Origin: Warburgia ugandensis
Taxonomy: Eukaryota; Streptophyta; Magnoliopsida; Canellales; Canellaceae
Assembly: GCA_035236585.1 (NCBI GenBank)
Contig: CP141137.1
Coordinates: forward strand, 11,114,327 to 11,178,326
Direction: 5' to 3'
Length of the DNA: 64,000 nt
Part shown: piece by piece, positions 1 to 64,000 of the stretch
How the letters are laid out: every line of letters starts with the position of its first letter
Position numbering within the stretch: the stretch's first letter is position 1
Position numbers and translations under genes: made by a program
The notes under the pieces: generated by a model
Told to the model about the DNA's origin: nothing
Database searches by the model: none
The model's input: only the letters and a program-made list of their open reading frames with translations

Positions 1-429
1 CTTTAGGTTTTGCTCTTGTGGAAACGTTCACTGAATGCTTTGAATGTTGTTAGAAGCGAGGCTTTTGCAGTATAGGTCAGAGGAAACAGAAATTCATCTG
101 ACATACTACTAACATATTCACATTCTTATTTGTTGTTCTGCTAAAAACCATTCTTCTTCTGGTGTTTATGCTGCCATTTGTCATGTTAACTATTATATCA
201 GACGAGAACGAGAAGAGAGGCTTAAGTGGTGAACAGTTGTTAATGTGAAACCATAGTTATATAAAATGGGAAACCTGGTAGTTTTACCTTCAGGCACTGA
301 ATTTTATTGTTGGTTTTCTGTGATTCTTTTGTTTAAGTTGTGCAAGCAAGAGTTATGAAATTTGACAAGGTTCTTATTTATTCTTGCTTCGCTTTTCTGC
401 TAGTATTATTTATATAACTGATTTTGTAG

Positions 430-468
430 GTAGTATGAAAAGCAAGAGCATTGCCCTGATCATCATAG
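430..468 (+). CDS. Candidate exon 2 of receptor kinase gene A
   Basis: A 39 bp segment flanked by a 3' splice site (TTTTGTAG) and a GT donor encodes, in phase 1, GSMKSKSIALIIIG. It aligns in length, phase and sense with exon 2 of gene B (30365-30400, GDGKQHVKKVIIG), which joins the ectodomain exon to the membrane-kinase exon. It ends ATCATAG|GT as gene B's ends ATTATAG|GT, so it can splice in frame to the kinase exon at 10573. The resulting intron would be about 10.1 kb, carrying a solo LTR and LINE pieces. This is inference from homology and splice phase; no transcript is available. The ectodomain exon would lie left of the window. Confidence 0.5.
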
Positions 469-2198
469 GTCTTCTACTGCTCAAGTCCGACTTGTTTGTG
501 TCATAATAATATCTTAGTAATCATTCTCTAAACTTTTTAGCTGCCTAATGAAAAGGGTGGAGGTCAAAGCTTCTTACCATAAAATAATTTCATGTTGATC
601 CATATCTTGTTTATTTCTGATGGAAAACCTCATTATTTTGTTCTTAATGCTTCAGTGATAAAAAAAACTTAATCTTCTTTAAACATAGGGGTGGTCAGTA
701 TATCTCTGACTTTATTAGGATTAATTTAGCATCCAACAGAACCTCTCTAGAAGATGGATCCTCCTATCTCCCCCATTTGTGAACCATTCGATAGATGGGC
801 TGTATTGGATCATCTCCATAAAAAAACACTTAACAGTAGTTGGTTAGGAAGAAATTATTAATACTCGAAGGTCTATATTCAAACAGAAAAAGTTTACTGA
901 TCAAATTGGATGGCTAGGTTGCAAAATTCTAGATGCAGAAAGACAGGACCCTCTTTTTAATCAGTTCCTGTCTTTCTGTAGGCCTTTTTAGCCGTGGTCC
1001 TTTTACCCTCCAAAGAATCTCATCTAATAAACTGTTGCTAGACATCCTATGTTGAGTTATTCATGATCTAATAAAATGGCAACGAAAGCCTATGAGCCAG
1101 GCTCTTTATGCAAAAGGTTAATTTAAGTTGTTCAACAATCATTTGGTAAAATATTTTTGAGAATTGACTCAATTTGCTTGCATATTTAGTCAAGTTTTCA
1201 GTTTGGCTTGGATAGTGCAGAGTGTAATTCGAATCATGGGAATCAATTGTCTGAACATGAGTAACAAACATCTGTAACTTGATGGGTACTGAATGACATC
1301 TATAAAAATATGAAAAGTTTTCATTTATATTGGAAAGAGGTAGATAAAAGTTCTTTCAAAATTTATGATTTCTTCCTCTGTTAGAGGTATTCCAGAAATG
1401 TCTATGATCATATATTGCTATTTTTGTTTAAGGTAGAACTGAATTGGCATTAAGTCACTAACAACCCTGCCTCACGTTCCAGTTGCGTTTTTAAAATTTC
1501 AAATTCTTTAGTCATTGATGTTATATATAGAAGATTCTTACTCAATTGCATTTTTTGAGATGCTATATGATTTTCCCTTGATTTTATGCTTCATTTAATT
1601 TCTGCTTATTTTAACTTTGCTTGATGATTCCGCCCTTGAGCCTGGAATCCTTGTCTATGTTAGCATTCTACCAGCAAAAAGTAAGCCCTTGATTTTTGTT
1701 GGATTGCCTTGGGGATGACAAATCCCTTTCACATGACCAAATCTGTGTATGTTGCTGTTATTGGATTTATAATTCAACAATCTTCATCCTACAGCATGTC
1801 ATGAATTGTCTCACAACCAAGGGGTTGAGAGTCCAAGTCACTGCTTAGCCCAAGTGGTCCTAGGAGTTTATCCATCAGGCTAGATCCAAAAAGTGCTGCC
1901 TGTGGTATCTGGTCAAAGATGATTAAGCCATTGTTGCAGAACTTTGCTTCTCAACGTACCAAAAAGGGTTACTTTGATAACTCAGCACTTTGAAAATCTG
2001 CTGTAAAGGTTAGAATCAAAAGAACATCCTTGATTTGGAAGGAAGTTGTTGCAGGGAATTTTTTTAAACCTTGAGCAAATATAATGCGAAGACAAAAAAT
2101 TCACCAATTCTTTAGTCTTAGAGGTTGTTATTACATTTACTTAGACTTCTTTTTCTGGTAACTCTATCTTCTAGAGAGTAATCAGGTGAGTATGAGTG
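469..2198. other. Probable intron DNA, no gene seen
   Basis: AT-rich sequence without a convincing coding frame. From 1048 it is homologous to 46385-47554, the older third copy. It would be the start of the long intron 2 of gene A if exon 2 at 430-468 is real. Confidence 0.5.
936..978. other. 13 bp perfect inverted repeat (hairpin)
   Basis: CAGAAAGACAGGA at 936-948 is followed after 17 bases by its exact reverse complement at 966-978. The loop is T-rich. It is kept in the right-hand copy at 57297-57339. No function is assigned; it is too short and isolated to call a miRNA precursor. Confidence 0.6.
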
Positions 2199-2930
2199 TG
2201 TGACACCCCGGGTTTTTATACACACTAGAATAATAATTTCCAAAACTAGTCGGGATCTTTGTTTTTTTAAAAAAAACTTTGATTTCTAAAGTGACCAAAA
2301 ATAAAAACTTAAACAAAAGCATTTCTTTCAAAGTCCGGGGAGCCATACAACCACAAAACTACGGATTTAACAGTGAAATGAAATACTATTTCCACCGAAA
2401 ATCCGACAGAGTTTCCTCTGTAATTTGGACCATTGCACATGACCAGTGCAATACAAAATCACCTAATAAACAATGTATAATACATACCATAAAGGAGATT
2501 CAGTCTCCACACCCATCCACAACCAAATGTTGTTTTCAATAAAATATACTCTAACAATGGATAAGAAAATATAGCCACTACCAAATACCCAGGCTCCCTC
2601 CATACAGCCATCACATCCAACGTAAATCCACATTCTGACGTCCAGGTCACATTACATTTTTAATTAAAGTACAGTCTATATTCAAAACCCAAAGTGAGGT
2701 CTTGAGAAAACTTGGTCATCTCTGAACATCGTCCATGTTTCGCTAGAAACTGCCATCACTTTTACCTGCTATGTCAGCGCGTCAACCTGTTGTCACTCTC
2801 TGTATCTGAGGCATTGCAAATCAAAGCAATGCCTCAGCAAGCTATGCTTGTGTAGGTGATATACATTCAAAGTAAAATCAATAAAAACAAATCACATGGC
2901 GCAAGGCATAAGATCGTAAGAGGATCAAAC

Positions 2931-2953
2931 ATATATATATATATATATATATA
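2931..2953. repeat. (TA)n microsatellite inside the solo LTR
   Basis: An uninterrupted TA run of about 23 bp. The matching run in the right-hand copy (about 59291-59308) is shorter, so the two copies have already diverged here. Confidence 0.9.
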
Positions 2954-3159
2954 AAGCCTTAAATCACACGATGAAGGACATACCAAGTCCATGAAACAAA
3001 TAAGATATCATCAACCATGATATCAGGACATGCACAATTCGAGAAAATCTAAAAACACATGAATGCATGTCAAAAGTATCGAACATCATACACTGTCAAG
3101 CCCTATGAGTGTCTCAAGTACACTCATGGCAATGTGGGGTCAGCTCTTTGTACCATTCG

Positions 3160-3312
3160 CTTTCACCCTTGCACCCTCACGGGCACTCAGGCACTTACGG
3201 AACAATGCGTTCTACTTTCCCTTTCACCCTCACGGGCACTCAGGCACTTAGGCACTCACAAAAAGTCGCGTTGCACACCTGCTTTTACCCTCATGGGCAC
3301 TCAGGCACTCAC
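3160..3312. repeat. Short degenerate tandem repeats inside the solo LTR
   Basis: Repeats built on CACCCTCACGGGCACTCAGG recur three times here. The right-hand copy at about 59520-59618 has one unit fewer, which accounts for most of the 58 bp length difference between the two LTR copies. Confidence 0.8.
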
Positions 3313-4617
3313 GGGGTGAAGAAATGCATCCTACCACAGGATCAATAGTCTCAAATATCAAGTCAGAGTGACTCCCACATGTCAAAAAGACTAACAATCA
3401 AGTGAATATCACGAAAGATATCAAAAACAGTGCATGCAATAACCATCAGAAAGATAGCACGCACATGAGAAGCTACATGCTGAAATCAATCTCATGCATA
3501 TAGTAAGGCATAAATCACATGCCTCAAAAACTCAAATCACCATTTGAGAATCATGGAAAAATTGTGAATGAAATCACCTACCTCAATATCGCACTATCTC
3601 AAATGAACGTGTAAACAATATTGAGGTGTATGCCCTGATGTACCTGCCATGCTATAAATCATGTCATGGTTAACGCATATAACCAAAATCTAAAGCCTGA
3701 TCATCTATTAATCGGCTTAATATAATCATTGAATAATGCTTAGTAGTTTGGCTAATAAAAAGCTACTCAAAACTAGATTTTTGTCTTAAATCTAGGTCCG
3801 CCTTGATGAGACGATCACAATGCCTCTTTCGAATAATGATTTGGACCTCTGTAGCTCTTAAAATCACGTTTTTATACATAAGGGGTCAAAAAACCCAAAA
3901 AAACAAGAAAAAGGACCCGTCGCACGTGTGGCGCGTGCCCCGCGCGTGGCACTCCCTCGTCCGCTTGTTTTCTTCCTGGTGTGGGTTGCTGTTGTCGGGA
4001 ACGACGACTGGACTGGTTCGCTGTCGCCGGCAACCCCAGGTGCTCCGTTTTTTGCGAATTTTACACCTATGTGTCTAGTTTTTCACTTACATTCTATTTT
4101 CACAAATTCATTCATTTCCTACCGTTTTTTTTCATGATTTTTGTTTCATTTCTAAAAACCTTTACTATTTTTGGGGTTTTCCGGCGTCTCCAGCTGTCCG
4201 ATCTCCATGAAACTTCATGGGTCTGTTTCATGCATCATCACATATAGGATGAACGGCCCAGATCCTCATCTGGCACCGTTCCATCTACTTATTTTGAAAA
4301 CAATACTAATGCACCTCTTCACCGGAAAATGGCAATCCACGCCATTTTCGGGCGCTAAAACAATGAACAAGCACAAAAAAAAAAAAAAAGCATGGGGGTT
4401 GGCCTACCTCAATCTAGTTGGCCACTCCCAATGGCCTTCCGAAGATTTATGGCGTCCTCGGTGTGAATTGGCCCGGGAAAGCATCGCCGGTGGGTCAGTT
4501 ACGGGATAAGAGAGGAAAGGGAGGGAAGTGCATTTGAGCACTCCCCCTCTTAATGTTTTCCTATTTACATCATTTTTCATTTCAATTTTTTTTTAAAATA
4601 GTGGATATTACAGAGTG

Positions 4618-6041
4618 ATGTTTTGAAAAAGAAGGTTTTAATTTGAGGTGGACAGAGGTGCATGATTTGTTGCCCTTGCTTTGATTCTAGTGGATTCTAT
4701 ATTCCTAATGCAGAAGGTTCTGGTGAGGCCCTCCCTGTTTGTACAGCCACGAACGTCATATCTTCTATCCTTGTCATGGTAAGATGTGGTGTTACTTGTT
4801 TATTCTTCATCGCCCTTTACTGGTTCTCTTGTTGATCTATGGCTTTATTCTACTTAAATTTTTTTGTTTTCATATTTGAAACAGGCATTGACTTGCTTCT
4901 GTTTTCATCTTGACACTCTTATTCTCTATTTTGCACTAGTAACAAGACAAGTTTGGACTTCTAGATTTAGGGGAAGTCCCATGATCAGAAAATATTGCAT
5001 CTCCCTCTCCCTTAAGTTGTCACTTTGCAGCCAAGTTTTGGAGTTCTTAACTATATGCCTATTAGGCTTCTAGTTGAACTCTGATATTCTGTGGCATTCT
5101 GCGGATTTCTGTACGATTTTAGACAGTCCAGTTGCTGATGAGTTTAGCTTTAATTGGATGATTCTGAAAACAACTCAGAATTCTCTGTCTATTTTACTGT
5201 GTCTCGCCAGCTTAAAGAAGGTTGTTGATTTTTGTTAAAGTGTCTTGTTGATTAAAAACATATAGGTTGCCCGTTGATTAAATACTTCTATTCTAGAAAA
5301 TTTTAAGGTTTGTAGATACCAAGGAAAGCACAGGAGATCAGAGTATGGATATCAGACACCATAGATTAGAATCAGTACGTTTTAGACAGTTAAGTATAGG
5401 ATGACAAGAACTTATGGTCATTCACACCTGCACATTCCTTATCGCAATCTAGCAAATAAGTTATCAAACCGTTTAGAAGATTTAATTGTTGTGTGTTCAT
5501 GCATATTTTCTCTGGAAAAATATGATATCGAAGAAATGCTTACAGTTAACCTCGGTTTGGTAAGTGCTTCCTTGCACAATCAATAGGTATTGTGTTCAAG
5601 TCCATTCTCAATTTAAAAGGAAAAAGGTCCACATAAGAGCCAATTAATTTGTTCAATGATCAAATCATTGTTGGCCCTTGTTGTAAAAGATGAGCTGCAT
5701 TCTCCCTCAAGATGATTCCATACACTTTTGTAGAAAGCCCTGCTGATGAATTAAGACTCTTTCCTTGTTATTTCCTATTTGAAGGCAACATATTAGATAA
5801 TTAGAATATTAGGTATAGGACATCCAGTTTTAGTTAGTTTTTGTGTACAAAATTAAAATAGTTACTGCAACTTTTATGTCTGACCCAAAATTTTCTATTA
5901 TTGAAATATGAGGATCCATCTATATTACTGCCCATCTGAGCTTATTGGTCGACTAAGTACGTGAGCTTTTATGTTGAGAGATCTCCAGATAAAAGGCCTA
6001 GATCACAGTTAATGCAAGTTTGATATTGTTAAAAACTTAAC
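4618..6041. other. Probable intron DNA, no gene seen
   Basis: Non-coding sequence homologous to 47555-48440. A 500 bp stretch at 5071-5570, bounded by GCTTC on both sides (5066-5070 and 5566-5570), is absent from that paralog, where a single GCTTC remains. No coding signal is evident. Confidence 0.6.
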
Positions 6042-8150
6042 TCATCATCATTAAGACCTTATCCTGATTAGGGGTTGGCCACATGAATCTTGTTCCTCCA
6101 TTTCCCTCTATTAAGCACCATGGGTTTTATTTAGTCCCAATGTTTTTAAATCTTTTCTCACCACTTCTACCCACGTTCTTTTTAGCCTTCCCCTTGCCTG
6201 TTTTGAATCTTCGACATGCATTGCCTCAATCCTTCCATTCGTTGCCATCTTTGGTCTCCGTTACCTATTGGTGTTACTCCTAAGTTTCCTCAAATGTTTT
6301 CATTCCTGATTCTACCCTTTCTTGTCTTTCCACTCATCCATCTCAACATCTTCATTTTGGTTACGTTCATCCCATGTATATGATGTTACTTAACAGCCCA
6401 ACACTTTAATACGTAGAGCATGGCTGGCCTTATAGCCATCCTATAGAATTTTCCTTTCAGTTTGAGTGACATCCGCTAATCACATAGACCTCGATAGGTG
6501 CATCTTCATTTGTTCCAGCCCGCTTGGATTCTTTGGGTAACCTCTCTCTCAATCTCCCCACCTCTTGTGAATCATCTAGTCTAAGTACTGAAAGTGGTCT
6601 TTAAGAAGACTTCTTGGTTATCAATCTTTATTGGTACTCCACTCCTGCTTCTTTATCTGCCAAAATTAGATTCCATATGCTCTGTATTAGTTCGGCTGAT
6701 TTTAAATCCTTTAGATTCTAATACTTCTTTCCATAACTCTAGCTTTGTATTTACACCCTTCCTTGTCTCATCAATTAAAAATATATCGTCTGCAAATAAC
6801 ATGCACCATGGAATCTCCTCGTGTAGATGTTTTGGTAATCCATCCATAACCAACGTGAAAGGGTACGGGCTCAATATCGATCCTGAGTGCAATCTATATT
6901 GGTAACAAATTCACTGGTCTCTCAGCTAGTGGTTTTAACATTTGTTATCGTTCCCTTCATACATATCTTTAATTATGTCTATATATCCTTGTGAAACCCC
7001 TTTCTTGCTCAACACCAACCATATCAACTCTCTAGGGACCCTATCATGTGCTTTTTCTAAGTCAATAAAGACCATTTTGAGCTCCTTCCTTCTCTCCTTA
7101 TGTTTCTCTATCAACTGTTTAAGCAGGAAAATAGCTTCCATGATAGACCTTCCAGGCATGAGGCTAAATTGGTTCTCTGATACACTCGTCTCATGTGGTA
7201 ATCTCTTTTAAATCACTCTTTCAAAAAGTTTTATAGTGTTTCTCATAAGTTTGAGCCCCTGGTAATTAGTGTGGCTTTGTATATCTTCTTTATTCTTATA
7301 AATTGCTACAATAAATCTCTTTCTCCATTCATCCTAATTTTCTTTGATTTTATTATTTGTTAAACGACTTTGTCAACTAAATTGCTTTAGTATCTCCCAT
7401 ATCCTTCCAAACCTCTATTGGTATATCAACAAGCCCTAGGACCTTTCTTGATTTCATATTTTTCAAGACCTCTTTTACTTTAGGTATTCTAACCTTAAAA
7501 TCATATTTATAATGTCCAATGTTATTTGGGTTTACAGTACTTTCAATCCATGTATTTTTAGGCAATTATCATTTAGCAATTTTTGCAAGTAATTTTTCCA
7601 CCTTTGTTTGACCTCGTCATCTTTGATTAGTATCCTTTGATCTTCACTTCTAATGCACTTAGGGTGGTCTAAGTCTTTACCCTTCTATTCTCTTATTTTT
7701 TGCAAGTTTAAACACATCTTTCTCACCTTCTCTTGATTGTAATATATTATAAAGATCATCACATGCCTTGAGTTGAGCCTCACTTACTATTCTCTTTACA
7801 ACCTTCTTAGTATTCTTATATTGCTTAAAGTTTTCGTTATTTCTAGTTAACTTCCATGCTTTAAAGTACACATGTTTTTCTTTAATAACTTTTTGTACTT
7901 TTTTACTCCACCACCAAGTTTCCTTTATTCACTGCCTTTTAGCTTTAGATACTCTTGAGGACATCTTTTGGCAATTTCTTAATGGGCTTGGCAATATTAA
8001 TCCACTTGGTGTTTACTTCTGTTTCATTGTTCCAGTTTACTTCTACCATCAACTTGTTTGTCGATTCTATTAAATAGATCCCAAAATCTCCTAGTCCTTT
8101 CTTCTTTCTTCTTACTCCATAGAATTATGTTCCTAGAATCACCTTCAATC
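6042..8150 (-). mobile_element. RTE-clade LINE, 5'-truncated
   Basis: Read on the minus strand this is the 3' half of a plant RTE-type non-LTR retrotransposon. The 3' end is at 6042, with an ATGATGATGA-like tail preceded by the GTGGCCAACCCCTAAT...GGATAAGGTCTTAATG motif typical of the family. Reverse transcriptase pieces are visible: [14 protein letters not shown] and [16 protein letters not shown] near 6935-7159, and [17 protein letters not shown] plus the catalytic box WCMLFADD near 6653-6892. The connecting region (KHVYFKAWKLTRNNENFKQY) lies near 7677-7890. The endonuclease is missing and the frame is broken in several places, so it is dead. The right edge is approximate. The same insertion is in the right-hand copy from about 62345. 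Confidence 0.85.
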
Positions 8151-8289
8151 ATGAGAGGTTACTATTTCCACCAAGTTCATACCACGATACTAGTGATTAA
8201 TGCTCATACTTGTTCTTCAGCTGAATCATAAATACCTATGGAGCCTGAGAAATCCAAGAGTCCAGACCTTCATGATTAGATAACACCAC

Positions 8290-9200
8290 TAGACCCTGCG
8301 TTAAAGTAACAGTTTCCATTGAAGTTCAGTAAGAAACTGTTTGCTGATGGAGGCTTCCATCTCTGTTTGCAAATGCTCTTTCTCACAGGATTCTTAATGA
8401 TGTTATTCTGGTCCCTCAGAAATGTATCCTCTGTATACATTGAGAAGCCCTTAGAGCAAGATGCCCAGAATGCAGCTCCATGTCAGTTCAATTCTAAGAG
8501 CGGGATGCTTACTTCTGCTGTTAAAGCATCTTGAGTTCCTTTTAAGATACAAGTTCCAAACTGTTGAGATGAAACATAAATTCCAAAGTAGTTTGTCTCC
8601 AGAATTTAGTTTAACACCTGTCCATTAATTGAAAAATTCTTCAATATTAGAAGGGATGAACCAAGCCATTCAAACTTATTTGAGCATGCTTGCCAGATGG
8701 TTTTGGCAACTGGGCAATAAAACATTATATGGCCTCTATCTTCCTCACTCTTGTTGCATGCATATCAGAATGAAGAGCAACACATACCTCTCAATTTTAA
8801 CTTATCAAAGCTAAGAATCTTGTTAAGTACGAGAGTCCAAGAGAAGAAGAGTACCTTGTGTGGAGCAGAGGTATTCCAAATCCACCATGCAAACTTCCAT
8901 ACTTCATTTTTAGTACCAGCTACATGTAAATAGATTTAATTATAAATTTTCTGAGGACTAGGGATCCAAATGATTATATTTTGTCTAGCTGGATCAATGA
9001 AGGTTTTTGCTTATCTTCTAAGGGAAGCTGTTCCTGTTCTAATCCAGCCAAGGGTCTTCTTAGAGGTATATTCCAGGTTGGATTATTGTTTGTGGAGCTG
9101 TAACAATCGGCTTCCCAAGAAGCCCACCAGAATCTTACTTTATAACCAGAGTAGACCTTGAGTTTTACTTGTTCTCTAAAGAACTGTAACTGTTTAGCCG
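8290..9200 (-). pseudogene. zf-RVT-like fragment of a LINE or RNase-H-like protein
   Basis: On the minus strand around 8800-8900 the translation reads KFAWWIWNTSAPHKVLFFSW, continuing TLVLNKILSFDKLKLRGMC. This resembles the zinc-binding region (zf-RVT) found downstream of reverse transcriptase in plant L1-type LINEs, whose usual pattern is ...W..PKV..F.W......L.T...L..RG...C. A further stretch near 9090-9140 (KVRFWWASW) fits the segment that usually comes before it. Stops interrupt the frame. It lies in the putative long intron of gene A. The family assignment is from memory of the pattern and is moderate. Confidence 0.5.
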
Positions 9201-10031
9201 TTGATCATGTTAGGAATGCATAGATGGGCTAGACATTAAATCTAATGCCCTTGGATGGTTTTAGCCCATGTTTCTTTAGGTAAAAGATTGCATCCATCCA
9301 ATTTTATGAATTTTGTAAAAAAGGTTTTAATATACATGAAAATGTGGCATGTACATCTTCCTCTCCTCTGGAGCTTGTATTCGTGGGACTCTATTAAGTA
9401 TGTAAGAAGGTTAAAAAGAAATCAATATCCTATATGATGAATGGGTACTGTGCAGTACAAACCCATTAGTGGAAATAGCAAAACCCATAAATTCAGCATT
9501 GACATCTGTCCCATAATTGCACCATATAGACCCCCTATCACGAATACAAGTACATTTTCTTGCATATTGATGAAGCTGTTTGAAAATTGATTCTGATGTC
9601 TGTGGATCGGGGAACATTTTCATTTTACGTCCATTAATAGCCATCTGATCAAATCGATAATGTTACAATTCATGCAACATTCATCTTCTCTGCAAAAAGG
9701 ATTGATAAATAAAATCTGATCCATTGCAGATCCGGATCTAAATGGATTATATGCACTGTATCTGTTTTTTAAACAAATGAAATTATTCCAATCCGTATCT
9801 GATCCACATCTGGCTAACGGATTCACGGATTCACGGATACATACATACATACTATTGAATTCTTCTTGCGAATTTGGCAGGTAACTTGGGAATAATCAGT
9901 CATGTTTGAATCGAATTCTCCCATGAATTTTGTCTACACTACGGCCCATAAGCCACTCATTGGTAGTGGCACAAATAACCTCCTATATCTTAGAAAAAAA
10001 ACTTTCTAACATGTATAGTCGTCAAATGATA

Positions 10032-10214
10032 AGAAGGGGAGCCTTGGCACAACAATTGAGTTGTCGCCGTGTGACCTTGAGATCACACGTTCTAGGTGTG
10101 GAAACAGCCTCTTGCAAAAATGAAGTTAAGGCTGTGTACTATAGATCCTTTGTAGGCTGCCCCTTCCCTAGACCCCATATATGTGGGAGCTTTATGCACC
10201 AAGCTGCCCTTTTG
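10032..10214 (+). mobile_element. Au-like SINE
   Basis: A tRNA-derived SINE with the plant Au pattern: GGGGAGCCTTGGCACAAC at the 5' end, a GTGTGACCTTGAGATCACACG B-box-like region, GGAAACAGCCTCTTGCA, AAGGCTGTGTAC and a CCCTTCCCTAGACCCC segment, ending in CCCTTTTG. It is flanked by a 16 bp target duplication, TAGTCGTCAAATGATA at 10016-10031 and TAGTAGTCAAATGATA at 10215-10230, with one mismatch. The sister block has the uninterrupted site at 31586-31601, so this SINE inserted after the A/B block duplication, inside the last intron of gene A. Confidence 0.93.
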
Positions 10215-10572
10215 TAGTAGTCAAATGATAGTCAATATCATCTTATTATTGAAACAAAAAAGGACTATATTATATTCTTTTCTTTAAATCCAACTTTCTT
10301 AGGGTTTCCTTTTTAAATGGATATCCACATGCATTTGTGTGGTCACTGATTTAATAGATTGGATTGTTTTGATCCATCTAAAAGTCATTTATTCACTCCA
10401 CATCTACCGATTTTACAGAGTTTGGATGGATAAATGATGTTGGTGAAATTTAGTCCGTTTAATAGCTCTTTCACTAGCTTTGGTTGAACCTGCATGTCAC
10501 GCATATAGACTGATATTAACAGTAGGATAATGTGCATGCTGCGTGGTTGATCTTCTCTCGTTTTTCTTTCAG

Positions 10573-11720
10573 GCATCACAATAGCAGTTGCGGGCTTGCT
10601 TCTATTTTGCCTCCTTGCCTTTTTCTCTAAAATAATCTTCTCTAGAAGACAATTCTTGCCATATAATTCAATATTCTTTTGGAAGAAGAAAGCAAACGAG
10701 GCTTGCAATGTGGAAGTTTTTCTTAGAGAATGTGGATCGCTTGCTCCAAGAAGATATAGCTATTCAGAACTAAGGAAGATGACTAATTCCTTCAAAGAAA
10801 AACTAGGCCAAGGAGGATATGGTGCTGTTTTCAAAGGGAGGCTTCCTGGGGGTTGTCTTGTTGCCGTAAAGGTTTTGAGCGAATCCAAAGGCAACGGCGA
10901 AGAATTCACGAACGAAGTTGCTAGCATAGGTAGGACTTACCATATCAACGTTGTTAGACTCTTAGGCTTTTGTGTCTACAGGTCTAAGAGAGCACTTGTG
11001 TACGAGTTCATGCCAAATGGATCTTTGGAGAAGTTTATATACAGTGACAAACCAAGAAAAACACCACCTTTGGGCTGGGAGAAGTTACACCAGATCATGA
11101 TTGGTATTGCTCGAGGACTGGAGTACTTGCACCGTGGTTGTCACATGCGCATTCTGCATTTTGACATAAAACCTCATAACATTCTTCTAGATGAAGACTT
11201 TTGTCCTAAAATCTCAGATTTTGGACTGGCCAAGTTGTGCCCTGGGAAAGATAGCATCATATCAATGACTGGTGCTCGAGGGACAGCTGGATATATTGCC
11301 CCCGAGGTATTCTCTAGAAATTTTGGAGGTGTCTCTCACAAATCTGATGTTTATAGCTTTGGAATGATGACACTGGAAATGGTAGGTGGAAGAGAGAACA
11401 TTGATCCGGCAGTGGAGAATACCAGCGAAATATACTTTCCACAGTGGATATACAAGCGGTTGGACTTGAGAAGGAATCTAGGAGTCTTCGGTACCAACAC
11501 AGATGAAGAAGAGAGAACAGCGAAACAGATGATCATGGTGGGTTTGTGGTGCATACAGACAAATCCCGCTAATCGACCTTCAATGAGTACAGTGGTTGAT
11601 ATGCTAGAAGGAAGCCTTGAGAGCTTAGAAATGCCTCCAAAGCCATTTTTATCTTCTCCTACAAGATCAAGCGAAGATACATGTACCGAGCTGCAGAGTA
11701 TAAGTGAAGAAATTTCTTAG
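10573..11720 (+). CDS. LRK10L: LRK10L-type receptor kinase, membrane and kinase exon (gene A)
   Basis: This is the last exon of an Lr10-like (rust resistance kinase) receptor kinase acting at the plasma membrane. The 3' splice site TTTCTTTCAG precedes 10573, and no usable ATG lies at the exon start, so upstream exons are needed. Numbering from codon 10596: a membrane helix at about 1-15, a basic juxtamembrane stretch, the glycine loop GQGGYG at 71-76, the ATP lysine in VAVKV (K92), Glu in helix C (E107), the catalytic loop HFDIKPHN at 188-195, DFG at 208-210 and APE at 235-237, with a full C-lobe to the stop. HFD instead of HRD makes it a non-RD kinase, a class often tied to immune signalling. 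All key residues are present and the frame is open. A compatible exon 2 is at 430-468; the ectodomain exon is outside the window. Gene B is its closest visible relative. Confidence 0.85.
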
Positions 11721-12288
11721 ACGAGTTATGTGTGGAGAATATTAACAAGTCACGAGCTATAGGCAAAATCCTACCATGTCAAAAACTGCAAATTAAAGAT
11801 CGTTTATGTAAATACTCTTTCCTTTCTGGCTCTTTGATGGTAAATGATTCGACTAACACTACCCATTGCAGTTAAAAGTCTTCTCCTTGTAATTACGGCT
11901 GACTAAATGGTAAGAAAAACTGTAACTCAAGTGGCCTCGGGGTTCTGAACATTCAAATTGTTCACAATGTTGCTCTTAACTTGGATGGGTGTGCTCTGGA
12001 TTCTTATGCATTGGATGAGCCTAGCAATCACTACGTGTATTTGTAAAATAGATGGTAAGTCTTCACATCCATTTTACAACTGAAGAAAACAATAGCTAGG
12101 ATCATTCAAGAAAGGAAACTTTTGTAACATGACCCATCAAAGAAAAGATTGTGAATGATTTGGATTTTCTAAAATTTTTGCCCTCCTTGAGTTAGTGTTC
12201 TTACCATTCTGGTGTTTAGGCCCCCCCCATTCAACCTTCTTAATAGAGTCCATTTTGCAGTTGCTTGAGGCACTGGGCATATTCCCAT

Positions 12289-12720
12289 TACCATTAAAAT
12301 TGGCCTTGCATGAGTCATTGACCATGTATGGGTGTGACGGTTCATGAGGAAAAAACAAGGGAAGCATATCTCTTTACCCTTTTAATCTTTTATTCAATTA
12401 GTCATTTGTAAAGTCTTCCTTTCTTATTAACAGGGTTAATAGTTGGTGATATTGGGAGATAACCATGTAGATCCATCTCCATGGATAAGTTTGGTTAACT
12501 TGTTACCATTAGAACTGTCCTTGCATGAGTTCATTGACCATGTACGGCATAAGTGTTCATGAGGAAAAAACAAGGAGAGCATATATAGGTACCGTTTTTA
12601 ATCTTTTATTTAATTAGTCATTGGAAAAGCCTTCCTTTCTTATTAATAGGGGTTTAGTCGTTCGTGATATTGGGAGATAACCATGCATATCCATCTCTAT
12701 GGATAAGTTTGATTGATTAT
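12289..12720. repeat. About 215 bp tandem duplication in the 3' flank
   Basis: Two diverged units start TACCATTA..A..GNCCTTGCATGAG at 12289 and 12504. Both contain TTGGGAGATAACCATG and ATGGATAAGTTTG. The same pair occurs in the paralogous flanks (about 33871 and 34085; about 19081 and 19259), so the tandem duplication is older than the spread of this flank. Confidence 0.8.
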
Positions 12721-14010
12721 GGTTATTGGACAATTTTTGCATGGTTAATCTTTTTTTTTTTTATTTGTCTTGTTGTGGTTAAATCATGGTTATTCAGGTA
12801 GCCTTGCTTCTGTGGTGGAGTTTTGTAGATCACTTTTAGTAATACAATATAAATAATAACCAATCCAAATAGACATGCCCCACTGTGGATATAATAACAT
12901 ATGCCAAATGGATAGCCTGAAATTTCCATGAATCCTTACCTTCCTTTGGGCCTTGGGTTAAAGTCCATGTATATATTAGTTACATCAGGCCTCTTTATAT
13001 GGTTTTAATTTATTGTCTATACATGTGTAGTCATTCATAGCAACCTATTATTAGGAAAACATTTCCAATTGTAAGAAGTTGTCGTATCTAGTGTCCTTAA
13101 TTTTGGGAATTAATTCATTTTAAGCATAACCAAGTCTTAGCACAAATTGATGATCAAATTACTAGAAATAGAGCAGCCCATTCAGATCTTATACCCACTT
13201 CTCTTTGGTTATTTGCTCTAGATTACAAAAGAACCAAAATGTTAAAATCATAAATTTGCAAAACATATATGGCCATGTTACAGATGCATAGAGCAAGGAA
13301 ACGATCAAAAATGGTTTTGACTACATGTCATAGATCCAATTAAAAGACATTTGGATTCAAGAGCTTGCCTAGATCTTAACCACATATCTTCTTTTCAGTC
13401 ATGAAACAATTGAAAATTTTAGATGAGTTTCCAATGAAAAACTTGTGGAACAATATCTACTTGTTTTAGAAATCCCCAAATTTTCATACTAGAATGATGA
13501 TTCCCATTTAGCTTGATTCTCATATTTTTTTAATTCAATAATAAGTTGTAGAACCAAACTAAAGTTGCATGCACTTCCCTAGTTCATGCATTCATTAGTT
13601 GCAAAGAAAGGGTACTTACAAATGTAGGATGAAGTTTTGCAGGAGAAAATCTATTGCTTCCAAACTACTCTGGCACCAATGCTAGTCAAAACCCTTCAAT
13701 CAACAACTAGAACCTCAATTTTAGGCTTTAGAATGAAATACCTTACGACTAGCTTGTGAAACCTCCATAAACCCCCACAAATCAAAGAAACTAGCCTTAT
13801 TATGCTTGAGAAGAAGTGTGCATACTTCTTCTTTGTCATGAGGCACCCATATTTGGACCAAAATCGCCTTGTTCTACCATTGTTCCATCTTCTTTTATTC
13901 AACTAACCAAAGGTCTAGTATAGGGTGCAAGCAATTTGGTTGCATGGAAAACCATTACCATACCATTAATATTTCATGTTTCTTAGTATTGTACCATTTT
14001 GGAGTTGGGT

Positions 14011-14890
14011 TCTTAGTCTGAAAAACATTCTCATACCAACATGCCATGTTTAGTTCTCGAGCATTTAACATTTCTAATGTATAAAGGAGAAAATTGCAAA
14101 AGACAAACAATTAAGATGTTGAAAGGCAGGGTATGGATTACATTTAATTATTTGCATAACAAGTGCTCATGTATTTATTGTTTAATTGCTATATAGACAA
14201 GTAAGAATACATCATAAGAAATAATATAAAAGTAAAAAATACATATCATATAAGTATCTATAATATATAAAAGTTAGCTATGACATGAATTCAAAATAGG
14301 TGTCAACTATATTTGAGGTTTTTGACTCTTATAGGGAGAATAACATATTTTTGGACTTTGGTTCTCCCTTTTACACTAGTCATTATGCACCATTAAAAGT
14401 CTTTTTTAACAGATGAACCACAATGGCCATTTGTAAATAACTCCAATATTAAATACTACATTAAATTTATTTAAGTAAATTAAATATAAAAAGAATACCT
14501 ATTTAGAAATAAAATTAATTATATATGAATTATTACATTATCCTCTAGTATATTGTTAAGTGTTAAATTTTGGCCAAAATACTCTTAATTTAGCGTTCAA
14601 TTAAATCATCTAACTGTTCAAATTTATAAAATTTAACTTGATTTTGAATTTAGCTATAATTGACCATACAAATCTTATTTTGTCAAAATCAATGATCAAA
14701 TGATAATTATAGCATTAGATGATTAATGTTTTAGATTATTCTAATTTGGTTTTTTTATTTTGTAGATTAACTAAAAGAGACATGGATGGCTAAGATCAAA
14801 AGTTAACAGTGCAAATTATCTTAAAGAGCATTGGATGAGTTAGATCACTCACAAAGATGGATATAATAGTTTTCTAAAAGATAATTAAGC
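14011..14890. other. AT-rich spacer, nothing recognised
   Basis: Very AT-rich sequence without a coding frame, terminal repeats or recognisable elements. Confidence 0.6.
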
Positions 14891-16955
14891 CCAATTGAAA
14901 ATCGTTGACAAAAAGAAAATAGCATGGAGAAGGAAAGCTGCTAAGGTGGAGAAGTTTCAAAAGAGGATGAACTATAAGGAGAGGACTTTTAAAGGAAGTA
15001 TGCAACCTGTAACCACTCCTCTTTCCTCTTTTCATCTCTCCCTACTTCCTCTTTTCTCTCTCTCTCTCTACTCTCTATTCTCTATTCTCTTCGACCCCGC
15101 TTGGCTGGATGGGAGGCAGACCCCCTTATTCCCTTCTTCCTCTCTCCCCACTCTCATCCCCCTTCTTCTCTTTAACCCCTTCTCTAGACCGTACAAGACA
15201 AACCAACCACCCTTCTTCTCTCACCCTCCCTCTTTCTCTCTAGCTCCTCTCTCCCACGTTCTTCTCCTTCCCTTTTTCATCTTCTTCTCCCCCAACTCTC
15301 TCATCTTTCTCTTCTCTCTCCCACTTCCCATCTCGTCTGCTCCCTCTCTCTACCAAAATCTCACCACCCTCCTCTCCACTGTAGACCTGAGCAGAGCCGC
15401 AGGATGCCGAGCACCACCCTCACTCTTTTTCTCTATCCCTCTCTCACTCTCCTCTGTCTTTCTTTCTATCTCAATCTCCCTGTTCTTTCACTCCAGTACC
15501 ACACCTTCCTATTCTCCTTATTCTTCTTCTTCTCTAGTCTAATCCCAACCACACTTACCCTTGCTCTCCCTCCTTCTGCATGCTCCCTCTCCTCTCTAGC
15601 TGCTCTCTGCTCATCCTCGACCTTATCTCTGTCTGCCACGCATCTGCTAGATGACGTCCGGAAAGCGGACAGCGCCCAAACAGACCAGTACCAATCACCG
15701 GAGTCCTCTCCTCTGCTACGATTCCCAGAGCACTGGCTCATTCTCTGCTCTCTACCAATCTGCTCCCTCTTCTCCGCACAGGCCGGACTACCCTCTGTTT
15801 TTCCTCTACTCCACTCTCCCTCACCAACGCTGGTCTGCCCAGCACCTCCTCTTCTCCGCATCGGTCGTCTGCTCCTCTGCCAGTCGACGTCCAGACCACC
15901 CTGCCTTACCTTCTCTGAAAGTCAACATCCCGGACCGGCCAGCATTGCCCTTTTCTTTGCTACACCCAACCGGTCGGACAATTCCTAGGGCTGCCTGGCG
16001 AAACCGCAAGAGTATCACCCAACCTGTGATCACCAGCAAGCCTAAAATTTCCAGTCACCGGTCCAACACGTGTACCCCTCCAGTGGATTCTCCCCTCCAT
16101 TGTAGTAGGTCGGCTCGGGGAAGGAAACTTGTATCCCTTCTCCTCCACCTTTCCTCCTCTTCTTCCCCCTTCTCCTTCTTCCCCATCTCCTCCTCCGGCT
16201 TTCCATTACAATTCATTAAAAATCTGATTTTATTGTTAATTTCATTTTTACCCATGCTGCTCTTCTTAAATTCCTGAACTATCCTTCTATTTTATTTTCC
16301 CATGTGTCCGGTTCTCTTCTAGTTTCACTTTATCAAATTGTATTTTTCTTATCCAGGAATAATTCAATTCATACCAGATCAATTAAGGTTTAACTCAATC
16401 AACGGGTTAGCTTTAGCAACTAATAATCCTCAATTTCTCCTCTTTTTCTTTTCTGATTTTCAATTTTCATCCTTAGGACATCCCTAGACTTAATTAAAGT
16501 CTCTAATCTTTAATCTAAAATCAGCAACTTGATCTAGACCATAAAAATCCCAAAATCACAATTTAGCCTATATCTACAAGATTTTTGGGAATTTGATAAA
16601 TCTGATCGGTAGATCTATAATCAAGGATATTTTAAAGACATTGATGGAGGATGATCAACTTTCAAAAGACTAGATTTGAGGATATTGATAGTGATTAAGG
16701 TAGGAAAGTAGTTTCTTCATGTTATTTGGTTTATTTTATATCCTTTTGGAACTGAAAATTCTGTAATTTTTAGAATTTGATTAGAACTAAACTTTGATTA
16801 TAATTCCAATAATTCTAGTAATTTTAAGTAATTTATTTTTAATTTTAGATAATTAAATTGCATTGAAATTTTCACTTTTTAAGTCAAGTCCCCGTGAAAT
16901 TGACCCGTATTTGCATTAACTATACTATAATAGCCAGTGCACTTGCAGTTAAACA
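14890..16955 (+). mobile_element. Possible LTR remnant, Tat/Athila-like
   Basis: The segment CCCCGTGAAATTGACCCGTA followed by TTAACTATACTATAATAGCC and GTGCACTTGCAGTT (16890-16955) resembles the 3' end of LTRs of the plant Tat/Athila group of Ty3/Gypsy elements, and CT-rich tracts occur in such LTRs. No start, target duplication or internal genes could be fixed, so both the limits and the family are tentative. It looks old and broken. Confidence 0.3.
14998..16220. repeat. CT-rich low-complexity tract
   Basis: About 1.2 kb of strongly pyrimidine-rich + strand DNA (CTCTTTCCTC, CTCTCTCTCT, CTTCTTCTCC). It holds several overlapping long open frames on both strands, which is what base bias produces: the frames are rich in Ser, Leu and Pro and show no domain. 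Together with the following sequence up to about 16950 it may be part of an old LTR (see next entry). Confidence 0.75.
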
Positions 16956-18100
16956 TCAACATATACTAAAGTTTAAAATAATATTGTAAGGATATTTATA
17001 TGTACCACTTAATAATTTTTGGTTCTCACTTTTGATTTGGGTACCCAACCATAAAAACTAATATTGTGCCAATAAGATTCAATTCTTTAATATAAAAACT
17101 ATTATCGTACAACAAGTTCCAATTGAATAACCATACATTAATTTTTCAGTCTAGTTTCTATTAGTTTTGTGGTTCTGGGTATATCACTTGCACATGTAGT
17201 CTAGTAGAAAATAAAAAAGAAGAAAACCAAGCCACTAAAAGATGGAGGAGGTAGCCACATGTGGTGCTCATGATTTAAGGTTGCCTTCTAAGTTTATATT
17301 GTTCTTGAGGTCCCGTTACTTTCTTTAAAAAAAACTCATTTGAGATGGTTGTTTCTCTCCTTAGATTCTCCATATTTTTACCTGCTCCAATTCCCAAAAC
17401 TCTATCAAATAAAATTTTCTCCATTTCATGGAGAATTTTCACTAACATGGTTATGTTGAGAGAAAGTGGATATCACAAACCACTAATGTAGATATTTGAC
17501 CAAGATATCCACACCCTTCCTGATACTACAAACCATTAACGTGGATAAGTATATCCCTTAAGGTTATTTACTTTCTCTACCCAATATCACAAACCACTAT
17601 ACCCCCATAAAGATTACATGCCACCTCTTTTCTAAATTTCATTTTTCTGCCATTCTCTCCAAATGAATTAGGATTGGTTTGTATTCAAATGGGTCTAGTT
17701 TCATTGTAGTATAAATCTTCTCGAAGAATTCTTCATTAACATGAGCACATGATACATTAATGTAGGACCTTGGTAGGTTGATCATTTTTGTTGATCTAGT
17801 TTCTTTGACTTGGGATCTAAGTTTTCATTATGATTAAAGTACTGGCCACTAAGCCAAAATTTTAAGTACCAATTGAGAAAACGATATATAGAACATCCAA
17901 TATAGGTACTTCTTAGATAACTACCAAAGATTGAGAAATCCCAGTCTATACTATCCATACCATACAAATCGGCTATTGTCGAGTCTCTACTATATCAACT
18001 TTAAGCAAGGTTTCTAGGTTTTTGTTGGTAAGAATTGAGCTTTTTTACTAAAAAACATGGAGCTACTTCATCAAAAAATAATAGAAGAAGAATTTAGAAT
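16956..18100. other. Spacer, nothing recognised
   Basis: AT-rich sequence with short degenerate direct repeats of ATCACAAACCACTA near 17472 and 17586. No coding frame was recognised. Confidence 0.55.
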
Positions 18101-18109
18101 TTCATAGAC

Positions 18110-18300
18110 ACCCTCATTTGTGGACCTCTTTACGTAATTACATATAAACAACAACCAGTGATAATAGGCATGGCCCACTCTGAATATAATAAAACACGCC
18201 AAATGGATAACCTGAAATCTCCATTGATCCTTAGCTTTCTTTGGGCCTTGGGTTGAAGACCATGTACACATTGGTTGGATTGGCCTTATTATACCCTCCA
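18110..18300. repeat. Fragment of the kinase 3' flank
   Basis: Homologous to 12820-12990 and 19590-19760: shared words include GCCAAATGGATA, CCTGAAATCTCCAT and TTTGGGCCTTGGGTT. It is an isolated fourth piece of the downstream flank repeated with the kinase genes. Confidence 0.75.
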
Positions 18301-18634
18301 TTAAATTTAGAATTCCATAAACATCGTTAGTATCACTGATATCATTATCACCTGATTTGCTAACTCAAAAGAATTGCCACATCAACAAAAGGGCTATCAC
18401 ATCATCAAGAGGGGCGCATCACCTCTCACAACATTGAACTTTAGCAATGGAGTTATGAAGTTTATCCTTATATACCATATCATTAGCCACCTCAGTTGAA
18501 TAGTGTACCACCTTAGCAAGAACTACCATATCAGCATCCCACAACAACATATGTCATTTCTTCTATCTCTAAAATCGTTAAATTTCATTGAAAGAGTGGA
18601 AAAAAAGACAATAAAAGAGACACAGGGCTTGCAC

Positions 18635-20430
18635 CAAGCTGCAGTTAAATGATTCAACTAAAACGATTTGTTGCAGTTAAAAGTCTTTTCTTTCTAATTT
18701 GTTAGACAATGACTAAATAGTAAAAATGGTTGTAACTCAAATGGTATCAGGGTTTTGAACATCCAAACCATTTACAATGTTGCTCTTAATTTAGTTGGGT
18801 ATGCTCTGGAATTCTTATGCATAGGATGAGCCTAGCAACCATTGCTGGTAGTAAAATAGATGGTGGAATTTTTTACTGTCCATTTTACAACCAAAGATTC
18901 AAAGAATAAAACTTTCGGAACATGACCCATCAAAAGAAAGATTGCCAATGATTCAAATTTTCCAAAATTTGGCCCACCTAGAGTTATAGCGTTCTTACCA
19001 TTAGGTTGTTTAGGGCGCCTATTGGACCTTCTCAATAAAGTCCGTTTTGTAGTAGCTTGTAGGTCCTAGAAATATTCGCATCACCATTCCTTGCATGAGT
19101 TCATTCATCGGGTATGAGCCACATTTGGGTACCCTTTTTAATATTTATCCAAGAAGTCATTTATAAAGCTTGGCTTTCTTATTATCAGGCATTTAGTAGT
19201 TTGTGATATTGTGAGATAATTATGCAGATCCATCTCCATGGATAAGTTTGGTGAACCTGTTACCATTGAAATTATCATCGCATGAGTTCATCGACTATGC
19301 ACAGGCGTGAGGGTTCGTGAGAAGAAAACAAGGAGACCATACTTCAGTACTCTTTTTAATCTATTATTCAATTAGTCATTTGTAAAACTTTCCTTTCTCA
19401 TTAATAGGGGTTTGGTAGCTTGTGATATTGGGAGATAACCATGCATATCCATCTCCATGGATAAGTTTGGTTAATGGACAATTTTTGCAAGGTTAATCTT
19501 TTCTTTTCTTTTCCTTTTCTTTTTTTTCTTTTTTGTCTTTTTGTGGTTAAATTGTAACTATTCAGGGAGCCTTGGTCATGTGTTGAAGTTTTTGTGGACC
19601 ACTTTTAGTAATAAAATATAAACAATGACAAATGAAAATAGGCAGGGCCCGCTATGGATATAATAATATATGCCAAATAGATAACATGAAATCTCTATGG
19701 ATCCTTACCTTCCTTTGGGCCTAGGGTTGAAGCCCTTGTATTGGTTGGATTGGGCCTTGTGATGGTTTTAATTTAATGCCCATGCATGTGTAGTTGTTCA
19801 TTGCAACCTATTATTAAGCAATTGGTTTCTATTGTATGAAATTATTGCACCTAGTGTCTTTGATTTTGTAAATTAATGCATTTGAAGCATAACCCAGTCT
19901 TAACAGAAATTGATGATCAGAGTACTAGAAACAGAGCAGCATGTCATATATCCAACCAAAAGACAGATTTGAATTCAAGAGCTTGCATATATCTCATCAA
20001 CATATAATCCTTTCAGTCATGAAAATGACCCAAAATTTCAGATGTGTTTCCAACGAAAAACTTCTGAACCAATATCTGCTTGTTTTAAAAACTCCAAAAT
20101 TTTCATAATTTAATGATGATTCCCATTCAATTTAATTCTCACATTTTTTTTATTCGATCATAATTTGTAGAATCAAACTAAACTTGTATGTCCTTCCCTA
20201 GTTGATGTGTTCATCAGTTGCTAAGAAGGGTACTTATGAATGGGGGATAGTGTTGGAGGTGAAAATCTATTGCTTCCAATCTGGTGCCAATGCCAATCGA
20301 AACCCCTCAATCAACAACCAAAAACCCAATTTTCGAATCGAGGACAAAATACCTTCCAACTATACCTTCCAACTAGCCAGTGAAACCTTCATAAACCCCA
20401 ACAAATCAAAGAATTCTTAGTATGATGATT
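18635..20430. repeat. Kinase-less relic of the kinase 3' flank (copy C)
   Basis: Diverged copy of the flank at 11838-13900 and 33345-35450. It opens with GCACCAAGCTGCAGTTAAATGATTC, whose first part matches the last kinase codons of gene B (TTGTACCAAGCTGCAG), so it is the stump of a further gene whose kinase exon has been deleted. At 20430 it passes directly into a copy of the promoter region, giving the expected order of a gene array: 3' flank of one gene, then promoter of the next. Confidence 0.8.
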
Positions 20431-20810
20431 CAGGATTTATGTCTCTTTCAATTGGCCTATCAGACGCGTTGTTTAGAACATTCAAAAGTGCCCGCCTCAC
20501 TTCTCTTCCATTGCATCATAATACTTTTTGTGCCAAAAAAGGGAGTAGTTCTTATATGAAACCCTTGTATTCGGTGGCCTAATAGTCAAGTATGCAAATG
20601 AGAGTATATCTAATTATCTATCATGCCAGTTGCTAGATGAACGGTACATATCATAGTCAATGCTAGTCTGATGTTGCGGTGCAAGCACCCGCATACTGCA
20701 AATCATAGTCAATGTCAGCCTTTCTCTTTCTCTAGTGGATATGCTATCTTTCAAGTCCAATATCCTCTCATTGTCAAGGCATATTTGTCTTACTCTCCGT
20801 ACGAGATCAA
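20430..20810 (+). promoter_or_regulatory. Relic of the duplicated receptor-gene promoter region
   Basis: Homologous to 40620-40930 and to 49330-49960 upstream of gene C (shared GGATTTATNTCTCTTTCAA, GTATATCTAATTATCTATCATG, CTATCTTTCAAGTCC). Here no ectodomain exon follows, so this promoter is orphaned. Core elements cannot be fixed from sequence alone. Confidence 0.65.
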
Positions 20811-21388
20811 TTAAACAAATAGTGCAGTCACAATCTAGCCTAGCGATCAGACCTTGGAGCCATATAGGTGAGGTGTTAGCATTGTGAACGTTCAAGGCAC
20901 GGCCAACTTGGCTCAAGTCCGATGCTAAATTAATGTCCCATCAGCATACGAATTGGAGTTTGAAGAAGGGGAAGGAGAAGGTGCCCTCAACCCGTGCAAC
21001 AGACAGAGGAGGATTGGATTAAGACCAACAGATAACAACGGTTTAGTTAGTCTTCACTGACAAACATCTCATTAGAGGTGAAAACAACAATAATGGAATT
21101 GGACTGGTGAATTTACCGATTAGGTCAACAGACCCTATCACATCCAGTTGACATAGGGGCCTTGAATATTGCTCTTAGGAAAGAGCATAACACTCACCAT
21201 TCTTTAATTTTTCTTCATATTTTTTTAACAAGGTCCTTCGTTGCCCAATATACTGACTTTTTCAACCCAAAGACCATGTAAAATAAATAGCACATTCTGT
21301 CTAACAATTGCCACCCATAAAACATTTTCTGCTTTCTGTACAATCCATTTCCTCCTCTCTTAAAATTTCTATGTTTTTGGTGAATGGA
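20811..21388. other. Spacer, nothing recognised
   Basis: Lies between the promoter relic and the Copia LTR. No coding frame or repeat was recognised. Confidence 0.5.
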
Positions 21389-21838
21389 TGTTGTATCATT
21401 TATTGATAATTCTCTGATATAAATAGTTACAATAAAAGGAGAAAATAAGGAAGGATTTTCACAATAAAGTAACAATTAAAGAGCTGGAAAGTCAACTCTT
21501 TGTGCATCTCTCTGTATTTGGTAAGTGCCTTGATTTTTTGCTTGATTGTGTGATTTGTTGGAGACAATAATGACATTCTTGAATTCCTTCTTCTAAGTTA
21601 ACTCTTTGTGCATCTCTATATATTTGGCAAATGCCTTGATTTTCTCTTGATTTGTGTGATTTGTTGGAGACAATAATAACACTCTTGAATTCCTTCTAGA
21701 AAGTCAACTCTTTGTGTATCTTTGTTTATTTGGCTAGTGCCTTGATTTTCTAAATTTGTTTCATATTCTTCTCCAGATTTTTCTCTTTCAAATTGGACTC
21801 CATGATTCCCTCTATTATTTGAATTTCTTTCTTTATCA
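21389..21838 (-). repeat. Probable 3' LTR of the Copia element, about 450 bp
   Basis: On the minus strand the polypurine stretch CCAACTTGAGGGGGA is followed by TGATAAAGAAAG at 21838, and the far end reads AATAAATGATACAACA at 21389, giving TG...CA limits. Limits are inferred from these signals; no partner LTR is present to confirm them. Confidence 0.6.
21489..21755. repeat. 106 bp tandem triplication inside the LTR
   Basis: Units start AAGTCAACTCTTTGTG or AAGTTAACTCTTTGTG at 21489, 21595 and 21701, exactly 106 bp apart; the third is partial. They share TGCCTTGATTTT, and the first two also share GATTTGTTGGAGACAATAAT. Confidence 0.92.
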
Positions 21839-24197
21839 TCCCCCTCAAGTTGGAGGGGGAATGACAATGAATACCCAACTTGCATCAAAGAAACACAAAA
21901 GCTCTTTAGGCAGTGGTTTGGTGAAGATATCAACTGGCTATGAGGAAGATGAGATATATTGAGTAATGAGAGTTCCCATTGCCACTTTTTCTTGAACGAA
22001 ATGATATTCAAGCTCTATGTGTTTTGAGCGAGCATGAAACATTAGATTAATAGACATATGAAGAGCACTAATGTTGTCCCAAAATAACTTAGGAGGTTTT
22101 GATAAAGGTATACCAATGTCACGAAGCAGGAAAGTAAGCTAAGTAATTTTAGCAATTGCCGATACCATAGATCAATATTCAGCTTCTGAACTAGATCGAG
22201 CGATAGTAGGTTGCTTTTTGGAACTCCATGAAACACAATTTGCACCAAGGAAGATACAAAAGCCAGAAGTACTTCGTCGGGTAGTGGGCCAACCAGCCCC
22301 AATCCGCATCACAAAAACCAAATAAAGAAAGAGAGCTGTTGGAGAGAAAACGAACACCAAAATCTTGTGTCCCTTGGTGATATCAAAGGATCCGTTTCAC
22401 TGCCTTCAAATGGACCATGGTCGGACTATTGAAGTGTTGACAAACTCGATTAATAACATGAATAATGTCAAGTCGGGTGAATGTAAGATATTGAAGTGCT
22501 CCAATGATACTACAGTAGGAAGAATCATCAACAAGATCATGATCAGAAGACAAAGCTTTCTCTTTGAGGCTCATGGGTGTAGTATTAGAAGTTCTTTCAA
22601 GCATTTGAGTACGAACAAGAAGATCTTGTGCGTATTTTTCTTGAGAAAGAAAGACTCCATGTGAAAAAGGTTTAACTGCTACACTAAGGAAGTAATGAAA
22701 AGGACCTAATCTTTGATAGCAAATTCAAATCCAAGCTGTTGAATGAGGTCATTGATAAAGCTATTATTGTTTCCAGCCACCAAGATATCATCAAAATAAA
22801 TAAGAAGTAAGATAATCATGTCATTTTTGTGTAGAACAAAAAGGGAAGAGTTTGCCTTACTGCAATAGAACCCAAGGTGAAGAAGAAATTGAGAGAGTTG
22901 ATCAAACCATGCATGTGGAGCTTGCTTGAGCCTATAGAGTGATTTCTTTAAAAGACACGCATGATCAGGAAATTTGGAGTCAGCAAATCCAAGTGGTTGA
23001 TCCACGTATACAGTCTCCTTGAGATGACCATGTAAGAAGGCATTTTTGACGTGTAATTGTCTCATGCACCAACCTAGAGAAAGAGAAATTGAAATAACCA
23101 GTCGAATAGTTGTGGGTTTGACAACTGGGCTAAAGGTTTCATTATAGTCAAGTCTTGAAACTTGAGTAAAACCCTTTGCAACGAGTCTTGCTTCAAATCG
23201 CTCAATTGTGCCATTGTCTTTATACTTTGAGTCCAAAAATCCATTTTGAACCAACAATATTAGCATTTTCAGGGCGAGGGACAAGCACCCATGTGTGATT
23301 TGTATGGAGCATATCTATTTCTTCACTTATTGCACCAACCCATCTTGAGTCCTTAAGAGCCGTCTTCAAGGTTCTTGGTTCGCTGGTAGTGTCACTATGC
23401 ACAACAAGAGCAACATTATTTTTATTTATGGAGCATTCATAGTCACTTACGTATACTGGAGGATGGCCAATTAGAATTGGATGCTCATTTTGATCTACTA
23501 GCATGTTGTGATTGTATAAATCCTCTGTAAGTAATTTTGTAGGATCAGATTGAGCATCTTCATTTGTAGGTGATATAGACAAGCTCTCTTCTTCAAGTTC
23601 CACATTTGACTCTTTATTAGCATTTTCAATGAAAGCATTTGAAGCATCTTCATTGATATTATTGGCAAAAGCATGTTCTTGATCTGAAATAATTGGCAAA
23701 TCACAACAAGAAGCATTGTTAGAGAAAAATATGGAAAGATTGTCCTCAATCTATTTGGTCAATGACTATGTTTCTGGAGTAGGATCACTCGAGTAATTTA
23801 ATTGTAATTTATCCTTCTGAAGCCATTCATCTAACCGAGGAAATTCATACATCAGTAATTGAGAATTAATTAAATCCTTTTCTGTTGTCTTGTATGGAAA
23901 ATAGTTCTCATCAAACACTACATGATGAGAGATGTAAACTCTTTTTGTTATTGGCTTTAAACATCGATACCCTTTATGAAGTAGACTATAACCTAAGAAG
24001 ACACAGGATATGTTTTCTTAATGAACTTTGTACCACATTGATGTCTTAGAGAGGGAAAGCATTGACATCCTATTACCCGCAAGCTATTATAGTTAGGATG
24101 CCGTTTATACAACTTGTGATAAGGGCTTTCATTTTCTAATGTTGAAGATGACAATCTATTAATTAAATAGATTGCTGTAAGAAAAACTTCAACCCAT

Positions 24198-24420
24198 AAG
24201 TGGGTAGATCACTGATTGAGGCAACTTGCTAAGGGAACAAAACCTTGAGTTCCAAGTGGGTAGATTGCCAATTAAGACAACCTGCGGAGGGAACAAAACC
24301 TTGAGTTCCACAAGGTTCCAAGTGGGTAGATTGCCAATTAAGACAACCTGCGGAGGGAACAAAACCTTGAGTTCCAAGTGGGCAGATCGCCGAATGAGGC
24401 AGCTTACGAAGGGGCAAAGA
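24198..24420. repeat. 56 bp tandem repeat array, four units
   Basis: Units starting AAGTGGGTAGAT or AAGTGGGCAGAT lie at 24198, 24254, 24320 and 24376. The second carries a 10 bp insertion (ACAAGGTTCC), which duplicates adjacent sequence. The middle two are otherwise identical; the outer two are diverged, the usual sign that an array is still exchanging in its centre. It sits at the edge of the Copia fragment. Confidence 0.93.
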
Positions 24421-24895
24421 GATTAATTGTATATGGGGGTTAACTTCCTGGCCTTTAACTTTTCCCTTTCTCGATTGCTGTAGTATTGGGACTATTATTG
24501 GAGGTGTTCACGGCACCCTTTTCGAGATGTATCTATAGTCGACCGTAGAGACTGTAGTAGTTGGTCTCTAGATTCCGAAGACATACGATTTCAGAATAAG
24601 TTCTGGTCATAAGCATAGTGGGCCTTATGATTTTGGTTTTTTATATTACCATACATGGTGTATTGAGATAGTCTTAGATGAGTATTTGTAATCAGTTAAC
24701 TTGATGTGTTTGCCAACCTATCGGCTTGATGTGTTCGTCGTGAGCATAGTGAGATGTGAATGGATAAATTTGGGATACATTTATTGTATTTTGAGTAAAA
24801 TTATTTTGTTTTTCTTGAAAGTGAACGACACTTAGGGTTTTTAAAATAGATTTAAAAGAAAAAGTTTCTTCTGCTACATTACATTATTTTTTTAA
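24421..24895. other. Spacer, nothing recognised
   Basis: No coding frame, element end or repeat was recognised between the tandem array and pseudogene E. Confidence 0.5.
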
Positions 24896-25672
24896 ATGGG
24901 CCCGACTTTGGAAATTAGTTATGCATTTAAAAATACGTGTGAAAACCTGGTCGTGACGCAACCATACCAATTCCTCCTCCTCCCGGCCATCAATGGTGAC
25001 ACAATCGAGTTCAGCAATTTCACTTCTTCTTTCCATTGGGTAGACATCGAAATCAGATATCCTTTTTGGCACACCGATGGAAGCACTGTCGAATGCTGGG
25101 GCTACCCTTACCTGGGCCTGAGATGCAACGACGAAAACGACACCATTCTTCGTCTTCCCAACGAAGATTACTATGTCGAGGAGATCAACTACAATGATAA
25201 AACAATTAGGCTTGTTGATCCAGATTTATCAGAAGGGGACTGCCCAAGGCCCGCATCCAACGTTTCTCTGCCAGACATTCCGACGTTAGTCTAAAGTGGA
25301 TCGGATTTGAACCTCACTTTTCTCTTAAATTGCTCTTTGTCGATTTCTGTCACAAGGGGAGAACCTGTTTCGTGTCTCAGTACTGGCACACTACAATCTT
25401 ATTTGTTAGAGCAGAATTTGCTTCCAGCTGGATTTAATTGGTTTGGATATTGTGAGAAAGTGTGGTGGTTCCTGTTATGCGATCGGCGTGGAATGATGTG
25501 CCCAGTTTGGGTGGTTACAGTAGAGCTTTGCAACATGGGTTTCAGTTGAATTGGAACAGTTACGTAGATTGTAGAGATTGTGAAGCATCTGATGGCTATT
25601 GCGGGTATGTTTTCGAGACACAGAATTTTGTTTGCCTTTGTAGAAATGGAACGCATGACGGAACTTGTCCCG
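24896..25672 (+). pseudogene. Receptor ectodomain exon, broken (pseudogene E)
   Basis: The exon encodes a GUB_WAK_bind domain (IEIRYPFW, then ECWGYPYLGLRCNDENDT, then VDPDLSEGDCPRP) and, further on, a WAK_assoc domain (GFQLNWNSYVDCRDCEASDG, YCGYVFE, FVCLC). It ends TGTCCCG|GTACG, the same phase 1 donor as genes B, C and D. The first part lacks a signal peptide and the expected N-terminal cysteine cluster is scrambled. The frame is interrupted by a stop after about 132 codons (near 25292) and shifts near 25470-25500 before the WAK_assoc part. No exon 2 or kinase follows before gene B at 29335. It would once have been the extracellular part of an LRK10L-like receptor. Confidence 0.85.
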
Positions 25673-26177
25673 GTACGTTTCAACCCTATTTTTCTCTCTG
25701 CCTTTTCTGTTTGGGGCCATTTGGTCTTGAAGGAATTATGATTGAGATGCATCTGAAGAGGGATCAGAGAAAGATGACCCCTGGCCTAAAAGTGGGATCC
25801 ATACGACTAATGCTACATGTGGTTATCTGGTGCGTGTGGGTCTCACCGAAATGCCGAGTCCTGTATCTTGCCTGGCTCTGGTTCTTTTCTATGCTCCTTT
25901 TTCGCATGGCTCTTTTGTTTGGTACTGGGGTAGACGCCATTTGCATTGGTTTCTTTTGATATTGGTAGCCTATATTTATAACCTCACGTTTTATGATTGC
26001 TTTTGGTCTCTTCAGCGAAATGGTAACAGCACCATGAGAAATGTATGACAGAAACGGAGACTTGCTAATAGAAAAACCAAAGTATATTAGTCATCTGTTT
26101 GGTGGTAGGAATAACACTATAATACCGTAACTTTCCAACCATGTTGTGATGCTCTAAGGCCGAGACACATGGGGTTA
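25673..26177. other. Former intron or spacer, nothing recognised
   Basis: Follows the donor of pseudogene E. Short open frames exist but none resembles a known domain or exon 2. Confidence 0.5.
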
Positions 26178-26197
26178 TTGTAGGCTTTATATATTAC

Positions 26198-26377
26198 GAA
26201 GAGAAGCTTTGGTGCAACGATAAAAGTTGTCATCTTGTGACCTTGAGGTCATCGGTTCATGGCGTGGAAATAGTCTCTTGCAAAATGCAAAATAAGACTG
26301 TGTACTTTAGGCCCTTATAGTCCACCCCTTTCCTAGACCCCGCATAAGCATGAGCTTTGTGCACGAGGACTGTCCCT
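26198..26377 (+). mobile_element. Au-like SINE
   Basis: Second copy of the same SINE family as at 10032-10214: GAAGCTTTGGTGCAACG, a GTGACCTTGAGGTCATCGG B-box-like region, GGAAATAGTCTCTTGCA, AAGACTGTGTACTTTAG, CCTTTCCTAGACCCCGC, end CCCTT. It is flanked by a perfect target duplication of about 18-20 bp, GTAGGCTTTATATATTAC at 26180-26197 and again at 26380-26397. The long perfect duplication argues for a fairly young insertion, although the body has drifted from the usual family sequence. Confidence 0.93.
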
Positions 26378-26397
26378 TTGTAGGCTTTATATATTAC

Positions 26398-29250
26398 ACA
26401 TATTGGGATGGCCTTAGCTCTATTAACCACCACCATGTTGGTAAAGTGAATATGTCAACATGGTTCCATTGTGATAACATCTTACTTTACTCATATTTAG
26501 TTGTTCCGTTTGTTTTTATGAGAATTATTTGGCTATTTAATTTGAGTAAAGGAACTATTTAGAAGTTATATTAGATTATTTATTAATTGGTTCTTAATTT
26601 TGGATTGGAGAGAATCGTAATAGTGATAGATCAATCATGGTTGCTTACCTATTCTCAAAGATAAAGATGTATACAAAAGACCAAGATCAACTATACCCAA
26701 GTCCTCACAAATTAAAATCCAGAACCTTAATCCATCCAACTTAAGTTCTACTGCCATGTTTGATCGAGCCAAAGTCAAAGAGCTATGACCCATCCAACAA
26801 ATCATGACATGGCAAGATTAAAAAAACCCTAGAAAAAATTAAAAAGATCCATGAAGTCCTCCCAACTAATTTTACCATTTTGCCCCAAACATTGTTTCCT
26901 TAACGTTTGCCCATTTTTAGAGTCTTTTTCCAAGAGCTTTCTAACACTCTTAGAAACTGTAAACCACTTAAAAGGGGCCGAAAAGCCTAAAAGTTGCCTA
27001 GCTATTGTACTTCTCTCATTTTGTTGCATGCATCTTTGTGCAATAGGTATGCGCATACCACTAATTATGCAGATTTAGAATCTTTCATGTAATTTCTACA
27101 CTCACAAAAATATAATCATATGTTGATCCAAAGGGGTAGGCAGTTAGCTTTATGGGCCGTTGGCCCAATAGGCCCCTATATGCAGACATTTTTTGTGATG
27201 AACAGTAATGTCACCATGGTGTATGTATGCTTTCTCTTTGATTTTCTTTTCCTACTTCTCATTTAGAACATGCTTATATTCCTTTCTGCTTTAGTAGTCG
27301 GTTAAGCAATCCTTCTTAAAATGTCATACACTAGTCGTCAATATGATTTCGGACAAATATAGACCACTTTGTGGGCTAGGTGGGTGTAACCCTAGTGGTT
27401 CCTTCTCACTTGCTAATTAAGGCGCAACCCTTCTCACTAGAAAAATCATAGACTAAGTGTTTTGTTAAATTCTTTATTTATTTATTTCTTTTTTAGGTAA
27501 GCCTAGTTAAGGACCTAAAGGGTGTGGCCTCTTAGACCACTAAGCTTGCTTGATGTTTCTATTTCTTATTTAAATTCATGTATTAGTATCATTTGCATTA
27601 TATTTGTCAATGTAACTAGTGGGATCTTGGCATTAATATAACCTTATACGTCTACTAGGCATCTTGACCCATTTGCATCACACCTATGTTGTTTAATTTT
27701 ATCCTAATTAAGGACCCAAGAGCTGTGGCCCCAATGGACCATTAAGTTTCCAAAGCTTATTTTTCCAAGAGTCCTAGTTAAGGACCCAAGTGTTGTGGCC
27801 TCGATGGAGCACGAAGCTTATTTTTGAGCCCACTCAGTCTAGAGCAATAGGTCAAGGAACTGGTAATTGGATAAAAATAGCCTCAAAGAGTGGGCAAGTG
27901 GTATCACTATACCAGAATGGACTACATTAATCAGCAAGACCCAAAATCAACCCAAGCACCTCATGAACCAGTCTAGCATTTGTACATAGGTAAAACATAT
28001 GAGTGGCTAGTCCAGAGCGCACCATTAATAGGTGTGTGTCTTGTGGTCCTCAAAATCTAGATCCTCTTGATTGAATGCTTGCTATTTAAAAGAGAAAGTA
28101 ATAGATAAGTAATTCGGGTTATTTTACTTCAAGTATTTATGTTTCTTTATTAAGAATTCTATTTTCTAAATAAGAATTAGGTATTTACACTCCTCCACTG
28201 AACGTCACTTCTGTTCAACACAAAACACCGAGCATAACATATTAAAATCTTGACCGATTTAACGCTGTTTTATGTGCGAGGTTTGCCATGATATTGTACG
28301 TCTGATATGGGCAACAGTGGACGGCGGTTTGGAGCACCGAAAACCTGGGCCACGAATGCCACTTTAACTGGCAGGGAGTTTAGGCCATCATGTTAGAAAT
28401 TTTTTTGTGTTCCTTAATATTTGAATTCAAAAATCCAACGTATGTGTCATAATTGCTCATAGCAGTTATCTTTGATGGAAGGATAACTGACATTAACCAT
28501 CATTTCTTAAAGGGTCCCTGATTCAAGTGCATCATCAGTCACTGCTAAAGAATCAGAAGATTCCTTCAAACTACATCAAATCTATTATCTTGGAAAACTA
28601 CTATGACTGGAGGTAAGTTTTCATTCGTTTTGCTCTGCTAATTATTATTGCTGATTTATTGTAAACATCTGAAATTTGGTTTACACATCTTACTGCTTTC
28701 AGCTGATCATCAAGTGAGAAATTCCTTATGCTTGATCAAGGGTACAATATTTTTGTCGTTGTCGGAAGGAACTATTTATGCCCAAAGGTAGGTGCAGCTT
28801 AATTACACGTTTCGACCTGGTTTTCTATACGGTGCTTTGGCAAAAGAACATATTTCGACTTCGTGACCTGATCCTTTACAAGGGACATGTTCTGTCCGCA
28901 GCTCATCATTCAAAGTTTGGAAGTCTCTCTGAATCTCGCCCAAACATTGGAAAGCACTTCTAATATAAACAAAAGAAAAGATGAACCGTAAGAAACTCGT
29001 CCACAGATTGGTGAACATATTGTCAGGTGGGGTCGTTATCCTCCAATTTTCCACATATTATGTTATCTTAGTCCAACTGATACGTAAGCCATGATACGTA
29101 AGCCATGAGAGGTCTCTTTTTGGGGCTACCGGTATGAAGACGTGGTTGTATCCCACAAGCACAAGTTCTCCTCTGATCCATGAAGTCTCGAGGCCTTGTT
29201 CCCAGTCATGGACCGATTCAACTACAAAATGTTGAAGTTGACAAAAAAGT
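26398..29250. other. Spacer, no gene recognised
   Basis: About 2.9 kb without a convincing coding frame. Around 27500, 27705 and 27775 there are three degenerate direct repeats of CCTAGTTAAGGACC.AAG..TGTGGCC, each followed by CCACTAAGCTT-like sequence. The last part grades into the region upstream of gene B. Confidence 0.55.
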
Positions 29251-29334
29251 GACAGTACGGTTTTGCCTTTTCCTCTGTTAAATAGAGAGTAAAGAGCCCT
29301 GTCCAGGTGATGTGTTCAGCTAAATCAATTAAGG
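29251..29334 (+). promoter_or_regulatory. Proximal upstream region of gene B
   Basis: GTTAAATAGAGAG near 29277 is a plausible but weak TATA-like element 50-60 bp before the ATG at 29335. No experimental start is known. Confidence 0.3.
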
Positions 29335-32300
29335 ATGGATCTAGCTCTCCCTTCCTTCCTTCGGTCTGTATTTCTGCTTCTATTTTACTTTCCTCTTTCT
29401 TCAGCCCTAGAAGACAATTTCAACAAATGCCCTTCATTTCGCTGTGGAGACCTTGCCGACATCAGATTTCCATTCTTCAATGTCACTCAGCCGGACTGCG
29501 GAGTCTTCGGTATCCATTGTCGCGGCAGAAGGCCACAGATCACATTCGGAGGAAAACATTATGTCATCAAGAACATTTCATATGAACAACACAGATTCAT
29601 AGTTCAAGACAGTGAAGTAGAGCATCTCCCCGGGTCCAAGGTGTGCGATTTCCTTATGAGTAATTTTACAGTATCACGAGACGACCTCCTACAAATTAGA
29701 AGCAGCCCCAACATTACCTTCTACAAATGTAAGCGTGATCGATCTACCATTCCTCGCAATACCACTTTAGATGTCCGCAATTACACACTTTGTGAAGAGC
29801 ACAATTTGTATTACACAAGAAATAAGAATCTTGGAGCCCAATATCTTCCAAGTAATTGCACCATTGTCGAGTTTCCGGTGTTTCAGTCTTGGAAAGTTTG
29901 GGAGAGCGGCGATCGTGATTTGTCATCTATATTGACTGCCGGTTTTGCTCTTCAATGGAATATTCACCCGCAGTGTCAGGAGTGTTTCATGAATGAAGGT
30001 GTATGCATTTTAGACGAAAGTAACAAAAGCTTCAAATGCCAAGGTACGTATTTTCAGTTTTCTTATGCACAGAATGACATAACTATAGGCTCCTCTTTCA
30101 TGTGCAATCCAATTGCAGTTTTGAGTTCGGTCCTTAATTTAGTAAGTTGGTATTTAAAGACCCAGTAGGAACCAAATTCAAGGTGTCCCTAGAGATGGAC
30201 TAGCCACTTTAAGGAGCTGCTGTTACATGGTGGTTTGGTCTTTAATTTAGGTACAATCTAAGTTAAAAGGATTTCTCATCTGAAATAGCAGCTTTCGATG
30301 GATTTATGTTGGAGATTTACGTCCATATTTTCTGCTAATCTTTCGCTTCATAATGATGTTGCAGGTGACGGAAAGCAGCATGTAAAGAAAGTCATTATAG
30401 GTACTCTGCCGCTGACGCCCTTCTTTGAATTTTTATCATACCCTCTTCCCATTTCTTCATGCACCTGCCCAATATACTTTTTCAGTTTTCCTCATATTAG
30501 TATAAATTCTCGACGCCGACACGTTGGCCAACTAAGTGGGTCATTGCCAATCGATAATTATGTTATGTAAAGATGCATTTAGATAGGTTTAGGGGTGAAT
30601 CGTTGATTATCCATCTCGTTCCTCTCACTGCCTCGGCTTTGAACATTTGGTATTGCAGTTTGTGTCGATCGGATTGTTGTACTGAAAAAACTGTAGGTTT
30701 TATCACAAGATAGGGACGGTTAGAAACTTCTATAAACGATTGTCTAAATTCAGCTCCCAAACATACGGCTCTTAGGCTGTCAGGATCATTTGAACTGTTT
30801 TGATTTTTTATTACAAGGCACCCAAAACACAGCTCTCTTCGTGCACAAGGCAGTGTGCTTCTAGAGAAGGTCTTTATAGGGTCTTGCTCATGTTTTTATA
30901 AGATGGTTTTTTCCTGTCTTTTTAATCATATTTTGTTAAGATGGCTTTTCTTAATTGTCTTCTTAACTAAGTTTTTTAAGACAGTTTTTTCTAACTGTCT
31001 TTTTTATTAGTTTTTTAAGACAGATTTTCCTAACCATCTTCCTAAACATGTCCTTTGAGATTGTTTTTGAAAAACTGTCATACAAAATTGTATTATATAA
31101 AGTAGTTTTTGTGGAACCATCTTAGATTTATTTTAATTAGATAGTTACATAATAATCGTCTTTTTTTGCAGTCTTAGAAAACACTATTTTTAGTAGTGTA
31201 GACCTAGCAACATTCATCTCGTCATCAAAACGTATCAACAAATCAAATCTGATCCATTGCAGATCCAGATCTAAACTAATTAGGTGCACTATATCTGTTT
31301 TTTTAAACAGATGAAATAAGTCCAATCCATATCTAATCCACATTTGGATAATGGATTCATAGATAATCTGGAATAATATAAATAATATATATGTACACAC
31401 ATATATACACACAAATTTGATTATTATTGAATTCTTCCAGTGAATTTCCCGAGTGGTTTGGGAATAATCAATCATGATGGAATTGAATTCTCTCATGATT
31501 TTTGTTTAGACCATGGCTCATAAGGCACTCATTGGTATAGTAAAAATAACCTCGTAAATCTTAACAAAAATCTTTTCAAAATGATTAGTAGTCAAATGAT
31601 AGTAAATATCTTCTCATTATTGAAACAAAAAATTTACTTTCTTTTCTTAAAGTCTGACTTATTTCAAGTTTTCCCTTCCAAATGGATATTTACGTATAAC
31701 TTTGTGTGGGTCACTGATTTAAAGGATTGGATTATTTTGATCCATTTAAAAGTAATTTCTTCATTCCACAGCCATGGATTTTACAGATTTTAAACAGATA
31801 AAAGGGTGTTGGCACATTTTAGTCCGTTCTAATAGCTATTTCACTAGCTTTGGTAGAACCTGCGAACATGTCACACATGTAGAAGATATTAATAGTAGGA
31901 TATGGTGCATACTGCTTGGTTGATCTCCTTTAGTTTTTCTTTCAGGCATCATAATAGCAGTTGCAAGCTTGCTTCTATTCTGCCTTGTGTTTTTCTCTCT
32001 AATAATCTTCTGTAGAAGACAATTCTCGCTATATAATTCAATTTTCTTTTGGAAGAAGAAAGCAAACGAGGCTTGCAATGAGGAATTGTTTCTTAGAGAA
32101 TATGGATCGCTTGCTCCAAGAAGATATAGCTATTCAGAACTAAGGAAGATGACTAATTCCTTCAAAGAAAAACTAGGCCAAGGAGGATATGGTGGTGTTT
32201 TCAAACGGAGCCTCCCTGGGGTCGTCTTGTTGCCGTAAAGGTTTTAAGCGAATCCAAAGGCAACGGCGAAGAATTCACGAACGAAGTTGCTAGCATAGGT

Positions 32301-33074
32301 AGGACTTACCATATCAACGTTGTTAGACTTTTAGGCTTTTGTGTCTACAGGTCTAAGAGAGCACTTGTGTACGAGTTCATGCCAAATGGATCTTTGGAGA
32401 AATTTATATACACTGACAAACCAAGAAAAACACCAACTATGGGCTGGGATAAGTTGCACCAGATCATGATCGGTATTGCTCGAGGACTGGAGTACTTGCA
32501 CCGTGGCTGTCACGTGCGCATTTTGCATTTTGACACAGAACCTCATAACATTCTTCTAGATGAAGACTTTTGTCCTAAAATCTCAGATTTTGGAATGGCC
32601 AAGCTGTGTCCTGGGAAAGATAGCACAATATCAACGATTGGTGCTCGAGGCACAGCAGGATATATAGCCCCCGAGGTATTCTGTAGAAATTTTGGAGGTG
32701 TCTCTCACAAGTCTGATGTTTATAGCTTTGGAATGATGGCATTGGAAATGGCAGGGAGTAGAAAGAACATTGATCCCGTTGTGGAGAATACTAGTGAAAT
32801 ATACCTTCCACAGTGGATATACAAGCGTTTGGACTTGAGGGGGGATCTAGGACTCTGCGGTATCAAAACAGATGAAAAAGAAAGAACAGCGAAAAAGATG
32901 ATCATGGTGGGTTTGTCGTGCATACAGACAAGTCCCGCTAACCGACCTTCAATGAGTACAGTGGTTGATATGCTAGAAGGAAGCCTTGAGAGCTTGGAAA
33001 TGCCTCCAAAGCCATTTTTATCTTCTCCTACAAGATCAAGCGAAGATGCTTGTACCAAGCTGCAGTGTAAGTGA
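29335..33074 (+). pseudogene. LRK10L: LRK10L-type receptor kinase with three exons, inactivated (gene B)
   Basis: Exon 1 (29335-30043) encodes a signal peptide of about 25 residues, a GUB_WAK_bind domain (FRCGDLADIRFPFF, PDCGVFGIHC) and a WAK_assoc domain (NCTIVEFPVF, CQECFMNEGVC). Exon 2 (30365-30400) encodes GDGKQHVKKVIIG and exon 3 (31946-33074) the membrane helix and kinase; all junctions are GT-AG in phase 1. Compared with gene A, one base is lost near 32217, between the glycine loop and the ATP-lysine, which breaks the kinase frame. The catalytic loop reads HFDTEPHN where A has HFDIKPHN, so the catalytic-loop lysine is gone as well. DFG (as DFGMAKL) and APE remain. A two-base difference near the end changes the tail and stops it early. 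Introns are 321 and 1545 bp. A truncated, kinase-less receptor could still be made, but a working kinase could not. Confidence 0.9.
30890..31197 (-). mobile_element. CACTA-like DNA transposon end, in intron 2 of gene B
   Basis: The minus strand starts CACTACTAAAAATAGTG at 31197, a CACTA-type terminus. It is followed by alternating direct and inverted copies of an AAGACAGTTTTT.CTAACTGTCTT-like word, the subterminal repeats usual for plant CACTA elements. A matching left terminus was not found, so only one end is identified. The element ends about 10 bp before the kinase-block homology with copy A begins. Confidence 0.55.
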
Positions 33075-33539
33075 AGAAATTTCTTAGACGAGCTATATAT
33101 GGAGAATATTAACTGGTCACGAGCTAATGGCAAAACCCATCCATGTCAAAAACTGCAAATTTAAGATCTTTTATGTAAATTCTCTTTCCTTTCTTGGTCT
33201 TGATAGCTTTCAAGGAAAATACTTACAATGCAACTAGGCACTAGAGCAGGTGGTATAGAATAACAAAAAAAATTTAGAATAGGAGATGTGTCAATCAGTG
33301 GATCCGCCTGACTCAAGAGCAGAGCCAGTGTAGCTGTAGTGCATACACTATTTGATGGTAAATTATTCAGCTAACACGACCCATTGCAGTTAAAAGTATT
33401 TTCTCTGTAATTTGTTAGGGCAATGACTAAATGGCAAGAATAGCTGTAACTCAAGTGGTCTCAGGTTTCTGAACATCCATATTGTTCACAATGTTGCTCG
33501 TAACTTAGATGGGTGTGCTCGATTCTCATGTATTGGATG

Positions 33540-33616
33540 ACCCGAGCAACTATTACTTTATCATCATCAAGACCTTATCCCAATTAGGGGTCGGCCAACC
33601 CGAGCAACTATTACTT
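33540..33616 (-). mobile_element. 39 bp RTE LINE tail with 19 bp target duplication
   Basis: A perfect 19 bp direct repeat, ACCCGAGCAACTATTACTT, lies at 33540-33558 and 33598-33616. Between them sit 39 bp that are the reverse complement of the RTE 3' end, GGCCGACCCCTAATTGGG, then ATAAGGTCTTGATGATGATA. The paralogous flanks at about 12013-12040 and 18825-18850 have no insert. It is an extremely 5'-truncated LINE insertion made after the kinase-block duplication. Confidence 0.93.
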
Positions 33617-33639
33617 GTAGTTGTAAAATAGATGGTGAA

Positions 33640-34540
33640 TCTTTGCGCCCATTTTACAACTGAAGAAAACACTAGCTATGATCATTCAAAGAGAGAAACT
33701 TTTGAAACATGACCCATCAAAGGAAAGATTGAATGATTTGGATTTTCTAAAATTTGTGTCCACCTTGAGTTATAGTGTTCTTACCATTAGGGTGTTTAGG
33801 GCCCTCATTCAACCTTCTTAATAGAGTCCGTTTTGTAGTTGCTTGTAGGCACCAGGCATATTCCCGCTACCATTAAAATTGGCCTTGCATGAGTCATTGA
33901 CCGTGTATGGGTTTGATGGTTCATGAGGAAAAAACAAGGGAAGCATATCTCTTTTCCATTTTTAATCCTTTATTCAATTAGTCATTTGTAAAGCCTTCCT
34001 TTCTTATTAACAGGGGTTTATAGTTGGTGATATTGGGAGACAACCATGTAGATCCATCTCCATTGATAAGTTTGGTTAACCTGTTACCATTAAACTGTCC
34101 TTGCATGAGTTCATTGATCATGCACGGGCATGAGGGTTCATGAGGAAAAATCAAGGAGAGCATATCTAGGTATTGTTTTTAATCTTTTATTTAATTAGTC
34201 ATTTGAAAAGCCTTCCTTTCTTATTAATAGGGGTTTAGTAGTTTGTGATATTGGGAAATAACCATGCATGTCCATCTCTATGGATAAGTTTGGTTGATTA
34301 TGATTATTGGACAATTTTTGCAAGGTTAATCTTTTTCTTTTTCTTTTTTGTGGTTAAATAATGGTTATTCAAGTAGCCTTGGTTATGTGGTGGAGTTTTG
34401 GTAGATAACTTTTAGTAATAAAATATAAATAATAACCAATGCAAACAAGCATACCCCACTGTGGGTATAATAACATATGCCAAATGGATAGTTTGAAATT
34501 TCAATGATTCCTTACTTTACTTTGGGCCTTGGGTTAAAGC

Positions 34541-34604
<64 letters not shown>

Positions 34605-35575
34605 TTTTCAATTTCTTGTCCATGCACGTGTAGTTACTCATAGCAACCTATTATTAGGAAAGTGGTTCTTATTGTAAGAAGTTGACGCATCTAATGTCCT
34701 TAATTTTGTAAATTAATGCATTTGAACATAGCCAAGTCTTAATAGAAGCTAATGAGAAACCCATTTAGATCTTATACCCACTTCTCTTTGGTTCTTTGCT
34801 CTAGATTACAAAAGAACCAAAATGTTAAAATCATAAATTTGCAAAACATATATGGCCATGTTACAGATGCATAGAACAAGGAAACGATCAAAGATGGTTT
34901 TGACTACATGTCATAGATCCAATCAAAAGACATTTGAATTTAAGAACTTGCATAGATCTTAACCACATAGCATCCTTTCAGTCATGAAACAACCAAAAAA
35001 TTTAGATGGGTTTCCAATTTAAAATTTTCTGGAATAATATTTGCTTGTTTTAGAAACCCCCTAAATTTTCATAATAGAATGATGATTCCCATTCAGTTTG
35101 ATTCTCATAATTTTTTATTCGATAATAAGTTGTAGAACCAAACTAAAGTTGCTGCATGCCCTTCCCTGGTTCATGTGTTAATCAATTGCAAAGAAAGGGT
35201 ACTTATGAACATGGGATGGAGTGTTGCATGTGAAAATCTATTGCTTCCAACTGCTCTGGAACCAATGCTAGAAACTCAATTTTAGGCTCTAGGACAAAAT
35301 ACCATATGATTAGCTTATGAAACCTCTATAAACCCCCACAAATGAAAGAAACTGGTCTTATTATGCTTGAGAACAATTATGAATTTTTCTTCTTTGTCGT
35401 GAGGCACCCATATTTGGACCAAAAAAGCCTCGTTCTACCATTGTTCCACCATTTGTTATTCAACAAACCAAAGGTCTAGTATACGGTGCAAGCAATTCAG
35501 TTGCTTGGAAAGCCATTACCATACCATTAAGATTTTATGTTTATTGGTACTATACTAGTTTAGAGTTCGTATTGT
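33640..35575. other. 3' flank of gene B, non-coding
   Basis: Homologous to the flank of gene A throughout, including the 215 bp tandem pair. No gene was recognised. Confidence 0.7.
34544..34602. repeat. (TA)n microsatellite, about 59 bp
   Basis: An uninterrupted TA run. At the matching place in copy A (about 12967) only a short GTATATATTAG is present, so the run expanded in copy B. Confidence 0.95.
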
Positions 35576-36900
<1,325 letters not shown>

Positions 36901-37340
36901 TGGATTTGCTAACAATTGAGGGATCTAAATCAAGTTGCAATGGTTTAGTGTATTATCCTCCCATAGGCATAAAGGGGAAGATTGTTGGGATGGACCCATA
37001 TGTGGTCCATGCCCATGTTAATGTAATAAAGCCAACTTCTGAAATATCGGCACTGACAGAAATTTTCAAAGAAAAAATAGAGAAAGTCAAGTTTTGCAAC
37101 ACTGCAAATCTTGATATTCAAACCCATGTGTCCCCTATAAATATGAGACACTTGTGCATGATAGATATATAATTTGATCAAATGATATAAAATCCTCTCT
37201 CGTGGATGTAGGCCGTTTGGCCAAACCACGTAAATCTCCATCCCTCCTATTGTGCGTACTTTGTATTATTGCATGTTCTAAGACCTTGATAGATCTGCAT
37301 TGATTGGCAGATCTGGCCCCAACAAGGTAAGCATCCAACA
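36901..37340 (+). mobile_element. LTR-like fragment, Copia type
   Basis: A polypurine tract TTTGAGGGGGAGT is followed by TGGATTTGCT at 36901, the usual arrangement at the start of a Copia 3' LTR, and ATCCAACA at 37340 could be its end. The right limit is doubtful, because the last few bases belong to a 70 bp sequence that recurs at 38972-39041. It looks broken and isolated. Confidence 0.35.
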
Positions 37341-37395
37341 CTAATTTAGTGCTTCCAATTAAAATTGCTTCGATGATATTCACAAGCCTATCATC
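37326..37395. repeat. 70 bp dispersed repeat, copy 1
   Basis: AGGTAAGCAtCcAACACTAaTTTAGTGCTTCC and the following TTGC.T.GAT.ATATTCAC.AGCCT recur at 38972-39041 on the same strand. The core CACTAATTTAGTG is nearly palindromic. The two copies flank ectodomain gene D. Origin unknown. Confidence 0.75.
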
Positions 37396-37784
37396 TAGAA
37401 GATTAACTCCAAGAAATCTCTATGATCAATTAATTGGGGTCAAATCATTAGCAGTGGGACAATCTGGTATTGACCTATTAAATGATCGACTTATGGGTTG
37501 TTGCATGTAGGGCAAAGGAAAGCTGTAACAGAGCGCCTAACAGCCATCCGTTCCTTTGGGTTTCTCCTTGGATTACAAAACATGCAACTTCAGTGTTTGA
37601 CAATCCCTCTGTTCAATCTTCCACAATCCTTTATTTGGAACATTGACTATTTTATTGGTCTCTGATTTTAACGATTGACTTCAAACACATACCTTTGTTT
37701 TCCCTCTTCATCGTCTTCATCCTCGTCCTCATCTCGACTTCGATCAAAGAAGCCACGAGTATGGACTAACAGGGGAAGTCCAAC

Positions 37785-38565
37785 ATGAGCTCTTTCCAAA
37801 TGCATCCATGGCTAGTGAGATCAGTTCTCTATCTCCACCTGTTTTCTTTCATTCTTCAAACTTCCTTCTCCCAAGATGGAGGATATACGGAATGTTCACC
37901 TACCCAAATTCCCTGCGGATCTCTCTTCGAAATCAGATTTCCTTTCTGGATCCAGGATCGATGGTCTAATTGCGGTTATCCTGGTTTTAGACTCACCTGT
38001 GAAGGAGATAATACGCTTGTAACAGAGATGCGTGGTCAGAAATACCATGTTAAGGCTATCGATTATGAGAACCAGATCGCAACAGTTGTCCGTAAGGACC
38101 TGATAGGCAAGACATGTCCTCTACCTTCAGATAACACCACTCTAGACTTCTCTCGATTTGGATATGCTCCTGGAGTTGTCAATGTCACCATATACCACGA
38201 CTGCTCTAGCCCCATTTCAGATGGATACTATGCGGGCTTCAGCCTTCTCCCGTGCTTCTCAGGTGCTTACTTTACAATGGGAACACCAGTACCTCCAGAT
38301 ACCGGAAATGTTTTTGGAAACTGCAGGGCTACAGTGCTTTCAATGTTCCAATTGGATGTGCGTCGAGTGGTGGAAATCCAAAGTCACCTGAGCGAAGTTT
38401 TGGAGGGCGGCTTCAATGTGACATGGACCGTAGGGACTGGTTGGTGCAGCGAATGCCTTAGTAGTGGTGGCTATTGTGGTTACACGGTCGATCCTGAACT
38501 AGCTATATGTTTTTGCACTGATCAACCACATTTGAGAACGTGTCTAGGCCGCCCTATCAGCACAG
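37785..38565 (+). CDS. GUB_WAK_bind/WAK_assoc ectodomain exon, orphan (locus D)
   Basis: An intact exon of 260 codons plus one base. It has a signal peptide of about 29 residues (MSSFQMHPWLVRSVLYLHLF onward, cut before QDGG) and a GUB_WAK_bind domain at about 35-110 (CGSLFEIRFPFW, CGYPGFRLTC), presumed to contact cell-wall pectin. A WAK_assoc domain follows at about 160-258 (NCRATVLSMFQ, GGFNVTWTVGTGWCSEC, SGGYCGY, CFC). The first ATG is used; a second in-frame ATG is at 37800. It ends AGCACAG|GTACG, a phase 1 donor as in genes B, C and E. Read through, the frame would add nine codons before a stop at 38589-38591. No exon 2 or kinase exon was found before gene C, so it is either the front of a receptor whose kinase was lost, a secreted wall-binding protein made by read-through, or a gene with a very long intron. 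No frame damage is seen. Confidence 0.85.
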
Positions 38566-38971
38566 GTACGCCTAACGTCTGTCTAGATTAAATACTTTCC
38601 ATAAAAGAAACAAAATACTAAACTGTGAAAGTGATTTCTACGGGAAACGAGTCAAGGTACAGATGTTTGGAATTCATTTTGCAGGGGAAAAGTTTTCCCA
38701 GAAAATAATGTCCTATAAAAAGGGTGATGATGAACTTCGAGCCCTCAATTAGTGAAGCAACCTTAATTTCAGTGTCTGAGTTATTTATAACAAGGGTCTT
38801 GTAGAGGCACGTAGTTGTTGGTATTTTTCACCAACTCTTATTTCTAGGAATTTTCCAAGTTTTGCTTCTGTTGGTGGAATTATTTGGTCATGACAAATTG
38901 GGGAAATGATTTATATATATTGAACATGAGGAGTTTCTCTGCGTTAGGTTAAGACCATACATATTCTATAG

Positions 38972-39041
38972 GTAAGCACCAAACACTAGTTTAGTGCTTC
39001 CCATTCAAATTGCCTTGATTATATTCACGAGCCTGTGTTGT
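38972..39041. repeat. 70 bp dispersed repeat, copy 2
   Basis: Same-strand partner of 37326-37395. Confidence 0.75.
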
Positions 39042-39183
39042 GAGAATTGTAAAATATTTTTCTTAACAACGCTCTAATAACCAAAGTTTGTAGTTTTTTC
39101 TTCACTATTGATGAAAAGGCTCATTTGTTTCTTCTAACATAATATGTTTTGATTAACCAATTGACAGCTAAACTCTTTGATTT

Positions 39184-39428
39184 TGTGAAGCTCTCGGCCA
39201 ATGAGGGCTGGCCAAGAGAAGGCTGGCAAGCTTCTAGACTACGGTGAAGGACAAAGAGTTAGTCCCACATTATCTGGGAAGATGAAACTGGGTTGTTTAT
39301 AAGAGTTCGGGGAACTGTAATGGTCATAATGCTTTTTGCCTAGAAAACTAGGGAAGAACAAAACCGTACAGGGTGTATGGGCATCCCAAAAGACATTATT
39401 GTGACTACTGGAACCCCGGGGTATTACA
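39184..39428 (-). mobile_element. Short solo LTR, 245 bp
   Basis: On the minus strand it begins TGTAATACCCCGG and ends GAGAGCTTCACA, with a 5 bp target duplication GATTT at 39179-39183 and 39429-39433. It is related in inverted orientation to 44121-44366 (shared CTTTGTCC, CAGCCTTCTCTTGGCC, CAGTTTC). No internal region is present. Confidence 0.75.
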
Positions 39429-39573
39429 GATTTTGTTCCTACATTTGAAGACTCAACAAAGTTCAACAAACATGTCCACATTTCCTGAGTTGGTTTGGCA
39501 ACTTCCTGCTTTCTTAGAGGCCAGCAGCTCCTATTAAATGTTTTGTCTACAACTAGTCAGCAAAAGACGACTT

Positions 39574-39738
39574 GATTTGCCACTAAAATCAACTAGAGCA
39601 TGTTTGAATCAACTTATTGAGTTTAGCAGATTTGCTACTAAAATCAACTAGAGCATGTTTCAATCAACTTATTGAGTTTAGCAGATTTGCCACTAAAATC
39701 AACTAAAGCATGTTTCAATCAACTTATTGAGTTTAGCA
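39574..39738. repeat. 55 bp tandem repeat, three units
   Basis: Units start GATTTGC.ACTAAAATCAAC at 39574, 39629 and 39684, exactly 55 bp apart, and differ at only a few positions, so the expansion is recent. Confidence 0.95.
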
Positions 39739-40065
39739 CTGTCTTAAAGGTACTAAATGAATGTTTTATATTTATCTACTATTTGTTCTATAGATGGCTC
39801 CACTCAGTAGAATTATTGTTTTGTTAGTTACATCAGTTTAGGTAGCATCTTGAGATTACTGGCAGATTGATCTACCTTCAAGATTTGTTGATCTCTCCCT
39901 TGTAATCCTTATCTTTTTCCGTATTTCTTGTGCTCAACCATACTCGAGAAGTAAACTTCCATCGAAATTAATTTTTTCCTTGAATTTTAGATGTCTCCTA
40001 AAATCAATTTGCTTGAACCTTTGTTCATTCGAGCCTCTTAATTCTTAGCTCTACTTGACAAGGAA

Positions 40066-40155
40066 GGTGTGCGTCGCCTTGAGCGCTGTGAAACGAGTGT
40101 GAGCAATATTTTGGGGGACGGTTTTAATATGATATGGACTGTAGGGAGTCAGATG
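40066..40155 (+). pseudogene. WAK_assoc fragment of a lost receptor
   Basis: The translation VRRLERCETSVSNILGDGFN then MIWTVGSQMC matches locus D's VRRVVEIQSHLSEVLEGGFN then VTWTVGTGWC in order and spacing. It is a short orphan piece with no frame before or after it. The downstream sequence from 40160 is promoter-type DNA. Confidence 0.7.
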
Positions 40156-40159
40156 TGTA

Positions 40160-41160
40160 GTCCTCATTTTATACTTGTTCAGTGATTACAACCATTCACT
40201 TGATATGCCTTCGCTCCGAATGGATTGCATACAGAATCCTTCTCTGTCGGACTGTCTGTGCCTCAGGTTTGTAGAAGCTTTCAGTTATTGGGTCTTAACA
40301 TTTTCCTTTAGCCGCCCCTCTATTAGAAATGCTACGGGGGATAAATTTTCGGTACTCAACCTAGCTGCCTCATCTTTGGATGGTCCGATCTATTCATTTT
40401 GTTTGGAGTGCTTATAAAAATTGGCTAGAACTCAAAATTCAAATAGTCGTTGGCTGATTTGAGCTATGCTGTCTTAGGTTTTGAAATTATAATCAGTGGA
40501 TTTTTTCTACTGAATTAACCAGCAGCTAGAAGCTTTCTATGCCCATCAATTTCTGAAGTTAGCCTAAATATGGAAGGCCCCACAAGATTTTCTCTTCCTT
40601 AAATTTGTAGGTCCCAAACAGGTTCTTAGAATTCTTCGTTCAGGATTTATTTCTCTTGCAAATTGGCTATTATATACGTCGTGTATATCGTCCAAAAGTG
40701 GTCCCACTCACTTTCACTTCTACTGCATCATTAATATTTTTTGCGCCGAAAAAGAGGGCAGTTGTTATATAAAACCCCTGTATTCGGGCCTGACAGTCTA
40801 GCAAGTAAAAAAGACGACATCTAATTATCTATCATGTCCGTCACTACATGAACGGTCCAGATCAAAGTCAATGTCAGTCGGACGTCGAGGGACAAGCACA
40901 GCGTATTCTAAATCGTTCACCTTCCACTATCGAAACCTGTTCTTGTAAATTCCTTATTATTACAAAATTAATAAACATGGACTCGTCAAACCCAAGGAAG
41001 GGGTTAGAAAGTGGGGAAACAGTGGCGTCACCATCAATCCATCCTCCATGAGGAAGAATATTCAAAGATAAGAAAGCAGAAAGTCTTCCTCTTAGTTCGA
41101 TCTTCTTTCTCTCCATCCAAGTCATCTTAAAGTCTGTTTGACGGTGACCGAATCCCACGT
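40160..41160 (+). promoter_or_regulatory. Duplicated receptor-gene promoter region (middle copy)
   Basis: Homologous in direct orientation to 48940-49825 upstream of gene C and in part to 20430-20720. It leads into a broken ectodomain piece at 41161-41311. Regulatory sites are not resolvable from sequence alone. Confidence 0.7.
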
Positions 41161-41311
41161 TTAAATCTTTTACCATAACCATTCAATTTCACTCCTTAGC
41201 ACTGAATCCTCGTCAACTGAAACATGCCCAATTTCCCTTCATAATCTCACTCTTGATAGAACTCCGTTTTATCTTACTAGAGCCACCCAAAATCTGTCCT
41301 TATTCTTCAAT
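41161..41311 (+). pseudogene. GUB_WAK_bind fragment, internally deleted
   Basis: About 150 bp nearly identical to 50400-50550 of gene C (NHSISLLSTESSSTETCPIS and LHNLTLDRTPFYLTRATQNL). Upstream, the match to gene C's promoter ends at about 49826, so roughly 570 bp including the start codon, signal peptide and first cysteines are missing. The remainder of the exon is absent after 41311. Its closeness to gene C points to a recent origin. Confidence 0.85.
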
Positions 41312-42000
41312 TGCATACGTGTAAGATAGGATATCTTGCCTTTGTTAACAACCAATTTATGGGCCTATGCATGCCTTAAGATCACTAATGAACCCGCTAA
41401 TTTAATAAGTAACACCATGTCTATCCAATTATCACCAATTTACCTCACGATTCCTATGATCCCAGAATCTCACCAAGAAATGGTGAACTATTCATTTTGT
41501 TGCATTAGCTTGCCGATTGTTGTTTGTCTTGGTCTAAATTCGCTTTTCAGCGAAAGGAAAAACAGGTCAAATTTTCCAGTGACATGCACTGCCAATGCTA
41601 GAATCTAAAACCCCATTGATTTGCTAAGATAACCATTTTATGGTGTGTCGTTTTTCTTCAGTTGATGCACTGGATGGTAACCATTGGAAATGGCAAAACC
41701 GTCAATCCCTTGGGCTTGAGTTCTAGTGACATCTCACTAGTTATTGTGGATATGATTTTTGTCCATATAAATTTCCTATACCAAGATTACGTTTAACACT
41801 CTGAAGCGTGCGCATGCAGAGTAGCTACACACTGTCGTGGCCCTACCTAGTCAACATTTTGCATTGACTTGGATTTTGCAATTGCTGTTCTAAAGTTAAT
41901 TCTTGACTTGGGACTACAAACTTCATTCTCTGCATTTTAGCTTCCCAATCTATTCCTTCCAATTACCAGTTTCCATTTCAATTTGTCCTGCAGAAGTAGT
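41312..42000. other. Spacer, nothing recognised
   Basis: No coding frame or element was recognised. Confidence 0.5.
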
Positions 42001-42049
42001 CTGCAAAGCAGAACAAGTGAGAACCCAGCCTTAGTTTGGGTTATTGGAA

Positions 42050-42690
42050 ATGCATCCATGGCTCTTATAATCTTCTCCTCTCTCTTAATTTCTTGTTCTT
42101 TGCTCCTACTCTTTCCCAGCATGTGGATGAACTTTATTTGCTCTTGTCAACTTCACCTGCGGAAACCTCAAACCTCTATATCAGTTATTGGTAAACCCCC
42201 AGATGGATGCAGCCATGAAGGGTATCAAATCAACTGCAGAGAGGGTTCTTCGAGATAGACATTGGGCCAGATTATGGTATATCATGTCAGATCATTAGCC
42301 GAATTTTAACAGTTTTTGACAAGAGTTCGGTTAACAAGTCCTATCCTCTGCCCCAAAGAACTAGTCTCCATTATGGGCGTTTCAATTACAACAGTCAGAC
42401 TCTTATCTTATATCCCGACTGCTCAAAACCGATTGTGGACGAACAGTTCCGAGAGTATACTCGCCTCACAAGTCCCCCGCAAGCATGCTTTATTGGGTTC
42501 TTAGGAAGCCCTGTGGATCATGTTGATTCTTCCGGCGATTGCCAAGTTAGTATCTTGCAGGTTTTCAAGGGGGCAAAATCTTTTCTGTAAGAAAATCCGA
42601 ATAATTTTGGATATTTTGTGAAGGCGCGTTTTTTATCTGACTTGGACCGCGGGGCTCGGAAAAATCCTGGTGTAGAACCAGGAATTTAAT
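42050..42690 (+). pseudogene. Ectodomain pseudogene, GUB_WAK_bind type
   Basis: A signal-peptide-like hydrophobic stretch (ALIIFSSLLISCSLLLLFPS near 42060-42120) is followed, in shifting frames, by DGCSHEGYQINCREGSS, SYPLPQRTSLHYGRFNYNSQ, TLILYPDCSKPIVDEQFREY and SGDCQVSILQVFKGAKSFL. This is the order of a receptor ectodomain, of a subtype unlike genes B, C and D. Several frameshifts and stops make it dead. A further piece lies at 42862-43000. Confidence 0.75.
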
Positions 42691-42861
42691 GTGCCCTATT
42701 GCGGGAATTTAATGTGAGAGTGGGGGCCTCTACAATATGCTTGGTGTAGAAGCGGGACCTCCAACACATTCCTTGCCCAATGGCGGGAATGCATGCTTCA
42801 AGGCGTGGCCAATCCATCTTTATACATTTAAATGGTTTTCAAGTGCCAAGTTAGCTAGCTG

Positions 42862-43000
42862 CAATTGTATTGGAGGATATGAAATGAGGATTGCCAATGT
42901 TGTGAAGGAGGATTTCAATTTGACGGCAAATGTAGGGGCTTACATTTGTAGGCCTTGCCAGGACTCAGGACACCTCTCTTGCACCCAAATTAAATTTTAG
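42862..43000 (+). pseudogene. WAK_assoc-like fragment
   Basis: The translation contains EDFNLTANVGAYICRPCQDS and GHLSC, close in pattern to the family motif GFNLTW...C..CQDSGG.C. It is probably the displaced end of the pseudogene at 42050-42690, or a relic of another copy. Confidence 0.5.
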
Positions 43001-44115
43001 TGACAAGGTACTGTTTGCTGATCCTAGATAATGGTTTCCTCCTCTCCTTTTGTCTAGCGTTATTCTCCTGACCAGGTTTGCTTGGTCTTGGGACTTTCTT
43101 TATTTCTCACTCCTCTCTTGGGATTAATTATACTAAGAAAAATGATAAGGACATCCAATCGGACCCACTTGAACATGTATTTCATCTAAGATGGAGAAAT
43201 TCATCCTAGAACACTAAATAATCGATCTTTGTTAGAACTTATACGGCAAAATATTAAGTTATGCTTGAGGGTAAGAGGGTAGGATCATCCGATCAAGGTC
43301 AAGTTAATGGCAATTGGACAGTCCGCTCATCACCTGTCAGATTTTTATTGATAATGTTCATGTGGTAAACGCTGTGCCCAGAAAATGGCTGTTAGATTCA
43401 AGACTCAAGTGCCTTTTGTTTCCTTGGTGACATTGTTGTTCTTTTGCTTTTGGATTCATGACTGTGAAAGACATTATTGTCCTTTAAAAATGGTAGCAGC
43501 CAGTCTTTTCTTCGGCTTTCAATAATCTCTGATTTGAACTTTTGACTCAAATATATCTCCTGTCCTCTTTCTTTCCTTTGTCATCAAGATTTGATGTTCC
43601 ATAAACAAGCCACAAATCGTGTGTTCTTCCCAAAAGCATCCATGGCTCTTACCGTTACTTCTTTCTCTCCCTCCTCTTCTTCATGCTTCATACTTTCATC
43701 TCTGGAACAAACCAGGGGATACACGTTGTGTGCTCATGGAGATCTCATTGTCACCACTATTCAAACCTAATTTCGGATGAAAATCAGGTGGGTTGTACTT
43801 AAAAATAAAAAAACGAAGATTCATTCAACAAAAAACAAAGATAATACATCCATTGTTAAAGTTTATTTTCCTTTCATACAGAACTTCTCTTAAATCATTC
43901 GACAAGGTAATACTAAAAGCTGGGAGAACTGAATTATTTCATATTTTGGATTTCTTTGACGATGCCCTTTTCACCAGGAACTAAGGACTTCACTTGTTTC
44001 TCAAATGCCTCATAATAGTCCTTCCATAGATTGCTTCAGTGTCATGTGGATTTATTTACTGGATGATGTATTTAATGTGCGAGTGGGGGACACTGAATGT
44101 ACATTTTTGTCCTAG
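43001..44115. other. Spacer with a possible signal-peptide relic
   Basis: Around 43640-43770, the words ATCCATGGCTCTTACCG and ...CTCCCTCCTCTTCTTCATGCTTC resemble the start of the neighbouring ectodomain genes, but no cysteine-rich domain follows. Nothing else was recognised. Confidence 0.3.
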
Positions 44116-44120
44116 CAGAG

Positions 44121-45481
44121 TGTAACACCCCGGGATTCCAATAGTTATAATATTTTTCGCTTTGGGACACCCATATACTCCTCATGGTTTTGTTTTTCCC
44201 CAATTTCCTAGGAAAAAAGCATTATGACTGTTAGAGTTTCCCGTACTCCTATAACAGCCCAGTTTCCTCTCTCTAGGCAACGTAGGACTAATTCTTTGTC
44301 CCTCACCCCAACCTAGAAGCCTGCCAGCCTTCTCTTGGCCTACCCTCATCAGCCCAGGACTTCACATTAATTGTAATGGCCCACATTTTTAAGAAATAAA
44401 GAAATATTATATTTATAATTGATGAAAATTTTTAAGTCAATTGTTCTCGAAAATATTGATCAGTGCCAGTGATAGGACAATAAGTACACTCAGCAATGGA
44501 ATAATTTTTTTGAAAGGATTGATTTTTGAATTAATCATTCAATGAATATAGAATTGAATTTGCCTCAAACCTTTATATGCCTTGGATATAAATTGTGTTA
44601 TCTAATATTATGTTATTTTGATTGTTATATAACTATTTGATAATAATTGAGATGTTGCAATTTTACAATGGCATTTTAATAGTACATGTATACACTTTTA
44701 AGTAAAAAAAAAAAAAAACTTGCAAAGCATGATTTTCGTAGTTTTTGGCAAGTTTTAGATTTTCTACTTCACCAAACCACCCAATAGGTGAAAGGCAGAA
44801 GGAAAAGCTTGAGATTGAAGCGTAGGAAGTTGAGTGAACTTGGAGTTTCAAAGTATGAAGACTGGAAAATAGTTTTATTTTATTTAAAAACTTTAGTAAA
44901 TTTGTAATAAATTGTAGCATTTGAAATTGTTATTTAGCTTAGTAGCGTTTGGGTTGTGACTAGTAGGTCTAGACTGGCTGAAAAAGTTAAATTATTAGTT
45001 TGATATATATTGTGGAGTTTTATTAGACATACTTGGGCTTAAAGAAGCAATTAAACTTTATTATTATACTTAGAGATTTTTTATTTTATTTTTAAGGATC
45101 GATCATGACAAGATTTTCAAAAATATTTAGAAAATCTCTTTATAAAACCCAAGACGTCACAGTTGGTATCAGAGCCAACTCCTAACCCGATGTGGGCTGG
45201 CCGGCACGTGGTTCCCAGATACTTGTGGGCGTAACATGCGGGAACGTGTGTTCCCTAAGAGGGGTAGGATTACTGTTAAGTGGCACATAGCAGGTTTAAG
45301 AATTAGTCTCGCGTCACTAAGGAGAAAGTTACTGGGCTGTTGATAAGAGTTAGGAGGACTTTACATGCAACAAAGCCTTTTCCCGCAAGAAAAAAACAAA
45401 GCCGTGAGGGGCCTGGGTGATATGAGCCCCAGCCTCCAAAGCAAACAATATTATTGTGTGTGGGGCCCTCAGGATGTTACA
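44121..45481 (+). mobile_element. LTR-element remnant, 1361 bp
   Basis: Begins TGTAACACCCCGGG and ends GGATGTTACA, with a 5 bp target duplication CAGAG at 44116-44120 and 45482-45486. A primer-binding-site-like TGGTATCAGAGCC (initiator Met tRNA type) lies inside at about 45156. The first 246 bp are related to the short LTR at 39184-39428. No protein-coding part is visible, so it is a fossil or a non-autonomous derivative; which one cannot be decided here. Confidence 0.75.
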
Positions 45482-45486
45482 CAGAG

Positions 45487-46384
45487 CAATCAGTTTCGGT
45501 GCTGATCAGTAGTATTTTGGAAAGGTCTGATGCCCTGCTGACGGGCACAGGCACGTGCACACAGGTCAAGCAGGTTTTTAAACCTTTAATTGAAGCTGGA
45601 AAGTTTTTAGAGAAAGAAGGGCATATGTTGGGAGTTAATTTTTGCAAGGAAAGTTCTCTAAGAAACTACAGATCCTGGTGAGCCGTGTATCTTAGCGTAA
45701 GTGAACAATAGAGGTCTTTTACAGCACCTACTTATTTTGGCGTTTTCCACCATTTCTTTTTTGTTTGATTTGTTGATGTTTTGTCCTGTTAGAGGTATGT
45801 TTTTTATTAGAAAAGCTAGGAGATGAGGTCTATTGATTGTTGCTCCAAACATGGATCATGGTATCTTTACATTGGTTAAAGAGCCTTGTTAGTCTATTGA
45901 AGACTATAAAATTGTAGAAAGACAGATTTTATCTATATTTCATTTTCTTTGGGATACTGAAGTTTTCCTTATATCCGTGGAAGGTACCAAATGACAATTT
46001 CTAGGCTTTTTGTTGTATCTAATGATTCTTCTATGTTGGATTTCTACTGTCCTCGTATTGTCTCTTACAAGATAGCAGCTAGAATTCTTAATAACATGTA
46101 TCCAAAAACTTGTGGCCTTACCCTTGATTCCGTCAACCATCAATGTTTTGTAGTTTCTTCATTCAGAGTGGCTTCTCAAGCCCCATACTAGTTTCCTTGC
46201 TGCTATTGTCTCTAATCTTGGGGTTAAGTTTACCTCTAGTGGTTTTCTCTCCAGAAATCTTTCATCTACGAACACATAATCCAATAAGGACAATGGTAGC
46301 AGGATGGGACCCTGAATGCAGCTTCAATTTTCATACCAACCCTATTCAAATGTACTTTCTTTGGTCAATGTTCTCTCTATCCTG
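45487..46384. other. Spacer, no gene recognised
   Basis: Has short open frames on both strands without recognisable domains. Confidence 0.5.
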
Positions 46385-48440
46385 ATTTCCTATGTTGTGT
46401 CCATAAGCTAATAAGATGGCAATGAAAACCTGTAAGCATTGTGTGGTAAGCCAGGCTCTTTATGCAGAGGGTGCCATACTTAGGCTGCCATACATTAGAT
46501 TAATTTAATTTGTTCGACGATCATTTGGTTAAGTATTCATGGGAGTTGACTCAATTGGCTCGGTATTTAGTCAAGCCATTAGTTTGGCTTGGATAGTGCA
46601 GAGTGTCATTTGAGTCATGGAACTCAACTGTATGACCTCTAACATAAGTAACAAACATTAGTAACTTGATGGGTACTGACTGATATCTATCAAGTTATGA
46701 AAAGTTTTCATTTATATTGGAAAAGAAGTTGACAGTAAATTTATGATTTCTTCCACTGTTAGAATTGCTCCAGAAATGTCTACGATCATGTATTGCTATT
46801 TTTGTTGAAGGTAGAACTGAGTGGGATCGAGTCACTAACAACCCTGCCTCATGTTTGAGTTACGATTCTGAATTTTGAAATTCTATTGCCATTTTAGTTG
46901 CAGATAGAAGATTCTTACTCATTTGCACTGTTTGGGATGTTGTATGATTTCCCTTGATTTTATACTTTGTTTAGCTTCTACTAGTTTTAACTTCGATTGA
47001 CGATACCACCGTTGAGCCTGGAATCCCTGTTTGTGTTAGCATTCCGCCAAGAAAAAGTAAGTCCCTCATTTTTGTTGAACTGTCTTGGGGATTACAAGTC
47101 CCTTCCACATGGACCAAAGCCATTATGTTTCCCGTTACTGGATTTATAGATTCAACCATACAACACATAATGAATTGTCTCACAACCAAGGGGTTATGAG
47201 TCCAAGACACAGCTTAGACCAAGTGGTCGTACCAGTTCAACCATCAAGCTAGATCCAAACAGTACTGCCCATGGTATCCTGTCAAAGATGATTAGCAGAA
47301 ACTTGGCTTTCAATGAATAAAAAAGGTACTTCGATAACTGAGAAATTTGAAATCTGCTGTAAAGATCAGAAGCAACAGAACATCCTTGATTTGGAAGGAA
47401 ACCTTTGGAGGGCATCTTTCTTAAACCCCAAGAAAATATAGTGTGAAAGCAAAATTTTTATCAATTCTTTGGACCTACAGGTTGTTGTTCCATATAGTTA
47501 GACTTCTTTCTTTGGTAACTCTATCTCTTGAGTGAAATCAAGGGAGCATGAGTGATGTTTCAAAAAGCAGGTTTCAATTTGAGGGGAATGGAGGGGCATG
47601 ATATTTCTCGCCCTTGCTTTGGTTTTGGTGGTTTATGTAGTTCTAATACAGGCGGTTCTGGTGAAGGCCCTCCCCGTTTCTACAGCCACCAACCTCATAT
47701 CTTTTATGCTTGTCATGACAAGATGTGTGGTGTTACTTGTTTATTCTTCATCACCCTTTACTAATTCTCTTGTTGAACTAGGGTTTTATTCTACTTAAAT
47801 TTTGTATTTTGAGATTTGAAACTGGCCCATCCTCCGCTTTGTACTACTAACAAGACAAGCTTGGATTTCTAGAACAAGAGGATGTCCCATGATTAAAAGA
47901 TATTGTCTCTCTCTTAAGTTGTCCCATTGCAATCAAGTCTTGAAGTTCTTAAACTATGCACCCATTAGGCTTCCTTACAAATCAAGAGGTTGTAGTTTCA
48001 AGTCCATTCTCGATTTAAAAGGAAAAAGGTCTCCGTAGAGCCTATTAATTTGTTCAATGATCTAATCATTGTTGGGCCTTGCTGTGAATGATGAGCTGCA
48101 TTCCCCCCTAGATAATTCCTTAAAATTTTGTAAAAGCTCTGCTGACTAATAAAGACTCTTTCTTGTTATTTCCTATTTGAAGGCAACATAGATATTTAGT
48201 TTTAGGTGTAGGTCGTCTAGTGTTAGTTGGTTTTGTTAACAGCATTAAAGTAGTCGCAGTGACTTTTATGTCTGACCCAAAATTTTCTATTATTAACATA
48301 TGGGGATCCATCCATATTACTGCCCATCTTAGCTTATTAATCAATTAAATACATTAGTTTCTCTGTTGGGAGATCTCCAGATAAAAGGCCCAGATCACGT
48401 TCAATGCAAATATGATGTTGTTAAGAACTTTAACCTTCAA
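46385..48440. repeat. Older third copy of the large duplicated intron region
   Basis: Diverged but clear homology to 1048-2198 (here 46385-47554) and 4618-6040 (here 47555-48440) and to the right-hand copy. It lacks the 2.4 kb solo LTR (single GAGTG at 47550-47554), the 500 bp stretch matching 5071-5570, and the RTE LINE. It therefore preserves the ancestral state for three events. No exon was recognised in it. Confidence 0.88.
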
Positions 48441-48939
48441 GCTAGAAGTTCCAAAACCGAGATAACGTATCAAGTTAATTTCTTAAACCAATGTCCTATA
48501 CCATAGGGCCCCTTTGACCCATGCCACTAGTGGGCCCCACTTACCGTCATAACAGATCTACAAAGTTTTATAATTTACAATTTATACTCAAATCTGTTCC
48601 AGTCAAAAGTTTTGAAACTACTCGTAGAAATTTGCGAACCAAATTTTCTAGTCTCCTGTGGAAATAGATGCTTGACTTAGGAGACCATAGACTGAAGTTT
48701 GCCAACTGGCTCTTTGAAACGGCCAACGTCCATTGTTGTCCACCCCGCAATAATAGTCCCAACAGCAGAACAAGGGAAATCCCAGAAACATCTTCAGTTA
48801 TTTCTCTGCAATCCTTGGATAACATCTAACTTATAGTTGGAAGAGTATTCAGATTACTTAATTGATGATCTTTTGGACTCCTGCCTTCTGGATAAAGGGT
48901 CTCGTGTACACTCTTTCATTTTGGTAATGACAACCTTCT
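48441..48939. other. Spacer, no gene recognised
   Basis: No clear coding or repeat content. Confidence 0.45.
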
Positions 48940-50159
48940 CCTTATTTTATACTTGTTCAATGATTACAACCATTTAATTGATATGCCTTTGTTCTGAATG
49001 GATTGCAAACAGAATACTCCTTTGTCGGACGGTCTGTGCCGCTGGCTTGTGGAAGCGTTTTATTGGGCATTAATTTTTTGTCCTTTAAACTGTTCCTTAA
49101 TGAGAAATGCTATTGGGACTCGTTTTGGGTACTCAACCGTAGGTTCCTCATCTTGGGATGGTCCGATCTATTCATCTTGTTTGGAGTGCTTGCAAAATTT
49201 TGCTAAAACTCAAAATTCATTGTCGCCGGGCAAAATTTTTCTACTGAATTAATGCGCATCAATTTCTGGAGGTAGAACAAATATGGGAGGCCGAACAAGA
49301 TTCTCTTCCTTAAATTTGTAGGTCCCAAACAGGTTCTTAGAATTCTCCGTTCGGGATTTATTTCTCTTTCAATTTGCCTATCAGATACGTCTTGTATATC
49401 ATCCAACTGTGGCCCCACGCGCTTTCACCTGTACTACTTCATTAATATTATTCGTTGGTCAGACAATCAAGTAAGTAAATCAGAGTATATCTAATTATTT
49501 ATCATGTCAGTCGCTACATGAATGGTCCAGATCATAGTCAGTGTCAGTCTGACTCCAAGGCCCAAGCACCCGATTATTGAAACCTGATCTTGTAAAATCT
49601 AAGGCTGAGATCGTCTTATTATTGCAAAATTAATTAACATGGCCTAGTCAAACCCAAGGAAGGGGCTTGGAAAATGGGGAAACAGTGGCGTCACCGTCAA
49701 TCCATCTTCCACGAGGAAGAATATTCAAAGATAAGAAAGTGCGAAGTCTACTCGTTCAATCTTCTATCTCTCACTCCATCCAGCAGTCGTCTTAAAGTCT
49801 TTCTGACGGGGACCGCAACCTCACTTAATTCCTCAATTACCAGAATTATCCATATCATCTTGACTTCAAGCCTTTATCCTTCCCTGTTTTGGATGTTCTA
49901 TCTTTCAAGTCCTCTCTCCTCACACTGTCAAGGGCATATTCGTTATACTCTCCCGCGTCAATTTGCCACCACTGCTTCTCTTCTCAAACCAAGCCAATCA
50001 GGACCGAAGAAAAAGCAGTGCATTTATCGTTCAACTTACCACCAAAAAAATCTGCCATGAACATCTCTCTGTGGTCTCTAATTCTATTTTCTTCGGCATG
50101 TTTTGATCTCTTTCTTTCTAGAACCTTTCTAACCTCTTTCTTCTTCTCTGTCTCCCCAA
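48940..50159 (+). promoter_or_regulatory. Upstream region of gene C
   Basis: Homologous to 40160-41160 up to about 49825 and in part to 20430-20810. Conservation across three copies suggests the promoter travelled with the genes. An upstream ATG at 50058 opens a 55-codon hydrophobic frame (MNISLWSLILFSSACF...) that ends at 50222-50224 and overlaps the gene start in another frame, so it could act as an upstream ORF or be a displaced old signal peptide. Confidence 0.6.
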
Positions 50160-50913
50160 ATGATTCTTCACTGGTTACTGTTCAAAACCTTATTCTTCTT
50201 ACTAGATGCAGCTCGTTCATTTGACCCACAGTTTGAGAATTGCAGGCCTGCTACTTGTGGAAAACATAACATAAGCTTCCCATTTTGGATCGATGACCAG
50301 CCAAGTTACTGTGGATATCCAGGCTTTCATGTCACCTGCAGAAATCAGAGTGGCCCTTATCTTGATCTGTCCGAAGACAACTCCTACCATATTAGAGAAA
50401 TCTTTTACCATAACAATTCAATTTCACTCCTTGGCACTGAATCCTCGTCAACTGAAGCATGCCCAGTTTCCCTTCATAATCTCACTCTTGATAGAACTCC
50501 GTTTTATCTTACTAGAGCCACCCAAAATCTCTCCTTATTCTTCAATTGCACTGGGAATCCACCTCCTACGTTCCGTCGAATTTCTTCTTGCTTGACAAAT
50601 AACAAGACAAAAAACGCTTATTACTCCCTATCCCCGATCAACGAAGAGACGGTGATGAAATTTTCCAGAACCTGTGGGTCCATTGTTATTGCACCAGTTA
50701 CGAGTCGAGAGCCTTACGATTCTGCAAATTTAGATCCTACCGTTCTTTTGAGGAGGGGGCTTGTTTTGGGATGGATTGCTCCGAATTGCAGCGACTGTCA
50801 AGAGAGCGGTGGACGGTGTCGATATAATGAGACATCTCTTCAATTTTTCTGCTTTTGCTCAAACCGTCCTCGTCTCGAAGTATGCTCTAGTCATCCGGCT
50901 CCTAAAATACAGG
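50160..50913 (+). CDS. GUB_WAK_bind/WAK_assoc ectodomain exon (gene C, exon 1)
   Basis: An open exon of 251 codons plus one base. It has a signal peptide of about 21 residues (MILHWLLFKTLFFLLDAARS), and a GUB_WAK_bind domain at about 26-105 (CRPATCGKHNISFPFWIDD, CGYPGFHVTC, EACPVSLHNLTLD). A WAK_assoc domain follows to about 245 (GSIVIAPV, LGWIAPNCSDCQESGGRC, FFCFC, LEVC). It ends CAGG|GTTCG in phase 1; the donor is less canonical than GTACG in the sister genes. Candidate exons 2 lie at 53412-53447 and 56791-56829, after which the sequence repeats the intron leading to gene A's kinase. The kinase of gene C is thus predicted right of the window, near 56361 plus 10573. It is probably the extracellular part of a wall-sensing LRK10L-like receptor. 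Confidence 0.85.
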
Positions 50914-51341
50914 GTTCGTTGGCCTTTTACCCTTTTTTGTTTAGTATCTAACTAACAATAAGTGTTTATAGAATGAAGGTTGACCAAGATGTTCCACCCA
51001 AATCACTTCCGATTTTGTACTAAAGATAAATTATTATTATTTTTAAATATATTGAAAAATTATGAATGGTTCGACCTGATACCTGGTTTTCTCCCCCTTT
51101 GCTATCATCTGGTTTTGTGTTTTCATTTTCTCTGACGGAATTCTTGGCCAATTCTTTCGAGGGTAACTGTCTTTCCCTTGCTGGTGGTGGTCTAATAGTG
51201 GTCATCACTACCAAATGTGCATACACTGTAAGGCCTTCTACCATGGTGGTAGAAGGGCATTTATGTTCATAGATCCCGTTTCCTGGCGCTTATGGTTTAT
51301 GCCTTATCCATAGAAGTTTTGCTTGCTAACAGAAAAAGAAA

Positions 51342-51475
51342 ATGCTCCAAATTGCACTGACTGTGATAAGAGCTTGTACATTTAATCGGACTTCTAATTT
51401 TGTGTGCCATTGCAAAGATCTTGCTCACCACAGAGCATGCCATGCTGGGGCTACTAAAGTAATCCAGGGTGTGTC
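51342..51475 (+). pseudogene. WAK_assoc relic in R1
   Basis: In two frames the translation gives NAPNCTDCDKSLYI and then FNRTSNFVCHCKDLAHHRAC, matching gene C's APNCSDC...CFC pattern, with one frameshift between the halves. It is the stump of an ectodomain exon end, left by duplication of the gene's middle part. Confidence 0.75.
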
Positions 51476-52937
51476 TTTTTCCTCTTTTGTTTTGTTTTAT
51501 AGAGTCAATGTGAAGCTTTTATGGGGTCAAAACCATTTACCCATTAAATTTTTCGTTTTCTGTGAGAAACATTCAATGTTTTTTCTTCTTTGCATATTGT
51601 GTCCCCAGTTCAATCGTTCCCGATTCAAAAACTTTGGCACCTAAACTGATAACAAAACTTGTTTCTACCGGAATGCATTTCTAAAAGAGAAATGCTATTC
51701 CGACTGAGATACAGGACTGACTACAAAACCCCAACTTTGAATTGTTTTACCCAATCATGTTTTTAATACAGCCAATTTACCCATCTTGCTTCAATAACTC
51801 TTCTGACTCTAGACTTTCAAGCCAGTAGTATGTTTTACAAATTTCCTCTCTGAAATAGAATAAAGACAGTTATTGGTCTGCCTCCCGCTATTCTTATCTC
51901 AAATGAAGATTCTGCATGTACCACACATCTTTGTATGATATGCTGAAATATGTGATGCCACATATCCTTTTAATTTTATTAATTCATGCAGGAGAAACAA
52001 ACGTATTTTTCCTTGTTGGTTATCAAATTTCGTCTCTGCTTTGTTGCTGTTGTTTTGTTCTTCTTGCTGTTATTTCTTTGTTGCTATTATTACTTGGTTG
52101 CTATTTTTGTACTCATTTTTATGGCTGCTGGGTTAGACCTCAAAATAAGGATTCGTATTATGTTCTTTCTTTTTTTCCCTTGAAAGGCATAGGTCTCCTT
52201 ATCGTTAAGGATGTGGCCTGTGTATGATTAAGTGGTTGAAACATTTGTTTTCTCAATCTAACAGTTAACACTGTAGTTCCATCTTAGATGTCAAAATACA
52301 AACACAAGTACAGAACTATGCTAACTATAAATGTTTCCGGACAAAATTGATAGTGACATTATGTGACAAAGCATGGAAGCTTTCAAGCTAGATGCATGAC
52401 TGATCTTACTCTCTTTACCTTCAGGTTTTGATCCAGAAAACAGTTGACTCTAGCAATCATATTCAATTTCCAGCACCATCATTATAGTCTCTCTCAGTAT
52501 TTCATTAGTTAAAACTCACTGGTGGCAAAACCCTATTGCTTGCAGAATTCTGCCAGGTCAATCTTTTGTGTGATCGCTAGGTTCCCAGCTTCTCTGTGCT
52601 TCCATCACAATTCTGCCAGAGGGTGTCCTCTTATCTCTGCTTGGTTTTTGCTGTTGTGGAACCTTTCATTGAATTCTGTAAATCCTGTTAGAAGCAAGGT
52701 TTTTGCAGTATAGATCGGAGGAAACAGAAATTCATCTGCCATACCATTAACATATTCACACTCTTATTTATTATTCTGCTAAAGTCCATTCTTCTTCTTG
52801 TGTTTATGCTGCGAATTTGTCATATAACCATGGTAGCAGATTGGAACCAGAGGACAGGGCTTATGTTCCAAATGATTTTTAATGTGAAGCCATAGACCTG
52901 GCAGTTTTACCTTGAGGCACTGAATTTTGTTGATGGT

Positions 52938-53297
52938 TGATAGATGCTTCAATAGAATTCAATTTCAACAAGATTTTGATACAGAGTTTAATTACAATCT
53001 GAAACAGAATGCAGAACTATCTTGGTTCTGTTCTGGATATGTTTTCTAACTATCACAATCTCTAGCTTTCGAGGAGCTAGAATCTCCACTTCATTCCTTC
53101 AAACAATCCTCCCTCCTTTCCTCCTCTTCCTCCCCTCTTATCTCCCTTTCCATAACTGTCTTTTTGACATATCTAAACAGATGTAACTGCCTCTAACTAA
53201 TGTAACAGATTTACTGAATTCTGTTTATTCTCTGTCTTTACCTCTTCTTGTATAATACTTGCCAACCCTTCCTTCTTTAGCCTCATTTGATGTAACA
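52938..53297 (+). mobile_element. Solo LTR, 360 bp
   Basis: Begins TGATAGATGCTTC, ends TTTGATGTAACA, and is flanked by the target duplication ATGGT at 52933-52937 and 53298-53302. The sister unit (about 56660-56680) and positions 300-320 show the uninterrupted site ATTGTTGGTTTTCTGTG. Size suggests a Copia-type LTR (inference). It inserted after the R-unit duplication. Confidence 0.85.
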
Positions 53298-53411
53298 ATG
53301 GTTTTCTGTGATCCTTTTCTTGTTTAAGTTGCGCAAGCAAGAATTACAAACTTTGACGAGGTGCACACTTATTCTTGCTTGGCTTTGCTGATATTATAAT
53401 TGATTTTGCAG

Positions 53412-53447
53412 TTGGGAAGAAAGGCAGGAGCACTCCGATCATTATAG
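53412..53447 (+). CDS. Candidate exon 2 in R1
   Basis: 36 bp between TTTTGCAG and GTATTCG encode VGKKGRSTPIIIG in phase 1, the same length as gene B's exon 2. If used it would join gene C's ectodomain to a kinase exon outside the window. A competing exon lies at 56791-56829. Confidence 0.5.
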   Translation: MGRKAGALRSL

Positions 53448-54021
53448 GTATTCGACTACTCAAGTCCAAATCTTTCATGTCAGAATAATTACTTTCTTAC
53501 TAATTATTCTCTGAACTTTTTAGCTGCCTAATGAAAATGGTGGAGGTCAAAGCTTCTTCCCATAAAATAATTTCATGTTGACGCATGTCTTATATTTTTT
53601 GTAATGGAAAATCTCATTATTTTGTTCTTAATGCTCCAGTGACATAAAAAAGCTCCTCCTTTAAACAGGGGGTGGTCAGTACATCTCTTAATTTATCAAG
53701 ACTAATTTAGCATCCAACAGAACCTCCCTAGAATATGGATCCTCCTATCTCCACCATTTGTGACCTGATACTTGGGTCACTCTTGCTTTGCTATGTTCTG
53801 GTTTTGTGTTTTCATTTTCTCTGACAGAATTCTTGGCCCATTCTGTCGAGGGTAATGAAGTCTTGCCCTTGCTCGTGGGTCTAATAGTGGTCATCACTAC
53901 CAAATGTGTACACGCTGTAAGGCCTTCTACCATGGCGGTAGAAGGGCATTTATGTTCTTAGATCACGGTTCCAGGCACTCATGGGTTATCCATAAAAGTT
54001 TTGCTTGCTACCCGAAAAAGA

Positions 54022-54145
54022 AAATGCTCCAAATTGCACTGACTGTGATAAGAGCGTGTGGATTCCATCGGACTTCTAATTTTGTGTGCTATTGCAAAGC
54101 TCAGGGCATGTCATGCTGGGTCTACTACAGTAATACAGGGTTCTT
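54022..54145 (+). pseudogene. WAK_assoc relic in R2
   Basis: Homologous to 51342-51475: NAPNCTDCDKSVWIPSDF in one frame and FHRTSNFVCYC in another. It is more shortened than the R1 copy. Confidence 0.7.
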
Positions 54146-54860
54146 GTCTTTTTCATCGTTTGTTTTGTTTTCTAGGGTCAATGTGAAGCTTTTATAGGAT
54201 CAAAACCATTTACCATTTTGATTTTTCTTTTTCTTTCAGAAACAATTATTATTTTTTCTTCTTTAGATATACTGTGTCCCCAGTTCAATAGTGCCTGATT
54301 CTAAAACTTTGGTACCTAAGCTGATAACAAAACTTGTTTCTACAGGAATGCGTTTCTAAAAGAGAAATGCTATCCGGAGTTTGTTTGAGGAATGACTTAA
54401 AAACTCCTTCTAGCTAAACCCCACCTTTGAATGATCTGATCCAATCATCTTGTTAATACAACCAATTTACCTATCTCGCCTCAAGACACTCTTCTGATTC
54501 TAAACTTTCAAGCCAGTCGTATGTTTTGCAAATTCTCTCTCTGAATAGACTAATGACTGGTATTGGTCTGTCTCCCTCTATTCTTCTCTCACATGAAGAT
54601 GCTGTATGTACCACACATCTTTTGTATTCTATGGCGCCACATATCCTTTTAGTTTTATTAATTCATGCAGGAGAAACAAATGCATTTGTCCTTGTTTGTC
54701 GTCAATTTCATCTCTGCTTTGTTCGCTGTTGTTTTGTTCTTCTTGCTGTTATTTCTTTGTTGATATTATTACATGGTTGCTATTATTGTAGTCATTGGCT
54801 GCTGGCTTTTTAATATTGTTCTTATTGCTAGTGTTAACCAAGGCTCTTTATTATGTTAAT

Positions 54861-55878
54861 ATGGAGGGTGTTGGGTAAGAAAGAAGTTTCATGGGTATAT
54901 AGACATAATTAAAGATATGTATGAGGGAACTATAACAAATGTTAAGATCGCTAGTGACGTGACTGGTGATTTTTCTGTCACTGTAGGATTGCACCAAAGA
55001 TCGGCATTGAGCCCTTACTTTTTCATGTTGGTTATGGATGAGTTAACAAAACATCTGCACAAGGAGATTCCCTAGTGCATGCTATTTGCAAATGATATAG
55101 TCTTACTTGAAGAGATAAGGAAGGGTGTAAACACAAAGCTAGTGTTATGGAGAGAAGCATTAGAATCTAAAGGATTTAAAATCAGCCGAACTAAGATAGA
55201 ATATATGGAATGCAATTTTAACAAGAAGAAGAGTAGGAGTGGAATACCAGTCAAGATTGATAACCAAGAAGTCCCCGTAAAAGATTACTTTCGGTACTTA
55301 GGATCAATGATTCATGAGAGTGGAGAGATTGAGAGGGAGGTTACCCAGAGAATCCAAGCGGGTTGGAACAAATAGAGATGTGCATCTGGAGTTTTGTGTG
55401 ATCGATGGGTGCTGCTCAAACTAAAAGGAACATTCTATAGGATGGTAATAAGGCCGGCCATGCTCTATGTCAGAGTGTTGGGAAGTTAAGGAACATCATG
55501 CTCATAAGATGAGTGTCGCAAAAATGAGGATGTTGAGATGGATGGGTGGTAAGATAAGAAAAGATAGAATTAGGAATGAAAATATTAGAGGAAATTTAGG
55601 GGTAGCACCAAGAGGTAACAAGATGAGGGAGATTAGATTTAGACGGTTTGGACATGTCCAAAGGAGACCGAAAATGCCGCTGATCAAAAGGAGTGAGACA
55701 ATGCAAGTAGATGATTCTAAAAGGGCAAGGGAAGGCTCAAAAGAACGTGGATAGAAGTGGTGAGGAAAGATTCAAAGACTTTGGGACTAAATGAAGCCAT
55801 GGTACTTAATAGAAAGGAATGAATGAATAAGATTCATGTGGCCGACCCCTAATTGGGATAAGGTCTTGATAATGATTG
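54861..55878 (+). mobile_element. RTE-clade LINE, 5'-truncated
   Basis: Contains the end of the reverse transcriptase ([11 protein letters not shown]-like start, [78 protein letters not shown]) and the family C-terminus (WIEVVRKDSKTLGLNEAM, then NKIHVADPN). It ends at GGCCGACCCCTAATTGGG, then ATAAGGTCTTGATAATGATTG. The catalytic box reads FAND instead of FADD, and stops and frameshifts occur, so it is dead. It is absent from R1 (about 52160), so it inserted after that tandem duplication. Left edge approximate. Confidence 0.88.
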
Positions 55879-56790
55879 TGTGTGTTTTTTCTTTCATTTC
55901 TGAAAGGCACAGGACTCGTTGTTAAAGACAAGGCTTGTGTATAGTTAAGTGGTTGAAGCATGTGTTTGCTCAATCTAATAGTTAGCAATATAGTTCCATC
56001 TTAGACTTCTAAATGCAGACACAAGTACTGAAAGTAAAATGTTTCGACCAAAATTGAAAGTCACATCATGAGACAACGCATGGAATCTTTCAAGCTGGAT
56101 GCAGGACTGATCTGACTCTCTTTACCTTCAATTTTTCATCTCAAATACAGTTGGCTGTGGTCACATCTCCAATTTCCTGCACCATCATTGCAGTCTCTTT
56201 CCGTATTTCTTTATTTAAAGGAGTCACTGGTTGCAAAACCCTATTACCTGCAGATTTCTACCACCTCAATCTTTTGTGTGATTGCTTGGTTCTCAGTTTG
56301 TCCGTGCGTCCACCATGATTCGACCAATATATGTCGGAAGCTGTCCTCTTATATCTGCTTGCTTTAGGTTTTGCTCTTGTGGAAAGGTTCACTGAATGCT
56401 TTGAATGTTGTTAGAAGCGAGGCTTTTGCAGTATAGGTCAGAGGAAACAGAAATTCATCTGACATACTACTAACATATTCACATTCTTATTTGTTGTTCT
56501 GCTAAAAACCATTCTTCTTCTGGTGTTTATGCTGCCATTTGTCATGTTAACTATTATATCAGACGAGAACGAGAAGAGAGGCTTAAGTGGTGAACAGTTG
56601 TTAATGTGAAACCATAGTTATATAAAATGGGAAACCTGGTAGTTTTACCTTCAGGCACTGAATTTTATTGTTGGTTTTCTGTGATTCTTTTGTTTAAGTT
56701 GTGCAAGCAAGAGTTATGAAATTTGACAAGGTTCTTATTTATTCTTGCTTTGCTTTTCTGCTAGTATTATTTATATAACTGATTTTGTAG

Positions 56791-56829
56791 GTAGTATGAA
56801 AAGCAAGAGCATTGCCCTGATCATCATAG
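56791..56829 (+). CDS. Candidate exon 2, right copy
   Basis: Identical in sequence and splice signals to 430-468 (GSMKSKSIALIIIG, phase 1). It would serve gene C, whose kinase exon is predicted beyond the window. Confidence 0.5.
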
Positions 56830-58559
56830 GTCTTCTACTGCTCAAGTCCGACTTGTTTGTGTCATAATAATATCTTAGTAATCATTCTCTAAACTTTTTA
56901 GCTGCCTAATGAAAAGGGTGGAGGTCAAAGCTTCTTACCATAAAATAATTTCATGTTGATCCATATCTTGTTTATTTCTGATGGAAAACCTCATTATTTT
57001 GTTCTTAATGCTTCAGTGATAAAAAAAACTTAATCTTCTTTAAACATAGGGTTGGTCAGTATATCTCTGACTTTATTAGGATTAATTTAGCATCCAACAG
57101 AACCTCTCTAGAAGATGGATCCTCCTATCTCCCCCATTTGTGAACCATTCGATAGATGGGCTGTATTGGATCATCTCCATAAAAAAACACTTAACAGTAG
57201 TTGGTTAGGAAGAAATTATTAATACTCGAAGGTCTATATTCAAACAGAAAAAGTTTACTGATCAAATTGGATGGCTAGGTTGCAAAATTCTAGATGCAGA
57301 AAGACAGGACCCTCTTTTTAATCAGTTCCTGTCTTTCTGTAGGCCTTTTTAGCCGTGGTCCTTTTACCCTCCAAAGAATCTCATCTAATAAACTGTTGCT
57401 AGACATCCTATGTTGAGTTATTCATGATCTAATAAAATGGCAACGAAAGCCTATGAGCCAGGCTCTTTATGCAAAAGGTTAATTTAAGTTGTTCAACAAT
57501 CATTTGGTAAAATATTTTTGAGAATTGACTCAATTTGCTTGCATATTTAGTCAAGTTTTCAGTTTGGCTTGGATAGTGCAGAGTGTAATTCGAATCATGG
57601 GAATCAATTGTCTGAACATGAGTAACAAACATCTGTAACTTGATGGGTACTGAATGACATCTATAAAAATATGAAAAGTTTTCTTTTATATTGGAAAGAG
57701 GTAGATAAAAGTTCCTTCAAAATTTATGATTTCTTCCTCTGTTAGAGGTATTCCAGAAATGTCTATGATCATATATTGCTATTTTTGTTTAAGGTAGAAC
57801 TGAATTGGCATTAAGTCACTAACAACCCTGCCTCACGTTCCAGTTGCGTTTTTAAAATTTCAAATTCTTTAGTCATTGATGTTATATATAGAAGATTCTT
57901 ACTCAATTGCATTTTTTGAGATGCTATATGATTTTCCCTTGATTTTATGCTTCATTTAATTTCTGCTTATTTTAACTTTGCTTGATGATTCCGCCCTTGA
58001 GCCTGGAATCCTTGTCTATGTTAGCATTCTACCAGCAAAAAGTAAGCCCTTGATTTTTGTTGGATTGCCTTGGGGATGACAAATCCCTTTCGCATGACCA
58101 AATCTGTGTATGTTGCCGTTATTGGATTTATAATTCAACAATCTTCATCCTACAGCATGTCATGAATTGTCTCACAACCAAGGGGTTGAGAGTCCAAGTC
58201 ACTGCTTAGCCCAAGTGGTCCTACGAGTTTATCCATCAGGCTAGATCCAAAAAGTGTTGCCTGTGGTATCTGGTCAAAGATGATTAAGCCATTGTTGCAG
58301 AACTTGGCTTCTCAACGTACCAAAAAGGGTTACTTTGATAACTCAGCACTTTGAAAATCTGCTGTAAAGGTTAGAAGCAAAAGAACATCCTTGATTTGGA
58401 AGGAAGTTGTTGCAGGGAATTTTTTTAAACCTTGAGCAAATATAATGCGAAGACAAAAAATTCACCAATTCTTTAGTCTTAGAGGTTGTTGTTACATTTA
58501 CTGAGACTTCTTTTTCTGGTAACTCTATCTTCTAGAGAGTAATCAGGTGAGTATGAGTG

Positions 58560-60915
58560 TGTGACACCCCGGGTTTTTATACACACTAGAATAATAATTT
58601 CCAAAACTAGTCGGGATCTTTGTTTTTTAAAAAAAAACTTTGATTTCTAAAGTGACCAAAAATAAAAACTTAAACAAAAGCATTTCTTTCAAAGTCCGGG
58701 GAGTCATACAACCACAAAACTACGGATTTAACAGTGAAATGAAATACTATTTCCACCGAAAATCCGACAGAGTTTCCTCTGTAATTTGGACCATTGCACA
58801 TGACCAGTGCAATACAAAATCACCTGATAAACAATGTATAATACATACCATAAAGGAGATTCAGTCTCCACACCCATCCACAACCAAATGTTGTTTTCAA
58901 TAAAATATACTCTAACAATGGATAAGAAAATATAGCCACTACCAAATACCCAGACTCCCTCCATACAGCCATCACATCCAATGTAAATCCACATTCTGAC
59001 GTCCAGGTCACATTACATTTTTAATTAAAGTACAGTCTATATTCAAAACCCAAAGTGAGGTCTTGAGCAAACTTGGTCATCTCTGAACATCGTCTGTGTT
59101 TCGCTAGAAACTGCCATCACTTTTACCTGCTATGTCAGCGCGTCAACCTGTTGTCACTCTCTGTATCTGAGGCATTGCAAATCAAAGCAATGCCTCAGCA
59201 AGCTATGCTTGTGTAGGTGATATCCATTCAAAGTAAACTCAATAAAAACAAATCACATGGCGGAAGGCATAAGATCGTAAGAGGATCAAACATATATATA
59301 TATATATAAAGCCTTAAATCACACGATGAAGGACATACCAAGTCCATGAAACAAATAAGATATCATCAACCATGATATCAGGACATGCACAATTCGAGAA
59401 AATCTAAAAACACATGAATGCAGGTCAAAAGTATCGAACATCATACACTGTCAAGCCCTATGAGTGTCTCAAGTACACTCATGGCAATGTGGGGTCAGCT
59501 CTTTGTACCATTTGCTTTCACCCTTGCACCCTCACGGGCACTCAGGCACTTAGACACTCACGAAAAGTCGCATTGCACATCTGCTTTCACCCTCGTGGGC
59601 ACTCAGGCACTCACGGGGGGAAGAAATGCATCCTACCACAGGATCAATAGTCTCAAATATCAAGTCAGAGTGACTCCCACATGTCAAAAAGACCAACAAT
59701 CAAGTGAATATCACGAAAGATATCAAAAACAGTGCATGCAATAACCATCAGAAAGATAGCACGCACATGAGAAGCTACATGCTGAAATCAATCTCATGCA
59801 TATAGTAAGGCATAAATCACATGCCTCAAAAACTCAAATCACCATTTGAGAATCATGGAAAAATTGTGAATGAAATCACCTACCTCAATATCGCACTATC
59901 CCAAATGAACGTGTAAACGATATTGAGGTGTATGCCCTGATGTACCTATCATGCTATAAATCATGTCATGGTTAACGCATATAACCAAAATCTAAAGCCT
60001 GATCATCTATTAATCGGCTTAATATAATCATTGAATAATGCTTAGTAGTTTGGCTAATAAAAAGCTACTCCAAACTAGATTTTGGTCTTAAATCTAGGTC
60101 CGCCTTGATGAGACGATCACAATGCCTTTTTCAGATCATGATTTAGACCTCTGTAGCTCTTAAAATCACGTTTTTATACATAAGGGGTCAAAAAACCCAA
60201 AAAAAAAGAAAAAGGACCCGTCGCACGTGTGGCGTGTGCCCCGCGCGTGGCGCTCCCTCGTCGGCTTGTTTTCTTCCTGGTGTGGGTTGCTGTTGCCGGG
60301 AACGACGACTGGACTGGTTCGCTGTCGCCGGCGACCCCAGGTGCTCCGTTTTTTGCGATTTTTACACCTGTGTCTAGTTTTTCACTCACATTCCATTTTC
60401 ACAAATTCATTCATTTCCTACCGTTTTTTTTCACGATTTTTGTTTTGTTTCTAGAACCTTTACTGTTTTTGGGGTTTTCCGGCGTCTCCAGCTGTCCGAT
60501 CTCCATGAAACTTCATGGGTCTATTTCATGCATCATCACATATAGGATGAATGGCCCAGATCCTCATCTGGTACCGTTCCATCCACTTATTTTGAAAACA
60601 ATACTAATGCACCTCCTCACCAGAAAACGGCAATCCACGCCATTTTCGGGGCGCTAAAACAATGAACAAGCACAAAAAAAAAAGGCATGGGGGTTGGCCT
60701 ACCTCAATCTAGTTGGCCACTCCCAATGGCCTTCCGAAGATTTATGGCGTCCTCGCCGTGAATTGGTTCGGGAAAGCATCACCGGTGGGTCAGTTACGGG
60801 ATAAGAGAGGAAAGGGAGGGAAGTGCATTTGAGCACTCCCCCTCCTAATGTTTTCCTATTTACATCATTTTTTCATTTTTCATTTCAATTTTTTTTTTAA
60901 ATAGTGGATATTACA
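58560..60915 (+). mobile_element. Solo LTR, Gypsy-like, right copy, 2356 bp
   Basis: Same insertion as 2199-4612, with the same GAGTG duplication at 58555-58559 and 60916-60920. It is shorter mainly through one tandem unit and the TA run. Confidence 0.88.
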
Positions 60916-60920
60916 GAGTG

Positions 60921-62344
60921 ATGTTTTGAAAAAGAAGGTTTTAATTTGAGGTGGACAGAGGTGCATGATTTGTTGCCCTTGCTTTGATTCTAGTGGATTC
61001 TATATTCCTAATGCAGAAGGTTCTGGTGAGGCCCTCCCTGTTTGTACAGCCACGAACGTCATATCTTCTATCCTTGTCATGGTAAGATGTGGTGTTACTT
61101 GTTTATTCTTCATCACCCTTTACTGGTTCTCTTGTTGATCTATGGCTTTATTCTACTTAAATTTTTTTGTTTTCATATTTGAAACAGGCATTGACTTGCT
61201 TCTGTTTTCATCTTGACACTCTTATTCTCTATTTTGCACTAGTAACAAGACAAGTTTGGACTTCTAGATTTAGGGGAAGTCCCATGATCAGAAAATATTG
61301 CATCTCCCTCTCCCTTAAGTTGTCACTTTGCAGCCAAGTTTTGGAGTTCTTAACTATATACCTATTAAGCTTCTAGTTGAACTCTGATATTCTGTGGCAT
61401 TCTGCGGATTTCTGTACGATTTTAGACAGTCCAGTTGCTGATGAGTTTAGCTTTAATTGGATGATTCTGAAAACAACTCAGAATTCTCTGTCTATTTTAC
61501 TGTGTCTCGCCAGCTTAAAGAAGGTTGTTGATTTTTGTTAAAGTGTCTTGTTGATTAAAAACATATAGGTTGCCCGTTGATTAAATACTTCTATTCTAGA
61601 AAATTTTAAGGTTTGTAGATACCAAGGAAAGCACAGGAGATCAGAGTATGGATATCAGACACCATAGATTAGAATCAGTACGTTTTAGACAGTTAAGTAT
61701 AGGATGACAAGAACTTATGGTCATTCACACCTGCACATTCCTTATCGCAATCTAGCAAATAAGTTATCAAACCGTTTAGAAGATTTAATTGTTGTGTGTT
61801 CATGCATATTTTCTCTGGAAAAATATGATATCGAAGAAATGCTTACAGTTAACCTCGGTTTGGTAAGTGCTTCCTTGCACAATCAATAGGTATTGTGTTC
61901 AAGTCCATTCTCAATTTAAATGGAAAAAGGTCCACATAAGAGCCAATTAATTTGTTCAATGATCAAATCATTGTTGGCCCTTGTTGTAAAAGATGAGCTG
62001 CATTCTCCCTCAAGATGATTCCATACACTTTTGTAGAAAGCCCTGCTGATGAATTAAGACTCTTTCCTTGTTATTTCCTATTTGAAGGCAACATATTAGA
62101 TAATTAGAATATTAGGTATAGGACATCCAGTTTTAGTTAGTTTTTGTGTACAAAATTAAAATAGTTACTGCAACTTTTATGTCTGACCCAAAATTTTCTA
62201 TTATTGAAATATGAGGATCCATCTATATTACTGCCCATCTGAGCTTATTGGTCGACTAAGTACGTGAGTTTTTATGTTGAGAGATCTCCAGATAAAAGGC
62301 CTAGATCACAGTTAATGCAAGTTTGATATTGTTAAAAACTTAAC
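60921..62344. other. Probable intron DNA, no gene seen
   Basis: Right-hand copy of 4618-6041, non-coding. Confidence 0.6.
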
Positions 62345-64000
62345 TCATCATCATTAAGACCTTATCCTGATTAGGGGTTGGCCACATGAATCTTGTTCCT
62401 CCATTTCCCTCTATTAAGCACCATGGGTTTTATTTAGTCCCAATGCTTTTAAATCTTTTCTCACCACTTCTACCCACGTTCTTTTAAGCCTTCCCCTTGC
62501 CTGTTTTGAATCTTCGACATGCATTGCCTCAATCCTTCCATTCGTTGCCATCTTTGGTCTCCGTTACCTATTGGTGTTACTCCTAAGTTTCCTCAAATGT
62601 TTTCATTCCTGATTCTACCCTTTCTTGTCTTTCCACTCATCCATCTCAACATCTTCATTTTGGTTACGTTCATCCCATGTATATGATGTTACTTAACAGC
62701 CCAACACTTTAATACGTAGAGCATGGCTGGCCTTATAGCCATCCTATAGAATTTTCCTTTCAGTTTGAGTGACATCCGCTAATCACATAGACCTCGATAG
62801 GTGCATCTTCATTTGTTCCAGCCCGCTTGGATTCTTTGGGTAACCTCTCTCTCAATCTCCCCACCTCTTGTGAATCATCTAGTCTAAGTACTGAAAGTGG
62901 TCTTTTAAGAAGACTTCTTGGTTATCAATCTTTATTGGTACTCCACTCCTGCTTCTTTATCTGCCAAAATTAGATTCCATATGCTCTGTATTAGTTCGGC
63001 TGATTTTAAATCCTTTAGATTCTAATACTTCTTTCCATAACTCTAGCTTTGTATTTACACCCTTCCTTGTCTCATCAATTAAAAATATATCGTCTGCAAA
63101 TAACATGCACCATGGAATCTCCTCGTGTAGATGTTTTGGTAATCCATCCATAACCAACGTGAAAAGGTACGGGCTCAATATCGATCCTGAGTGCAATCTA
63201 TATTGGTAACAAATTCACTGGTCTCTCAGCTAGTGGTTTTAACATTTGTTATCGTTCCCTTCATACATATCTTTAATTATGTCTATATATCCTTGTGAAA
63301 CCCCTTTCTTGCTCAACACCAACTATATCAACTCTCTAGGGACCCTATCATGTGCTTTTTCTAAGTCAATAAAGACCATTTTGAGCTCCTTCCTTCTCTC
63401 TTTATGTTTCTCTATCAACTGTTTAAGTAGGAAAATAGCTTCCATGATGGACCTTCCAGGCATGAAGCTAAATTGGTTCTCTGATACACTCGTCTCATGT
63501 GGTAATCTCTTTTAAATCACTCTTTCAAAAAGTTTTATAGTGTTTCTCATAAGTTTGAGCCCCTGGTAATTAGTGTGGCTTTGTATATCTTCTTTATTCT
63601 TATAAATTGCTACAATAAATCTCTTTCTCCATTCATCCTAATTTTCTTTGATTTTATTATTTGTTAAACGACTTTGTCAACTAAATTGCTTTAGTATCTC
63701 CCATATCCTTCCAAACCTCTATTGGTATATCAACAAGCCCTAGGACCTTTCTTGTTTTCATATTTTTCAAGACCTCTTTTACTTTAGGTATTCTAACCTT
63801 AAAATCATATTTATAATGTCCAATGTTATTTGGGTTTACAGTACTTTCACCATGTATTTTTAGGCGATTATCATTTAGCAATTTTTGCAAGTAATTTTTT
63901 CACCTTTGTTTGACCTCGTCATCTTTGATTAGTATCCTTTGATCTTCACTTCTAATGCACTTAGGGTGGTCTAAGTCTTTACCCTTCTATTCTCTTATTT
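62345..64000 (-). mobile_element. RTE-clade LINE, right copy, cut by the window end
   Basis: Same insertion as 6042-8150, with reverse transcriptase pieces including WCMLFADD near 62957-63196. It runs out of the window. Confidence 0.85.

Follow-up and report, generated by a model that had tools for sequence, protein, structure and literature searches.

The window analyzed here is a 64,000-nucleotide stretch of Warburgia ugandensis DNA within a large tandem array of receptor kinase exons, and its features are listed in Table 1 with positions counted from the first letter of the window. The C-terminal kinase domain of gene A lies within a single exon, exon 3 (Pfam Pkinase, 5.7e-45), and its closest sequence matches among solved kinases are plant receptor kinases, including BAK1. 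Read by eye, the exon retains a hydrophobic helix and its kinase motifs appear intact. As the initial annotation had stated, the exon is open and contains no ATG from its acceptor to the start of the kinase domain; the first in-frame ATG is immediately ahead of the P-loop. The same annotation suggested that an ectodomain exon ending in G/GT be sought to the left of the window, and one was found at C12:11108175-11108928, 5.4–6.2 kb from the window edge, which is open, begins with ATG and has a phase-1 G/GT donor. WAK_assoc is above cut-off at this exon (11108604), and the ectodomain exon of the duplicate gene A2 matches both GUB_WAK_bind and WAK_assoc, the GUB_WAK_bind search having been run on the A2 exon and not on that of gene A. 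Joined at the phase-1 junctions through the mini-exon at 430–468, the ectodomain exon and exon 3 give an unbroken 646-amino acid LRK10L-like protein, as expected from the phases first noted, and the coding sequence is free of stops with either mini-exon of the gene. A signal peptide and a single transmembrane helix are by-eye readings of this joined protein only. The predicted order of the transcript would be the ectodomain exon, a mini-exon (430–468 and/or its tandem duplicate exon 2') that contributes the beginning of the transmembrane segment, and the transmembrane-kinase exon.

The location of the in-frame ATG ahead of the P-loop would also allow exon 3 to be expressed alone, as a cytosolic kinase unrelated to 430–468, and there is a precedent in a wheat PSTOL1-like gene, for which the available part of the source describes an origin from LrK10 exon 3 (PMC13207577). 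Such expression is very improbable for gene A, given that an open ectodomain exon and a mini-exon have been retained alongside the kinase exon through duplication, that exon 3 keeps its hydrophobic helix (by eye), and that the strong acceptor TTTTTCTTTCAG is present in all seven kinase exons of the array.

Table 1. Features of the array in window coordinates (negative positions lie to the left of the window)
Feature	Position	Strand	Remarks
Gene A exon 2' (second mini-exon)	-2969..-2925	+	45 bp; 3.4 kb upstream of 430-468
Gene A exon 2 (mini-exon)	430..468	+	39 bp; AG/exon/GT, phase 1-1, open; encodes GSMKSKSIALIII, start of transmembrane helix
Gene A intron 2	469..10572	+	10,104 bp with 430-468 as exon 2
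Solo LTR	2199..4612		2,414 bp; TSD GAGTG
LINE-like segment	6042..8061	-	limits from homology breaks; presumably truncated
zf-RVT fragment	8606..8935	-	two pieces: 28.3 bits, above, and 21.7 bits, below the Pfam cut-off of 27.5
SINE-like dispersed repeat	10030..10217	+	~190 bp
Gene conversion tract (gene A coordinates)	10194..11886	+	A2 agrees with K2, not with A
Gene A exon 3 (Ser/Thr kinase with transmembrane helix)	10573..11720	+	open; 1,148 bp including stop
Gene B exon 1 (ectodomain of another type)	29335..30043	+	open
Gene B mini-exon	30365..30400	+	36 bp
Gene B kinase exon	31946..33087	+	frame-shifted
Orphan ectodomain exon C	37785..38565	+	open; phase-1 donor CACAG/GTACGC; without kinase exon of its own
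Solo LTR empty site	47550..47554	+	within paralogous intron remnant 46497-48430
Gene A2 exon 1 (ectodomain, GUB_WAK_bind and WAK_assoc)	50160..50913	+	E type
Gene A2 exon 2' (first mini-exon)	53412..53447	+	36 bp; counterpart of -2969..-2925
Gene A2 duplicate, part in window	56362..64000	+	matches window 1-7698; whole duplicate 48788-72006
Gene A2 exon 2 (second mini-exon)	56791..56829	+	identical (39/39) to 430-468

Mini-exons

A phase-1 mini-exon between the ectodomain and kinase exons is a mark of the LRK10L family, and mini-exons are reportedly named in the title of a 2015 paper by Shin et al. In the array, an open phase-1 mini-exon lies upstream of each of the seven close kinase exons. 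In 216 kb the mini-exon pattern matched seven times on the plus strand, once ahead of every one of these kinase exons, and never on the other strand, compared with a mean of 0.3 matches per strand in 20 first-order Markov sequences, in a test that is partly circular because the pattern was shaped on A, B and K7. The mini-exons upstream of kinase exons are more than chance occurrences. A paralog on C13 (78% identical) has a 42-bp mini-exon 0.7 kb ahead of its kinase. A relaxed search at the C13 locus gave one extra match behind the kinase, taken for chance, and for three less closely related paralogs, one on C3 and two at C12:10.8 Mb, such a search found no mini-exon in the up to ~5 kb upstream that it covered.

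The segment at 430–468 has the splice borders, phase and open frame first attributed to it, whereas its supposed equality in length with exon 2 of gene B was mistaken (Table 1). Compared with K7, 31 of its 39 positions are the same and 8 differ, a divergence similar to that of the surrounding 1.6 kb (81%), indicating no visible constraint on the letters of the mini-exon. The mini-exon unit is tandemly duplicated within intron 1, and among the 10 mini-exons compared only 430–468 and its A2 duplicate have a C at donor position +3 (GTCTTC). Exon 2' has a better-looking donor (GTATTC) and acceptor (GCAG), and, although the BLAST alignment of its A and A2 copies shows two substitutions and 9 gapped positions (8 + 1 bp), it is still open and in frame. 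Use of exon 2', or of both mini-exons alternatively, would refine the three-exon model and is compatible with it; we place it a little short of even odds, since 430–468 is likewise open and is identical in A and A2, and since K7 has one open and one degraded mini-exon, the open one about equally near both gene A copies (80 and 81%). Were exon 2' alone used, 430–468 would be a duplicate in decay, and the intron removed in splicing would measure 13.5 kb instead of 10.1 kb.

The long intron

The transposon content first assigned to intron 2 was recovered as a solo LTR, LINE reverse-transcriptase pieces (putatively RTE), a zf-RVT stretch and a SINE-like repeat (putatively Au-like). The solo LTR has TG...CA ends and a target-site duplication without an internal region, with copies on many chromosomes, and the RVT_1 pieces are on the minus strand at 6653–7207. 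Across the seven array genes the introns between mini-exon and kinase exon measure 1.5, 1.5, 5.1, 9.4, 10.1, 10.1 and 12.8 kb, four of them above 9 kb, indicating that gene A is typical and gene B, with an intron of 1,545 bp (correctly estimated at about 1.5 kb beforehand), is the exception. The transposons are older than the copying of A and A2, because the whole unit was duplicated with them at 97%. The intron of gene A would have grown through insertion of the solo LTR, LINE and SINE before this duplication, would have been passed on enlarged, and is predicted to be spliced out normally. The initial annotation of a receptor gene with a ~10-kb transposon-filled intron is thus borne out by the ectodomain exon, the duplication of the unit and the mini-exons at seven of seven array genes and on C13. 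It requires amendment in that the intron is ordinary for the array, the insertions predate A and A2, and there are two candidate mini-exons, of which 430–468 has the poorer donor.

Duplication, conversion and selection

The 23.2-kb unit of gene A, with all its exons, is duplicated 56 kb downstream at 97.0% identity, placing the A2 kinase exon at window position 66900. Up to position 10193, intron 2 differs by 1.07% between A and A2, whereas both large coding exons differ by ~4%, which points to exon exchange between paralogs. Sites divide 18:2 inside the tract of Table 1 and 5:98 outside it (Fisher 3e-15, for an interval chosen after the table of sites had been seen). The tract spans the kinase exon and ends inside the long intron and just past the stop codon, and the kinase exon appears to have been converted between paralogs whose ectodomains differ greatly (29% amino acid identity). 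Such conversion would keep the kinase exons of paralogs alike while their ectodomain exons differ.

Kinase dN/dS (NG86) is 0.23–0.57 in all six pairs of open copies. For the ectodomains, 10 recent within-type pairs give 0.58 to 2.12, with no value reaching significance, and this also fits relaxed constraint. The highest of these, 2.12 for A and A2, was rejected as a sign of positive selection: its Fisher p is 0.20 and, with a 6.9% difference in the sequence flanking exon 1 on its upstream side, the value is equally well accounted for by conversion or older divergence. From the open frames and the kinase dN/dS, gene A is likely alive. The ectodomain of gene A lacks one Cys that A2, K7 and a minus-strand E-type copy all keep (three E-type copies compared), its donor at 430–468 is unusual, and three of the seven kinase exons of the array are frame-shifted, the other four being open, as might be seen if gene A had recently died and its frames had not yet decayed. 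We regard this as unlikely in view of kinase motifs that are intact by eye and a kinase dN/dS below 1 in every pair. The close paralogs within this cluster have a comparable layout, indicating that gene A is probably a normal gene.

Ectodomain exons of the cluster

Of 20 WAK_assoc matches on C12 between 10.92 and 11.31 Mb, 13 are in open frames of at least 270 amino acids, so that open ectodomain exons outnumber the four open kinase exons. Several ectodomain exons might accordingly be variable first exons, alternatively spliced to a common mini-exon and kinase, with C and E (50160) serving A2 and at least three open ectodomain exons preceding K7. Besides the imbalance, this is favored by the phase-1 donor of orphan exon C, for which no downstream mini-exon nearer than that of A2 was found in the 200 kb scanned, and by Arabidopsis LRK10L3, for which peptide evidence in the available part of the source supports isoforms in which alternative first exons supply different ectodomains to one kinase (PMC13136898). 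The ectodomain dN/dS near 1 argues against it. Moreover, five of the 13 in open frames are on the minus strand, where two kinase searches over the same interval gave no kinase exon among the matches listed, so openness needs no kinase sharing. We consider such a cluster improbable, and slightly more doubtful still is its fuller form, in which ectodomain exons with their own promoters and phase-1 donors would be spliced across long transposon-bearing introns to common mini-exons and a handful of kinase exons homogenized by conversion. Sharing of kinases would be a mechanism of receptor diversity in which one signalling core serves many recognition heads.

Discussion

We favor, at a probability of about 0.78, the reading of gene A as an intact LRK10L/WAK-like receptor kinase gene of ~18 kb with three coding exons, whose intron of old transposons would be inherited and spliced normally and whose kinase exons would be homogenized by conversion. 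From its sequence we infer that gene A is transcribed, spliced over 10–13.5 kb and active as a receptor facing the cell wall. In a cluster of this kind, one receptor may well be annotated as two gene models, one for the ectodomain and one for the kinase. Our literature search turned up no paper that treats tandem receptor-like kinases, their extracellular domain and an alternative first exon together, a negative result of little weight.

The available parts of the sources allow the following comparisons. In wheat LrK10 the third exon encodes the kinase and the first exon varies among transcripts (PMC13207577), and gene A likewise has its ectodomain exon first and its kinase in the last exon; unlike the LrK10-type layout, it has introns of ~10 kb with transposon insertions and a mini-exon tandemly duplicated in both A and A2. 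A modular ectodomain exon and a common transmembrane-kinase part are shared with LRK10L3 (PMC13136898), whereas the Warburgia ectodomain and kinase exons belong to a large tandem array and their sharing is only putative. Long introns rich in transposon sequence are described in Vitis and conifers (PMC4108047), and the intron of gene A resembles them with no essential difference; conversion of the kinase exon and the imbalance between ectodomain and kinase exons are of more interest than intron length. In the OAK cluster (PMC3136440) and the CRKs (PMC6368629), receptor kinases exchange or convert ectodomain or kinase parts, whereas the tract described here covers the kinase exon, with one end in the long intron and the other shortly past the stop codon.

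Gene A and the kinase-exon array

The observation behind gene A, the receptor kinase gene with a transposon-filled intron of about 10 kb proposed in the initial annotation, is real, and the main inference drawn there, that this LRK10L-like gene is alive despite its widely split exons, is probably right. The ectodomain exon ending in a phase-1 G|GT that was looked for left of the window is present and starts with an ATG, and the three joined exons translate to 646 aa plus a stop without interruption, so that the phase-1 junctions are in frame as claimed. With 430-468 as exon 2, intron 1 measures 5,827 bp. Pfam places a kinase domain on exon 3 and GUB_WAK_bind plus WAK_assoc on exon 1 of the tandem duplicate A2; gene A's own exon 1 has a WAK_assoc match above the cut-off.

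Positions of features on C12 (CP141137.1), with the window at C12:11114327-11178326, and length of the intron between mini-exon and kinase exon
Feature	Position	Intron (bp)
K1		9,441
K2, kinase exon	C12:11081781	5,063
A, exon 1	C12:11108175-11108928
A, exon 2' (45 bp)	window -2969..-2925
A, mini-exon	window 430-468
A, kinase exon	window 10573-11720	10,104
B, kinase exon	window 31946-33087	1,545
A2, exon 1	window 50160-50913
A2, exon 2' (36 bp)	window 53412-53447
A2, kinase exon	window 66900	10,070
K6, kinase exon	C12:11194065	1,536
K7		12,751
Duplicated units	window -7518..15674; 48788..72006
Intron 2-like remnant	window 46497-48430
Copia-like frames (minus)	window 22706-23750
K2-type ectodomain exon, broken	window 24896-25959
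C'', broken ectodomain	11289419
Orphan open ectodomain exons, phase-1 donor, no own kinase exon	window 37785-38565 (C); C12:11212554; 11220050-11221050; 11277900-11301400

Seven kinase exons including that of gene A, with 93-97% identity to it, lie in C12:11.017-11.240 Mb; four are open and three frame-shifted, and all seven have an open phase-1 mini-exon of 36-42 bp upstream. The long intron of gene A is ordinary within this array, and TE-rich long introns are already known in plants, as outlined in PMC4108047. A mini-exon pattern, itself modelled on A, B and K7, matched seven times, always at the array mini-exons, with none on the opposite strand. A profile from ten mini-exons recovered its nine in-array training members and a degraded, weaker copy at 11229511 (E 3e-6), the best match after that having only E 0.27. 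A C13 paralog (78%) carries a 42-bp mini-exon 0.7 kb ahead of its kinase; none was found in pieces of three more distant paralogs covering up to about 5 kb upstream. The mini-exon of gene B measures 36 bp, not the 39 bp annotated, while its intron agrees with the annotated 1.5 kb. The kinase exon is frame-shifted in both B and its copy K6, and the ectodomain and mini-exon of B are open.

Within intron 1 of gene A the mini-exon unit occurs once more, as an older tandem copy that supplies a second candidate, exon 2', open in both A and A2. Judged from sequence, exon 2' (GCAG acceptor, GTATTC donor) appears to have better splice sites than 430-468 and its A2 duplicate (GTAG, GTCTTC); C at donor +3 is rare in plants. 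Gene A stays in frame with either mini-exon, both, or neither.

Duplication and gene conversion

The A and A2 units (97.0% identity) align without large gaps across the LTR, LINE, zf-RVT and SINE-like parts, indicating that these insertions are older than the duplication. The solo LTR is flanked by a 5-bp TSD, has relatives on many chromosomes (40 scored of 6469 candidates) and has an empty site at 47550 in the remnant resembling intron 2. For a second difference from this remnant, of about 495 bp and located at 5070-5566, none of the lengths tried gave a target-site duplication. The reading frames at 22706-23750, judged by eye, resemble polyprotein pieces of a copia-type retrotransposon.

Exons 1 and 3 are more diverged between A and A2 (4.38% and 3.66%) than intron 2 up to 10193 (1.07%); the flank upstream of exon 1 differs by 6.9%, exon 2' by 2/36 substitutions plus gaps, and the mini-exon 430-468 not at all. 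In an A/A2/K2/K1 alignment, 18 of the informative sites within 10194-11893 group A2 with K2 and 2 group it with A; outside, these counts are 5 and 98, and one further site is of the third type (Fisher 3.3e-15, an optimistic value, as the interval was picked after the table was seen). The switches are sharp: on the 5' side the final A-type site is 10193 and K2-type sites begin at 10403, and on the 3' side K2-type sites end at 11690 and an A-type site follows at 11886. The K2 and A2 kinase exons differ at only 11 sites; their ectodomains, of different types, share 29% identity (69/236). A gene-conversion tract of about 1.3-1.7 kb spans the kinase exon of K2/A2.

Selection and surplus ectodomain exons

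Kinase dN/dS (NG86) is 0.23, 0.41, 0.42, 0.45, 0.55 and 0.57 for the six pairs of four open copies. Ectodomain values span 0.31-2.12 over 11 within-type pairs, only the distant C/x11293 pair (0.31) reaching Fisher p < 0.05, so that constraint on the ectodomain is not visible in recent pairs.

The WAK_assoc genome search (1.12 Gb, 14 sequences) listed 30 matches, 20 of them at C12 10.92-11.31 Mb, 13 of these within open frames of at least 270 aa. Kinase exons in this region number seven among the matches listed, four open at full length; 108 of 2064 candidates were scored in this protein search, and a very different kinase could escape it. The same seven were returned by tblastn with the kinase of A at 1e-6 (200 kb + 16.5 kb). 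Thirteen of 14 ectodomain stretches read were fully open with a phase-1 GT where expected, which is no rate, the stretches having mostly been chosen as listed open; C'' was the broken one, and additional broken copies exist. At least three open ectodomain exons precede K7. Five of the 13 open ectodomain exons are on the minus strand; the matches listed for 10.92-11.31 Mb include no kinase exon on that strand, and openness alone is therefore no proof of kinase sharing. What merits pursuit here is the kinase-exon conversion, together with the excess of ectodomain exons. For the bolder reading, in which ectodomain exons may share a kinase, a precedent is LRK10L3, whose alternative first exons, as outlined in PMC13136898, have peptide support and place different ectodomains on one kinase.
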